Made by a program: the position numbers and the translations under genes. A stretch of 64,000 bases of DNA from Hygrophila difformis (taxonomy: Eukaryota > Streptophyta > Magnoliopsida > Lamiales > Acanthaceae): the NCBI GenBank assembly GCA_030278955.1, contig JAOANR010000003.1, positions 28,349,227 to 28,413,226 of the forward strand. Reading direction: 5' to 3'. Positions 1 to 64,000 of this stretch are shown here, piece by piece. Position 1 is the first letter of the stretch, and the number at the start of each line of letters is the position of its first letter. The notes under the pieces are model-generated. The model did not search any database, had not been told where the DNA came from, and saw only the letters and a list, made by a program, of their open reading frames with translations.

Positions 1-1141
1 TACTCTCAAGAGGTTTCGGGTTCTGGTCTTTATTCTGAGGGTGTTGGTGCCCTTGGTTGTTGCCACCTTGACCGTCTGGGTTTCGTGGTTGCTTAGGTCG
101 AATAGTCACATCCTCTCTCTTGTCGATGTTCTCTCTCCGTGTCCGGCAATCACGCAGCTGATGACCATGTCGACCACATCGAAGGCATGCTCCAGGCTGA
201 GGGCATCCTCTCGCATAATGCGGTTTACCACACTTTGGACATGGTGACGCGTAGTCACCATGGTTGAAAACTATCCCCTTTTTCTCCCCATTGTCATTTT
301 GATGTTGTCCTTTCGAGTTTCCATCGAAATGGTCCTTATCCACCTTGTATTCTCCTTGTGGTCCTTGGTTAGCCTCATCTACTGGTTTCCGTTTCAGTCC
401 TTGGACTCGTGCAACCGCTACCGCACGATCATAAACCGTCTGCAGGTTCGTGAATTGTCCTACTGCAAGTATCTCCCGGATACTAAGGTTCAGACCCATC
501 TCGAATTTCTGAGCCTTGTCAGTGTCGGTTGGCACTAGCCTCGTAGCAAATCGTACTAGCTCCTTGAATTTGGTGTAGTACTCTTGCACTGTTTGCGCAC
601 CTTGTCTGAGGTTAATGAACTCCTCGTATTTTGTCGTCTTCGTGCTTAGTGGGTAGAACCTTTCCCTCAAGGCTTCCTTAAGTTCTTCCCAGATGTAGGC
701 TTCTTCGTCTTCCTCTGAATTCGCTCGAAAGGTTCGCCACCACTCATCGGCTTCACCTCCTAAGTAGTAGGTTGCTACTCGTATCCTTGCCTCATCAGGA
801 CATTTGATAGCATCCAAGAGCTTATCAAATGTACGGATCCACCCCTCTAGTTCGGCGGGATCCTCCTGCCCATCGTAGCGTGGTGGTTGATAGGGATTCA
901 CCAACCCTAGATAGTTGGGTTGAGCTACGGGTGGAGGTACTGTTTGTGTCCTATGCACCTCGGCATTTCCTAATGCTACTAGGACTTCCTCCATAGTCCT
1001 TAGACGTTATTCCATGTTGTTGGGTGTAGGAGGCACTTGTTCTTCTAGGCTCTGGGGACTTCCACTGTTGTTGGACGTGTTGGGGAGGTTAGCGTCCGTG
1101 CCATTTGGACTAACCTTCCTCGGTTTCCTCCTAGGTGCCAT
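1..1141 (-). pseudogene. Ty3/gypsy Gag, partial, one in-frame stop
   Basis: This is the capsid/nucleocapsid protein of the retrotransposon, which packages element RNA in cytoplasmic particles. The frame starts at 1141 (MAPRRKPRK...) and stays open to the window edge, except for a TAA at 1009-1007 (codon 45). A start just after it, at about codon 50, could bypass the stop. About 60 codons further on is a typical Retrotrans_gag capsid region, with the tracts PRYDGQEDPAELEGWIRTF and GGEADEWWRTF. Near the left edge are two adjacent zinc knuckles, CPKCGKPHYARGC (CX2CX3HX4C) and CLRCGRHGHQLRDC (CX2CX4HX4C). Protease and RT would follow outside the window. The single stop implies a fairly young but probably defective copy. 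Confidence 0.85.
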
Positions 1142-1709
1142 TTTCTGTTATAACGTGTATAGATTAGCTTATCTTGGTTTAGATAGATCGCTCGAACAAG
1201 ACGTTTCGTAAATTTCTAATTTCAAATTTTCGGATTTGTTGTTTGGAAATCCAAACAAGATTTTTGGAATAAAGAGTGTTTTAATAAAACTTGATTTTTT
1301 TTCCATATAAGAAAATTTTCTAATTCGTACAAGGATAGGAATGGCTAAGGTCGAGATTTGTTATGCTTAGGCGTGCGCTTAGATGAACGCGATCTAGAAC
1401 TAAGGCAGGATCACTCTCTAGTTAGCGTTCCTAATTCGATGTCAAGCCTCTAAGTTATCTAGATGTAGCAAGAGATCTAAGTTAATATTCGACAAGATTC
1501 TAAGTTCAATTTCGCCAAGATTCTAAGTTCATAGAAGAGATGCAATATGCAAGTGCAAATGATGATTCCCCCCAAAAATAATTTAATGCACTTTATATAT
1601 ATATTTTTTCCCATGGTTTTAAAATAAAATTTCTCCATGGAAATAATACTTTAAAATTTAAATAATAGTCAAAATATTAATAGTACTTTAAAAATAATAA
1701 GGGTTTAAA

Positions 1710-1710
<1 letters not shown>

Positions 1711-1747
<37 letters not shown>

Positions 1748-1757
1748 TAATAATAAT
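1711..1757. repeat. (AAT)n microsatellite
   Basis: A run of AAT/ATA triplets lies in the AT-rich leader between gag and the primer-binding site of the gypsy element. Confidence 0.85.
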
Positions 1758-1775
1758 AGTTTAAAAATAGTCTGA

Positions 1776-1849
1776 GCTCTGATACCAACTTGGTATCAGA
1801 TATTTTCTTTAAAATAAATAGTTTTAAAATATTCTGGGCTCTGATACCA
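1776..1849 (-). other. Duplicated tRNA-iMet primer-binding site
   Basis: The minus-strand word TGGTATCAGAGC, complementary to the 3' end of initiator tRNA-Met, occurs twice, at 1849-1838 and 1787-1776. The first copy is 3 nt from the LTR end and is the canonical primer site. The second sits in a diverged tandem copy of the surrounding roughly 60 bp (GTTTTAAAAT...CTCTGATACCA). The second copy is also followed by an inverted copy, TGGTATCAGA, at 1791-1800. Confidence 0.8.
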
Positions 1850-2510
1850 CTCTGTAACACCCCGGTTTTTTGTCACCCAGGTCGGGGTGTCACCGCCACA
1901 CCTCCCTAGCAAGACACGGTTTCTCCGAGCTTGCTAAAGAGATGCAAGGCTAGGGTTTTTCAGAATTTAAAACATTCAAACAGCCCATTCATATATAATT
2001 TAAATATAATGTCATTACAGTTGCAGCGGAAAATAATATCTACGTATATATAATGCAGCGGAATTTAAATATAGGGCCAACATGGCCAAACCACGGGTTA
2101 AACATGCCCGTTCATGCAAGATCTAGTCTAATACAAAAATTCAAAATAATATACCATCCCAAACTTCCCATGTATGCATATGACGATGCATAATTCTCAA
2201 CTCTGAAAGAAAAAGAAATAAAAATGGTTTGGTCAGCACTACGTGCTGAGTAAGTTAGCACAAACATGATTAAGGGGTTTCAAAGCCGTTATTTAGATTT
2301 TGAGAAAACATGTACACAACACCACATCATTTAACTTATTTATCTAACAATAATTAAATGGCATAATTTAAAAGATACAGATTTCATAAGATCATAAATA
2401 TAACTTGTAAAGTAATGTAACGGTAGGACATAATTTAAAAGCATAATCTAAAAGGAACAATTTTCGAATCTTCTAGTTTCACATCTCATGTCTCATGTTT
2501 CAAGTTTATA

Positions 2511-2792
2511 TCTCAATTGCCATTCAAGCTTTATTTATCAATTGCCTTCCGGCAAGCATTATATTTCAATTGTCTTTCGGCAAGCATTATATTTCAATTG
2601 CCTTTCGACAAGCATTATATTTCAATTGCCTTTCGGCAAGCATTATATCTCAATTGCCTTTCGGCAAGCATTATATCTCAATTGCCTTTCGGCAAGCATT
2701 ATATATCAATTGCCTTTCGGCAAGCATTATATCTCAATTGTCTTTCGGCAAGCATTATATCTCAATTGCCTTTCGGAAAGCATTATATTTCA
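2511..2792. repeat. 28-bp tandem repeat array in the LTR
   Basis: About ten head-to-tail copies of a 28-bp unit of the type CAATTGCCTTTCGGCAAGCA plus TTATATCT. Unit length is not a multiple of three and the unit has no stop, so all three forward frames stay open and yield similar repetitive peptides. These are artefacts, not genes. Confidence 0.9.
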
Positions 2793-4040
2793 TGTGTATT
2801 TATTTCAAAGGAATTCCCAATCATTCAAACCTTAAAGGCTAATTTCATGTTTCAACAAGATTTCTAGATTTGACTTCCGGTAAACCACTGTTTACTCTAA
2901 AATTCGTCTAAGTTCAGATTTAATTCCAAATATTCCAAGATTTCAACAATGACTCAGAAACGTCAAGATGAACAACTTTCGTGTTTTAACTTTTTCGATC
3001 CGAGATACCGAAACATGTCAAAAACATTAATTTTCGCAGAAACACAACTCTGTCCGAATTTTACATACCACAGTTTAAAGATATCGAGTTCTACCTTAGC
3101 AAATCAACTCCAAATTTTACGAAATTTTCAGAGACCATCTCAAGACATTTATCTACAACTTTCATGTTCGGCAAAAGATCTAAATCGGCCTAGAACCCTA
3201 GTCAAAAACGCAATCAAGATCAGACCTAAATTCTGTCAAGAAATTCAAGATCTAATTTCAAGCAGTTCGGCTTCGGTTGGTTTTCACATATCAAATCGTC
3301 ACGAAAAATTCTGAAAATTTACGGTGGTGTTCTTAATGTATAGATCTATAACTCTTATGTTTGGCACCAATCCTAAATCGGTCTAGATCTAAGGTAAAAA
3401 TCAACCTCAAGTTCGGATAAAGAATCTATCACCGTTTCAAGATCTAACTCGAAGGCAGGTCTGTTCATGGTCGTTTTTGGATACCAAAACACGATGAAAA
3501 ATTATGAATTTTTTACAGGAGATAGATCTATGTCTTTGGAATATTTTTTGTGTTTTAAGTTTTTCCGTTTGAAGTCGTTTTAAGGTTCGGAAAAATTAGA
3601 CAACACTGTTGCGCCGTTAAAAGATTTACATTGGCAGATTTCATGTCCTTAATTCGAATCTTTAAATCTAACGTATTTTAATTTCGCCCAAAACCATGTA
3701 AGAGTTAACTTACAGATTTACGGATGTCTCGGCTCGATGATTCGGAGGCGTGGCTTCCACGTTCTTCGTTCTCCCTCCGAGATCCTTCGTTTTTCCTCAA
3801 CGCGTCCGGATCGGGGTTTAGAATAGAAAAAGGATCGAATTAGGATTCGTTTTCGAATCAAGAATGGAAAAGAATGGACAAGAATGGTTCGGATTTTACC
3901 CCGACGATCGAAGACTCCTAATTTTCGTCCAAGTCAGTCCCTTGATTCGGTTTTGTGCCTCCGACGACTCCGGAATTAGGGTTTTGTGTGTAGAGAGATT
4001 TCGTAGGGTTTCGTAAAAAGTTGGGGCTGATTAGGATGGT

Positions 4041-4048
4041 TATTTATA
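4041..4048 (-). promoter_or_regulatory. TATA box of the gypsy LTR
   Basis: Minus-strand TATAAATA, about 545 nt from the LTR's 5' end, is the best core promoter in the LTR and would start transcription leftward towards gag. Confidence 0.55.
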
Positions 4049-4591
4049 GATGGAAAGGACCTAAAGGTCGTCCAAAGGCAGCCCTAGGGTGTCTTGAGTC
4101 GCAAGGTGTTCAACCGAAGTCGAAAAATCCGGATTCGGGCGAGTAAATCTCGCACGGGGCGTTTCTGCCAGTTGGCGTGGTCGTGGCGCGGTCCCAAGCC
4201 AACAACCACGCGGCCAGCGCGCCACTCATGCCTGGACTCCGTTCCGGGCGGGTCGTGCGATCCGTCGCGCTTTTCCTCCTCTCTTTCGGACTTCTATCCC
4301 TCTATGTTCTCGGATTCGGATTTCCGGGATATCTTCGGGCTCCTATTTCCTATCATCATTTTATTCGGGTCTAAGTTTACATGTGGACTCGAGTTATTGA
4401 GTCCATCGATGTTGGGTTCACGTGTGACCATTTATTTGACTAAATTGTTTTCGGCTTCCCGGGTTCTCGAAATTTTGATTCCCTTTTTAATTTAAATTCC
4501 ATTTCTCATTCGATTAAATTTATTTATTGATTTGCTGAATTTATTTTATTTATTGTATTTATTTTATGTTGGAAAATTCTCGGGTATTACA

Positions 4592-4801
4592 ATGCGTTCT
4601 CTCCGCAGTGATTCGCTTCACTACATTTGCTCTCCTCCATACTGCAGGTGCCTTACTTGCTCTAAAGAATTTCTTGCAAGTTGGGGCTTCTTTGGCTACA
4701 TCTTTCATCTCTTCCTTTCCCAGTCTTGAAAGAATATCTCCTAAAATTTCATCAGGGATATCTATGATGGAGGTTCTGGCATTGGGAGCTGCTGCGGCCA
4801 T
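4592..4801 (-). pseudogene. F-box protein gene, 5' fragment truncated by LTR insertion
   Basis: From ATG at 4801, 70 codons read leftward to the retrotransposon boundary. The sequence begins MAAAAP and has a canonical F-box at residues about 16-60: IPDEILGDILSRLGKEEMKD, then a cysteine-containing helix (TCKKFF) and the APAVWRRANV tract. F-box proteins bind SKP1 and present targets to SCF ubiquitin ligases; the target-binding C-terminus is missing here. The frame passes straight into LTR sequence and ends within about 12 codons, so the gene is broken at this allele. The remaining part should lie on the far side of the element, outside the window. I chose the start because it follows a TATA box and short leader and precedes the F-box directly. 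The subfamily (At2g35280-like plant F-box) is a guess. Confidence 0.8.
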
Positions 4802-4882
4802 TTTGATTTCTGATGAAGGTTGTAGGATAATTGTTCTAATGTGGGAATGTTTGAGATGAAAGGAGAGAAAGATTCGACTAGA

Positions 4883-4889
4883 TTTTATA
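4883..4889 (-). promoter_or_regulatory. TATA box of the F-box gene
   Basis: Minus-strand TATAAAA lies about 85 nt upstream of the F-box ATG, giving a leader of about 55 nt. The retroelement U3 remnant begins only about 60 nt further upstream. Confidence 0.55.
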
Positions 4890-4944
4890 GCAGAAAAACT
4901 AAATTCTGCCATAATTACAAGCGGTTGAAACGACATGTGATGGT

Positions 4945-5499
4945 TTGTGCAGAGGAAGAAGAAGGGTCTGAAAAAAGGGTATTTTAGTCTTAAGAAGTTT
5001 GAAAATCTATGCGTTTAGTATTCCCAGGCTCTCGTTTTGTTAATTGTCATTGCGTGGTTATAGAAACCGTCTCTCGCTTTGTTAACTACAAAGCGAGGGA
5101 GAATTCTTGTACTATTTTCAGAGAAAATGGTCACGCTTTATATTTCGACAAAGCGTAGGCATCAAATTCTTTAACATTTAAAAACAGATCAAATTTTCAT
5201 AAAAATGAGAACTTGAACTTATCACCTCGCTTTATAACTTTTACAAAGCGTGAGTGAGTATAGTTCATCTTTAATCACGCTTTGTCAAATTAGCAAAAGC
5301 GTGGCCTCAGAATTTGTTCACACTTAATTTCCAAACACATAATACTCAAAACCTGGTTGAAGATCTCTTTCTCATCCCTCTTCAATCCATCACAGCTTCA
5401 TTTCTCGAATCCCTGAAAATATAGAAAATAAGAATTAGAGATAAAACAAATATCAAAAGAACAAGGGAAATACTACTCAGTTAACCTGGGTAGTATCCA
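4945..5499 (-). repeat. Partial 3' LTR (U3) with palindromic words
   Basis: The LTR starts at 5499 on the minus strand with TGGATACTACC, directly after a G-rich tract, and continues left until F-box promoter sequence begins. It carries four or five short hairpins built from CGCTTTGT and its complement, for example CTCGCTTTGT-TAACT-ACAAAGCGAG near 5075-5100, and similar ones near 5126-5156, 5223-5254 and 5276-5304. The same words occur in the 5' LTR at 13.5-13.9 and 14.8-15.2 kb. R and U5 are missing. Line-by-line identity with the 5' LTR is weak by eye. Confidence 0.6.
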
Positions 5500-5506
5500 C
5501 CCCCTA
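5500..5506 (-). other. Polypurine tract
   Basis: Minus-strand TAGGGGG immediately precedes the TG of the 3' LTR, the usual primer for plus-strand DNA synthesis. Confidence 0.6.
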
Positions 5507-5566
5507 TAATTTTTTTTTTATTATTCCAGAAAAGCTAGGGGTTATCCAAATATTCAGTTTGGATAT

Positions 5567-8500
5567 TTAGATCTTGTTGACCAATATATTCTTTAAGTCT
5601 GTGTCCATAACAGTCTTTTCTCCTTCACTGAGCATAATTGTGACTGCTCCATTGTCATAAACAGTTACAATGGGGAATGGTCCTGTCCACCTTGATCTGA
5701 GCTTTCCTGGAAATAATTTCAAACGAGAATTATAAAGTAAAACCAATTGACCAACATAAAATTCCTTATGTTTAATTTTTGAATCATGAATTTTCTTGGT
5801 TCGATCTTTATAAATCTTGCTGCTTTCATATGCTTCCAGTCTCATCTCTTCCAACTTAGACAGATCAAACTTCCTCTTGTCTTGTCCTGACTGAAGATCC
5901 ATGTTAAGCATCTTAATGGCCCAATATACTCTATGTTCTAGCTCAGCTGGAAGATGGCAAGCTTTTCCAAAAATTAATATGTAGGGAGACATTCCTATAG
6001 GAGTCTTGAAAGCAGTTCTGTATGCCCATAAAGCATCATCCAGTTTCTTTGACCAGTCTTTTCTTGTAATATTCACAGAAGCTTGTAAAATATGCTTAAT
6101 TTCCTTATTAGATACCTCCACCTGTCCACTTGTCTGAGGATGATATGGTGATCCAACTTTATGATGAACACCATACTGTTTCAGCAACTTCTCAAAGAGT
6201 TTATTGACAAAGTGGGATCCTCCATCAGATATAATGGCACGAGGGGCTCCAAACCTGGTAAAAATATTCTTTTGAAGAAATTTAGTAACTTGTTTAGCCT
6301 CATTATTGGGTAAAGCCACTGCTTCTACCCATTTTGAGACATAGTCAACTGCTACTAGAATGTACTGATTACCAAATGATGGGGGAAAAGGTCCCATAAA
6401 ATCAATTCCCCACACATCAAATATCTCTACTTCTAAAATTCCTTTTTGAGGCATTTCTTCTCTCATTGAAATGTTTCCCAATCTTTGGCATCTGTCACAC
6501 ATCTTTATAAGTTTCTGGCAATCCATAAAGATAGTCGGCCAGAAGAAACCACAGTCTAGAACTTTTCTAGCAGTTCTAGCAGGTCCATGATGGCCTCCTA
6601 AAGGATTCTCATGACACTTTCTAACAATTTGAAAACCTTCCTTCTCATGAACACAGCGCCTAATAACCTGATCAGAACAAAACTTAAATAAAAAGGGGTC
6701 ATCCCAATAGTATTTCTGAATTTCTCTGAAAAATCTTGACTTCTGATGAGAGTCTTTAAACTTTGGAACAATCTTGCAAGCTAGATAATTAGCAAAATCT
6801 GAAAACCAAGGACAATCAAATTGATGCAACTGCAAAGCATACAACTGTTCATCTGGAAATTTATCATTTACAACTTCCTCCTTTTCTGTTTTCTCTTCCA
6901 ATCTAGAAAGATGATCTGCTACTCCATTGTCTTTTCCTTTCCTGTCTTTAATAATAATGTCAAACTCTTGTAAAAGTAAAACCCATCTTATCAGCCTAGG
7001 TTTGGCTTCTTACTTTGAGAAGAGATATCTTAATGCAGTATGATCTGTGTAAACTATAGTTTGAGCTCCAATAAGATACTGTCTGAACTTGTCAAAGGCA
7101 AAAACTACAGCATACATTTCCTTTTCTGTAGTGGTGTAGTTTATTTGAGCATCATTAAGAGTATGGCTAGCATAATAGATAACATGATGTTTGCCTTCTT
7201 TATGTTGCCCCAAAACTGCTCCTACTGCATTCTCACTTCCATCACACATGAGTTCAAAAGGTAGACTCCAATCAGGAGACTGAACTATAGGTGCAGTGAT
7301 AAGTTTCTCTTTCAAGGTCTTAAAAGCACTCAAGCAATCTTCATCAAAGCTAAATACCACATCCTTGTGAAGAAGATTACATAAAGGTCTTGCTATTTTA
7401 GAAAAGTCCTTAATAAACCTTCTATAAAAACCAGCATGACCAAGAAAACTCCTTACTGCCTTAATCGTTTTAGGTGGTGGTAGATTTGCTATCACAGAAA
7501 CCTTAGCTTTGTCTACTTCTATTCCTGCTCTAGATACTTTGTGTCCTAGGACAATTCCTTCCTGAACCATGAAAAGACACTTTTCCCAGTTAAGAACCAA
7601 GTTAATGTCCTCACATCTCTGCAAAATTTTTAACAAATTATTTAAAGAATCTTCAAAGTTAATTCCATGAACGGTAAAATCATCCATAAACACTTCAATG
7701 CATTTTTCAATAAAATCAGAGAAAATACTCATCATGCATCTTTGAAAAGTAGCAGGAGCATTACATAATCCAAAAGGCATTCTTCTATAAGCAAATGTTC
7801 CATATGGGCAAGTAAAAGTTGTCTTCTCATGATCTTTACTAGCAATAACTATTTGATTATAACCAGAATAACCATCTAAGAAGCTGTAAAATGGTTTACC
7901 TGCCAGTCTTTCTAACATTTGATCAATAAAGGGTAAAGGAAAATGATCTTTTCTTGTGGCAGTATTTAGTTTTCTATAATCAATGCAAACTCTCCAACCA
8001 GTTACTGGTCTTGTTGCTACTTCATCACCATGTTCATTAGTCACAATGCAAATCCCACCCTTTTTGGGTACAACTTGTGTTGGACTTACCCATTTACTAT
8101 CAGAAATAGGATAGATTATACCTGCATCAAGTAGTTTGATTACCTCCTTCTTGACAACTTCTTGCATTGGTGGATTTAGCCTCCTCTGTGGTTGTCTGGA
8201 TGGTTTGTATTCATCCTCCATCAGGATCCTATGCATACAAATGTGTGGACTGATGCCTTTGATATCTGCTATAGTCCAAGCAATTGCCTGAATATGATTT
8301 TTAAGAGTACCTACTAGAGCTCGTTCTTGTTCTTCAGTCAATCTAGATGAAATTATTACCGAAAGCTTCTTTTTGTGTGCCAGAAAGGCATACTTAAGAT
8401 ATTCTGGTAATACTTTAAGTTCAAGCTCTGGTGGGTTTTCTATTGATGGAATTAATTTGCTTCGAGTTTGCAATTCCATCTTTAAATCAGATCCTTCTTT

Positions 8501-9238
8501 AGAAGGATCTGTTTTATCAATGTCATCCTCAGATTGTTCTGAAGATGTCATCTCCTCACTTTCTGATCCATCCTTGATTTCACCAGTCTCAGGATCAGCG
8601 AATCTAACCGCGCACAAGTAAGCAAAAGTAGCATCTTCAGCATTTGTGAGTGGGGTGAGATTGTTCTCAATTACATCAGTGGTAAAGAAATTATAGTAAT
8701 CAAAAAGATTTTCCCCCTCCATAGTACTAGAATCTAATCCCTTTCCCGCTACATTGGTTTCAAAAGCATTAAAAGGATATGTTGCCATCTTCATCATGTC
8801 GAAAGTAACTTCCGGATCATCAACGTGAAGTTTTACTATGCCATTCTTTGCATCAATCATGGCTCCTGCAGTCACCAGGAAAGGCCTTCCTAGTATGATA
8901 GGAATTCTGACATTTTCATCGATATCAAGAATGACAAAGTCAGCTGGAAAACAAAGGCCTCCTGTCTTTACTAAAACATCTTCAATGATCCCTTTTGGTC
9001 TGGTGCTCGATTGGTCAGCAAAGAAGAGAGTCATATTAACTGGCCTCATCTTCCCCATGTCCAAACGTCTAGCCATAGCAAGTGGCATTACATTGATGCT
9101 GCTTCCTAAGTCACAGAGCCCTCGCCCAGCTTCTTTACAGTTGATAATCAGGGGTAAAGTAAAACTCCCTGGATCTTCAAGCTTTGGAGGAATCCATTGT
9201 TGAAAAACTAAGCTACAATTCTGATTTAAGACCACCAT
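5567..9238 (-). pseudogene. Athila-type Pol (protease, RT, RNase H, integrase), broken
   Basis: One frame runs from 9238 to 5567, interrupted only by TAA at 7012-7010. In the first 742 residues the aspartic protease site is DLGSS at residues 43-47. The RT core includes MPFGLCNAPATFQ and the catalytic FMDD at 517-520. RNase H begins near residue 660 with FELMCDGSENAVGAVLG. Past the stop the frame continues with the integrase: an HHCC-like region ([10 protein letters not shown]...CDRCQ), the DDE core ([19 protein letters not shown] and the [12 protein letters not shown] tract), then a basic C-terminal domain. Pol copies element RNA to DNA and inserts it in the nucleus. The single nonsense change falls at the RNase H-integrase junction. 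Upstream, the link to gag is broken by a frameshift near 9360 and TGA at 9259-9257. Confidence 0.9.
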
Positions 9239-9312
9239 TTGCTGCTCTCCCGCACTTCATTTCCCTGAAATCAATTCTTTCAGAAACTTAGCGTAAGTGG
9301 GCATTTTAGCAA

Positions 9313-11360
9313 TTAATTCAACCAAAGGGATTGATATTTCAATGGCCTTAATCTTTTCAAGAAATTTCTTAAATTAAATTTCTTGAAGATCATTTTTGAG
9401 TCTCCCAGGATATGGTATCCTGGGCATGTGTTCATCAGTGAATCCTTTTTGTTACCTGTAGAGTTAGGGATATCATTACCTCCCTCTTTTTCCTTTGGAA
9501 AGGAGTGTCCTGAGACATTCTTTTCCAAACCCTTATCCTCAAGTATCTGCCTTTGTTCAAGCCGATCATCTTCTTCCATTGTCTGAACATCTTTGAATTT
9601 TTTCTGCTGCAACAACCTATCTCGTTTCTTTTCAAATTCGGGATCAACAACTTCTTTCCCTCCCCTCAACGTAACTGCCTTACATTGTGGGTTTGTTTTA
9701 GAAGAACTTGGTAGTTTTCCTTTTTCTCTTTGCTGTAATAACTTGGCCATCTCTATTACTGAATTTTCAACATTCTTAATTGAAGCCTGCAGTTGGTTGT
9801 TCGTCTCTGTCTGCTTAACAATAAACTCCTTCAGAGCATTCTCCACCTTTAAAGAATAAGTGTTATCTTGAACAACAGGATAAGGGCCTAGTGGCACTGG
9901 TTGCTGTGGAAAATTTGCAGGCATTGGTGCAAACTGTCCATATGGTCTATTCTGTTGATTCATTTGTTGAGGAGGTCTCTGAGGGTACATTTGCTGCTGA
10001 GGATAAAATGGTTGTTGAGGACGAAACTACTGCTGATTTTGTTGAGGTGGATTCAGGAGATGTGCATTCTGTGCGTTTTGAGTGTTACCATAGCTCAAGT
10101 TTGGATGCTTGTTCTGGAATCCAGTGTAGTTACAACTCTCATCTTGTTTTGGTGCTTCCTGGAGTTGTGGGCATTGATCATTATGATGTGGCCCAGAACA
10201 TATTCCACATTGATAAACTGGTTCCATTGGAGTAGGTTGAAGGATCATCACAGGTTGTTGTTGTTGTTGATGCTGAACTTGTTGACTTGTTTGCTGAGCT
10301 AGCTGTAACTCAGCAATCTGTTTAGTGAGTGCTGCAAATTTTTCTTCATTTTTGTCTGTGTGGATAACAAGACTCTTTCTTGTAGGAGATGGTGGGTCAT
10401 CATCTTGGAGGACTGCTCTGCTAGCTGTCATGGTGTCTATTGTTGACCACGCTCTATCAAGTGGCATCTGAAGTAATTGTTCCCCTCCAGTGGCATTAAT
10501 CATCATCTGCCAAGTGTGAGTGAGTCCAGTGAAAAAGATCTTCAAAAGTCTTCTTTCTGTGATACCATGCTGCGGGCATCTTTTAAGCATATCGAAGAAT
10601 CTGTCTCGAGCATCCTTCAAAGATTCTCCTTTTCTCATCTTAAAGCTAGAAATCTTATCTACCCATTCATTTACTTTACTTTCTGGAAAATATTTGAGCA
10701 AGAAGTTTCTGACTAGTTCTGGCCAAGTAGCCTTCTGTTGAGCGTTCAATGAATCATACCATTCTTTCGCAGAACCATCCAAAGAGAATGGGAACATTGC
10801 TAATTGAATGGTTTCTCTTGATGCTCTACCCTTCTTCACTGTCTTACTCAGTTCAATAAACTTTTTGAGATGTAAGTGTGGATCTTCAGCACTCAACCCA
10901 TAAAAAGCTCTGGAAGATGCCAAGTTTAATATACCAGGTGGTATATCAACCTCTTCATCCGTTCCAGCCAAATACTGATCAACGTTTGGTTGCCATGGTT
11001 GATATTGTTCTTCTTGAGGATTTGGAGCAGGATTACCAAATTTGGTGGAAAGTAATGCTGATGAACAAATTGTGGTGCAGCAGCCCTCTGTGGTGCTTGA
11101 AAATGTCCTCGAAGTGGTACGTTTTGCTGATTTTCTGGCTGTCCATTTGGTAAGTTTCCAGGTCCGTCATTTTGTCCATTGTTAGCCATCCTAGTTATTG
11201 TTGAAAGATTCCCCTCTACAAGATCTCTTTGTCTCCTTCTAGCGCTTGCTCTGATCAGCCTTGCTGTTCTTTCAAGTTCACAATTAAAAGGAAGCAAAGG
11301 TTGCCTTGAAGATTGAGTTGTTCTTTCGCTCATAAACCGTTGAGACTTCTCTCTGAACAA
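9313..11360 (-). pseudogene. Athila-type Gag, broken
   Basis: The Gag coding region is spread over three pieces: 11360-10926 (N-terminal R/Q-rich part), 10971-10027 (capsid) and 9990-9313 (C-terminal part). The first junction needs a frameshift near 11.0 kb. The second is a TAG at 10029-10027 with no frame change. The capsid part has the Athila/Retrotrans_gag pattern, with PGILNLASSRAFYGLSAEDP, the SLDGSAKEWYDSL tract and a final CGICSGPHHNDQCP knuckle-like motif. Q-rich linkers follow, then the conserved NPQCKAVTLRGGKEV tract. Gag forms the particle in which reverse transcription occurs. The several lesions make this copy non-functional. Confidence 0.85.
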
Positions 11361-11456
11361 AATGAAAGAATTAATGAATTGATTATGGTATAAAGTAAAT
11401 AATTACAATTAAACCAAAGAGTATCTACAGTTCTAAAATTCATAACGCTACACCCA

Positions 11457-11473
11457 CCCCGGCAACGGCGCCA
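11457..11473 (-). other. Primer-binding site, tRNA-Asp type
   Basis: Minus-strand TGGCGCCGTTGCCGGGG is the primer site well known from Athila elements. It directly abuts the LTR end (...CTTCA) at 11474. Confidence 0.85.
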
Positions 11474-11502
11474 TGAAGCTTTGAGGTAAAACCCGCTGCA
11501 AT

Positions 11503-12027
11503 TAGGGATGAAAACGGTACGGATACGGTCGGATAGTGTCGGATACGGATATTATCCATATTTTTTTTTGTCGAATTCGATATCGAATACGAATGTGCCG
11601 GATACGAATACGGTTTCGGATATTTCGGATTACGGATACGGTACGGATACAGGATGGATATATGACGGATACGGATTCAGTCGGATATAGATTATCGGAT
11701 AATTTTTTATAATCTTTTTTGAAAATTTGATATTTTTTATAATTATTAATCATTTTTAATTATTAAATAATAATATATTAATATATTCGGATATCCATAT
11801 TTAAAATCCGGATAATATCCTATCAATTTTCGAATATGGTCGGATATTCTCGGATACGGTTAGATATTTTCGGATACGAATACGAATGCGGATATTAAAA
11901 TACGGATTCGGATTCGGATACGAATATTGAAATATACGACCGGATAGTCGAAAACGGATTCGGATTCGAATATAATCGGATACGGCATCGGATCGGTCGG
12001 ATATTTACCGTACCGCTTTCACCCCTA
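11503..12027. mobile_element. hAT-type MITE, copy 1 (525 bp)
   Basis: Terminal inverted repeats are TAGGGATGAAAACGGTACGG and CCGTACCGCTTTCACCCCTA. The 8-bp TSD GCTGCAAT is at 11495-11502 and 12028-12035, as expected for hAT. The interior is made of repeated CGGATA/TATCCG words. It lies inside the Athila LTR and so inserted later. A near-identical copy is at 34161-34677. Confidence 0.93.
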
Positions 12028-12098
12028 GCTGCAATGCCCCCCCGACAGCCTTTAAACTATAATCCTATAGGACTGTTAAAGAGCTTGCCTAATTTTTC

Positions 12099-12180
12099 CT
12101 ACCGAAAGCGTACGGTATCAAGCTGCAGTATTTATTTTTATTGTCGGGATCGTTCATTAGAGAGTTACACGATAGAAGCG
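12099..12180 (-). repeat. Sequence block shared by two long LTRs
   Basis: The tract CCGAAAGCGTACGG...CTGCAGTATTTA...GGATCGTTCA...GATAGAAGCG matches 52551-52641 in order and spacing. In both LTRs it lies about 60-100 bp from the TGAAG end, once the MITE is discounted. The function is unknown; a conserved U5 or packaging-related element is possible. Confidence 0.6.
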
Positions 12181-13539
12181 TTTTAATAGAATTATTAGTT
12201 CTAGAACTTGTTTCTGCTCTTGGTTTAAGGATGGTGTGATGATGATGACTAAGAATTAAATGTTGAACTGTAAATGCATAAAACTGTAAACAACAATAAA
12301 GAAAGCAATTGAAATAATGCCGAGTGTTATGATTATGTTCATGAGTTTAAGATAATGCGGACCAAAACAAATAAACGAAATAAGAGTATGATGAGAATAT
12401 CGTACTTCAATGGTTAAAAACAGAGTGAAAGCTCATCGAGATAGACAAATCCTCTATGCAACTTAATCAAATCTTCATGTCTTAAATCACTTCCCAAGAC
12501 AGGTACTTGTGATTCAGTGTCATGACAATCTAAGCACTGAAATCATGGGATACTGTCATCACAGGATGATCGGTCAGACTCATTCTGTAATAAAAGCTTT
12601 TTAGAACTGTCACTTAATCTATTTCTTTCGTACATCAGATTAAGCCTTTGACAACTCAAGGTCACATCTAAATCATCTTATATTCATCTGAACTTGAAGT
12701 AGTTCTTTTTATTACTCTGAATCAAACTGGTCTCATGACCCTATATTGGATGTCCTCTACAAAAAGTGAAAAAGCAGTTATTTAAATCTGTCATCCAATG
12801 GTTTCATAAGACTTGACTCCTCAGAGTAATTCCTTCAAGTAGTTGTAAGAAGTAATAGTCCTGTAAGTATATCAAGATGAAATTGCTATTCAAAATCCTT
12901 GACTTATCCAGATCACTCAGATTCATATAGATGCTTTAGCTTGAGAAATCTCTGTAAACAATTCCAAATACCCATGGCTTGACTCAGGATTAGTAAGACT
13001 GTAGAAAGAATATTTAATCTCCTACCCATAGCATATAGTGGAAACTATAAAGCTATGAACCCTGGAAATTAATCTTCTTAAAACTCCACTAATTATTGGG
13101 ACAAACGATGGTTTTTGAAACACCTTTCCCTTTTAAATGACAGGTACTAAATGCCTAACTAAAGAACAAGTTTGTTCTTCATTACCCTGAGTAAATAATG
13201 ATTGAGAAAACTTATATCATCATCTTTCTCAATATACTAATGAAAATATTAACATGAATTACAAATATGAATTATGAGTCTGTATTTATGAAGTAAGATT
13301 ACTCATCATAAACTGGAAAATATCCCAAAATATCATATGTATAGGTAGTATTATATGTATAAGGAAACGATGAGGGTTCTGAGTCCTCTTAATCAAAATG
13401 CTAGAGTGTTTCCAAAATATAAACTGGAAACTAGACAGAATTAGGAAATCACTTTCCTATGAAAAAGATTTGAGAAATAATTCTGCAAAATAAATGTCCA
13501 AGATAGCTCGCAGTAACTACCTTGGGTTTCAAACTATGA

Positions 13540-13880
13540 ACATTCTAATTTTCCGCACGCTATGTCTGTACAGCGTGGAGGGAGTTATTGTTCAAATAAT
13601 GTTCCTCAGATTTTGTTTATACAAAGAACTGAATGCCTCGCAGTAATATCTGTAAGAATGCGGCGAGGTATCCAATTCCTACTTATAGAATAGGGGTTAT
13701 ATATGTATAAGAAGTGAGTAGTTGATGTCCCAAGAAATGGGAATCAATTCTGTTGCTATTATGATTTGGTTCTCTCGCTTTGTCAAAATGACATCGCGAG
13801 AGTATTGAAATAGCCTCTCTTGAAACAGAGTTTTCTGGATAACTCCTCGCGTCATCTTTTAGGATGAAGCGTGGTTTTAT
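13540..13880. repeat. Palindromic-word cluster downstream of the LTR promoter
   Basis: Short imperfect hairpins with CTCGC/GCGAG cores: CACGCTATGT...ACAGCGTGG near 13557, CCTCGC...GCGAGG near 13635, CTCTCGC...GCGAGAG near 13772, and CTCGCGTCATC...GATGAAGCGTGG near 13847. Confidence 0.6.
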
Positions 13881-14757
13881 CCTTATGTGAAGTAAATGAT
13901 CAAGTCATGTAACTATCATAACTACCTTTTGGAACTTTTATTCAGAAAATAATGAAAACAGAACCTTTCACATCCAAATTTAAGAATTTAAAGTTGTTAA
14001 TTCTTAAAGATTATCATGTGATGATTAACACTACATGGGTCCTTAGGAACCTTTTAGAGTTCTGAACATTAATTTCTGTGGATTTCTACCAAATTTGTGA
14101 TCGAGGTATAATATCAACAGAAAATCAAATGAATTCATAATTCCATCAGTTTCATACCTAACTCGGTTACAATATCCAAACTTCTTGCGCAATTAGAACA
14201 AACAAATTACGAATTAAAGATATGAAAGTATCGTGATCTCGAGAATCAAATTATCGATGTGATGCAAATTCCAAAAAGTGAATATTGTATTCGAGGTTTA
14301 TACTCCTCTAAAACAGAATTGAAAAACATCAAATTTCTAATAAACCTTGAAAATTGTAACCAGAAAGATAAGAAATGCACGATTTGATAACTGATCATTC
14401 TTCATGTATCTTGAATAACAAAGAATTAAAAACAAATACACCTGGAAAATCTGATTGCAATCAGAATAATGTGAATTTGAACGAAGAAGTCGGAAACTAG
14501 ATGGTGATCGTTGTAATGGATGAACAAAGCATTACGAAAGCAATTCTTCTTCCAGGGTATCCTCAAACTAATCTACTAAGATATTCCGAAGAAAATCTAC
14601 TGCGAAATTGAATTATAAATCTGAAGAACTTGAAGTAAATTGCAGTAAAATGTAAACCCTAGCTAACCTACCTACTGAATTCTAAAAGTGAACTGGAGAG
14701 TAAAAATGAGCTATTCTCTTCAATCTCCCGCTACTTGAGCTGATCTCCCAAGGGTCT

Positions 14758-14765
14758 TATTTATA
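14758..14765 (-). promoter_or_regulatory. TATA box of the Athila-type LTR
   Basis: Minus-strand TATAAATA sits between the two hairpin clusters. It would drive leftward transcription through the LTR into gag. Confidence 0.6.
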
Positions 14766-14804
14766 GATGAGCGTTGTAACTGCTTCAGCCTTGGATGATA
14801 ACCG

Positions 14805-15175
14805 CTCGCATCAGAATAGCCTTCCTCTCGCTTTGTCCAGTTCCTTCAAAGCGAGAGTCAAAAATGTAATTGTCTTTCTTGACAAGGCGAGATCTCATAG
14901 TCTCTTCAAACAGTTTGCTTCTCGCCATAACATCTAAGGATTCCTGTCTTGCACAAACTTCCTTTCCTCGCGATGACAAACAATCATCGCGTGGACTTCA
15001 GCTTCTGAACATTTTTCCTTAGATCTTTCCTGATTTCGTATGTAAGTCCTCGAACTATTTCTTCTCTTTCCTCGCTATGTCTTTTTCCATCTCCCGCTGC
15101 TTTTCAACTTAACTTCCTGCTGAATGACAAAGCGTGAGTCAGTTCAAATAAAAACATAGCGTGCGAGACTTGCAA
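14805..15175. repeat. Palindromic-word cluster in U3
   Basis: Hairpins upstream of the TATA box include CTCTCGCTTTG...CAAAGCGAGAG at about 14824-14856 and CCTCGCGATGA...TCATCGCGTGG at about 14965-14994. Isolated words CTCGCTATGT, ACAAAGCGTG and CATAGCGTGCG follow to 15170. They are the same word family as in the 3' LTR remnant. Confidence 0.65.
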
Positions 15176-15415
15176 TGAAAACTTAGAATTTCAAGTCATT
15201 TTTAATGTAATTCCAACTTCTTCACAATCTTGGTTCTTCTTCCATCTTTTCTCATCTTCCATGATTATTCATTAAAAACTAATGGAATTAAGAACAAAAG
15301 ATCATCATTAAGACACTAAATTGGACGCAAATGACAGTCATAAAAGACTGTCATCAAGCAACCAAAAATAAGGCATTGCAAGAGCAAGGCAAATACCCAT
15401 CCTGCTTTTGATCCT

Positions 15416-15626
15416 TTCCTTATTGTTTCAGCCTTTGTGAGTTTTTCTTGGTGAGAGGGTTTTGTGGTATAGGATTATTTCCTATAGCCTTTTGTAATAT
15501 TGTTTCCCCTCATAGTGAAATAATAGTTCGGTGGAGCCCGGAGGACATAGGCATATTTGTGTCGAACCTCGTTAAATCTCGGTATTCTCTTTATTGTTTA
15601 ATTAATAACTCTATTATTCCACAACA
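15416..15626 (+). repeat. 3' part of a copia LTR
   Basis: The tract GTGGAGCCCGGAGGACATAGG, then CGAACC...AAATCTCGGT, ending ATTATTCCACAACA at 15626, is the typical end of a plant Ty1/copia LTR. The LTR start is not identifiable. Confidence 0.65.
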
Positions 15627-17060
15627 GAACGTCAAAGAGCTCTCTAGTAAAAAGGATCTTTGCAAGATCATGACCTCTACCATGTCGGAGGGGGCATCTT
15701 TGCAAAAGCATGTTCTTGGGATGATGGAATATTTTAATGAGATAGACATGCTTGGGAGGAATATCGATGGGAAACCCAGATCAACATTATCATGCAATCG
15801 CTTTCATTGTCTTATGAGACCTTCTATCTGAATGTATTTATGAAGAAAAAGAGCTATACTTTAGCTAAAATTTTTACTAATTTGGTTGTAGCAAAGGGCT
15901 TCATGAAAAGAGCGGACCACAAGCATATGTTTCTATGCAATTTGGAACTTATTCGTCTCACGGCTGGAAGAAGAAAAGCACCGCAAAGAAAAAGAGCAAT
16001 GAAAACAGTGGGAATAGTGGGAGCAAGTAGTTGCGCCTTCCAGTAGTGTGAAGAAGCCAAAGAGAATGTGCTTCAAATGCGGTGGCAAAGGATACTGGAA
16101 GACCGATTGTTCTCTCCTTAAAGGCAACTCTGCTAAATCTGATGCTCTAGTTGTTGAAACATGTTTTTCTGCTTGTTCATAACAGTTCTTGGGTGGGTAG
16201 ATACAGAAGCCACTACTCATGTTTGTTATACTTTGCAAGGGCTTATATAAACAAACAAACAAACAAACAAACAAACAAAAAAACCTGTGGATTCACTCTG
16301 ATATGTATGGACCAATGTCAATTCAAGCTGGGGTGGTTTTGACTAATTGTGACTTTTATTGATAATTACTCAAGATATGTATACATTTATTTGATGCGCA
16401 CACAAGTCTGAGTCCTTTGATAAGTTAAAGAATTCAATGTAGAAGTGGAGAACCGTCAACAAAAAAGTATCAAGTTATTACAGTGTGAATTTAACAACAC
16501 TTATTAGAGAATGGGGTTACATCCCAGTGGACCTCGTGCTCCAAAATAGAATGACATAGCAAACATGGAATGCGACACTATTGTAGATGGTGAGATCGAT
16601 GATATGTTACCAACAACAACGCACATCCTTTTGGGGATATGCATTGCCAACAACAACGCACATCCTGAACTTCATGCCTAGCATGAACCATATTTGGATA
16701 TGAGATTGCCCAACACTTATGTTGAAGAAAGAGGCTAATAAGCTTGAACCTAAGACGAAAATATGACTATTTGTAGGATGCCCTACTAGAACTAGACGAG
16801 GTTATTTTTATAGTTCTCGAGACAAGAAGGTGGTGATGAGTACCAATGTCAAGTAATATGAAGACTACATGAGTGTACATAAGCCTAAGAGTGAGATTAT
16901 TCTTAATGAGAACAGTGGATACGGTAGCATACCAAGTGTACAAAAGGATATACTACAGAGATTGCACAACATGTTGACTCTGATGTTCCTACATACAAAG
17001 GGTATGGATAGTAGGTCGGGTGAGAAATTGAACCCCAATCATGAAAATAGAAGTTAGAAA
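15627..17060 (+). pseudogene. Ty1/copia gag-pol remnant
   Basis: The Gag sequence begins in mid-protein directly after the LTR end (KELSSKKDLCKIMTSTMSEG), so the primer site and Gag N-terminus are deleted. A frameshift near 15790 leads into ETFYLNVFMKKKSYTLA. The zinc knuckle at about 16068-16109 reads CFKCGGKGYWKTDC; the metal-binding histidine is replaced by tyrosine. After an (AAAC)n tract, only scattered integrase-region pieces with many stops remain, for example the GYFYSSRDKKVVMSTNVK tract near 16800 and KSEIILNENSGYG near 16890. RT and RNase H are gone. This is an old, inactive fragment. Confidence 0.75.
16248..16279. repeat. (AAAC)n microsatellite
   Basis: About eight AAAC units interrupt the copia remnant. 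Confidence 0.9.
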
Positions 17061-17090
17061 ACTTGACCATTTGGGCAAGTTCTCATCTCC
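16990..17090 (-). mobile_element. tRNA-derived SINE, 5' fragment
   Basis: On the minus strand it starts GAGATGAGAACTTGCCCAAATGG (A-box-like) and continues to GGGGTTCAATTTCTCACCCGACC (B-box-like), then a tract resembling CTATCCATCCCCTTT. It matches the head of the SINEs at 22953, 28672, 33972 and 34702. The 3' half is absent. Confidence 0.6.
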
Positions 17091-18051
17091 TACTATAATA
17101 CTTGTGCAAAACGAAGTTTTATCATTAATATATGATGTAAATATAGGATTTTTATAAATATGAAATATGTTATCTATATATTTTTGCGGAACATCTGTTA
17201 TCTAAAAATTAAAATTTAAGCTTACACTGTACTATAATTTTAAATACTGCGCAAAACATTTTAATATAAAAAAAAACACTGAAATAATATATAATTTTAC
17301 CAAAAAAAAAAATATTCCATATCCCATTCTAAAATTTAGATAATGGTTCCGCGAACCTTTACGATTAAGAATTAACATCTAACAACACTACTTTACAATG
17401 TGAACCTTTAAAATAAAAGGTTCACATACCTTAAAGATCCCAAGCATGCATAATTATTAAATCCTGAACCCGATCTGAGCATGTCACAATTAATTAGTAT
17501 AATAATCCAATTGCTAATTAAATAAATAAAAAAGCATGGAATATTTCAATATTTTTTTTAAAGAAATTTGAAAAAGGGAAAACATTTAAATAAAAGATGT
17601 TAGAAGCTATTACAAGAATCATGTTAGTAGCAGCTATAACGTGGTATAGCTACGTAAGAGGAATGTCGTGTGACTAGTCATAACACTACAACTGATCGAT
17701 CATACATGCTCCTATATTTTAATTTAAAAGTATTTATTTATTTATATGTCCAAATTTATCATTTCCCTATAACTCAAAACTCGTGTACTAAATAGTACTA
17801 CTATAGTAGTAATAAAATACTACAAAGCTAACTTCTAAAATACATATCTCACCAAAAAAACTTCTAAAATACATATGGGAGCTCTATATGCTTCACTTTC
17901 ATTAAGTGTCTATTCTCTAGTGTCTCATTACTAAATGTTAGAATTTTCTTTTTTAACTTTTTAATGCCATATTAAAATATATAAAAATGTCTTTTTAATG
18001 CCATATTAAAATAAATAAAAATGTGGGGATGGAAGGGGTGGTCGAGTAACA
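17091..18051. other. AT-rich intergenic DNA, no feature supported
   Basis: No coding frame, RNA gene or transposon terminus was recognised. It holds poly-A/T runs and a short direct repeat (TTTTTAATGCCATATTAAAATA) near 17958 and 17992. Confidence 0.6.
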
Positions 18052-18061
18052 AAAGTTTTAA

Positions 18062-19288
18062 GGAAAAAAGGATAAATAGGTTCTTTTTCTTTTCAAAAAA
18101 TTCAAATCAGTCCTTTTTCTATTTTATTACCAAAACAGTCCTCTACAAATGCTAATTATGTTCAAATCAGTCCTTTTTTCACTAATTATATTCTAATTGC
18201 TGACGTGGCAAGGGTTTTAATTTAAACCTGACACGTGTGCATAATATTAGTCCTTTTTCTTTTATCTTTTGTCAATTCAGTCCTAAACTTTTATTTTGTT
18301 CTATTTAGTCCTCTACCCCAATCACTCATTTTTATATTAATTGGCCTCAAACCTTTCAAATTATTTCATTTTAGGCCCAGAACCTTAAATTTTTTATTAT
18401 TACTAATTCATTTATCAAATAAATGCACAACATACTTCCATAAATAAAATTAAACACCAAACCTCATATATTGGGTTCGACTGCTTTGTTATCGGGTCTT
18501 TCAAGTACCGGAATTTTACGGACTCTCTCTAATAACCACTCGACCGCAACCGATTGTTCATTGGTTTTGGTTTCCTTCAGTAACAATCAACAGAATCTTA
18601 CTTTGCGTCCTACCTTAGGATGTAGCAATATTTGAGTAAATGATTTAATTTGAATTTTTGAAAGGTTATGGATACAGGAAGCCTTGGTTTTATTGAAAAA
18701 TATTAATATTATTAAAAATATTAAAAAAATAGCCTGAATTTTATTGTCCACAAAGTATGATTGTGCTGATTGTTGCTGAAGGAAACCAGAATCAATGAAC
18801 CATCGTTACGGTCGGGTGGTTAGAGAGAGTCCGTAAAATTTGGAACTTCGAAGACCCGGTAACAAGGCGGTCAAACCCAATGTATGAGTTTGGTATTTAA
18901 TTTTATTTACGGAAGTATGTTGGGCATTTATTTGATAAATGTATTAGTAATAATAAAAAATTTAAGGTTCTGGACCTAAAATGAAATAATTTGAAAGGTT
19001 TGAGGCCAATTAATATAAAAATGAGTGATTGGGGTAGAGGACTAAATAGAACAAAATAAAAGTTTAGGACTGAATTGACAAAAGATAAAAGAAAAAGGAC
19101 TAATATTATGCACACGTATCAGGTTTAAATTAAAACCCTTGCCACGTCAGCAATTAGAATATAATTAGTGAAAAAAGGACTGATTTGGACATAATTAGCA
19201 TTTGTAGAGGACTGTTTTGGTAATAAAATAGAAAAATGACTGATTTGAATTTTTTGAAAAGAAAAAGGAAATATTTATCCTTTTTTCC
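18062..19288. mobile_element. Foldback (MULE-like) element carrying pararetroviral intergenic sequence in both arms
   Basis: This is a 1227-bp palindrome. The arms at 18062-18597 and 18763-19288 are nearly identical inverted copies around a loop of about 165 bp. Both ends begin GGAAAAAAGGATAAATA, and the flanks carry the 10-bp direct repeat AAAGTTTTAA (18052-18061 and 19289-19298), a Mutator-like TSD length. The outer parts of the arms hold repeated words such as TTCAAATCAGTCC. The inner parts (18391-18597 and inverse), running on into the loop to about 18730, are colinear with 36331-36640, the intergenic region of the pararetrovirus. Shared tracts include GGATTTTACGGACT/GAATTTTACGGACT, TCCTTCAG(C/T)AACAA and CCTACCTTAGGA. 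It encodes no protein; a 70-residue frame appears in mirror image in each arm and is a by-product of the palindrome. Confidence 0.85.
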
Positions 19289-19298
19289 AAAGTTTTAA

Positions 19299-19477
19299 AT
19301 TCCAACATTAGAACTTAATTGATTCTTGGAATCTGGACTTTAAACTTTCAATTCCCACGGGCTCTTATTATTCATTTAATTTCTCATTTATTCTACAAAA
19401 TATTTTATTTTAAGGATTGAATATTTTAGTAGTTAAACCTTAGAATTTAATTATTAATGAAATTAACGATGAAAATA
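19299..19477. other. AT-rich spacer
   Basis: Nothing recognised; it ends in the left copy of the SINE TSD (19462-19477). Confidence 0.5.
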
Positions 19478-19606
19478 TTTTTTTTTCTGAACAGCCTACA
19501 CAGGCTAGTAAAGGGTGGTGAGAGCCCATGCCACATAAATTATAAAGGAATAAATGAGAAAGATAAAGGTCGGGTGGGAAATCGAACCCCAACCTATATC
19601 AGTTGA
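19478..19606 (-). mobile_element. SINE, 5'-truncated
   Basis: Its minus strand carries the B-box-like GGTTCGATTTCCCACCCGACC (plus-strand GGTCGGGTGGGAAATCGAACC) and the family body (ATTTATGTGGCATGGGCTCTCACCACC), but the A-box part is missing. Flanking repeats ATTAACGATGAAAATA (19462-19477 and 19607-19622) are the TSD, and a T-run at the left is the inverted tail. Confidence 0.8.
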
Positions 19607-19701
19607 ATTAACGATGAAAATAATTAACTGTTAAAGATTTGGCAGTTAAGTTTCAGTAATAAAATCAGAAAATTCTTGCCGTATTTACACCTTATGTAGT
19701 A

Positions 19702-20183
19702 CTCCCTCCGTCCCGCGAAAGTTGACGCGTTTCTTTTGGGCACGGTAATTTATGTAGTAGGGTTTAATGGTTAAAGTGTTGTGGGTATTTGTGTTTAAAA
19801 TTTTAATGAATTTTCACTTTACTTATTATTTAACTTTGACTTAATATTATGCTAATGATTTAATTAGAAAAAAATATTCAAGTGTGGTCTTGTTAGAATC
19901 GTCCAGGTGTCTAGTTTTAGAATATATATTTTATATAATTTTTATTTGTACCTATTTTGAGATATGGAGAATTAAAGAAATGTAAGGGATTTGTATAGAA
20001 AAAATAAAAGTGTATTGGGAGTTGTGCAGAATAGTTAAATTAATTACTTTTAATGGTTTTTAGAAACCATTAAGATTCTAATTATATTTATATTAATTTA
20101 ATTTATCTGAAAAAGGAAACGTGTCAAATTTCATGGGACAGCTCAAAAAGGAATACGCGTCAACTTTCGCGGGACGGAGGGAG
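19702..20183. mobile_element. Stowaway-type MITE (482 bp)
   Basis: The ends CTCCCTCCGTCCCGCGAAAGTTGACGCG and its inverse match over nearly 30 bp, and the flanking dinucleotide is TA on both sides. These are the Stowaway (Tc1/mariner) hallmarks. It lies about 720 bp upstream of the IDD start codon. Confidence 0.93.
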
Positions 20184-20471
20184 TACTAATTTGGACTCCA
20201 TCTTTATGGGGAAAAGAGGAAAAAAAACAAAAAAGCTTTGCTTGTGATTTTTTTTTAAAAAAAAAATTGAAGACGAAGAAAAAAAGTAAAGCGGATTTTT
20301 TTTTTTTTTAATTTGTATTAAAATGGTAGGACAGGCCGGGAAACAATTGTAGAATGTTGCAAGTATAAACTTGATTTTTTATGCATGCAGATAGGAAAAT
20401 ATTCACTGTATGTCTTATATGCAATAATAATCGCGGATCAGAGGGTCTGGTTAAGTTTTCTCCCATCCTCA

Positions 20472-20528
20472 CCCCCCCCCCCCCCCCCCCCCCCCCCATC
20501 CCACTCTGTCTCTCTCTCTCTCTCTCTC
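20472..20528. repeat. C26 homopolymer and (CT)n tract
   Basis: An uninterrupted run of about 26 C, then CATCCCACTCTG and about eleven TC units. It lies about 300 bp upstream of the IDD TATA box. Such tracts are typical of plant 5' regions, but the C-run is long enough to be mis-sequenced in length. Confidence 0.9.
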
Positions 20529-20798
20529 CCTGACTTTGTTTCCGGGTTTATTATTATACCCTCAGAATTTGAAGCTCTGAAGCTCAACCTCATCTCCTCA
20601 TCAAAAATATTCAAAATCCCTTTTCCATCATCCTATCAGATTCATCATTTTCCTTTACCTCAAAGGAAAAAGCTGAATTGAATTGAATATATGCAGCAGC
20701 TTCTCTAAAGCTGTGATTCTAAGCCGAAAGACAAACAAAAAGAAACTGCCTTTTTCCCCCTCAAGGCTTTCTTTCTTCATCCTATATACTACTACTAC

Positions 20799-20806
20799 TA
20801 TAAATA
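20799..20806 (+). promoter_or_regulatory. TATA box of the IDD gene
   Basis: TATAAATA lies about 107 nt before the ATG, with a CT-rich stretch further upstream. A second, weaker TATATAG follows at about 20813. Confidence 0.55.
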
Positions 20807-20905
20807 TACTTTTATATAGTCTCCTCACTTGATTAATTTATCCACTTCTTCAGGGATTGCTGCCAAATTAGGGTTTCTAAATTGTAATTAATTGATTATT
20901 AATTA

Positions 20906-22343
20906 ATGTTGATGAACACCAGCATTAATGACCCTTCTCCTTCCTCGGACCAATTCGATAATGGCGGTGGAGGAGGAGGAAAGCGGAAGCGCCGCCCCGC
21001 TGGGACTCCTGGTGATTCTTCGTCGCTTCAATTTTGAAAAATACTGTTCAATTCAGGAAAGGTGTGGTTGGCTTTCTTTTTTTGGTACTTATGATTAATT
21101 GGAATTTGGAATTGTGCAGATCCAGACGCAGAAGTGGTGTCCCTCTCCCCAAAGACTCTGCTGGAATCGGACCGGTACGTTTGCGAGATCTGCAACCAGG
21201 GATTCCAGCGAGACCAGAATCTGCAGATGCACCGCCGCCGTCATAAGGTTCCCTGGAAGCTATTGAAGAGGGACGCGCCGCCCGCCAGGAAGCGCGTGTT
21301 TGTTTGCCCGGAGCCCACGTGCCTTCACCACGACCCTTGCCACGCTCTCGGCGACCTCGTCGGGATTAAGAAGCACTTCCGGCGGAAGCATAGTAACCGC
21401 CGGCAGTGGGTCTGCGAGAAGTGCTCCAAGGGATACGCCGTCCAGTCGGATTACAAGGCGCACCTCAAGACGTGCGGCACACGCGGCCACTCCTGCGACT
21501 GCGGCCGCGTCTTCTCCAGGTTTTGTCTTTGTACATTACCACAAATTTCGATTTTCTTTCCAGTCTTGATTTTTACTATTAAAAATTTATTGAAGTTGGG
21601 TAATTTCTAGGAATTGAATTCAGTGCCAGAATGTTGGAATTTAAATTTTTTTTGGTGAACGAATGTTGGAATTTAAATTAATCCGTGTTTTATGTCAATT
21701 AATTAATAAAAATTTAAATTTTTTTGCTGATAGAGTGGAGAGTTTTATAGAGCATCAAGACGCCTGCGACTTGGGGCGGCTACGGTCAGAATGCCGGCCA
21801 CCGCCGCCTGCGGCGGCTGCGGCAAGCCCCAGCAGCCGCTCCAGTGACACCAATCTTACTGGTGCGCCGTGGATTACTAATGGGGCAGCTTGGCCGAAGG
21901 TAATTGATCCAGTTTTCTCGTCCGCCGCCGCCGCCGCCATGGCGGCTGCGGTGGAGGCGGCGAAGAGTAGTATACAGGCTCCGGATCTCGAGCTGCAATT
22001 GCTGACGAGAGCGAGCAGCACGGCGGTGGAATCGACGCAGCTGCAGCTGTCGATGGGGTCGTCGGAAGTTGGGGAGAATGCGGCGGAGGCGGAGGGGCAG
22101 GAGGAGCTGAGAATGGCTATGGCGGAGAAGGCGCAGGCGGAGGAGTCACGGGAGGAGGCGCGGCGGCAGATAGAGGTGGCGGAGAGGGAATTCGCGAAGG
22201 CGCAAAGGATAAGAAGGGAGGCGCAGGCGGAGCTGGAGAAGGCGACGGCGCTGAAGGAGCAGGCGGCGCGTCAGATGAACTCAACCATTATGCAAATCAC
22301 CTGCCATTCCTGCAAGCACAAGCTCCGCTTGCTCCAAATTTAG
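20906..22343 (+). CDS. SGR5: INDETERMINATE-DOMAIN C2H2 zinc-finger transcription factor (IDD14/15/16, SGR5 type)
   Basis: The three exons are 20906-21011, 21120-21519 and 21734-22343; introns are GT...AG and the joined frame is 371 codons plus TAG. Exon 1 encodes MLMNTSINDP and a basic KRKRRPAGTP motif (nuclear signal). Exon 2 carries the ID domain: finger 1 CEICNQGFQRDQNLQMHRRRH, finger 2 beginning CPEPTCLHHDPCHALGDL, then the two C2HC-like fingers ending in CDCGRVFSR. Exon 3 continues VESFIEHQDACDLGRLR, an A/S-rich linker, then a coiled coil (about residues 255-345, EELRMAMAEKAQAEESREEA) and the conserved end NSTIMQITCHSCKHKLRLLQI. That C-terminal module defines the IDD14/15/16 subgroup, whose Arabidopsis members act in shoot gravitropism, auxin and starch regulation. 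Which paralogue this is cannot be settled. The introns are short and exons 2-3 are GC-rich against AT-rich surroundings. It appears intact and is the only complete host gene here. Confidence 0.93.
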
Positions 22344-22952
22344 TGTTTTTTTTTTTTTTTTTTTTAATACATTCTGATAATCCTTTTAATTTTTTATTTT
22401 GGAATTTCAGATTTCATGAGTAATCAATTAATAAAAATTTATATTTTTGTATTATTTTATTTTATTTTGTTAATTATAAATGATTATGGGCACGATGTAG
22501 GCGGTTGAGGGAAAAAAAAAAAAAATAATAATTCCACTGTTTGAGGGGCTTAATTTGTTTGTTTATTTAATTATTTCCACGGGGTTTTGGGGGCAATTAC
22601 TCCTTAAATTAGGAATGAGCATTTTTGCTATAATCTTTTTTCCCGTTAACAACCTCTTTTACACATACATTTTTTTAGCCTGTATAGTCTATTAAGCCAA
22701 AAAAAAAAAAAAAAAAAAGCTTTTTGAGGAGCAATAAAAAATAAGCTTACTTTATAATTGTTTTTTAAATATTGTTAAAAATATATTTAAAAAAATGGAA
22801 TGGCACTTTATTTTTCATATTAAAGGGGCGCCCCACGTTATTAAAAGTAATTTTATGTTCAAACATATTATTAAAAATTTAAGTTTTATAGCCAAGCAAA
22901 AAATAAAATTCAAGTTTTATACATATGATTCATACATGTACATGTATTAATT
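22344..22952. other. 3' flank of the IDD gene
   Basis: AT-rich with T- and A-runs right after the stop, and several AATAAA-like words (for example near 22428 and 22731) that could serve polyadenylation. No gene seen. Confidence 0.5.
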
Positions 22953-23127
22953 TTTTTTTTCTTTTTTAGGGGCTATTGAAGGACTGGAAAAGGGATGGTA
23001 GGAGTCAATGCCACGCAAATTACAAAGGCAATAAAAAGGAGGGATAAAGGGCCGGTGGGAAATCAAACCTCCAACCTTTCGTTGGAAGTCAGTGGACTTA
23101 ACCATTTGGCTAAGTCCTCATCCCCAT
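22953..23127 (-). mobile_element. tRNA-derived SINE, full length
   Basis: The minus strand starts GGGGATGAGGACTTAGCCAAATGG (A box) and has a B-box-like GGTTTGATTTCCCACCGGCCC, then the body and a poly-A-like tail (T-run at the left). The perfect 17-bp TSD ATGTACATGTATTAATT is at 22936-22952 and 23128-23144. Confidence 0.9.
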
Positions 23128-23144
23128 ATGTACATGTATTAATT

Positions 23145-25328
23145 GTGATAAGAAATGAAATATTCCCTCCTTGGAAAAGAGATTATATTGTCCTCATAAA
23201 GACGAATCTGCAGGTATGATATTTATGTATTTATGATCGTAATAAGTTTTTGTGAATGAAACCTGATAAACCAAGAGATTTATTTGACTTCTAAGAAGCG
23301 AGTGGCGAAACTAGGATTCCCTTTAAGTAGGGGCCGATTTTCACTAAAAAATTTATCACGAAATATCAATACAAAAATCAAGAATAAACTATTTAGGATA
23401 TTGTTCAAATAATATTGTATACAATAAATTATAAACCAATAGTTAAAAAATCTCATCAACAGCAATTGGTTTGAGTGGACTGGAGTTCTAGTCTCTTAAG
23501 CAATGTATCGCGTTCGAACCTTGTATATACAAAAAACTGTTTTAGGAAAGGCTAAAAATATTCCAAGAATGAAGGGTTTTTTTTTTTTTTCCATTATCAT
23601 AATACTAGTAGACTGTATATATTTAGACTACAGTACAAAAATCATGGAGGGTCCCAAGCCACTCTTTTTGTGGCCTTATTTCTCCCATGTAAGAAGCCCA
23701 GTGGTAACCTTCAAGATATTGGATCTATCCTAATACAGTATTACAAGAGTTTTTTGTTTTAGCAGCCGGAAATTTTTGGTAGAGTTTGGTCACTAAAGAT
23801 ATTAGCCGCTAAAATCTATTAGCTCCCACAGTTTTAGCGACCGAAATTCGTTAGCTATTATAGTTTTTAGCTACCAAATCTGTAGTTTTAACTACCAAAA
23901 CTAGTTTTTTGCATCATAAAGTTCGAAATGGGATCTTTCTTATGCATTAAGCCATTATTAGTACCCAAAGTCCCAAACCGTCTGTGGTAAATGAAAAGCT
24001 ATATTTAATAAATAAATAATAAAGTAAAAATGGTAGATTAGTTTTATGAATTTTAAATGAATTATTAAGGTCTCGAGTTTGATTGACCTAATAGACTACG
24101 TACTAGTTTCATTTTACTTTTTTTTTTTAAAAAAAAAAGGACAAATAACTCAATTAATCATTCATTATTTACTTAAATTAAATCACATCAAGTTTGTACT
24201 TTCATTTTTTTGGCGTGCATATACACCGATTCCTTGGAAGTGATTCTCACTTGATTCAGCGCGAGAGAGTAGACGCACATTTTTGGTTTTGTGCTCATCC
24301 AAGCTATGCATATTTTGTTTTGGGAGAGGGAATGTTTGTGTGGCGGATTTCTTGTTAGAAAGGGTGCAAAGTCCATGGAATCTTTACTATATATATGATC
24401 GAGTGTTTCCCCGTAAAATAAAATAAAAGTTCCCTTACTATTTACAGATATGTATGGGGGCGATGTTTAATTTGTGCGCAACTAGTTTTCTTTCTTTGTC
24501 TTCCCTAGCTGCAGATTTATGTAGTTTTTTCTTTGCTAATGCTCAGGCATCCCTTGTACCAAAAATGAATAAAAGAAAATGGAATTAAATTTGATTGATT
24601 AATTACACATTTAAATCATGGAGACCACATGATTGAAGCACCCATTTATATTGCAATGTATTTTTTATTTTATTTTTTGCAAAGCCAAAGCCGGATAATA
24701 GATTATTAGTGGGACCCCCACTCTCAAAATGATTTTCTATATTATAAATATTCTAACCTAATATTTAGTGAGGCGGGGAAGAGAAATTTATTTTATAAGT
24801 GACCCAATTATTTGACAAGTATATTGAAGAATTTGTTTTGGACTTAGTTTGAAGCATATATTATTATTTTTTGGAGGAGAGCATATATTATTATTTGGCG
24901 ACATGGAACATGGAAAACTGGTGACATAAGATTTTGTCCTCCTATGCCCTATATATCATTATTAATTCAATTAGATATAGGAATATTTCAGTTTCAAAAA
25001 CTATATGATTACTTTCCCAAAGCCAGTCCATGCAAAATATGAAAAACAAAACCACTCCTTTTTGTTTGTGTTTGGTATACATATACATGTGCAATATTTA
25101 GAGTCCGAACACACACCCTTTTGGTAAGAATGAGATACTAGCTACTAAAAAAGTTTCAACTTTAGGGGCGTGTTCTTTTAAGTCTGATTTGATCTTATTT
25201 ATTTTGGTATGAACCACTTTGATCTGGTCTCATCTGATTCGAGTTGGTATGATTTGATTATGTTCTAGTTTGGTCTGGTTCATTTTGATTTTATTCTTCT
25301 TGTCCGGGTATGACTCTTCTGGTATGGT
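23145..25328. other. AT-rich intergenic DNA with weak repeat traces
   Basis: No convincing gene. At about 23462-23600 is a possible SINE of a second type, with GGTTTGAGTGG (A-box-like) and GTTCGAACC (B-box-like). At 23757-23910 repeated TAGC(G/T)ACCRAAA words resemble the subterminal region of a DNA transposon, without clear ends. From about 25160 repeated GATTTGATCT-like words may belong to a MITE around the next element. Confidence 0.4.
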
Positions 25329-25584
25329 TGTAACAACCCTATCTCTGGCTGAAGGTCATGCACCTAACTCCTCCCTATATGTATATCCAGGTCTCACGCG
25401 CAAGCACCTAATGATGGGTTGTTGGAGGTGGAGTTTGGCCCCAAGACCTCCCTTTAACATTCCCCCTAAGTTAGGGATGTTAATCAGTTGAGTTTGGCGG
25501 TGCTTGGCGGGAGGCCTGGATGCACAGATGGGGAGAGGTTGGGTTCCATAACCTGCAGGTCCAGCCCTGGGTAGGGTTGTTACA
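25329..25584. mobile_element. Short LTR-like element (solo LTR or MITE)
   Basis: A 256-bp unit begins TGTAACAACCCTA and ends TAGGGTTGTTACA. The flanks ATGGT and ATGGA are a near match to a 5-bp TSD. TG...CA ends suggest a solo LTR of a small gypsy-type or TRIM element. It is GC-richer than its surroundings. Confidence 0.55.
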
Positions 25585-28212
25585 ATGGAGTTATTGTTTT
25601 TAGTTTGATTAGTTCTGATCTAGAGTGCTATGATCTAATTTGATTTTAATATGTTGGTAATTTTATATTGTACTAGTACTCCCTCCATCACATAGATAAT
25701 GACCACTTTACCTTTTTAACACTATTTATAAGGATGTACGAAATCATAGAAAGTTTCTTATACGAAAGCTTGAAATATTATTAATAGTATTTGTAAATTG
25801 AAAATAGTGATATTTTTACCCCTGGCCTGTAAAGCTGAAAATAAATAAATGCAGTAGCATATTTTAGCAGTACTAGTAATGAATGAATTAGAGGGAGGGA
25901 GGGAGGGAGGGATGATAGGACCAGCAAAACAAATTAAATGTGGGTGAAAGAGGGAGCATGTTTTTCAGTGCCACAAGTTGTAGTAGTAATGTTTATTTTA
26001 CATGAACGGTCACTCTCATTGTTCAGACACTCACTCATATAAACACTACTACCCTTCTCCCCCTCGCTCCATGTCTTAAATCTTTTAAACATCCCACTTT
26101 TAAAGTTTAAATGACTTGTTTGTGTTATTATAAAATTAGTTATGGAAATTACTCACATACAAACAAGCAATACTAATGTGTGTAATTAGCTCTTAAGTAT
26201 CAATTTGGGATCAAAAAATATAAACACTCCTCCAAATCTTTACTCCATTTCAATCCATTATAGAGTACACTGCAATTAAATTACTTCTGCATACTTGCCA
26301 TAGTCTCCATCAATTACATTTTTTTTTTCACTGCTGTCTTTAGATTAAAAAAAAATGAAAAATGAAATGTGATATGTATTAGTATTAAATCTTTATTCCC
26401 TTCAAAATGGCATGTAAGGATTGTGGAGAGTTTTAAGATTTTGTTCCCTAGTTTTGATTTCTTTTGTGGTATAACTTGGTTTTATTGGCGTTTTTGCCTC
26501 AAATATCTTCACCCTAGTTTTGAGACTTTTTTTTTTTTTTTTTCGCGAAGCCGAAACCATGAAACACTAATCAAAAGAAGAGAAAAGCGAAAAAAAAAAA
26601 AGAAAACGAAAAACTAGGATAAGCTAAACTTTAAATCCTGGGGAACCAAACGCCGGAGAAATCGACCGTGGTTAAATTCTAAATGCTACCTTCTCCAATT
26701 TTTAAATGTTCAAACTCAAACGTCTAAATTTTAATTTTAAACTCTTATAAGAAACACCATTATTCAAAATTATATCAATTTATAACTATTTTTGGCTGTT
26801 AAAGCTACATTCTAAACTAAATTTATTCCCCAAGAATTGTCATAATTTCTTTTTCTTTTTGGCCAATTTGACAACAATCATATAAAAAAATTTAAGAGTT
26901 TGATCTTGTAACATATAAACTCTACAAATAGAAGTTAATGTTGAAAAATAAGGTCGAACTTTTCTCTAACAAACATTTATATATATAAAACTAAAAACCC
27001 TATTCCTAATAAATTCCAATATTTTAACTAAGCTAGTTTTGCCAAATCAAACTCATAAAATATAAATTTGTAAGAGGATCGAGCAGTGGGGGATATAATT
27101 ATTGGTTGCTATGAATAATATATCCCATTCATGTTTCATTCTGTTTAATGGCAGACTTTACAGACACACCATTTATTTTTCCCATTAAAGCAAATCTAAA
27201 ATATATGATCATTCTTCCACATTCACTGCTTATTTATTTATTGACCCAAATTCTGCATTTGTGGGGAAACCTTCATTGAATTGTCCCTCCCGACCCTGAC
27301 CCTGACCCTGTATTGTATATGTGTTCCTGTTTTATTACAAACAGTCTTCAACAACAACATTACGATACCATTCACTCCTTGCAATTCCTGGCTACTTCCT
27401 TCTTGCTGCTGCTGCTTCTGCTGCTGTTTTTCTTTTAAGGGCCCTGCAGAAATATAACTATTTGGTGGGGTTTCAATACCCTATTATTTACTAGAGAAAT
27501 AGAGAATATCGCTTTGGTATTATTGTCACAAGACCCTATTCTGCGCTCCTCATGAATGTAAGGAAACAAGCATCAATGGTTAGAGATTTTAATTTTGGAA
27601 GGCATGAAGGGATTCTCATGTTAGAGTTTAGTTTATAACCGTAAGTAGTGGCGGAATGTACTCATAATACTCTCTGATGCACCGATATTTTTCGATCTTG
27701 AAGCGAATTTTATCTACATTTACCTCTTCTAATAATTCTTTTTCAGCAAAAGACAATAATTAATCATTCATAGGAGAAAATACCATTTCTACTCTTGTAG
27801 TTGCCAAAGTTAAAATTAAGGATAATTTGATCGACAAATACATCAATTAATAAGTTTTGTTTTGTTCTATTCAACCAATATCTTAGCATGTCAACTATCA
27901 ACCATATCGAAGAAGTTGGTATCATTTCTGGCATCTTTAATATAGTTCTCAAGTTGATTTAAAAATATTTTAAGCAAAACATATGTAAATCATATGGGTA
28001 AAATGTAGCCAACTTTATTAAAGTCTTCTTTACAAATGCTACAAATAATTTACTTTTGAACCAAAACAAAAAAAAAAAAATAACTAATACAAGAAACTCA
28101 GTATCGTCAAAACGATTATTCAACCCTGAAAGTTTGAAAATCTATCACTATCTATACAAGAAATTTGGGGACAGCTGACCCCTTGCACTATGCTAGTTCC
28201 GCCACTGACCGT
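25585..28212. other. AT-rich intergenic DNA
   Basis: No gene recognised. It contains a Stowaway-like terminus without partner at about 25679 (CTCCCTCCATCACATAG), a (GAGG)n tract near 25892-25912 and several A/T homopolymers. Confidence 0.5.
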
Positions 28213-28605
28213 GTAGGGGTGGGAATAGGCCAGTCCAGGCTTGGCCTTGAACGGCCTAGGCTTATTTAATTTTTAAAAGGCCTGAGTCTGGTCTATGGCC
28301 TTTTATAGGCCTAGTTTATAGGCCAAGGCCTGGCCTTTTTGTGTAAATAGACCGTATTTTAGGTCTTTTAGATGTCTATTTGGGCCTATTTAATTATTAA
28401 ATAAATAATAAATAATAATGTTAATAAATATCTTAATAAATTATTATAATAAATTATAAATAAATTATATAAAAATCTTAAACAGGTCGGTCTAATAGGC
28501 CTAACAGGCACAACCTAGGCCTATATAATTAAATAGGCCTTTAAAATTACACGGGCCTAGCCTATTTTGTAAAAAGGCCAGGCAAGCTAGGCCTAAAATA
28601 GGCCA
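28213..28605. mobile_element. hAT-like MITE, right end missing
   Basis: It starts TAGGGGTGGGAATAGGCC and is filled with AGGCCT/GGCCTA words typical of nonautonomous hAT elements. The expected inverted right end is absent, so it is truncated. Boundaries are approximate. Confidence 0.5.
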
Positions 28606-28671
28606 GGCCGTAGGTAATGATCTCAAAAGATATTTATGAGTAGGCTTGTTCTCCCAAATTAAAACAATTTT

Positions 28672-28842
28672 TTGGGGATGAGGACTTAGCCCAAGTGGTT
28701 AAGTACATTGACTTCCAACGTAAGGTTGGAGGTTCGATTCCCACCGGCCCCCTATCCCTCTTCTTTATTCCCCTTTGTAATTGTGTGGCATAGGCTCCCA
28801 CCACCTCTTTCCCAGGCCTTCAATGGCTCATCCAAAAAAAAA
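28672..28842 (+). mobile_element. tRNA-derived SINE, full length
   Basis: The A box TTAGCCCAAGTGG and B box GGTTCGATTCC are well preserved; the body ends CAATGGCTCATCC plus an A-tail. The perfect 16-bp TSD AAATTAAAACAATTTT is at 28656-28671 and 28843-28858. It is the best-preserved family member in the window. Confidence 0.93.
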
Positions 28843-28931
28843 AAATTAAAACAATTTTCAACATTCGATAACGATTCCAACCGAGTCAAATGACCAAGTC
28901 CCCCACTTACAATTTTATAATTGTGCACATA

Positions 28932-29407
28932 GTTGTTAAGATCCCGATCCTGATCTTAGGATCTTACGATTTTACGATCACACATATCTAAAACGATCCC
29001 GATCCTTGTAGGATCTTAAAATTAGTAAGATCTGGATAAGATCCCGATCTTGATCGTAGAATGTTACGATCTTATGGTCATACTGCCTTAATCGCTTCTA
29101 CGATCTTACGATCATATCCTCTTAAACGCTAAAATTTTTATAGGGTGTTATGACTTGGGATCAAAATAATTTATTTTCTTTAATTTTAAACTTAAGAACA
29201 TGTATTATTTATGTATAATGTGTAAAAAAACATAATATGAGTTTAGTTAACTTGCCAGATTCATAAACTCATGAATTAATATTAGTACGCATAATTGAGT
29301 TTATTTATTATTGCAATTTCATAAGATCTTAGGATCCCGATTCGATCCTACGATTCCGATCTTGCAAAGAGAAAAACGATCCAATATAGGATCCCGATCT
29401 TAACAAC
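28932..29407. mobile_element. MITE-like element with GATCCCGATC termini
   Basis: Ends GTTGTTAAGATCCCGATC and GATCCCGATCTTAACAAC are perfect inverted repeats. The interior repeats CGATCTTACGATC-like palindromic words. No TSD is evident, so the superfamily is open. Confidence 0.65.
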
Positions 29408-29591
29408 CTTGGTTGGTTGTGCATGGGTTTTAATATTCATCCCAACCCCTTATTGCCCCAATTTATTCATCTTCGTAATTTACAGTATTCAGTATGGACT
29501 CCTACCATTTCTGTAACCAAAAAGATGTGGGCCCCGTAGAAAGGATATACATGGGTTAATAATTACAGTAAATATACATTTGAGTAATAGG

Positions 29592-30600
29592 TAGGGATGG
29601 CAATTTCACCCACACCCGCTCATGACCCGATCCACCCGACCCGACGAAATGGATGAAACTCCGACAAAAGGTGGTTTCTTATAGGGTGATGGGTGGATTG
29701 GGTGACGGATCGGGTCGGAGATGGATTTAGGCTCATCCAACCCACCACCCGATCCATCACCCAACCCACCATCCAAACCATCTATCACCCGTTATATTTT
29801 ATTAAATATATTTATATATATATACTTAATAGTAGATTTTAGTAAAAACTCTAACATAGTTTTTCTTCTTTTTTTATTCGAGGTAAAAGGGGATCGAAGC
29901 CAATTTATTCATGAAACTGTTGAGAATTATACATTTCAATACAATCATCTCTAAGAATATTCGAAATGTAATCAGGCGGCCTAGTTCGTTGGTCGACACT
30001 GGCCGCCAGAAGATATCATCGGGTGAGTCTATCGATGACTTTATTACATTCCCTTGGTATTGCTCGAAAGTTCAATTTCTTACTACATTTAGCCATGTCT
30101 TATAAAAAAAATCTAACATAGTTTTTCTTCCCTTTTCTTCTACAATCCCTTCCGACGTTTTTACATTTTCCAATTCCCCTGTAATCCCACCACTCATTAT
30201 TGAGGGAGGCCTTATCGACTAATCTTCCTAATGTCAGGACTCTTCAACATGTTATATAATTCTCCGATTTGACCATTTCATCCACAAAGTTCAATTCTTC
30301 TCCTTTATGGGTTTTATTATATGTTTACACTCCGCTTCCATGTATCACAAACCGGGTATAGTTTTCTAGATTTTATGGTTTTGAAATATGAATTGACTTT
30401 GAGTATAAATGATTGCAAGTTTATGTATGCTTTAACTTCATTACTCACCCGATCCACCCATTTCACCCGTGGTTGATGGGTGGATTGGATTTGGGTTGAG
30501 TTTTAAATGGATGATGGATGGATTGGATGATGAAATAACATTAATTGATGGAGGTGGATTTACCCTTCTCCGATCCACCTCCGATCCATTGCCATCCCTA
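29592..30600. mobile_element. Nonautonomous hAT element (1009 bp)
   Basis: Ends TAGGGATGGCAATTTCACCC and CCGATCCATTGCCATCCCTA are inverted; the 8-bp TSD GTAATAGG lies at 29584-29591 and 30601-30608. Subterminal GGATCGGGT/ACCCGATCC words flank a non-coding centre (about 29800-30440) with no transposase. Confidence 0.9.
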
Positions 30601-30631
30601 GTAATAGGGGCGTGTTTTCACTGTTTTGGTC

Positions 30632-31346
30632 CTTAATTGGGCACGGTTCGGTTATCCTGAGTTTTTCAGGTATTCGTATTTGTATTTAAATGAGACAAAT
30701 ACTTAGATGAAGTATTGTATTTGTAACTAGACTCCTCAGTTAACCGGGGGTACGGTTTCGATTCGATTCAGCTATTAAGTAATACGGTTCGAATATTTTA
30801 TCCAAGCCTATTTAACTTTATAATCAAATCTTCATTTCTTAATTCTTAACATTCGTAGGTTTATTTTTTATGTTATTACAATACAATTATAAAAAAATCA
30901 TATAACTATCGAATTTGGCAGTTCCTTTAGTGTTATCAAAATATATTAGTATATTTAAAAAATCTTAGTGTAGTGTCTATTTCAATAATGAGTATTCTTA
31001 ATGGCAAAAATCAATATAGGAAATATTTTTATAATTATATTTACTTTATAATATTTATTTTATTATATACTTAAATAATTAAATAAATATTAATATATAT
31101 TTATATACCATCAAATATGTATAATATATACAATATATATAATTTTTTAAAACACGATAAATATATTCGGTTCGGTTCGATTAATCGAGAAAAAAATTAA
31201 AGTATTTGTATTTGTATTTGAACCCGGCAAATACTTAAATGAAGTATTTATATTTGAACCGGGATCCTCGGTTCGGTTCGGTTCGTTTCAATTTCGATTC
31301 AATTTTGCGGTTCAATGAATCGGTTCGAATATTTTGCCCACTCCTA
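30632..31346. mobile_element. Probable nonautonomous hAT element
   Basis: Subterminal GGTTCGGTT words and AAATACTTA...GAAGTATTT tracts occur at both ends. The right end TTTTGCCCACTCCTA fits hAT; the left end (TTGGGCACGGTTCGG) is less clear and no TSD was found. Confidence 0.45.
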
Positions 31347-31357
31347 TTAATAATGAT

Positions 31358-32061
31358 GGTAGATGTTGCTGTGCGGACGGTCGTCCGTAGCCGTTGATCA
31401 ATTTCAGGATCGAACGGTTGTAATGATTAGCAAGGTTAGTTTCGTAATTTTACTTGTTAGGTATTTAATTTGTTGAATTCGCAACATAGGATATACAATT
31501 CAGCAACATGACATACACAACTTAGCGACGAAGACAATTCAATTCAGCGACACGGCATATGCAATTCAGCGACATTATTGTGTTCATCTCAGCGACATTT
31601 GAAGTTAGAGCCATTTGAAGTTCATTGCGATTTTTAAACGCATCTCAGCGTCGGAGCATTCACAATTCAGCGACATTATTGTATTGATTTCAGCGACATG
31701 GTTCTATGCATGTTAGCGTATCTCAGGGACAGAGCATACATAATTCAGCGACATGGCCATATGCAATTCAGCGACAACGCTGATACAATTCAGCGACTTG
31801 ATATAGTACTGCTCAGCGACATGCTATAGTATATTTTATCAACATATTTATGCATACCTTAGGACATGTTATGCATACCTCAGCGACATAATAGAGTATA
31901 TTCAGCGACTTGGTAAATGAAGAAACCATTATATATATATATATATTTTTTTTTTTGACAATTTTACCCTTTTGAATTTATAGCCGTTAGATCTAATTCA
32001 ATGGATGAGATTGTGTCTTCACCGTACTTCCAAATATTTTGGAAGCACCATAACCGTTCCC
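31358..32061. mobile_element. Nonautonomous element with 9-bp TSD and CAGCGACAT repeats
   Basis: The perfect 9-bp repeat AATAATGAT (31349-31357 and 32062-32070) brackets 704 bp. Both ends share a short similar tract (GATCGAACGGTTGTAA against inverted GATCTAACGGCTATAA), consistent with degenerate terminal inverted repeats of a Mutator-like element. The centre (31480-31920) holds about a dozen irregular copies of ATTCAGCGACAT. No coding frame. Confidence 0.6.
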
Positions 32062-32070
32062 AATAATGAT

Positions 32071-32429
32071 ATCATGCATGTGATATGTCTTTTAAAAAAT
32101 GTGATCATTAACATAAATAAGCGTACCATATACATGATACAAAGTCATATAAATTATATTACAAGTTAATTAAGACTGAAATGAATACAACAAAACTCAT
32201 AAATTAGTCACCTTAACAGTTAAATAACCATAAAAAACTTATATAAATTAAACAAATTTCAGCAGATGTTGAAGTGTGACATTCAGCAAGTACTGACCCG
32301 ATGAGGTGTGTGCGAGTGTGTTAATGAGTTATGTGTTGGGTATTTAACGGTATATGTGATGTATAAAAACACTCAGTACAGAAGTACATACAAAGCACTT
32401 CTTCAACACTTCAGCAAAAGCCGATTCAG
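32071..32429. other. AT-rich spacer
   Basis: No feature recognised. Confidence 0.5.
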
Positions 32430-32437
32430 CTCCAAAC

Positions 32438-33042
32438 TAGGGGTGGCAAAAATCGGTATACCGAAATACCGTTACCGTTACCGTACCGTAGCGAAAATTT
32501 CGGTATGGATAAAAATCATACCGATACCGATACCGAATATTTCGGTATACCGAAAATTGGTATACCGAAAATTTCGGTTTCCTATAATCTATGCCGTTAC
32601 CGTATCGAAAATTATATTTACCGAAAATACCGAAATATAACGAAAATACCGAAAAATACCGAAAATTTTACATACCGAATAATGCATTACATACCGTACA
32701 AATTGGCATACCGAACTATACCCAAAAAAATCAATACTGTGTTCATCTTCCAATCACGGGTATACCGAAAAATTACTTAAATTGGCCCTTCAAAGTTCCA
32801 AATGTCTTAACACAACAATATATATTAAATTTTAAAATAATATTAAAATTAATGTTTCGGTATTTCGGTATACCGAAATACTGAAAATTTCGTATTCCCA
32901 TACCGTTACCGTACCGTTTTTTTCGGCATACCTAAATTTCGGTATACCTAAATTTCGGCATACCTAAATTTCGATATTTTTCGGTAATTTTCGATACGGT
33001 AAGCTCGGCATACCGAGTTTTCGGTAATTTTTTCCACCCCTA
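32438..33042. mobile_element. hAT-type MITE (605 bp)
   Basis: Ends TAGGGGTGGCAAAAATCGG and its inverse (TTTTTTCCACCCCTA); 8-bp TSD CTCCAAAC at 32430-32437 and 33043-33050. The interior is a dense set of CGGTATACCG-type palindromic words. Confidence 0.92.
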
Positions 33043-33249
33043 CTCCAAACCAAATTCATTAAAAAATACCTCATTTTTGGGATATACTATGTTGTAATAG
33101 TTGTGATTGTCGAACTGTTATCGAATGTTTGGTGCCGTTTGAACGTTTCATATCTATTTGAATGTTTGATGTTTGAAAAATACAATATGTGAAGGTTGGA
33201 TGTTTGGTATTGATATATTGGCAGCAGGGATGAGCTATCACAACAACCA

Positions 33250-33618
33250 TTCTGATGTTGCAGTTACAGCAACTACCGACCGCACATGTGGTCCGGAATA
33301 TGGTCGGCAAAGAATACCGACCGTCTTACCGACCGGATATGCTGTCGGTAAGCTCGAAGTCCCGAAGACCTTTACGCTGGATTTTTCGACCACAATGTTG
33401 GTCGGCCATTCGGTTGGTAAAATGGCCGACCGACATGCGGTCGGGAAGGTGGTCGGTAAGGTCACCGACGGCACGGATTTTGGTCGGCGTCCGATCCAGA
33501 CCAATATATCACCGATCGACTTATGTGGCGGGAATTCGGTCAGTAACGGCCATGACGACCTGTCTCCATGATGTGCCGGCCGCATATGTCGGTCGTTAAT
33601 TCATTTTTTCTCGTAGTG
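33250..33618 (-). mobile_element. CACTA (En/Spm) terminus with subterminal repeats
   Basis: Read on the minus strand, 33618 begins CACTACGAGAAAAAATGA, the classic CACTA end, followed by about a dozen CCGACC/GGTCGG subterminal words to about 33270. The opposite CACTA end was not found, so this is a one-ended fragment. Open frames through the GC-richer repeats are not genes. Confidence 0.7.
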
Positions 33619-33952
33619 ATTAAAGACCCAAACTTCTCCAAGGATTAAGATGGCTGAAATTCTGCACATGCCTTTGAATTGGTCTCTGGTTTATCTAATT
33701 TAGGCACAAGAGGAACGATGACACAAAAAATCTAGTTGCACATAAATCTAGTTACATGGGTCTAAAATTTTATCGTATTTGTATTTTGTTTGATTTTCTT
33801 TTTTATTTTAAAAAAAATTTAATCTTTAAAAAATAAAATTAGTAAATTAAAATGTGTATAGTAATGAAGAATGGGAGATTTTTTATAGGAATGTGAATTT
33901 TATATCTTTTTTTTTCTAACTCTTCAATAAAATAACACAATGATTAAGAAAA
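33619..33952. other. AT-rich spacer
   Basis: No feature recognised; T- and A-runs. Confidence 0.5.
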
Positions 33953-33971
33953 AAAATTAGCATTAATATTT

Positions 33972-34142
33972 TTTTTGGTAAACAGTGACCATCATGTGTC
34001 GGCAAAAGTGTGTGGGAGCCCAAACCACACAAATTACAAAGGGGGATAAAGGGGAGGGAATAGAGGGCCGGATGGGGATCGAACTCCCAACCTGTGGTTG
34101 AGAGAATGGGGAACTTGACCACTAGGGTAAGTCCCCAACCCC
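33972..34142 (-). mobile_element. tRNA-derived SINE, full length
   Basis: The minus strand begins GGGGTTGGGGACTTACCCTAGTGG and has the B-box-like GTTCGATCCCC. The 18-bp TSD AAAATTAGCATTAATATT lies at 33953-33970 and 34143-34160. A hAT MITE later inserted at the edge of the right TSD copy. Confidence 0.88.
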
Positions 34143-34160
34143 AAAATTAGCATTAATATT

Positions 34161-34677
34161 TAGGGATGAAAATTGTACGGATACAGTCGGATAGTGTTGG
34201 ATACAGATATTATCCATATTTTTTTTGTCGAATTTGGTATCGAATACGGATGGGCCGGATACGAATACGGTTTCGGATGTTTCGAATTACGAATACGGTA
34301 CGGATACAGGACGGATATATGACGGATACGGATTCAATCGGATACATATTATCGGATAATTTTTTATAATCTTTTTTGAAAATTTGATATTTTTTTATAA
34401 TTATTAATTATTTTTAATTATTAAATATTAATATATTCGGATATCCATATTTAAAATCCGGATAATATCATATCAATTTTCGGATACGGTCGGATATTCT
34501 CGGATACACTTAGATATTTTCGGATACGAATACGAATGCGGATATTAAAATACGGATTCGAATTCGGATACGAATATTGAAATATCCGACCGGATAGTCG
34601 AAAACGGGTTCGGATTCGAATATAATCGGATACGGCATCGGATCGGTCGGATATTTACCGTACCGCTTTCACCCCTA
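34161..34677. mobile_element. hAT-type MITE, copy 2 (517 bp)
   Basis: Ends TAGGGATGAAAATTGTACGG and CCGTACCGCTTTCACCCCTA; 8-bp TSD TTAATATT at 34153-34160 and 34678-34685. Colinear with the copy at 11503-12027 over its whole length, with few differences. Confidence 0.93.
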
Positions 34678-34701
34678 TTAATATTCAATCATTATTAAAC
34701 A

Positions 34702-34866
34702 ACATGAAGACTTTGTCAAATGGTCAAGTCTCCTGACTTACAATCTAAAGGCTGGAAGTTCGATTCCTCACCCGGCTCCCTATCCATCCCCTTTATCCAT
34801 TTTGTAATTTGTGTGACACGAGCTCCCACCACTCATTTCCTAGTCTATATCAGCAAAAAAAGAAAA
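34702..34866 (+). mobile_element. tRNA-derived SINE
   Basis: It begins ACATGAAGACTTTGTCAAATGGTCAAG with an A-box-like tract, B box AGTTCGATTCC, the family body and an A-rich tail. No clear TSD. Confidence 0.75.
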
Positions 34867-34974
34867 GGAAAAAACAGTGTCCCACCCTTCGTATTTCAAT
34901 CCTTACTAAATTCAGCATTAATTACCAGTGGACTAACAAAAATATTAGTATCAACAACTAGTTGTAGTTGTTAA

Positions 34975-35107
34975 GCAATGTCTCGAGTACGAGCCTTTGT
35001 GTATGCATGAGTCTGCTTTGGGAAAGACAACCATTCAATGCCCGACAGATCCTCGAGAGATTAGTCATGGGTTTGATTTGGGAAAACCCTGTAGATGCCA
35101 AAAAAAT
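34975..35107 (+). mobile_element. SINE-like insertion of a second family
   Basis: A 133-bp unit starting GCAATGTCTCGAGTACGAGCC and ending in an A-run, flanked by AACTAGTTGTAGTTGTTAA (34956-34974) and the same 19-mer with one mismatch (35108-35126). Its start resembles the possible SINE at 23462-23600. It appears 5'-truncated. Confidence 0.6.
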
Positions 35108-35126
35108 AACTAGTTGTAGTTATTAA

Positions 35127-36121
35127 TATATTATTACATTAATTAGTTTAATAATTATCAAATAAATGTGTTTAATAAATGATTATTTCATTAAAAATCT
35201 AATTTCTCTTAAGTCTTAATTAATATAATCAGAACTTAAATATTGTTGAACAAAAATATAACGATTACTAAAATTTATTCAGTTTAATAAAGATTTATGC
35301 GACATAACTGTCGCCGTTGTTAGCTGAGATTTGGGTTGGCTCTCAGGGATAGATGCGAGCTACATCATATATTAAGATTAAAGAATCAAATTGCGGATGT
35401 CTTGGCTTGGTGGGTAAAGCAGGAATGCATAATTCTATATAATATGAGCGTTACCACATGATGAGATCAATGTATTCCCGGAGAAAGATGCGGATGGCAA
35501 TGTTTACACTCAGGGATAGAGACATATTGGTTTTGCTTTTGGCATTCAGTTTTTATTTATTTATTTTTCTTTGCTCGGCCTCTTAGTTGTGTTAAAAAGA
35601 AAAAACATTTATGTTTACAAATGTTTTAACATTAGCCCAGTATTTTTGTTCAAATTGGTCTGCAACATTAAATTAAAACCAAAATTATGCCTTTCTTTCT
35701 CTCTCTCTCTCTCTTTCCTTTTTTTTTTCTTTTTTTTTTTTTTAAAGTTCTCCTAATCATCCTGTCAGATAAGCCCCAAAATTTCCTGGACAAGAATAAT
35801 TAGACCTTATATAAATAAAATAAAAATCTAAAAAATAAGGGGAAAAAAAAACAAAGAAAAGAAACTTGGGTATGGAATATAGATGGAGTGCACCCAATGC
35901 CAAAAAATAAAAAGTGTGTGTTTGTGTGTGTAAAGGAGCAGCTTTTGCATCCTTTTAATTTGTGTCTGATAACTTTTTTACAGCTTTTCAACTCTCGCCT
36001 CTTTTTGGATTTAATTAGAGTTGAAATATTTATTTTCCTTTTATTTTCTTGCCCCAATTGGCTTTTTCCATTGGCTGAAAGAAATTAGTATAGATTTTGA
36101 TGTAACAGTACTATGTAATAA
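35127..36121. other. AT-rich intergenic DNA
   Basis: No gene supported. A weak coding-like tract near 35390-35430 (NQIADVLAWWVKQE) resembles the end of a LINE RNase H but is too short to call. A pyrimidine tract with (CT)n lies at 35690-35745. Confidence 0.4.
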
Positions 36122-36130
36122 TTTCTTATT

Positions 36131-36330
36131 GAGGAAATGAATTTTTTAGGCCATTACAAGACACCATTTCCACATTTGGGCCATTATGAAATCAATTTCC
36201 AATTTTAGGCCATTAGAAACCCTCTTTGACCAAATTAAGGCCATTTAGACTATTTTGACTTTTTCAAACTTCAATTAACCCTACCAACTTTTACTTTATT
36301 TCATTTTGACCACAGATTTTAGTTTCTTCA
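36131..36330. repeat. Left terminal inverted repeat of the virus-bearing unit
   Basis: Shared blocks with the inverse of the right end include GGCCATTACAAG, TATTCCAC/TTTCCAC, AATTTCC-AATTTTAGGCCATTA and AAATTAAGGCCAT. By eye about two-thirds of positions match over some 150 bp. It consists largely of repeated GGCCATTA words. Confidence 0.7.
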
Positions 36331-36354
36331 TTATCATTAGTCCAATATCAGCCC

Positions 36355-36640
36355 ATCATGCTTCCGATAATTAAATTAAGCACTAAACTTCATACCTTGG
36401 CTTTGACCGCCTTGCTGCCGGGTTTCCTAAGCTCCGGGATTTTACGGACTTCCTCCAACCACGCAGCCGCGACCGATGGTTCACCGATTCTTGGCTCCTT
36501 CAGCAACAAACAGCACAGTCCTATTTCGTTTCCTACCTTAGGACGTATCAAGATATGAATAAAGGGTTTTAATTATATTATCGGGATATTTGGGATATTT
36601 GGAAGCCTGGATTTTACTGAAGAAATATTAAAAATATTAT
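36355..36640 (-). other. Viral intergenic/leader segment shared with the foldback element
   Basis: This stretch is colinear with the inner arm and loop of the 18-kb foldback element (18430-18730). On the viral minus strand it follows the TATA box and would lie in the pregenomic RNA leader. Unlike typical leaders, no large stem-loop is obvious within this segment alone. Confidence 0.7.
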
Positions 36641-36824
36641 TTAAACATCATTTCCCCTATCGGAGAAGACAGACACTTAGTTCCTCATGGAGGATACAAG
36701 ACTCTTGGGGGAATACCCCATACTTTTACAGACTCGAAAGGAAATATGCAGAAAGAGAAATATTACAAATACTTTGAAGAGTTGGGAGGAATTTTCGATG
36801 CCTTCCATCTGCTTCAAACTCCTT

Positions 36825-36832
36825 TATTTATA
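36825..36832 (-). promoter_or_regulatory. TATA box of the pararetroviral main promoter
   Basis: Minus-strand TATAAATA, about 400 nt after the end of the last frame, is the position of the pregenomic RNA promoter in Caulimoviridae. GC-rich CGCGGGCGCC lies just upstream. Confidence 0.65.
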
Positions 36833-37238
36833 GGCGCCCGCGGACTTCAGCCCCGGATTCCAATCTTCCTCTAAATCCTTGTGACGTCACTGCGTTCGTC
36901 ACTTGGCCTTAATTTCCACCGGCTATATTATTATCCTTTTTTTTTTGAATTATTACGTTAGGTGGCCTTTGTCAACTTTCCACCTTCTCTTGTCGGCCAC
37001 TTTCTGCCAGCTATTCTGCCCTTCTTTGTCGGCTTTTAATTATGAGTGTTGCCGACACCTCTCTTTCTTTTACATCCAGCTAATCTTACTTTGGCTTGTG
37101 AAAGTTTTTTGGACGTTTCTTTCCTTTGTCCTGTTCGGGTCCGGATTTTTTCTGGGTTACCCGGATCTTTGTACCGAAGGGGTTTCTCCTGTTCTGCACA
37201 ATATGGGCATATGTGGTTATCCCATTGGCCAACATGCA

Positions 37239-38360
37239 TCATGTTGCATGCCTTTTTTTTCTGGTAGACTCGGTTGCTGGCGACTTGTTTTCCCAGATGA
37301 GTAACCTCTTCTTTTCGAATGAGGTTTCCGCAAACTCTGTGCTTTTCCCTGTTAAAGAATTAACCAGGAACGATCCATTTAAATTATTTGAGAATATTTT
37401 AAACGGATATTTAACCTTTTCCATCTCGGTGAGACAGACCCAGAATCCCCATGCTCGTCGGGTGGAGATTTCATCTTCGCTGATTGAAGATACCAATGGT
37501 GCCTTCTCATCCATAGACTTAACTCTGTTGAAGGCAATCATATCAGGTCTCTGTAATTTAATAAATTGAAAGACCGGATAAGAACCTTTTCCGACTATTT
37601 CTGGTGCCGCTGAAATGAACTTAAGCTCCAGAATATCTCCTCTTTGCAGGTGCGGGTTGTTCTGCCATGATTCGTGCACCGCACTACTTATCCATCCCGG
37701 AAGTTTTTCGATTTCCGGAAACCCTGGTGATGTAGTATGAACAGATGCTAATGCTCCAAAGTCATACCACTTTCGAACCTCTTCTGGTTTCGATCCTTCG
37801 AGCATCCATACCCTGTTGTATCTCCCGGATGTCTCGATTACTGTTTTGCTAGGGTTAATTCCCTTTTTGGAAACCAGTTGTTCCCATTTTCCTTGGTAGT
37901 CCAGCCAGGCATTAGATAGGACCTTCTCGTCTGAATCAACCTTAGAGGTGCCTGTCATTGGCCTAAGGTTAATTTCTTCCTCTTTCACCCCAGAGGCAGT
38001 GGGTTGACTTGAGCTTTCGGAAATGTGACTTTCCTCTTGCTCAACATTTTTGTCGGTATCCGACAATGGTTCCTTTGAAGCAGTGCTTGAATCTGCTTCT
38101 TCATATGTGACCACTTTAGCTTTTTGGGCACATTTCTCTTTGTTTACCAGGGAAGCTGACGCTTTCCTGATTGGCTCTAATACTGTTTCCCATAGTGCTA
38201 TCATTGCTATATGGGAGGTTCGTATATCATCGCTCTGTTGTATTTGGCCAGCTGCTCGTGCATTGATCTCGAGCTGTCCAAAATGCTTCGATAGCTCCTC
38301 TAGGTTTTCTCTGAGGTGCCTGAATCTCGTAATGATGGAATCAGCTTCAAATGCTTCCAT
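37239..38360 (-). CDS. Pararetroviral P6/TAV-position protein
   Basis: 373 residues, intact, overlapping the end of the polymerase frame by 14 nt. It occupies the place of the transactivator/viroplasmin of caulimoviruses and relatives, which reinitiates translation on polycistronic RNA and forms inclusion bodies. The N-terminal 90 residues are helical and coiled-coil-like (FRHLRENLEELSKHFGQLE). A charged linker follows, then a globular part from about residue 150 with W/G/Y-rich tracts (NAWLDYQGKWEQLV, SGRYNRVWMLEG, KLPGWISSAVHESWQ). The tail is basic. The assignment rests on position and general character; I do not see a diagnostic motif, so another accessory role is possible. Confidence 0.6.
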   Translation of the reverse strand: MEAFEADSIITRFRHLRENLEELSKHFGQLEINARAAGQIQQSDDIRTSHIAMIALWETVLEPIRKASASLVNKEKCAQKAKVVTYEEADSSTASKEPLSDTDKNVEQEESHISESSSQPTASGVKEEEINLRPMTGTSKVDSDEKVLSNAWLDYQGKWEQLVSKKGINPSKTVIETSGRYNRVWMLEGSKPEEVRKWYDFGALASVHTTSPGFPEIEKLPGWISSAVHESWQNNPHLQRGDILELKFISAAPEIVGKGSYPVFQFIKLQRPDMIAFNRVKSMDEKAPLVSSISEDEISTRRAWGFWVCLTEMEKVKYPFKIFSNNLNGSFLVNSLTGKSTEFAETSFEKKRLLIWENKSPATESTRKKRHAT

Positions 38361-40407
38361 CTCTCATTAGGAAATCTGTAAGAACATTTTCATGAGATTT
38401 TATAACATCAATATCATAAGTATAATATTGACATTCAGCTTGCCATCTGATAATACGAGCTTTTTCAATTTTTGATTCAAGTATATTTTTTAAAAAAGCC
38501 CTAACATTAGTATTATCAACTTTTAATACAAATTTCTTTGCAAGTAAGAATAAAGACCATTTTTTAAATATTTTCCATACTGCAAAAAATTCCTTTTCGT
38601 TAATATGCCAAAGTTTGGCTTGTTGTTCAGTGAACAACCCTCCTGTGTATCTACAAGGTTCTTGACCCGTAGTTGTTTTTTTCATGAGCACTCCTGCCCA
38701 TCGAAAATCATTGGCGTCTGTATAGACTACCAGCTCATCCTCATCCTGAGGTATCGCGAGTTTTGGCAAGCTATTGCAGACTTGCTTTAGTTCACGAATT
38801 CTCTTAGTATGGATTTCTTCCCATTTCCATCTAGAGCTTTCAGTCTCTTTCAGGAGTGGTCTAAAATCCTTTCTATATTTTGCAAGGTCTTTAATAAACA
38901 TACCCACAAAATTTACAACTCCTAAGAAACTCTGAAGTTGTTTCTTGTCTTTTAATATATCAGGAAAATTGCGGATTTTCTCCACAATGTGTTCCTGTAA
39001 CTCTATTCCTGCTTCATCAATTTGAACTCCTAAGAATTCAATTTTGTTAGCAGCGATAGTGGCCTTTTTCTCAGAGAGAACTAGACCTTCCCTGTGACAT
39101 GCATCAGAAAATATTTCAAGATGTTTAATATGCTCTTTAATATTTCGAGATGCAATCAGAATGTCATCTATGTAGACGAACATAAACTCTAGATAATCCT
39201 TAAATAGATTATCCATCTTTCTTTGGAATATCTGAGGGGCATTAGAAAGCCCCATTGGCATAACATTCCAAATATATTGCCCTTGTGGGGTGGAGAATGC
39301 TGTGAATTTCTTCGACTCATTCTCCATCTTAATCTGATAGAAACCAGATTTGCAATCAAATTTAGAAAACACTTTAGCACCTTTGATGCAATCAATTAAG
39401 TGTTCTCTACTCGGAATGTAATAACCATCAAACTGTATTATTTTGTTAATACCTTGATAGTTTATTACCAACCTGGGTTTACCTCTCTTTATTTCACCGT
39501 GGTTTCTTACCAAGAATCCAGGGCTACTATAAGCTGAGACTCCAGGCTCGATGAGTTTAAGATCAATATTCTCCTTGATAATTTGCTGCATATCTTTCTT
39601 ATCCTGCATATTCATTAAGATGGGTTTGTATCGAACATACTCATATTTATATTGTTCTTTTACCTGTAGAGTAGCTTCGATCTTGTTTTTATCCCACCAT
39701 GCCAGAGGATCCTCGTTTAAGTTTCTCTGGATAAGTCTTTTGACAGTTTCGAGGGACAATTTAGTTTCCCCATCAATGTCTAGTGAAGTTATATTTAATG
39801 ACTTCATTTCCTGCATTGCTTCTTTGAGGTTTATAATTTCCTCAATAGAAGCTTCATCAAATCCTTGCTGTCTAAAAGACAACAAAGCCTTACCAAACTT
39901 TCTTTTATCCTGCATTTTTGGATGGGTTAGTTTGGCATCATTATCACCACGTTTGCTGCGAAATAATATAGGCATTAACCTGTTGAATGCCTTTTCCCTG
40001 CGCAACACCTGTATCTCATTTCCACAACTTGTGGTAAATATTAACAAATTTCTTTTGTTATCTTGAACATATTTTGTAAAGGATTGTATAAAATTGTTTC
40101 CTAACAAAATATCCGCTCCTGTGTCATGAAAGTAAATAGGAGGCGTTTTTACCTTATACCAAGGTGTACCAAATGCTCCTCCAATCATGATATTCGCTTG
40201 TCGAATACCCTTATTTAGTACTAAGATTTTTTGGGAAAAATCTCTTCCTGCAATAATGGGTAATGATTCCATAGCTTCGCTAGGGAAAACTCCTGGTTTT
40301 GCCGTGCAAATACCTGATCCTGAATCAATATAAGCTGCGAAATATTCTGACTTATATTCTTCATATATTATCCCTACTGAGATATAAATGGAGAATGGAC
40401 TTGTCAT
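38347..40407 (-). CDS. Pararetroviral polymerase (aspartic protease, RT, RNase H)
   Basis: 686 residues, no stops. The start overlaps the movement-protein stop in an ATGA arrangement. A protease site AYIDSGSG is at residues 25-32 and its partner ILLGNNF at 100-106. RT follows from about 270 to 470: FSKFDCKSGFYQI, the MPMGLSNAPQIFQ tract and catalytic YIDD at 412-415. RNase H spans about 555-680, with D564 (YTDAN), E606 and D631 in place. There is no integrase, as expected. The enzyme makes virion DNA from pregenomic RNA. All catalytic residues are present. Confidence 0.9.
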   Translation of the reverse strand: MTSPFSIYISVGIIYEEYKSEYFAAYIDSGSGICTAKPGVFPSEAMESLPIIAGRDFSQKILVLNKGIRQANIMIGGAFGTPWYKVKTPPIYFHDTGADILLGNNFIQSFTKYVQDNKRNLLIFTTSCGNEIQVLRREKAFNRLMPILFRSKRGDNDAKLTHPKMQDKRKFGKALLSFRQQGFDEASIEEIINLKEAMQEMKSLNITSLDIDGETKLSLETVKRLIQRNLNEDPLAWWDKNKIEATLQVKEQYKYEYVRYKPILMNMQDKKDMQQIIKENIDLKLIEPGVSAYSSPGFLVRNHGEIKRGKPRLVINYQGINKIIQFDGYYIPSREHLIDCIKGAKVFSKFDCKSGFYQIKMENESKKFTAFSTPQGQYIWNVMPMGLSNAPQIFQRKMDNLFKDYLEFMFVYIDDILIASRNIKEHIKHLEIFSDACHREGLVLSEKKATIAANKIEFLGVQIDEAGIELQEHIVEKIRNFPDILKDKKQLQSFLGVVNFVGMFIKDLAKYRKDFRPLLKETESSRWKWEEIHTKRIRELKQVCNSLPKLAIPQDEDELVVYTDANDFRWAGVLMKKTTTGQEPCRYTGGLFTEQQAKLWHINEKEFFAVWKIFKKWSLFLLAKKFVLKVDNTNVRAFLKNILESKIEKARIIRWQAECQYYTYDIDVIKSHENVLTDFLMRDGSI

Positions 40408-41651
40408 TTAATTCTGATGGTGTGACCCTTCAGATTAAATTCTATACCATTATCCTTTCTTATCCATGGTTTATGATTTTCGAGAAAACTTAATCCCAAA
40501 ATCATAACCCCATTGTCTTTTCCGGCGGTGCCTAAAACTCTGATCTCGTGTCCTGCAATTTCAATTGTTCCTTCATAGGTTCCAATTGATGGCTGCTGCA
40601 AGTAGTATAAGTCATCACATGGAAAACGGTTAATCTTTTCAGTGATGTCGAATATTACTCGTATTTCTTTCCATCCTTCAGGGCATTTTATCTTTATATT
40701 ATCTACCCTAATGGATTGAGGAGTTAGATCTTTGATGAACTCCTTCCCTTTATATGCCATAATTCTGTCTTCCGAAAAAGACATACGGCTTGCGTACTCA
40801 ATTCTAGCACTCGTTGATCTGTCTAGAATTGGATGATCTCTTATTTGTATGTCTACTCCTCCTAACCTTGGAATCTGGGTAGGATTTGGAGTCATGACTT
40901 TAGCAAATTCCTTGAAAATTCTAGGAATTTCTATATATTCTTTCCTGAGAAATAAGTCAGAATGATGACTATTGGAAAGTGCATAAGAGATTCTATAAGT
41001 TATAGAATATGGCCTGTTCCCTTCTTTCATCAGATCTTTTCTTTTAAAATCCTGATGAAGGGTTAGAACTCTACTAAAATCTTGGTCAGCTAAGTTATAG
41101 GAAATTCTGGGATGTATGTCAAACATTAACTTCCCAGCATATAAATTTCCTACCATAGTTCCAAGAAGACCATCTCTAAGGTTATTGATTCTTCTATCAG
41201 TGACTGATAGATGCAATTCAGAATCAATGCCTTCTTTGAAGGTTGCCTTAATTACTACTTCAATGGCTCCTATGTGGATCCATTTCATAGTAATGGCGAT
41301 TTCCTCCTTCATTCTGCTTAATTCCTCAAGAATTTCTTCTTTAGGAATTAATTGCATATCCATAACATTACAAGTAAGTTCCATAGGAATTGCAAACTCA
41401 CCTGCACTTACCTTGTAGATGATGTTATGTCTTCTCTGGTTGAGTCCCATCTGGTTAAGAACTCGTCCAATCCCGCCAATTCTGAATCCGTCATATGGGC
41501 TGAGGTTGGAATCTTGTCGCATTATTCTTTCCATGGTTCGATTCGAGATCGTCATCCTTGAAAAGAATCCAGACAGGTTTTCAGTGGTCTGAATCCTGTC
41601 TTCTTCAGTCAGACTCGGTTGAAGATCCATCTGAATATGAGTCCGAGTCAC
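40404..41651 (-). CDS. Pararetroviral movement protein (30K superfamily)
   Basis: 415 residues, intact; it overlaps the coat-protein frame by 47 nt. The central part (about residues 75-250: YKVSAGEFAIPMELTCNVMD, then KWIHIGAIEVVIKATF) matches the beta-rich core of 30K-type movement proteins of Caulimoviridae, which widen plasmodesmata. An N-terminal extension of about 60 residues is polar. The last 80 residues end in a tract (MILGLSFLENHKPWI) that resembles the C-terminal half of a retropepsin, which is odd for a movement protein. Confidence 0.75.
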   Translation of the reverse strand: MTRTHIQMDLQPSLTEEDRIQTTENLSGFFSRMTISNRTMERIMRQDSNLSPYDGFRIGGIGRVLNQMGLNQRRHNIIYKVSAGEFAIPMELTCNVMDMQLIPKEEILEELSRMKEEIAITMKWIHIGAIEVVIKATFKEGIDSELHLSVTDRRINNLRDGLLGTMVGNLYAGKLMFDIHPRISYNLADQDFSRVLTLHQDFKRKDLMKEGNRPYSITYRISYALSNSHHSDLFLRKEYIEIPRIFKEFAKVMTPNPTQIPRLGGVDIQIRDHPILDRSTSARIEYASRMSFSEDRIMAYKGKEFIKDLTPQSIRVDNIKIKCPEGWKEIRVIFDITEKINRFPCDDLYYLQQPSIGTYEGTIEIAGHEIRVLGTAGKDNGVMILGLSFLENHKPWIRKDNGIEFNLKGHTIRIK

Positions 41652-42984
41652 TTCTTAATTCTTCCTCGTAGATGCTTTCATCCGAGGGGATGTCCTCAAA
41701 CTGATAGACTGGTACCAGCTTTCCATGGTAGACTGCTTCAACGATATCCTCCGTGGCTTCGTACATTCGTACCTCACGATTCTGAGGGCAATCGGGTGAG
41801 ATATGACCTCTGGCTCCACACTTCCAACAGTTGCAGTCCTTGAAACTTTCGTTGGCTCGGGTATGGGCTCGTCTGAATGTTCTCTTGGACGTCGTTCTCC
41901 CCGCGCTCCTTGCTGCTGAGCTAGTTGAACCTTGGGATGAACTCTTCGTCGTTCCTGTTCTTTGTCCAGTTTTGTATGATCTGGCCTTGCTCTTGGACCA
42001 CCATGCTCTTCTTCTTCGGAATGGAGGTCTTCTGAAACTCCTACTGTATGAGCCCCGACTCTTCTTCTTTTTCCTCTTTTCTCCTGATTCTCCTATAATT
42101 GTTGGAAAATTGTTATTTTCACAGCAAAGAGGAGTTCTTTTTATTTTACCTCTTAGTCTCTTGATGTTCTTTTGGGCTGCTGCCTGTTGACACCATTCAC
42201 TGAGCTTATCCTTTAAGAAGGACATTCTTCGAGCTATTGAGTCCACTGTACCAGGGGGTACTGTGTACGATTGGATCAACATTTCTCTCCATGGGATGCA
42301 GATCTTTGCAAGGAACATGGGACATGCTATTTCAGCTGTCATTTCACTCCGAAAATAGTATTTACGAAACCAGTAGATATATTCGTCTACTGCGCAAATA
42401 CTTCTTAACTCCATACCCAACAGTGCTTGGGTATAGACTTTGATTTTTTCTGTTCTCTGTTCTTCAAAATAACCATCTCCTACAAAATGGGTTTTGAATA
42501 AGAGGCCAAACCTTTCGCAGATTGTGCTTTTGGATTCTCCTTCGAGTATTTGCTCCTTTAAAGCAGCCGTGGAGTTTTTCCAGCCCAGCTTTGCCGATCC
42601 TTCGAGACTCAGCTCTATTAATCTGACAAAGTTTTCTTTATCGAGTTCCAGGGTGGTTGCTGCAATCTTCATTGAAGCTACCCATTCATTGATCAGGTCT
42701 TCGATGTTTCGGAAGTCGATAACGTCGAGATTTAGTGTTATGCCATATGGATTTAATGGTTGTAACATCGTCTTGGCCCACGGTGTGGATTCTGGTGCTC
42801 TACTTGGGTTCCGTCCTGGGTTTCGTCTTGCATTAAGATGCACCTCAGGATACCTGTTCATGTAGAAGTCTGTACTTTCTCTCATTGGAACATTAGGCGG
42901 TCCATCGTGGGTCACGTTGGATCCTGATCCTTCCGCATAACCCAATTGAAGGACTTCATTGGGTTTTACATTAACCAGATCCAT
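41605..42984 (-). CDS. Pararetroviral coat protein with zinc knuckle
   Basis: 459 residues, intact. The middle is a capsid-type helical region (about residues 70-280: NIEDLINEWVASMKIAATTL, GSAKLGWKNSTAAL and others). A strongly basic region with R/K runs (about 305-380) suggests nuclear import and nucleic-acid binding. The single knuckle CWKCGARGHISPDC is at residues 386-399 (CX2CX4HX4C) and the tail is acidic, rich in S, D and E. This order is that of caulimovirid coat proteins. It lies 65 nt after the preceding small frame. Confidence 0.85.
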   Translation of the reverse strand: MDLVNVKPNEVLQLGYAEGSGSNVTHDGPPNVPMRESTDFYMNRYPEVHLNARRNPGRNPSRAPESTPWAKTMLQPLNPYGITLNLDVIDFRNIEDLINEWVASMKIAATTLELDKENFVRLIELSLEGSAKLGWKNSTAALKEQILEGESKSTICERFGLLFKTHFVGDGYFEEQRTEKIKVYTQALLGMELRSICAVDEYIYWFRKYYFRSEMTAEIACPMFLAKICIPWREMLIQSYTVPPGTVDSIARRMSFLKDKLSEWCQQAAAQKNIKRLRGKIKRTPLCCENNNFPTIIGESGEKRKKKKSRGSYSRSFRRPPFRRRRAWWSKSKARSYKTGQRTGTTKSSSQGSTSSAARSAGRTTSKRTFRRAHTRANESFKDCNCWKCGARGHISPDCPQNREVRMYEATEDIVEAVYHGKLVPVYQFEDIPSDESIYEEELRSDSDSYSDGSSTESD

Positions 42985-43049
42985 AATCCCAAGTTGGGAA
43001 AATGATTATGCTAATTCTTGTAGATCTGATAGATCTGCCCTGGAAACAC

Positions 43050-43472
43050 TCATTCGACTGTTTTCAGGAGATCGATCATAAGCTCTTCTTGTGATTTCTG
43101 CTTTGGAACCATAGTTGCTTTACCCTTTTGATGTAAAGCTTGTACTGGTCCGAATGCATCTCTAATATTGGCTTGGTTATTCTTGGAAGATCCAGGAATA
43201 TCCTTCTGCCTTTTCTTGATATCCGAAATGTCAAATTTTAGATTCAAAATTTCTTTCTTTAGATCTTGAAATACTTTCAAGATCTCATCTGTTGTCTGAT
43301 TCAAGTTATCTATTTTCCCAGGTATAATTAATACCCGGTTACCAAAATCTTGAATCGTCTTTTGGATTTCTCTTAAGTCTTTTGATAACTTAGAGCTATC
43401 CGGATCAATTTCTTTCCAGTCCGTTCCTCTCATTTTTAGGAAAGAAACTGATTTTGATAATATCTTGTCCAT
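43050..43472 (-). CDS. Small coiled-coil protein, virion-associated-protein position
   Basis: 140 residues, intact; the first frame after the primer site. Residues about 25-100 form a heptad-like coiled coil (LSKDLREIQKTIQDF, IDNLNQTTDEILKVFQDLKK). The C-terminus is basic (KGKATMVPKQKSQEE). Position and architecture resemble the virion-associated or P2-type proteins of several caulimovirid genera, which link capsids to movement or vector transmission. No direct motif proves this. Confidence 0.6.
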   Translation of the reverse strand: MDKILSKSVSFLKMRGTDWKEIDPDSSKLSKDLREIQKTIQDFGNRVLIIPGKIDNLNQTTDEILKVFQDLKKEILNLKFDISDIKKRQKDIPGSSKNNQANIRDAFGPVQALHQKGKATMVPKQKSQEELMIDLLKTVE

Positions 43473-43640
43473 GGGACAAGTTCAAGAAATTTCTTTGGAA
43501 TTTTCTATTTTTTATTTCCAAAATTTGGAAATAACTTGTGGGTTTCAAATTAATTGAATCCATTAAATAATTAAATCTTCTCCATTAAGAAATAAAATAT
43601 TATAAATAATATAATTAATATGTTCTTCAATAAAACCTAG

Positions 43641-43652
43641 GCTCTGATACCA
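43641..43652 (-). other. Pararetroviral tRNA-iMet primer-binding site
   Basis: Minus-strand TGGTATCAGAGC lies 169 nt before the first frame. It marks the conventional start of the circular genome. Confidence 0.85.
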
Positions 43653-43675
43653 ATTTTCAAGCGCATTGGGTGTCA

Positions 43676-43683
43676 TTTATATA
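43676..43683 (-). promoter_or_regulatory. TATA-like box immediately upstream of the viral primer site
   Basis: Minus-strand TATATAAA lies 24 nt before the primer site, between the terminal inverted repeat and the virus. It could give a transcript starting at about the primer site and covering all five frames. Confidence 0.4.
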
Positions 43684-43714
43684 GTGAAAACTTAAGTATA
43701 TTGACAAAGAACTA

Positions 43715-43913
43715 AAGTAAATAAAGTCAAACTTTCTTGGGGTTTTAATGAAAGAAAGGAAAAGTTGTTGGGAATTAATTAATTTTCAAATTGGTCCTTA
43801 TGGCTTAATTTCATTCAACATGTGTTTGTAATGGCCTAATTCTGGAAATTCAACTTATAATAGCTTAAAAGTGGAATAGACTCCTTGTAATGGCCCTTTT
43901 TATTACTTTCCCC
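43715..43913. repeat. Right terminal inverted repeat of the virus-bearing unit
   Basis: This is the inverse partner of 36131-36330. On the minus strand it starts GGGGAAAGTAATAAAAAGGG, then GGCCATTACAAGGAG, and continues with AATTAGGCCATTACA and AATTAAGCCATAAGG. It is followed by the right TSD copy. Confidence 0.7.
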
Positions 43914-43922
43914 TTTCTTATT

Positions 43923-44948
43923 TGTTGCATCACAAAAAAGAAGTATGACAGAAATAAATGAGCATCAATGACGAACGGTCAAGTTTAGGTGCTAAAACGA
44001 GGAGTTAAGCATATACTAATTGTGATGTATTTGAATTTTTTGTGATGATAAGTACAATATCATTTCTTTTTAAATTTTATTTTATATACATGGATGATTA
44101 TAAAATAATTTTTATGTATTATTATATTATACACATGTGGATTATGTGAATGTTTGGGAGTCAGCGGATTCGCGATCAGATAGCAGATTTGGAGAGAGAA
44201 CTGTGAGACAATATGCTCTTCCAATATGCTATATGCTGGTCAGTATGCTGTCATCCAAACAGCCCCTATGTACTTAAACCGGACCGGAAAAACGAGATTT
44301 GAACTCATTCCAATCCAAAAAGGCTCATTCAAAAAAACAAAAAATCCAATCCAGAAAGAATGTCTCTTAATTCAACATCATGGGCCTGTTTGGGAATTAA
44401 CTGTTAGCTGTTAACTGTGAGTAATAATTAGTTAAAATTAGTTGTTTGACAATTTCAAGACTAACCTTTTGCCTAGAATAAGCTAAAATCCAAAATGTTG
44501 CTATCTGCAGCGTTTCAAAAGGAGCTGATTGAACGCTATTTTAAGTTATTTTTATCTTTTTAAATAAACTAATTTTTTTTAATTGTCTCACAAAAAGCAA
44601 ATTCTAGTTTAGCTGTTTTGTCAAATGGGCACATGAAAATCTTAAGAGACAACAAAAGCTAGAAGCTCCTATCATCCAACTCGTATGGCGCAATAAGTTA
44701 TATATAACTTGCACTTAAATTAATAAGTAAAATCTTATGGTTAAAAGTTTAATTGTCCCGATGTATGAAAAAAATTATTTAATTAAATAACAGCACTATT
44801 ATGTAACACTCCGTTAGGCACTCTGTACATTTCAACAGAATATACAGACCAATGCTACAGCTACACCTACCATAAGGGTAGCGCCTTGCCCAAACTTACA
44901 TCAGATGTTAATTGCTACGGCTAAAAGTCGGATAAATGAAAGATATCC
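43923..44948. other. Intergenic DNA
   Basis: No gene. A possible MITE start GGGCCTGTTTGGGAATTAACTG at about 44383 has no matching end. Confidence 0.4.
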
Positions 44949-44953
44949 ATCCA

Positions 44954-45228
44954 TGTGATGAGTCACACCCGTAGGATGATATCTCATGTCGTACGTATTG
45001 GTTTTTAAATGTAAGTAGTCATCACTCAAAATGACTAATCACTCATGTTTTCCCCTATATATATGAGAACTGTTGTACGGGAATAATTACTCCTCAATCA
45101 AGCAATATACACTAGTACTCATTATCTTGCTCTGGTTTTTTTAATTCCATTTCATTACTAGTATATAGTATCATTATACTACACCACTACATAAACATAT
45201 ATAGCTAATAGGTAAATATTATACAACA
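44954..45228 (+). repeat. 5' LTR of the copia element (275 bp)
   Basis: TG...CA ends, TATATATA core promoter at 45056-45063. It differs from the 3' LTR by point changes and two small indels near 44980 and 45026, indicating an insertion of some age. Confidence 0.9.
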
Positions 45229-45402
45229 CGTTATCAGCATGACGTTGTTGGTTCGAGTCTTGTTCAAGTTTTGCTAAAATACCAGTTGGGTTCTGTTCGG
45301 GGTTTGTCGAAATACAAGTTCGTATCGGGGTTATGACGAAAATCTCCAAGTCTAGAAAGAAGTCATCTGAGGTAGTATATTTATACTATTTTCAATATAA
45401 TT

Positions 45403-46481
45403 ATGGCTAATTTGACAAAACAAGAGTTTATGCTGCTGGAAAGATCCGGGAATAATTATTTATCCTGGAGAATGGATGTTGAAATACATCTTGAATCAAT
45501 GGGTCTAGAAAAGATCATTATGAAAGAAAATATGGCCACAGGCCAAGACCGTGCAAAAGCTATGATTTTTCTCCGACATCATCTTGATGAAGGATTAAAA
45601 TTAGAATATTTGACGGTGAAAGATCCTTGTGATCTATGGGAGAATTTGGAAAAACGATATGATCATTTAAAATTGACCAATCTCCCTAGTGCCAGACATG
45701 AGTGGCAGCAATTGAGGTTGCAGGTCTATAAGTCCGTAAATTATTACAATTCAGCCATGTTCAGAATAACTGCACAATTGAGATTATGTGGCGAAAAAAT
45801 AACTGAAAGTGATATGTTGGAGAAGACATTCTCAACATTTCATGCCACAAATATATTGTTGCAGCAACAATACAGAGAAAAAGGTTTCAAAGAACATTCT
45901 GAGCTTATTACTTGTTTGTTACTAGCTGAGAAAAACAATCATTTGTTGATGAAAAATCATGAGTCCCGACCAACAGGAATTGCACCATATCCTGAGATGA
46001 ATTTCACAGAATCATCTAATCGTGGTCGTGGACGTGGCCAAATGGGAACTCGTGGACGTGGCCGAGGCCATGGTCGTGGTCATGGTCGTGGGTATGGCCG
46101 TGAAAGAAACAATATTTATATAAAGCCAGAACCATATCCATGCGACCAAAATGGTGAAAGAAAGCAAAGCAATAGCCATCAAAACAGTGGCCCGAAAAAT
46201 TATGCCGATAAAGGCAAAAGAAAGTTGAAGAAAAATGCCACCGTTGTGGTATGGAAGGGCACTGGGCACAAACCTGTCGTACAACAAGTCATTGGGTAAA
46301 GCTTTATCAAGACTCATTGAAAGAAAAGAATAAGCAGGTTGAAACAAACCTTGCGGAACAAAATGATGACGACATTGCAACCACAAGTGATGCTATTATG
46401 AATGCAACTGAGGCCATAAACGATGATTTGCTCATAGAGCCAGCCTTTGGTGTTGCAGATTTCTTTAATGATACTGTATAA
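45403..46481 (+). pseudogene. Copia Gag, frameshifted at the zinc knuckle
   Basis: The first frame (45403-46299, 298 residues) has the copia Gag pattern (NYLSWRMDVEIHLESMGLEK, a DLWENLEKRYDHL tract, LRLCGEKITESDMLEKTFSTF) and an arginine-glycine-rich region. The zinc knuckle is split. A frameshift near 46240 moves the frame so that CHRCGMEGHWAQTC would be completed, and the rest (to 46481) runs in another phase, ending with an acidic tail. Gag coats the element RNA. Confidence 0.85.
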
Positions 46482-46559
46482 CTTTGTTTTAGTTTCTGTT
46501 GTACCACTACTGTATTAAATCTCGTTTTGTTACTGATATTATAATATTTTCTTTTCCGA

Positions 46560-49500
46560 AAAAATGCCAGCACAATGGGATTGCAAATTGGTGATAATGA
46601 AATATGTCTTATAGACAGTACTTCTACGCACACGATATTGAATGACAAAAGATACTTTTCCTATCTGGAAATGGGAGATAGAAGCATCACCACTATAAGT
46701 GGAAGTGCAAATATAATAGAAGGCTCTGGCATGACCAACCTTTAGCTCCCTAATGGGACAAGATTGATTGTGGAAAATGCACTTTTCTCTCCCAAGTCTC
46801 GAAGAAATTTGTTGAGTTTTAAAGGTATTCGAGAAAATGGATATCATATCGAGACTTTGATAGCAAAAGGTAATGAACACCTGCTGATTACAAATACCAT
46901 TTCTGGTATGAAACAAGTATTGGAAAAGTTATCATGTTTATCCTCTGGATTGTATTATAAAAGGATAAACGATGTTGAAAATTATCACCTGACAGACCAT
47001 AGGTCTATTGTTCCCAATGAATATATGATTTGACATGATCGCCTTAGACATCCTGGATGTACCATGATGAGGCGGATCCTTACAAATTCCCATGGTCATT
47101 TATTAAAGGGACAAAAAATATAGCACCACGATGATTATATATATATTGCTTGCTCCCAAGGGAAACTCATTATAAAGCATTCATCAGAAAAGGTGGGAAA
47201 TGAATCCCCTAATTTTCTTGAAAGATTCAGGGTGATATATATGGACCTATAGATCCACCTTGTGGGCCATTCAGATATTTTATGGTGTTGCTTGATGCTT
47301 CAACCAGATGGTCACACGTGACATTATTATCATCGCGCAACCATGCATTCGCGAAATTGCTAGCTCAAATCATCAGATTATGAGCACAGTTACCAGATTA
47401 TACAATTAAAAATATCTGTTTGGATAATGCTGGTGAATATTCATCCTGGACATTTGATGAATATTGTATGTCGATAGGCATAGCCATCGAACATCCTGTA
47501 GCCCATGTGCATACATAAAATGGACTAGCTGAATCATTTATTAAACGATTGCAGTTGATCGCTAGACCATTATTAATGAAGTCTGAGTTACCAGTTTCAG
47601 TTTGGGGACATGTTATATTGCATGCAGCAATGTTGGTGTGATTAAGACCGATAAATTATCATATATACTCCCCATTACAATTAACATTTGGGCATGAACC
47701 CAATGTATCCCATTTGAGAATATTTGGTTGCGCAGTATATGTCCCAATAGCACCACCTTTGCGCACCAAAATGGGATCCCAACGAAGATTGGGAATATAT
47801 GTCGGGTATGAATCACCCTCGATAATTTGATATCTTGAACCATTAACAGGGGATTCATTTACACCAAAATTTGTTGATTGTCATTTTGACGAATCACATT
47901 TCCCAATAATAGGGGGAGGAAAGGATCAACCGAAAAAGAATATAAATTGGAAAATCCCAATGGATTTCCTTGATCCTCGTACAAAAGACTATGAAATTGA
48001 AGTACAAAGAATTGTACATTTGCAATAAATTGCAAATCAATTGCGGATGCATTATGTGACTCTAAAAGGGTTACTAAATCTCATATACCCGCAGAAAATG
48101 TTCCAGTCAAAATTGATGTTCCAAAGGAACACATTATAAGTGCTAAAGATGAGTCGGATCAACGCTTAAAGTGTGGTAGACCTCTCGGTTACAAAGATAA
48201 AAATCCTCGAAAGAAAAGAGGATTGAATACTGATAATGAAGGAACACAAGTTCCCAAAAGTGACAAAACTGAGCCCTGCAGAGACTTGACTCTTGAAGAG
48301 CAAAATCATCAAAATGATGAGATATCTATAAATTTTGTCACTAATAAAAATGTTTGGAATCGAGAAGAAACATCTATTGATATTGCATTCTCATACAATG
48401 TAGCACTTGAAGTTATGAAAGATGATGAGGATTATGAACCAAATTCAGTTGATGAATGTCCGCAAAGGCAAGATTGACCAAAATGGATAGAAGCAATCCA
48501 ATCAGAATTAGATTCCCTGGCTAAGCGAAATGTGTTTGGACCAATTGTCAAAACGCCAGAAAATATAAAGCCGGTTGGATACAGATGGGTTTTTGTACGA
48601 AAAAGAAATGAAGAAAATGAAATTGTGAGATACAAAGCGAGATTAGACGCCCAAGGGTTCTCACAGAGACCGGGATTTGACTATGATGAAACTTATTCCT
48701 CATTAATGGATGGAATTACATTCAGATATCTTATCTGTTTCGCAGTACATGAAAAGCTTGAAATACGACTCACAGATGTCGCTACTGCTTATTTATATGG
48801 AACTTAAGATACTGATATCTATATGAAAGTTCCAGAAGGGTTCAAAATGCCAGAGGCGTATAAAGCAAACCCAAAAGAAATGTATTCCATCAAATTACAA
48901 AGATCCCTATATGGACTCAAACAATCTGGAAGAATGTGGTATAACCGATTAAGCGAAAACTTAATTCAAGAGGGTTATATAAATGACCCAATATGTCCAT
49001 GCATCTTTATACAGAAAAATGGGTCAAGATTTATTATCATTGCAGTATATGTTGATGATATCAATCTAGTTGGATCCCGTGATGAGATTCAAATTGTTGT
49101 TGACTATTTCAAAAGAGAATTCGAAATCAAAGATTTCGGAAAAACCAAAAGGTGTCTTCGTTTACAAATTGAATATTTGAATGATGGAATTCTTGTCCAC
49201 CAAAAGGCTTATACCCAAAAGGTATTGAAGCGATTCTATATGGACAAAGCACATCCATTGAGTAATCCAATGGTCGTAAGGTCACTTGATCCTAAAAAGG
49301 ATCCATTTAGACCAAAAGAGGAAGATGAAAAAATATTTGGGCCACAGGTCCCATATTTAAGTGTCATTGGAGCACTGATGTATCTCGTAAACTGCACTAG
49401 ACCAGACATATCATTTGCAGTAAATCTGTTGGCGAGATTTAGTTCATCTCCAACCCTACGGCATTGGAAAGGAATAAAACACCTTTCGTTATCTCAAAGG

Positions 49501-50040
49501 GACGATTGATATGGGTTTATTTTATTCATGCAATTCTCAACCTGAATTAATCGGCTATGCCGATGCTGGGTATTTATCAGACCCACACAAAGCTAAGTCA
49601 CAGACTGGCTATTTAATTACGTGTGGTGGTACTGCAATATCGTGGCTCCACGATATTGCAGTACCACCTCATCGAATCATGCTTAAATTATAGCTATACA
49701 TGAAGCTAGTCGAGAATGTATTTGGGTCAAATCTATGACCAACTACATACGAAAGAATTGTGGTTTATCGTCCGAATATAAAGACCCTCCAATTATTTTA
49801 TATGAGGATAATGCGGCTTGTATAGCGCAATTGAAAGAGTTATATTAAAGGAGATAGAACGAAACATATTTTACCAAAATTTTTCTTTTCTCATGATTTG
49901 CAGAAAAATAGTGAAATAGATGTGCAACAAATCCGTTCAACGGATAATCTTTCAAATTTGTTTACCAAGACACTACCAACAGCAACATTCGAGAAGTTGG
50001 TGAAAAGCATCGGGATGCGCCAATTGAAGAATCTCAACTG
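46560..50040 (+). pseudogene. Copia Pol, multiply broken
   Basis: The protease region starts near 46574 with an altered site (IDSTSTHTI, where D-S/T-G is usual). A stop lies at 46744-46746. Integrase (about 47030-48470) is riddled with stops and shifts. RT is best kept at 48478-49509: KPVGYRWVFVRKRNEENEIV, one TAA near 48806, SLYGLKQSGRMWYNRL and catalytic YVDD near 49049. RNase H starts at about 49511 (LIGYADAGYLSDPHKAKSQTG) and is disrupted by a local inverted duplication at 49625-49668. The element cannot be autonomous. Confidence 0.9.
49625..49668. repeat. Perfect 21-bp inverted repeat in the RNase H region
   Basis: GGTGGTACTGCAATATCGTGG is followed by CT and its exact reverse complement. 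The first arm is normal RNase H sequence; the second replaces the sequence expected there. Confidence 0.9.
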
Positions 50041-50180
50041 ATGCTTGCATCAGGGGGAGAATCAAATACAAGAATAATGTACTCTTTTTCCTTCACTGGG
50101 ATTTTTTTTTCCCATAGGATTTTTTCCTAGTAAGGTTTTAATGAGGCATATTCTTTGTATAATAGACATGCAAGGGGGAG

Positions 50181-50443
50181 TGTGATGAATCACACCCGTA
50201 GGATGACTCATGAGATGCATGTCATACGTGTTGGTTTTTAAATGTAAGTAGTCATCACTCATGTTTTCCCCTATATATATGAGAAGTGTTGTACGGGGAT
50301 ATTTACTCCTCAATCAAACAATATACACTACTACTCATTATCATGCTCTTGTTTTTTTAATTCCATTTCATTACTAGTTTATAAATCATTATACTACACC
50401 ATTACATATACATATATAGCTAATAGGTAAATATTATACAACA
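50181..50443 (+). repeat. 3' LTR of the copia element (263 bp)
   Basis: Preceded by the polypurine tract, ends in TACAACA, followed by the TSD copy ATCCA. Confidence 0.92.
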
Positions 50444-50448
50444 ATCCA

Positions 50449-50749
50449 TTATAGTAATCGAAGGAAATCATACACTTCAGCGCTAGACATTAGTTTGAAA
50501 AAAAATGCATACGCACCCATACCTGAATGTACTTGTTGCAAAATATTTTTCTTTATATTTATGATATATAACCCTCAAAAGATTTATATATAAAATTGAA
50601 GAGAGAATTGAAATTATAAATTTATTCTTTTTATTCAATTTTTTTTCTTTTAATCTAAAAGCTCTATTTTTTGATTTTTAGAAAACCTAAGAAAACTCGA
50701 TGCACCTTTTTAAAATAAAATAAAAAATCATTCATACAAAATTCTTGAA
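50449..50749. other. AT-rich spacer
   Basis: No feature recognised. Confidence 0.5.
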
Positions 50750-51310
50750 GCTGTTAACTTGGGTTGTTGGAAGCCTTTGAAGCTGTGCACAGGTGGTGTC
50801 AAAATCTCTCACCTTATGTGTGCTGATGATTTAATATTATGTGCTGAACTGGAAGAAGGTAGTATATATTCTATGGCTTCGGTTTTGGCCAGATTCGGTT
50901 CTCGTTCAGGGTTACACGTGAATGCCTCTAAGTCGACTGCCTTTTGTTCCCCTACCGCAACGCATGTTAAGCGTGCATGGCTGGACCATTACTTGGGAGT
51001 GTATGCTATTGGAAATCTGGGCTGTTATCTCGGATTTCCTATTATCCATGGGAGCATTCGGATATCTCACTTTGATTATCTTATTAAGAGGATTTAAAAT
51101 AGGTTAAATTCTTGGTGTTCTGTTTTGTTGAATAAGGCTGGTAGAATTACCCTTGCTCGCTCTGTATTAAGTTCCCTATCTGTTTATATAATGCAAGTCC
51201 ATATGCTTCCTATTGGAGTTTGTTCTCAGATTGATAAAATTGTTCGGTGTTTGGATTTGGAAAGGTTCTGATGGCCATAGATTGCATCTGATTAATTGGG
51301 AGATAGTGAC
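50750..51310 (+). pseudogene. LINE (non-LTR) reverse transcriptase fragment
   Basis: A frame from about 50759 contains ISHLMCADDLILCAE (the ADD catalytic motif), a FGSRSGLHVNASKST tract and CYLGFPI, the standard plant L1-type RT order. After a stop it goes on with RLNSWCSVLLNKAGRITLARSVLSS to about 51220 and then decays. Both the 5' part and the 3' end are missing. Confidence 0.8.
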
Positions 51311-51639
51311 GCGTGGCATGGGAGCTGAAACAACTGCACTGATGATTCCCACGTTTTCCGAGGGACCGGTATCCCAACACTGGAGAAGGAAGTTTACATC
51401 CAGAATTGTTGAGTTGTTGCACCGGAATTTTGAAGATGAACTGTTGAAAGCCAGAACCAGGAAGATGGGACTGAAGCTTCTGATTCAAATAGAGGAAGAC
51501 CTCGGACCCACTTAAATGGATCCGAAAATCCACATTTAATCAAGAAGCGGCCGGATGTCGATCGCTGGAAGTTGGCCGGAATCCCCACCAGAAGTCGAAC
51601 ATTTTATTAAGTAGTATTTTGTAATTCAACAAGTGCATG

Positions 51640-52440
51640 CATGCACATGAACTTTTAACAAGCAGGAGAGAGAGAAAACACTCTAGACTGACGGAGCCCG
51701 CACACAAGGAAAACAGATTGCGTCGCAGTCCAACTTCGAGCGACGCAATCTAAGGATCTCGAAGCCAACATCTTTTACGACGCAACCCTCCAGTTCGGAT
51801 CGAAGACCCCATACGTCGCAATCCTTCCGTGCGTCGCAATACCCCTATTAAGACGCAAACACCCGTCAGACTGTCACGACGCGCACCAGGAGCAAGAGAC
51901 CTATGTCGCAATCCCCTCCACTCGCGTCGTAATCCATGCATCACGACACAAGGTATCATGATGTAGCCGAGCCAATACGACGTCCTTAACGCATGAGTGA
52001 TCTACGTCACAACTCGAGGATTACGACGCGACGCCATTCCAGATTAGGGTTTTGTATCGTTAGCTAGCTTGTTTAATTCTCGGTTATGATGGTTGGAACA
52101 CTTGTATTTTCGGAAACCTATATATATGGCCTCCCTTACATTATATCATTTACCTTTGAATGAATATATTATTGAACACATTTGGAGAGTGCAAATATCA
52201 TTTGTTTGAAGGTCACCTCACGGATTCAACCTTGTTGATTGGATTCCTTTCAAGCTTGGGATGTGCTTGATCGAATAGCCACCTTGAGAATATCGATTGA
52301 GGGAATAGTCGAACACTACCGTATTAGTCGATTCCAAATTTGAGTATTCAACTAGGTAATCCCCTTGTCCATTTATTTTGTTTTTCAGTTTTGGTCTCCA
52401 CCTTTGAAACTTTTGACAATTGCCCACTATATGAGTATTT
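51640..52440 (+). repeat. LTR-like fragment with palindromic words and TATA box
   Basis: A plus-strand TATATATA at 52119-52126, followed by GAATGAATATATTATTGAACAC, looks like an LTR core promoter. Upstream, 51715-51960 carries repeated TGCGTCGCA/GCGACGCAA words, including the hairpin TTGCGTCGC...GCGACGCAA at 51718-51749. Neither LTR end nor an internal region was identified. It may be a truncated solo LTR. Confidence 0.45.
52119..52126 (+). promoter_or_regulatory. TATA box of the LTR-like fragment
   Basis: CTATATATATGG about 160 nt after the last palindromic word. Confidence 0.45.
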
Positions 52441-52550
52441 TCTGAAAAATAATAATCTCGGTTTAATTTTATTTAATGAAACCAAATTATGAAGATGGAG
52501 TTGGGATTAGGGATATGTTTATAGGTTGTCACGTTTTTATATACTCATGT

Positions 52551-52641
52551 AGGAAACTGTGGCCTGAAAGCGCACGGTGTTAAAAATTGCAGTAATTTAT
52601 AGTAAGACTGGATCGTTCACTGGAGGATGAGCGATAGAAGC
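52551..52641 (-). repeat. Shared LTR block, second copy
   Basis: Matches 12099-12180: GTAGGAAACTG...CTGAAAGCGCACGGTGTT...TTGCAGTAATTTA...GGATCGTTCACTG...GCGATAGAAGC. Confidence 0.6.
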
Positions 52642-54431
52642 AGGGCCCACATCGTTTACTAAGATTTTCCACTCGGTTACTCGTTTCAAGCTTGAGTTGG
52701 GTTCTAACAACTACTTGACATAATTTAAACTAGATTATGAAAGCAATAATAGTTATACTACAAAGCTGAGTAAAATTATTCTAAAAAGCAATTAAATCTA
52801 TTATAAGAAAGCAATAAGAATTATACTAAGAAAGTGGTTAAAATTATTCTACGAAAGCATGTAAAATTATGCTACACTATCTATAAAGTGAATTTAAATT
52901 ATGACAGAAGAGACAGGAAGGAAATAATAAAAGTTGGACAAGATTTCAGATGAAACAATAATTAAACTTCCATTTTTGCTACACAGATCTTTGTTTGGGA
53001 TAATCTATCAGTTAGCTAACTCTCATGCTTTCTAGACTATGTTCCCTTTAACAGACAAATACTTACAGTCAGAATTTACATGCTCTTAAGACCTCAACAT
53101 CTAAGATACCACATATTAATAGCTGCCCCTGCCGAGGTATGTTATTTCTCCATGGTGGATAAGCAACACCTAACATATCATTAGTTGATATGCCAAGTAC
53201 TCTTATCATCTCCCTTGTCACACCCAAGGTCCAAATTAAATCCCGAACTAATCCATAGCTCTTAAAACTTATATACGGCGGCCAACCTCTAATTCTCCCA
53301 AGTGTCCTCTATAAAGCATTTAAAAGAAAGCGGTAAAGAAAGCATTTAAAAACCTATCACTCGGGAGCTTTAAAAAGTTATCTCATTCCGTTAGTATAAA
53401 AGAGCCTCTGGTCTTGGTGACCAGATGCAGATTTAGAACTCTCCAAATATCAGTAAGCCACAGGGCTTATAACATCTGGTTAGTTATGAGATACAAACTG
53501 AATGGAACAAACATGTGAAGATCTATTCCGAATGTACTCACTCAAGACTCAATTCTAGGCTTTGGTGAGAGAAGATAGTAGTTGAAAGAATACTCAACCC
53601 TATCTCAGAAATTAACCAAGGCCTATATGTTGTTCCTCTAGTATTGTTTACCCCATCTCATCTGAATCCAAGTGGACACTGATTTGATGCAATATCTAAT
53701 ATATGATTTCCAACACACAACAATTTTGAGAAAACAATTGATATTTGAAAATCATTCCCTACACAGGTATTAAACTCTCAATTAATACACAGATTCTTTC
53801 AGTCTAGGTGAGACCTAATCGCTGACTTTGCTTCTAAGTTCTCAAAATCAACCCCCAGTAGAAGATGAATTAGTCATAGCTGTGAAATTATCCCTTACTC
53901 AGATCTGGATTTTATAAAGTGATTTTTGTGAAAAATTATTGTGCAACATCTGATTTAGATCATGACTTCTATGTCCAAGGGGAAGGATCCCCAAAATAAA
54001 TATGACCACAATATCTACATAATAATATCATGCATACATGTATATGAGAAGTAAAATAAAATACCCCAAAATATATGATGAGATTAGCAGAATTTGATAC
54101 ACAAAGATGGATTAGCCTTGAGAAAAGGAGAATTTGGTTAAAAAGAGTGCTAGAAATAACTGGGGTGGTCTGGACTGCAAACATCTGCTATCCAGTTCCC
54201 AATTATTCCAGATGGTATGATTTTTAGACAGTAAGGAACCTTTAATAACAGTGATGGCTATTATCGAAAGTCCTACTATCCATGAATGAGGAAAAACCCA
54301 CATGTTTTCTTACTACAGTATTATTATAACAGTGTTGATCGACACTGTCTAATATTACCATAGCTCGAAATTCAGGTCTGATATTAAGATAAGGAAAAGA
54401 AAACTGTATATAATTAGGAATTGGCTGAGTG

Positions 54432-54568
54432 GCTAATCGTTATCCCTGTGAAGGGACCTTTTTGCCGTAGCTTCCACCAATCTCTAATTAAACCATGCAA
54501 AATAACAAGCAATAATTAATACACAGAAGAGGAGCTAATCGTTATCCCTGTGAAGGGACCTTTTTGCC
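54432..54568. repeat. Two exact copies of a 35-bp sequence
   Basis: GCTAATCGTTATCCCTGTGA plus AGGGACCTTTTTGCC occurs at 54432-54466 and 54534-54568, 102 bp apart. Confidence 0.92.
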
Positions 54569-54811
54569 AACATTGATCTGTGATATTCTTTATTACTCAT
54601 TCATACACACAATAAAAATAAAAATAAAAATTAAATAGAATATTTTTGGTATTATGTGAGTGTTAATCACACAATAATTTAGACACTAATGGTTGAGATG
54701 TGTAATGGATAAAATTAAGTGTAATGGGCCTAAGCCCAATACACCCATGCAATTTATACAACTCAGGAAAAATAAAATATTTGTGGAGTTTTAAAATAGA
54801 AAGAAGGGGTC

Positions 54812-55390
54812 AATGCGGTCTATTAAGTCAGATGTGGTATAAACCGCATTGAGAATGCATGAGAAATGAAATATTACCTTACCCAATTCATCATTGCAAG
54901 AATGCGAATTAACATCATCTAATGCGGTTTGTCATATCGATGCGGTATAAACCGCATTGGACAAACCGAATTGATAAGGTTATTCCCTTACTCAAATTTG
55001 GTTAAGGCACACACTTCAAAAATGGGGGTGATGCGGTTTACTAGGATAATGCGGTATAAACCGCATTGGTAAACCGCATTGGGTAGACAAGGAAAATAAA
55101 CTAAGGCATGAAGGGTGCGGAATGCATGCAATGCGGTTTCTGAAGAAATTCGATTTGTATGTGCAATGCGGTATAGACCGCATTCCGTAAACCAAATTGG
55201 TAGAAGCCGCATTGAAAGAGAAAATAAACAACACACACTATTTTTATCATGCAATGCGGTATTCATGGGCAATGCGGTATAAACCGCATTGCCTAAACCA
55301 CATAGCATGAAATTTTCACATAAGTCATATTTTTGTTCGCAAGCACTAATGCGGTTTCTAAGCTGAATGCGATTTATGATAGATGGGATT
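54812..55390. repeat. Nested palindrome array, cluster 1
   Basis: Five units about 100 bp apart are centred on AATGCGGTATAAACCGCATT (8-bp arms, 4-bp loop) near 54838, 54940, 55049, 55165 and 55269. Most are flanked by outward GCGGTTT...AAACCGC arms, so each unit forms a stem within a stem. A half unit lies near 55349. Confidence 0.85.
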
Positions 55391-56186
55391 GACCCCATCA
55401 CTCATTTCACATCAGTGTCATCTCGCAACCATACTTGTGAATATTTTGTGGTTATCAAGAATTATGCATGCACAGTGGGTAATAGCATGCATTAACCCTA
55501 AAACTACAAACATGAAATTCAAAGATTAATAGACCTAAAACAGCCTAAAAAAATTAAGAACTACTTGCATAAAATTAAGAACACCTATATTATCTAAGGG
55601 AGCATACGTAAAAGATCTAGAAAAATAAAGATGCCAGTACGCATTAAAACCTATTTCTAACAAGCCTTAAATTATCGAAAACCTAAGAACACTTATTTGA
55701 GCTCTAAGGCATAAAACAATCTACAAACCCACTAAACATGCATTTATTGAAGATGTAAGCCAACTAGGAACACATTAAATGAAACCCAGTTGAAACAAAC
55801 AATCATTCTAACATATTTATTGCTAGGGAAAGCATTTAAATAGTGCAAAACACATGAGACAAAACCCATTTCTGGAATTTTTCCTTATATTCAACACTTT
55901 GATAGCAAAATAAATAACCCAAAACCATCATTAGATTGAAGGTTGAGTTCATTCTACCTAGGAAGCATGTAAAAAGTATGGAAATGACTACACTAAATGG
56001 TAGTAACAAGCTTTAACAACTAATCTATGATGAAAACAACTAAAACTAAGCTAAAATGCATGAAAAATAAACTAAATAACTACATACCTAACCCTTAAGG
56101 GGTGAAGATCCTCCTGAATGTTCTTCTTGTCCTCTGCTGAATATCAATGTGTGTAAGAAGTGTCTTCAAGTGTTGGTGAGGGTCAG

Positions 56187-56194
56187 CTTTTATA
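56187..56194 (-). promoter_or_regulatory. TATA box of the palindrome-bearing LTR
   Basis: Minus-strand TATAAAAG lies between the two palindrome clusters. Confidence 0.55.
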
Positions 56195-56276
56195 CTTCTT
56201 TTTCAGACCCCTAGGCCCATCAGGGCCCATTAACAGTAGCATGCATTCTTCACGTGTTCCACAGCTTTTTGAACTC

Positions 56277-56735
56277 AATACGGTCTCCTCATACAATTCG
56301 GTATAAACCGCATTGGCTATATCGAATTGCATGAGGTCTTCTTTTCTTCTTGGTCTTTAGCTGGGATGCGGTTTATCACATCAATGCGGTTTAATCCGCA
56401 TTGTGTAAACCGAAATGGCCATTTCGCATTGCATGTCTTGCTGCTTGGTTCCTTTTGGCTTGATGCAATGCGGTTTATATGTTAATGCGGTATAAACCGC
56501 ATTGCATAATACCACATTGAGTACTTCTCATCTTGCCCTGGTCTCTTCCTTTCTTGAGTGATGCGGTTTCAAGGTCAATGCGGTATAAACCGCATTGATG
56601 AAACCGCATTGGTATTTCGCATTGCCTCTCAAGACTTGGTCAGTTTTTTTCTTCTCTTCAGATGCAATGCAGTTTATGTGGGCAATGCGGTATAAACCGC
56701 ATTGCCTAAACCGCATTGATTCTCAATACTTAACC
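56277..56735. repeat. Nested palindrome array, cluster 2 (U3)
   Basis: Five units near 56301, 56380, 56484, 56577 and 56684 of the same AATGCGGT...ACCGCATT design. The last has the outer word GCAGTTTATG...CCTAAACCGC around the perfect 20-mer. Spacing is about 80-105 bp. Confidence 0.85.
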
Positions 56736-57099
56736 AAAAATTCAGTTTGTGGGATTTTTATTCTTCTTCCCATCTTTTTGATTTTTTTTGTGGGCTATTT
56801 TATTCTTTTGCCCATCTTTTTCATTCCTTTTTCTTTTCTTTTTCCTTTTCTCATGTTTTTGGATTTTTCTAACACCAATACAATTCATTACCAGCTTATT
56901 ATTCTTACAAACTCGCATTAATCTGTCGAATTCAACTGCTTTCTTATAAAAATAAGATGGAAATACAATCAAAATGTCCGTCTCAGACACGGAAATGGAT
57001 TGGAAATAATGGACAATTTTGGCCATTATCAACATCCTCACATTTAATACTGATCGTCCCCGAGCAGTCAGAGTCAGTGTTCCTGAGAGCATGGACTCT

Positions 57100-58667
57100 G
57101 CACATTCAATCCATTTGCGTGGCTTCAAAAATTTCATTCTTTTTATATTGGGATGAGATAATCAAAATTACAAGTATTAAACTCTCTTGATTGCAGTGTT
57201 TAATGAAATGATCTTTTTCACTTGAGTAGGCATACAAACCAATCATTATTGTTAAGTCTTCTTGAATATATGTTTAGAAAGTTCCCATTGGTTTAATTCT
57301 TGAATTCAAGCATGACATGAACATTGATCAATCAAAACAGAGCCTCACATATGATAGAAACAGAAATTTCACTCACTCTCAAATTGGATTTTGGTTATTA
57401 ACGCTCATAATCAAATTTAATCAAATTATCCCATATGCTTGCAATCAGACCAACTTGCCACCTACTCATTTTCTCAAATCGAGATCCCGAGGTCTTATTA
57501 AGGGTTATAACGGGGCATACGGTTGCAACATCGGTATGGAAGGAAATTATTGGGTTAAAAAATGACATGAAGTCATTCCGCCATAGCTTGGCATGTTTTT
57601 ATTTAAAATCTATGATCATCAATATTTTTTTCTTTCTTTTGTTTTTCTTTTCTATTGCATGACATTAGACTATGTCTAATTTGCTTTGTCAAATGCAATT
57701 TATTTTCGTTGAATGGATCTCAACATTTTTCTCTTTTTCTTTTCTTTTCTCTCTCTTCTTTCTTTTTTTTTCTTTGATCGGTTGTTTGAATACCGATTGA
57801 TATTTTTGATGATCATAAACTATAATGCCTTGGTGGAATTGGTTCATGTACACTTGGGTTTGATTTTCTTGGTCTTTTTATAAGGCTAGGAAAATATAGT
57901 GGTTTCAAAGAAAAATTAGGCTTAAAGGCTCAAAGTGGTTGATCCTAAAGGAAAAATATTTTTGGGTTTTTCTAAGTGCCTCAATCATATGCTCGATTTC
58001 GGGAATATGGCATGGTCTTGAATCGGTCCCAATTGCAAGTTCTAGTTTCCTTTAATTAAAAAGATTTTCACACAACAAGGAAATAATGAGTAAAGGTGAC
58101 TCATGGCTCAAATCTCACATGGTATGGTTTGATCATGTCATACATTTATTCTTGACCTTAACCTTTGAAAATTCTTGCTATTTATTCAATCAAATTCTCA
58201 ACATGAAAGTTTGTTTTTCTTTCAAGTGATCATATCATTAGATTTTTATAGCTCAAAACCTCAAGATCATGCATAGTTTTAATTATTTTATCCCAATTTA
58301 ATAGTTTGAAAATTTCATCATTAACCTAAATTCAACATGTGAATTTAGGTGATAGATTTATGCTTGTTTTATGCTGGTTATTTAATTGAAAGCAGTAAAA
58401 AGACACTGTGAACATGCAAAGCATTTTACAGCTTTGTTTTCGGCATGGCAGTCGCTTATTCATCTCGGACTGCCACACATATTTTTCAAAATATTTTGAG
58501 AACTCAAAACGAAATTCTCTTTGTGGAAAGCGATAAATACATCAATTACAATAGATTTCCAACAGTATGATTGAAAGTGCACTGAATGAATGGAAAATCT
58601 AATGTATGATGTTTACAATAAAGCTCGCATGGATATGATCGTTGTAGACTCAATCTCTTCTTTCTGG
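57100..58667. other. Non-coding region between decayed frame and LTR
   Basis: No gene. A long pyrimidine tract at about 57718-57775 (purine-rich on the minus strand) could be the polypurine primer of the element, but the LTR start was not located. Confidence 0.35.
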
Positions 58668-61600
58668 CTACTGAGGGGGAGGTCCGGCGTCATCTTTTGG
58701 TGGCGAAGGCAGCTTTCTGATTATGGTGTTCATCATTTGGGCTTGAGTATTGAACAGTGATTCCATCAGCTTCCTGTTCCTTTCTTCGCTCCATCCTTTC
58801 CCTATGTTGCCTCTCTTCTCGTTCAGCTGCCCTCTCTTCTCTTCAGCTGCTCTCAATCTGAATTCTTCTTCTCTTTCGAGCATTCTCAGTCTGAACTCGT
58901 CCTCCTTCTGAAATTGCCTTTCTTGATTCGAAACAATGACATCAGCAAGAGTTTTGACACTCTGCACCATTGATTCTCCCATTCGGCTCACAATTTCGAT
59001 AGTGTGAGAGTCAGCTGGAAATTGAGAGACGTTCTGGTTTCTGAGAGGAGGTCGAACTGGATGTCTTCGTGATTGGCTCGGAGTGGAGGCGTCTTTAGGA
59101 GGATGACTTGAAGTGGGAGCGTCATCAAGGGGATGTTCTTCTGCAGCAGGTTCTGTCGAGGGGATTCCAGCTTCTTCTGTTGAAGGCATCGCTTCAGTAC
59201 GGGCCTTCTTTTTGCGTGATTGGTGTCGAGCTGGCTGCCTAGGAGTGTATCCGGACTGGGCATCTGATCCTTTATCTCTTTCTGGCATAGAATACACAGT
59301 TGGATTAGTTACCCGAGTCCTTGGAACTGGAATAGGAGGATTCATGTGAATGAGATCACTCCCTTTGAAGACCGATAGATCTACTCCTTGATCTTGGCAG
59401 ATTCTCCTTATGAGGTTTGGATAGCAGAGAGCAGCTGACTTTCCGGAGCTCTTTGTAGTCATAACGTGGAAAATGTGCTCTCCTACATTGATCTTCAATC
59501 CATGCCAAATATTAGCGAAACCCTTTAACATTCGACCAGACGTCTCATGTGAGTAAGGGTTGGGCCTAATCTTCGACATGTAGAAGTCATATGAAGGCTG
59601 GAACTCCAACTTGAGATGCTTTGACTTGAAGGAAAATTCTCCAGTATACCTCTCGGCACTGAGGGATCTTGTGATATTATCATAGTACGGCCTCTCAGCT
59701 GCCTTACATGTCCCCTTCTCAAAGATCTCAGCTGCCGGGAATTCTGATTTCCAGTTGGGTGTGCCGAGGAAGTTGTTTAAATACTCTCCAGATATGTTGA
59801 CCTCAACTCGTCACACCCAACTCTTTTTTTGGGCAACATTCAGATTGCAGTAGAACTCCCGTACTAGCTCTGCTATCCCTGGTTCAGCATGATGTGTAAG
59901 GAATTCAGTTCATTCGTGCTTTTCATTCAGAGTGATTAGTACTGGATGATTAAGCATTTCTGGACTGAATCCTTTGTCGGGTATGAATACTTCAGACAGT
60001 GCCATGTAACGTCCCGTATTTTGCTCATTTCCATTGAACCTCCTCATCACGTCATCTCCGTCCTTGATGGGGAACTTTTTGTATTTCTTGGTGAGCACAC
60101 CCATCCGGCCTTTTGAAGTGGAGGTTATCCAAAACCCAGCAGGTCGGATCGATCCTATTGATTCTTGGGTTCCCTCAAAAGTTGATTGCCCTTGGCCTGC
60201 CTGCTCCCAATCAGAGTTGGAACTATCATCCTGCTGCTCACCAATGTTCTGCTCCAGATCAGCTTGCTCACCTCCTTGAGATGCACCTTGTTCATACACA
60301 TTACAAGGGATTTCATGAAGTACTGAATTGAATAAAACATCATGAAAGAAGGGATCAACAACAAGTTCATATTCTTTTTGTGGTACCTCCACTTCCCCCC
60401 CTTTGTTTAATTCTTCAGTTCCTTATTCTACCATTTCATCTCCTTGCTGCTCTAGTGCAATATTAGCTTCTAGAAGGACTTGCTGGATGGTTTTATCTTT
60501 GAAAACAACGTCCATGGCCTGCATTGCTGTTTGAAGATTGCCATTGCTGCCTTCACTCATCATCACCCCAGCCTTGCTTGGATCGACTCGTGGCCCTGAA
60601 CGGTCACTCGAATCCTCCAAATTCGCCATGGTTTCCTCTTGCGTAGTGAGTTGAGGTTGGGCAACAGTTGCAGCCAATGTGTGTGTAGCTCAGCCGTCTT
60701 CCTTTTTGATTTTTCAAATCGCACGTTGCCTTCCTGCACCATTTCATCTATCTCTTCCGTGGGTTTCAGCCCTTCAACGATTTTGTCCATTCTCTTCTTA
60801 ACTCCACTTTTTCTGGCAACTAACTCCTTCTGTTGCTTCTCCTTATCCCTCGCCCATTCAGCCGGCTCCGCTTTTACTTTCATAGGCACGATGTTGGTTC
60901 CGCTGATTATTTGGCAATCATCGACTCCAACATCGGCCTCTTTTGGTGCCTCATTCTTCTTTTTCTACTCCAGCTCAGCCTGTAATTTCTCAGCAGCTCT
61001 CCTATTCTCCTCTTCTTCCCGGGCTTTCCTTACATTTTCCTGCATTTCAGCCTCTTTCTTTTGCTCCTCCGCGTTCTTCCTCATCCTTTCATCCCATTCT
61101 CTCTTTCTTTCTGCCCGTTCCTCCGCCTTCTTCTGCCTCCATTCTTCTTGCTCTGCGGCTGATTCCGCTTCAGCATGTTCTTTTTCTTTTCTATCTCTTT
61201 CAGCTATGCGGGCCTCATGTTCGGCAATCCGCCTTTCCTCGGATAATTTAGCATTTATTCTCCTCTGCTCCTTCTCAGCAAGTTCAGCGTTGGCTTCCTC
61301 CTGGGCCTTCTTTGCCAATTTAGCATCAAATTCTTCTTGAGCCAGACGCCTTTGCTCTTTCTTTGATAGCTCAACAGCCTGCTTCTTGCCTTTGTCTTTT
61401 GGCTTTGGAGGTTCATCATAAAATTTAGGCACAGGCGGGATTACTCTTGGCTGGATGGAAGGTCTTGGTTCTTGAGTCTTTATTTGTGGCTCAGCAGGCC
61501 TCCCAGCCTTCTCTTTTTCGGCCAGTTTTATCAGCTTTCTTTTCTTCTTCGGCGGCTCTGGCTCATTCTCAGTCTGGAGGGGCTCCGATTCGATAGACTC

Positions 61601-62948
61601 GTGTGGTTCAGGAATTGGGTCTACATAATCATCGATCATTTTGTCATCAGCCTTGGTCCACAGCCCAAATTCCGGCCCTTTGATCTTCAGATATTTCTTG
61701 ATGAAATTAGTTCAGTCATTGCTGTCAGCTGGGCGGTCCATCTGTCTCTGATATGTCTTCCCAAGACTCCTTGGAAGGCCACGTCGTATCGCAATCGCCC
61801 TCCTCTATTTTTTTCACAGTATCTCAGTCCTTCTCCATCCATCTCCTTCAATAGGTCAAAGAACCTTTTCTTCATATCTGCATAAAGGGTATCCATAATG
61901 TCAGCTTCCTTCTCCTCCAAGTTAGACAGATCTCGAACCGGTGGAATGTTCGAATAGGACAAGCACTTGTTGTCGTCCATCAGGCTTATCTGCTTTTTCC
62001 GGTTGCCCATCTTATTCCAGCTCCTGTTCCGGATCATCGTGGTGCACTCGACTCGGATTAGTGCAAAGTTGGGCATACCGTCCATCGTAGCCTCTCTGGG
62101 CTCAACCGCAGGGAATCTCTTTGGCAAGAATGCTGGGATAATCTCCTCATTCCCAGGGGGTATCTCCACCCCTTTGTTCAGCACAGGGACTCTGATGTCC
62201 TTCTCCCAACTCCCCCATGCTTTCATGTACTCGCCCCACGGTTTTCTTGTCGCCTTGGTACGTTCAATGATCGAGTCCAGCATTAGGGTGTGGTGTGTTG
62301 TTCCATAGTTCAAGACGGGTTTAAGGGCCTCCCATAATTATACGCCGTTTCAGTATGACGTGCCTTGGCGTGCTTCGTGAGCCACATTTGCTCCTTAGGT
62401 CCGTAGACGGTCCCATTGTCAAATAACTCCATTTTGTACATGAATGGGAAGGCGTCTGCCATGGAAAACACCCCGGTTGATGCCACTTTCTGTACTGGAG
62501 GAATGTATCTAGCATAACGCCTCTTTGTTTCTTCTGAGATCCCTGGCGGTATAGGGATTGGCTCAAAAGCTGCCAATTTCTTGTCTCCCAATTTTTGTTC
62601 GAGCAATCTATTCCACCGGCCTTTCTGTTCGTTCATCCTCCAGACCATCCTTTCGTAATGTACCTCCGAAGAGAACCTCTGATCGAATCTTGCCTGGTCG
62701 AATTCATTATTCCAGAAGTTCCATACATGCTTGCAAAAATCTCTTTCGAGTCCCAAGGCTTTGAAATTTCTCTCCTCTTCGGGGATATCTCTTCACCAGT
62801 GTTCTTTCATATCAAATCTCCATTCGATCTGGTGGTCCATCTTTAATTTAAATTCAGCCCCCAAGGCTCGTCTGTTATCGTCTATTTGCTTCTTCCACTG
62901 TTCGATTTCCAGAAAGGCAAGGTATGGGGTTGTCGTTGGAAGGTCCAT
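58668..62948 (-). pseudogene. Decayed long frame of a nonautonomous retroelement, plant-transposon-protein-like C-terminus
   Basis: From ATG at 62948 (MDLPTTTP) about 1,425 codons can be followed to the stop at 58668. They are interrupted by TGA at 62795-62793, frameshifts near 62320, 61700 and 60640, and stops near 60967, 60427, 59912 and 59810. The first 420 residues are globular, W/E/K-rich, and match nothing I recognise. Codons at 61640-60965 encode a highly charged K/E/A coiled coil (NAELAEKEQRRINAKLSEER). A middle acidic region follows. The part at 60400-59370 (for example IRPNPYSHETSGRMLKGFAN, then INVGEHIFHVM and AALCYPNLIRRICQDQGVD) resembles the domain called putative plant transposon protein in gypsy-associated ORFs. 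The tail (58990-58668) is again a charged coiled coil. There is no Gag knuckle, protease, RT or integrase. Its role is unknown. Confidence 0.65.
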
Positions 62949-62994
62949 TACGGAGTCATCGATAATATATTGGTCCCTGAAGAAGAATAGATGA

Positions 62995-64000
62995 GAATAT
63001 TTTTAATAGTTTTTTTTTTAATAAAATAGTATTCAAGTTGGAAATCAACATCCTCACATTTTGAGCCTTGCTCTAAATGTGAGTTAATTGGTTTCACTTG
63101 AATTTATTGAGGCAAAAGATAAATACTAAGATGCAAAGTTAGATTATAAAATCTAACATTATTGTAAACAACTAATTACAAAGGAAGAACGAAAAATAAG
63201 GGTCTTGGACCCTTACAATTTTTCTTAGACTAAAAATAGTCTAAGGATTTTTCTCAAATGGTCAAGGGACCAAATGATAGACTTTTATAGGCTATTGAGC
63301 CTACAAAAGAAATTTTGATTTTTAATCACTATAAAACTGATTTTAAAACATGTGAATAGGGAGATGGAATATTTATAGATGATGAATGAATGCACATGAT
63401 GATAGACACAATAAATAAAATAAAATAGCATGATACAATGGACTAAAGAAAAATAAAAACAAACACTCTTTTTAATTTTTTTGAAAAGTGTTGACTAATT
63501 TATTTAATAAAATTGGGGGTGTGAGTGGTCCCCCATTTGAATTTTTATTGGATAATGGGTGATGGAAAGTGAGCACAATTGTTATACTTTGTTGATTCCC
63601 CACATATCCTAATATGTGTAAGTCAAACACTTAATAAAAACAAACATCCTACCAACTTTTGTCTTTTCTACACATAAATACCATGCAAACAGTAATTGGG
63701 AAAACTCATGCCAGGAAAAATTTTGGCATGGTTTTGTCTGTAATCCCATGTTTTCAATTCTATACAAACATCTACTTTTCAGTTGAGTTTGTAAGTACAG
63801 TAAACCAGGTTATTTACAAAAGCATTTATTGTACATGGTTCTCACAATACAGTAGCATGCAAACAAAACCAAATACACAACAGTCCATTCATGCCAATGT
63901 TTTCCAAATTTTCTAATACTCATGCTTCATCAACAATGAACACAGATTCAATCAACATCATGTTTATTCACACAACATCTAGATAACCAATAAGCAAAAT
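62995..64000. other. AT-rich sequence upstream of the decayed frame
   Basis: Probably the leader of the same retroelement, since the frame starts just to the left. No primer-binding site, LTR or gene is recognisable up to the window edge. Confidence 0.4.

What the first reader, a model, noticed from the sequence alone, without database searches (positions are those of the whole stretch)
36122..43922. A pararetrovirus bounded by terminal inverted repeats and a 9-bp TSD, like a Mutator transposon
Seen directly: a perfect direct repeat TTTCTTATT flanks the unit, and both ends, read inward, carry similar sequence (G-rich start, AAA..AAAAGG, GGCCATTACAAG, then repeated GGCCATTA words for about 150 bp). 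Known: Caulimoviridae lack integrase, and endogenous copies normally enter by host end-joining without TIRs or TSDs; 9-bp TSDs with long TIRs typify Mutator-like elements. Inference: the viral genome was captured in, or evolved with, a transposon able to move it. A simpler alternative is insertion of viral DNA into an existing MULE MITE.
Basis: partly seen in the sequence, partly recalled or inferred. Interest (0 to 1): 0.93.

Follow-up and report, generated by a model that had tools for sequence, protein, structure and literature searches.

The report
Plant virus carried by a transposon
In this plant genome a family of virus-derived DNA copies (a pararetrovirus, relative of cauliflower mosaic virus) sits between the end repeats of a Mutator-type jumping gene, and most copies examined carry the short target duplications a transposon makes, which suggests a virus that enters chromosomes by using a transposon's ends rather than by accident.

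Summary
Confirmed and extended. The 7.78-kb unit 36131-43913 has terminal inverted repeats (TIRs) of about 212-220 bp, a perfect 9-bp target duplication (TSD), five open caulimovirid frames and a perfect tRNA-Met site. It is not a one-off. Of 39 further copies in the same 915-Mb genome picked by the left end, 27 showed both ends and 25 of these have exact 9-10-bp TSDs, all different. Of 20 copies picked by RT sequence alone, 20 have a TIR-type left end, and 15 of the 17 with both ends have exact TSDs. Three empty sites were found. The genome also holds a MULE with homologous TIRs, a 9-bp TSD and an intact 881-aa MuDR-type transposase. RT variants shared between copies are mostly synonymous (15:8; neutral about 1:3), so the RT was under selection while the family spread. 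One virus body sits in at least three TIR types, left and right always matched (17 of 17). Best reading: a pararetrovirus with Mutator ends, copied by its RT and inserted by MULE transposase in trans. The hybrid and its TSDs are shown; the circular intermediate and the transposase's action are inferred.

The parts
36122..36130 (.). left 9-bp target site duplication TTTCTTATT
   Evidence: exact match to 43914-43922; other copies read have other TSDs
36131..36347 (+). left terminal inverted repeat (type T1), four GGCCATTA-like words about 30 bp apart
   Evidence: alignment with right TIR; word positions; T1/T2/T3 divergence ends here; homologous to MULE TIRs
36348..36800 (-). viral leader region between a 35S-like promoter and the TIR (virus is on the minus strand)
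   Evidence: read from sequence; 97-100% identical in T1 and T2 copies over the part fetched; limits of the leader are inferred
36822..36890 (-). promoter-like block: TGACGTCA word and TATAAA box
   Evidence: word positions (TGACGT 36884, ACGTCA 36882, TATAAA 36827); likeness to caulimovirid 35S promoters is recalled, no test of function
37239..38360 (-). ORF5, 373 aa, coiled-coil-like N-terminus; place of the transactivator-like gene; a conserved C-terminal piece lies in another frame
   Evidence: transactivator role inferred from gene order
38347..40407 (-). protease - reverse transcriptase - RNase H, 686 aa
   Evidence: PF02160, PF00078, PF17917, PF17919; relatives in Sesamum
40404..41651 (-). 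movement protein, 415 aa
   Evidence: PF01107 E 1.3e-31
41605..42984 (-). coat protein with CCHC zinc knuckle, 459 aa
   Evidence: PF00098 just above its cut-off; PF22909 caulimovirus coat domain below its cut-off
43050..43472 (-). ORF1, 140 aa, coiled-coil-like
   Evidence: only below-cut-off coiled-coil-type Pfam matches
43640..43652 (-). tRNA-Met primer-binding site TGGTATCAGAGCC
   Evidence: 0 mismatches; reading as PBS is recalled knowledge of Caulimoviridae
43676..43683 (-). TATATAAA word between right TIR and PBS; role unknown
43701..43913 (-). right terminal inverted repeat (type T1)
43914..43922 (.). right 9-bp target site duplication TTTCTTATT
52405..52828 (-). repeat in the same window that is the empty-site paralog of another copy (C14:47333401)
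   Evidence: joined flanks of that copy align across the junction, 86% over 429 bp

Best explanation
It is a hybrid mobile element: a caulimovirid genome bounded by Mutator-type (MULE) TIRs. The unit is inserted into chromosomes as one piece by a MULE transposase that the virus is not seen to encode and that MULEs with homologous TIRs in the same genome could supply; insertion makes the 9-10-bp TSDs. Multiplication most likely runs through the virus's own reverse transcription: RNA from the 35S-like promoter, reverse transcription primed by tRNA-Met, and a circular DNA in which the two TIRs lie back to back between leader and primer site, from which the unit can be inserted again. Shown: TIRs, TSDs, many copies, empty sites, a homologous transposase-coding MULE, constraint on the RT while the family spread, matched left/right TIR types on one virus body. 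Inferred: transposase action in trans, the circular TIR-TIR form, and that reverse transcription rather than DNA transposition made most copies.
For: Ends and TSDs: 25 of 27 TIR-selected copies with both ends read (39 fetched) have exact 9-10-bp TSDs, all different; 15 of 17 in the RT-selected set (20 fetched of 39 listed beside the window). Empty-site paralogs for 3 of 35 joined flanks tested against the loci in hand. Counts: 488 ends match the T1 TIR word and 418 the T2-type word (some of these not viral), reversed-pattern controls 0. MULE L177: TIRs 94% alike, TSD TTTTTATTA, 881-aa ORF with PF10551, PF03108 and SWIM; its left TIR aligns with viral TIRs at scores 35-58, shuffles at most 23.5. 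RT constraint: shared variants 15 synonymous, 8 nonsynonymous, 0 stops; context-aware neutral synonymous share 0.26, P about 1e-4; variants in 3 or more copies 10:1, P about 1e-5. Modular ends: T2 TIRs 64-72% (left) and 69-83% (right, one gapped row aside) identical to T1, yet 97-100% identical just inside the TIRs in rows that align there; left and right types matched in 17 of 17.
Against: No TIR-TIR junction (0-30 bp gap, exact 12+12 words) was found in the assembly for T1 or T2, so the circle is not seen; integrated single units would not contain it. L177 TIRs are only 53-72% identical to viral TIRs, so it may not be the real partner. ORF1 gives no selection signal (singletons 12 synonymous, 32 nonsynonymous; shared 3:3). 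Leaving out C>T/G>A, the RT signal is weaker (shared 4:2, P 0.04; all variants 26:44, P 0.03). The RT test used 20 copies picked for high left-TIR identity and for having both ends. In 13 of 39 TIR-selected copies the script found no right end near the expected place (one of these was then read by eye). Two of 17 RT-selected and two of 27 TIR-selected copies with both ends have no exact TSD. The T1/T2 boundary is sharp on the left but graded on the right.
Confidence: 0.65

Rival explanations
1. Passive cargo: a MULE captured the viral genome once (Pack-MULE fashion) and the chimera has since multiplied only by DNA transposition; the viral genes are riders.
For: Ends, TSDs, star-like divergence of copies (88 singletons, 16 shared variants in the 914-bp right end of 23 copies and the window) and a transposase-coding MULE with homologous TIRs all fit; young-looking MULE families are present; ORF1 shows no constraint.
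Against: RT variants shared between copies are mostly synonymous, not expected for a rider; one body with three TIR types, ends matched in 17 of 17, would need repeated capture at about the same two breakpoints.
Confidence: 0.25
2. Viral DNA was joined by host end-joining into an existing MULE MITE at this one locus.
For: End-joining is the usual account for endogenous caulimovirids (review PMC10377300, passages seen).
Against: The whole unit recurs at many sites with different TSDs and 20 of 20 RT genes fetched from between the ends are 98-99% identical to the window's.
Confidence: 0.02
3. The end repeats are the viral leader stem, opened at its loop, and the direct repeats come from end-joining.
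For: Caulimovirid leaders form long hairpins (recalled), and in a circle the two TIRs would lie side by side upstream of the PBS.
Against: TIRs are homologous to those of a transposase-coding MULE and a 1.5-kb non-autonomous MULE; ends are exact with 9-10-bp TSDs. The leader outside the TIRs does not fold better than shuffles (z -0.80). An exapted double role is not excluded.
Confidence: 0.03
4. Integration by LTR-retrotransposon integrase acting on viral DNA.
For: Proposed for badnaviruses in banana (review passages); gypsy-type and copia-type pieces lie in the window.
Against: TSDs are 9-10 bp and ends are MULE-type TIRs; integrase TSDs are 4-6 bp (recalled).
Confidence: 0.02

Closest known systems
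Teratorn (piggyBac-herpesvirus fusion of teleost fish; PMC10175614, abstract and passages seen)
   Same: A virus genome bounded by cut-and-paste transposon ends, with TSDs, multiplied in the host genome; the review calls it the first fusion of a cut-and-paste transposon with a DNA virus.
   Different: Different virus (reverse-transcribing, 7.8 kb against 180 kb) and different transposon superfamily; no transposase recognised inside the unit; the RT shows constraint; kingdom differs.
Pack-MULEs / non-autonomous Mutator-like elements (PMC3310237, abstract and passages seen)
   Same: Long TIRs, 9-11-bp TSD, foreign sequence between TIRs, even a tandem double TIR in one copy (C2:50602656).
   Different: Cargo is a virus with its own replication genes, not a host gene fragment; one cargo is shared by several TIR types.
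Endogenous caulimovirids such as florendoviruses, solendoviruses and wendoviruses (passages of PMC10377300, PMC4241990 and PMC9794742; sections 10 and 11 of the last)
   Same: CP, MP, PR-RT-RH genes, tRNA-Met site; [quoted passage not shown] recent high-copy amplification is reported in pepper and others (PMC9794742).
   Different: Those are described as passively integrated, often fragmented, tandem or near (TA)n; here single units with fixed ends and TSDs. No second protease found, unlike wendoviruses.
L177, a 6.3-kb MULE in the same genome
   Same: Homologous TIRs with the same GGCCAT-N-ACAA words, 9-bp TSD.
   Different: Codes for an 881-aa MuDR-type transposase; no viral genes seen.

Membership tests
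Mutator-like element (MULE) | 9-11-bp TSD (PMC3310237) | tested here: met
   25 of 27 and 15 of 17 copies with both ends have exact 9-10-bp TSDs
Mutator-like element (MULE) | Long TIRs, about 100-500 bp | tested here: met
   about 212-220 bp, though left and right are only about two thirds alike
Mutator-like element (MULE) | TIRs homologous to those of a MULE with transposase | tested here: met
   L177 left TIR, scores 35-58 against shuffle maxima up to 23.5
Mutator-like element (MULE) | Encodes mudrA-type transposase (autonomous members) | tested here: not met
   No transposase Pfam in the five viral frames at E 0.1; so at most a non-autonomous member
Pack-MULE | Carries host gene fragments | tested here: not met
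   The three frames recognised by Pfam are viral; ORF5 relatives are mostly hypothetical proteins of Sesamum
Caulimoviridae | Movement protein, coat protein with zinc knuckle, PR-RT-RNase H without integrase | tested here: met
Caulimoviridae | tRNA-Met primer-binding site | tested here: met
   43640-43652, 0 mismatches
Caulimoviridae | Circular dsDNA genome in virions | not testable with these tools
   only integrated copies were seen
Wendovirus (PMC9794742) | Second aspartic protease in the MP frame | tested here: not met
   MP frame hits PF01107 only, at E up to 0.1
Passively integrated caulimovirid | No fixed ends, no TSD, often tandem or rearranged | tested here: not met
   no head-to-tail TIR junctions of the exact words searched
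LTR retrotransposon | LTRs and integrase | tested here: not met
   inverted, not direct, end repeats; no integrase Pfam in the five frames
Teratorn-like virus-transposon fusion | Virus genome moved as one unit by cut-and-paste transposon ends | tested here: inconclusive
   unit, ends and TSDs shown; excision or transposase action not shown

The most novel reading that the evidence does not exclude
A new class of mobile element that joins class I and class II: a pararetrovirus that multiplies by reverse transcription as a circle and enters chromosomes through Mutator TIRs cut by a transposase borrowed from resident MULEs. The two TIRs lie side by side in the circle, so both ends can be exchanged at once, which explains one virus body with several matched TIR pairs.
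Probability: 0.55. Interest if true: 0.97.

Novelty: new variant of a known kind. Interest (0 to 1): 0.93.

Why it matters
How plant pararetroviruses enter and fill genomes without an integrase is an open question: the review seen here calls the mechanism speculative (PMC10377300), and a survey that reports 951 identical RT copies in pepper only lists several proposed ways of amplification (PMC9794742). This family offers one with exact ends, TSDs and a candidate transposase, and it can be tested. It would be a reverse-transcribing counterpart of Teratorn, and it suggests rechecking other high-copy endogenous caulimovirids for TIRs and TSDs, which a survey by RT domain alone would not show.

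Tried and rejected
IMG/VR gave no relatives of the RT or CP. Rfam has nothing up to E 0.1 in 35000-45500. A captured host exon in the leader (open frame 36393-36572) was considered; open stretches that long occur about 4 per kb (both strands, six frames) in two other parts of this window, so it was dropped. The leader fold is no better than shuffles. A fold search of the ORF5 model (mean pLDDT 62.3) could not be run. The pattern had a wrong spacer (my error) and gave 0; corrected. The notebook entry holds a provisional tally (24 of 27, 26 of 28) that is wrong; the recount from the output is 23 of 26 by script, 25 of 27 after reading two right ends by eye. C5:46840829 and C5:46853451 looked like a tandem from coordinates; by the ends the gap is about 1.6 kb. 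The window's own site has no empty paralog among the matches.
Full report
1. Observation. The unit is real. TTTCTTATT occurs only at 36122-36130 and 43914-43922. The ends are inverted repeats: 36149-36350 pairs with 43702-43895 (score 68; best of 2,000 shuffles 32; best of 1,981 random window pairs 41), the outermost 12 bases match in 9 of 12, and GGCCATTA-like words stand at positions 19, 49, 78 and 109 of both.

2. Contents. On the minus strand lie a 140-aa frame, a coat protein with CCHC knuckle, a movement protein, PR-RT-RNase H and a 373-aa frame, a perfect tRNA-Met site at 43640-43652 and a promoter-like block at 36822-36890 (likeness to 35S promoters recalled). The RT's closest relatives are mostly Sesamum proteins (best 77% over 97% of the query, up to 88% over shorter stretches; 856 hits among 7,994 scored, 120 listed). 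The order CP-MP-RT is that of wendoviruses (PMC9794742, sections 10 and 11 read, passages), but no second protease was found.

3. Same unit elsewhere. The left TIR has 40 scored full-length matches at 98-100% in the own genome, the window among them, of 834 first-look candidates. I fetched stretches at both expected ends of all 39 others. The left terminus is present in 39 of 39, as it must be since they were chosen by it; the right end was found by script in 26, with exact 9-10-bp TSDs in 23 (20 of 9 bp, 3 of 10 bp). Two more were read by eye: C2:50602656 (one of the 26, without a TSD in the script) has a tandem double right TIR and TSD GGTATATAA, and C2:47612251 has a deletion inside the right TIR and TSD TTTATCCAA. 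That makes 25 of 27; the other two match 8 of 9 (C15:37710357) and 7 of 9 (C3:46377177). All 25 TSDs differ. In 12 of 39 no right end was read; C3:38263896 is interrupted inside the right TIR, the others were not followed. Stretches of 280-936 bp at the right end are 96-99% identical to the window in 28 of 39.

4. A sample chosen without the TIR. A 401-bp RT piece has 40 listed matches, the window among them, all 100%, of 1,132 candidates. I fetched the ends of 20 of the other 39. 20 of 20 have a TIR-type left end: 6 of the window's type T1, 13 of a second type T2, 1 of a third type T3. Both ends were read in 17; exact TSDs in 15. C12:9123033 has none; C9:45643616 has 8 bp exact at an offset (9 of 11 by eye).

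5. Counts and spacing. An exact T1 TIR word occurs 488 times (257 + 231), a T2-type word 418 times (222 + 196), reversed patterns 0. Of the 100 listed T1 rows, 27 form convergent pairs within 30 kb, 19 at 7.6-7.8 kb, each one left and one right end. Head-to-tail TIR junctions of exact 12-base words with 0-30 bp between were not found for T1 or T2.

6. Empty sites. Of 35 joined flanks with TSD compared with the loci in hand, three align across the junction to repeats without the insert: C14:47333401 to window 52405-52828 (86% over 429 bp; in the wider alignment a gap lies to the left of the junction), C1:797094 to window 1955-2397 (77% over 448 bp; the TSD itself is poorly kept in the paralog), C11:4564557 to eight loci (best 85% over 224 bp). 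The window's own site matched only its own two flanks.

7. The transposon side. The T2-type word also turned up convergent pairs of other spacing. L177 (6.3 kb, C3) has TIRs 94% alike, TSD TTTTTATTA and an intact 881-aa frame with MULE, DBD_Tnp_Mut and SWIM domains; L178 (1.5 kb) has TSD TATATATTA and no frame over 98 aa. Viral TIRs align with their left TIRs at scores 30-60; the highest of 1,000 shuffles per pair is 18.5-26. The transposase has one intact and one stop-bearing near-identical copy and dozens of relatives, mostly at 66-84% over long stretches (52 of 3,320 candidates scored). I did not show that it acts on the virus; other MULE transposases are abundant (2,395 candidates for PF10551, 150 scored).

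8. Dating and selection. In 23 copies and the window the 914-bp right end differs by 1.15% on average, 88 variants private and 16 shared (copies with under 850 aligned bp left out): a young, star-like spread, in a sample biased to well-kept TIRs. With a recalled plant rate near 7e-9 per site and year this is under a million years; take it as rough. The RT gene of 20 copies (chosen among those with both ends) plus the window is 98.5-99% identical; shared variants are 15 synonymous, 8 nonsynonymous, 0 stops; private ones 47, 66 (65 in the recount), 5 stops; 6 of 21 have an in-frame stop by substitution, frameshifts not counted. A context-aware neutral synonymous share is 0.26; P is 1e-4 for shared, 1e-5 for variants in three or more copies (10:1), 2e-4 for private ones. 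Without C>T and G>A, shared are 4:2 (P 0.04) and all are 26:44 (P 0.03). ORF1 shows no constraint. The RT result means RT function mattered while the family spread.

9. One body, several ends. In the RT-selected set, T2 copies differ from T1 inside the TIRs (64-72% left; 69-83% right, one gapped row aside) but are 97-100% identical just inside them where the fetched piece aligns; T3's left TIR is 60-71%, then 93-100%. The left boundary is sharp, near 36347; the right one is graded and ends near 43684. Left and right types match in 17 of 17 copies with both ends (15 of these also by exact seed). T1 and T2 differ at the same words in both ends. In a circle the two TIRs are neighbours, so one exchange would replace both; selection for matched ends by a transposase would do the same. 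Both are inference.

10. Literature. Reviews describe caulimovirid integration as passive or by retrotransposon machinery (PMC10377300 passages; PMC4241990 passages). Searches in open-access PMC listed no paper whose title or abstract start links a caulimovirid with MULE ends; I did not open most of those listed. PMC10741241, which holds both words, does not link them in the passages seen. The main text of PMC13308828 has no 'inverted repeat', 'target site' or 'Mutator'. Subscription papers were not searched. The closest precedent is Teratorn.

11. Verdict. The hybrid unit with MULE-type insertion is shown (about 0.95). Reverse transcription as the main way of multiplication is the best inference (about 0.6).

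Noticed in passing
37239-38360 and just downstream (-): ORF5 is shorter than several of its best relatives (430-439 aa; others are of similar length) and a conserved C-terminal piece is readable in another frame past the stop: this copy has a frame break there.
   Followed up: partly
C2:50602656 right end (L074): Tandem double right TIR with the TSD after the outer one, as known for some MULEs.
   Followed up: partly
own genome: A young-looking MULE transposase family: dozens of copies with the same Pfam score and a 353-aa open frame; TIRs not determined.
   Followed up: no
C3:41412347/41413790, C3:41707962/41709401, C3:50270067/50271364, C1:70019275/70020788, C3:44980808/44988909: Convergent pairs of the T2-type TIR word at 1.3-1.5 kb and 8.1 kb: probable non-viral MULEs; only the first was read (L178).
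   Followed up: partly
43676-43683 (-): TATATAAA word about 25 bp upstream of the tRNA-Met site, next to the right TIR; could be a second promoter. It is kept in the four T2 copies shown.
   Followed up: no
P0115: A 645-aa RT at 49% identity stands for 133 member sequences: perhaps another high-copy family, source not named.
   Followed up: no
5567-11360 (-); 45403-46299 and 48823-49509 (+): A gypsy-type element and copia-type pieces elsewhere in the window.
   Followed up: no
21134-21610 (+): BIRD-IDD zinc-finger gene piece.
   Followed up: no
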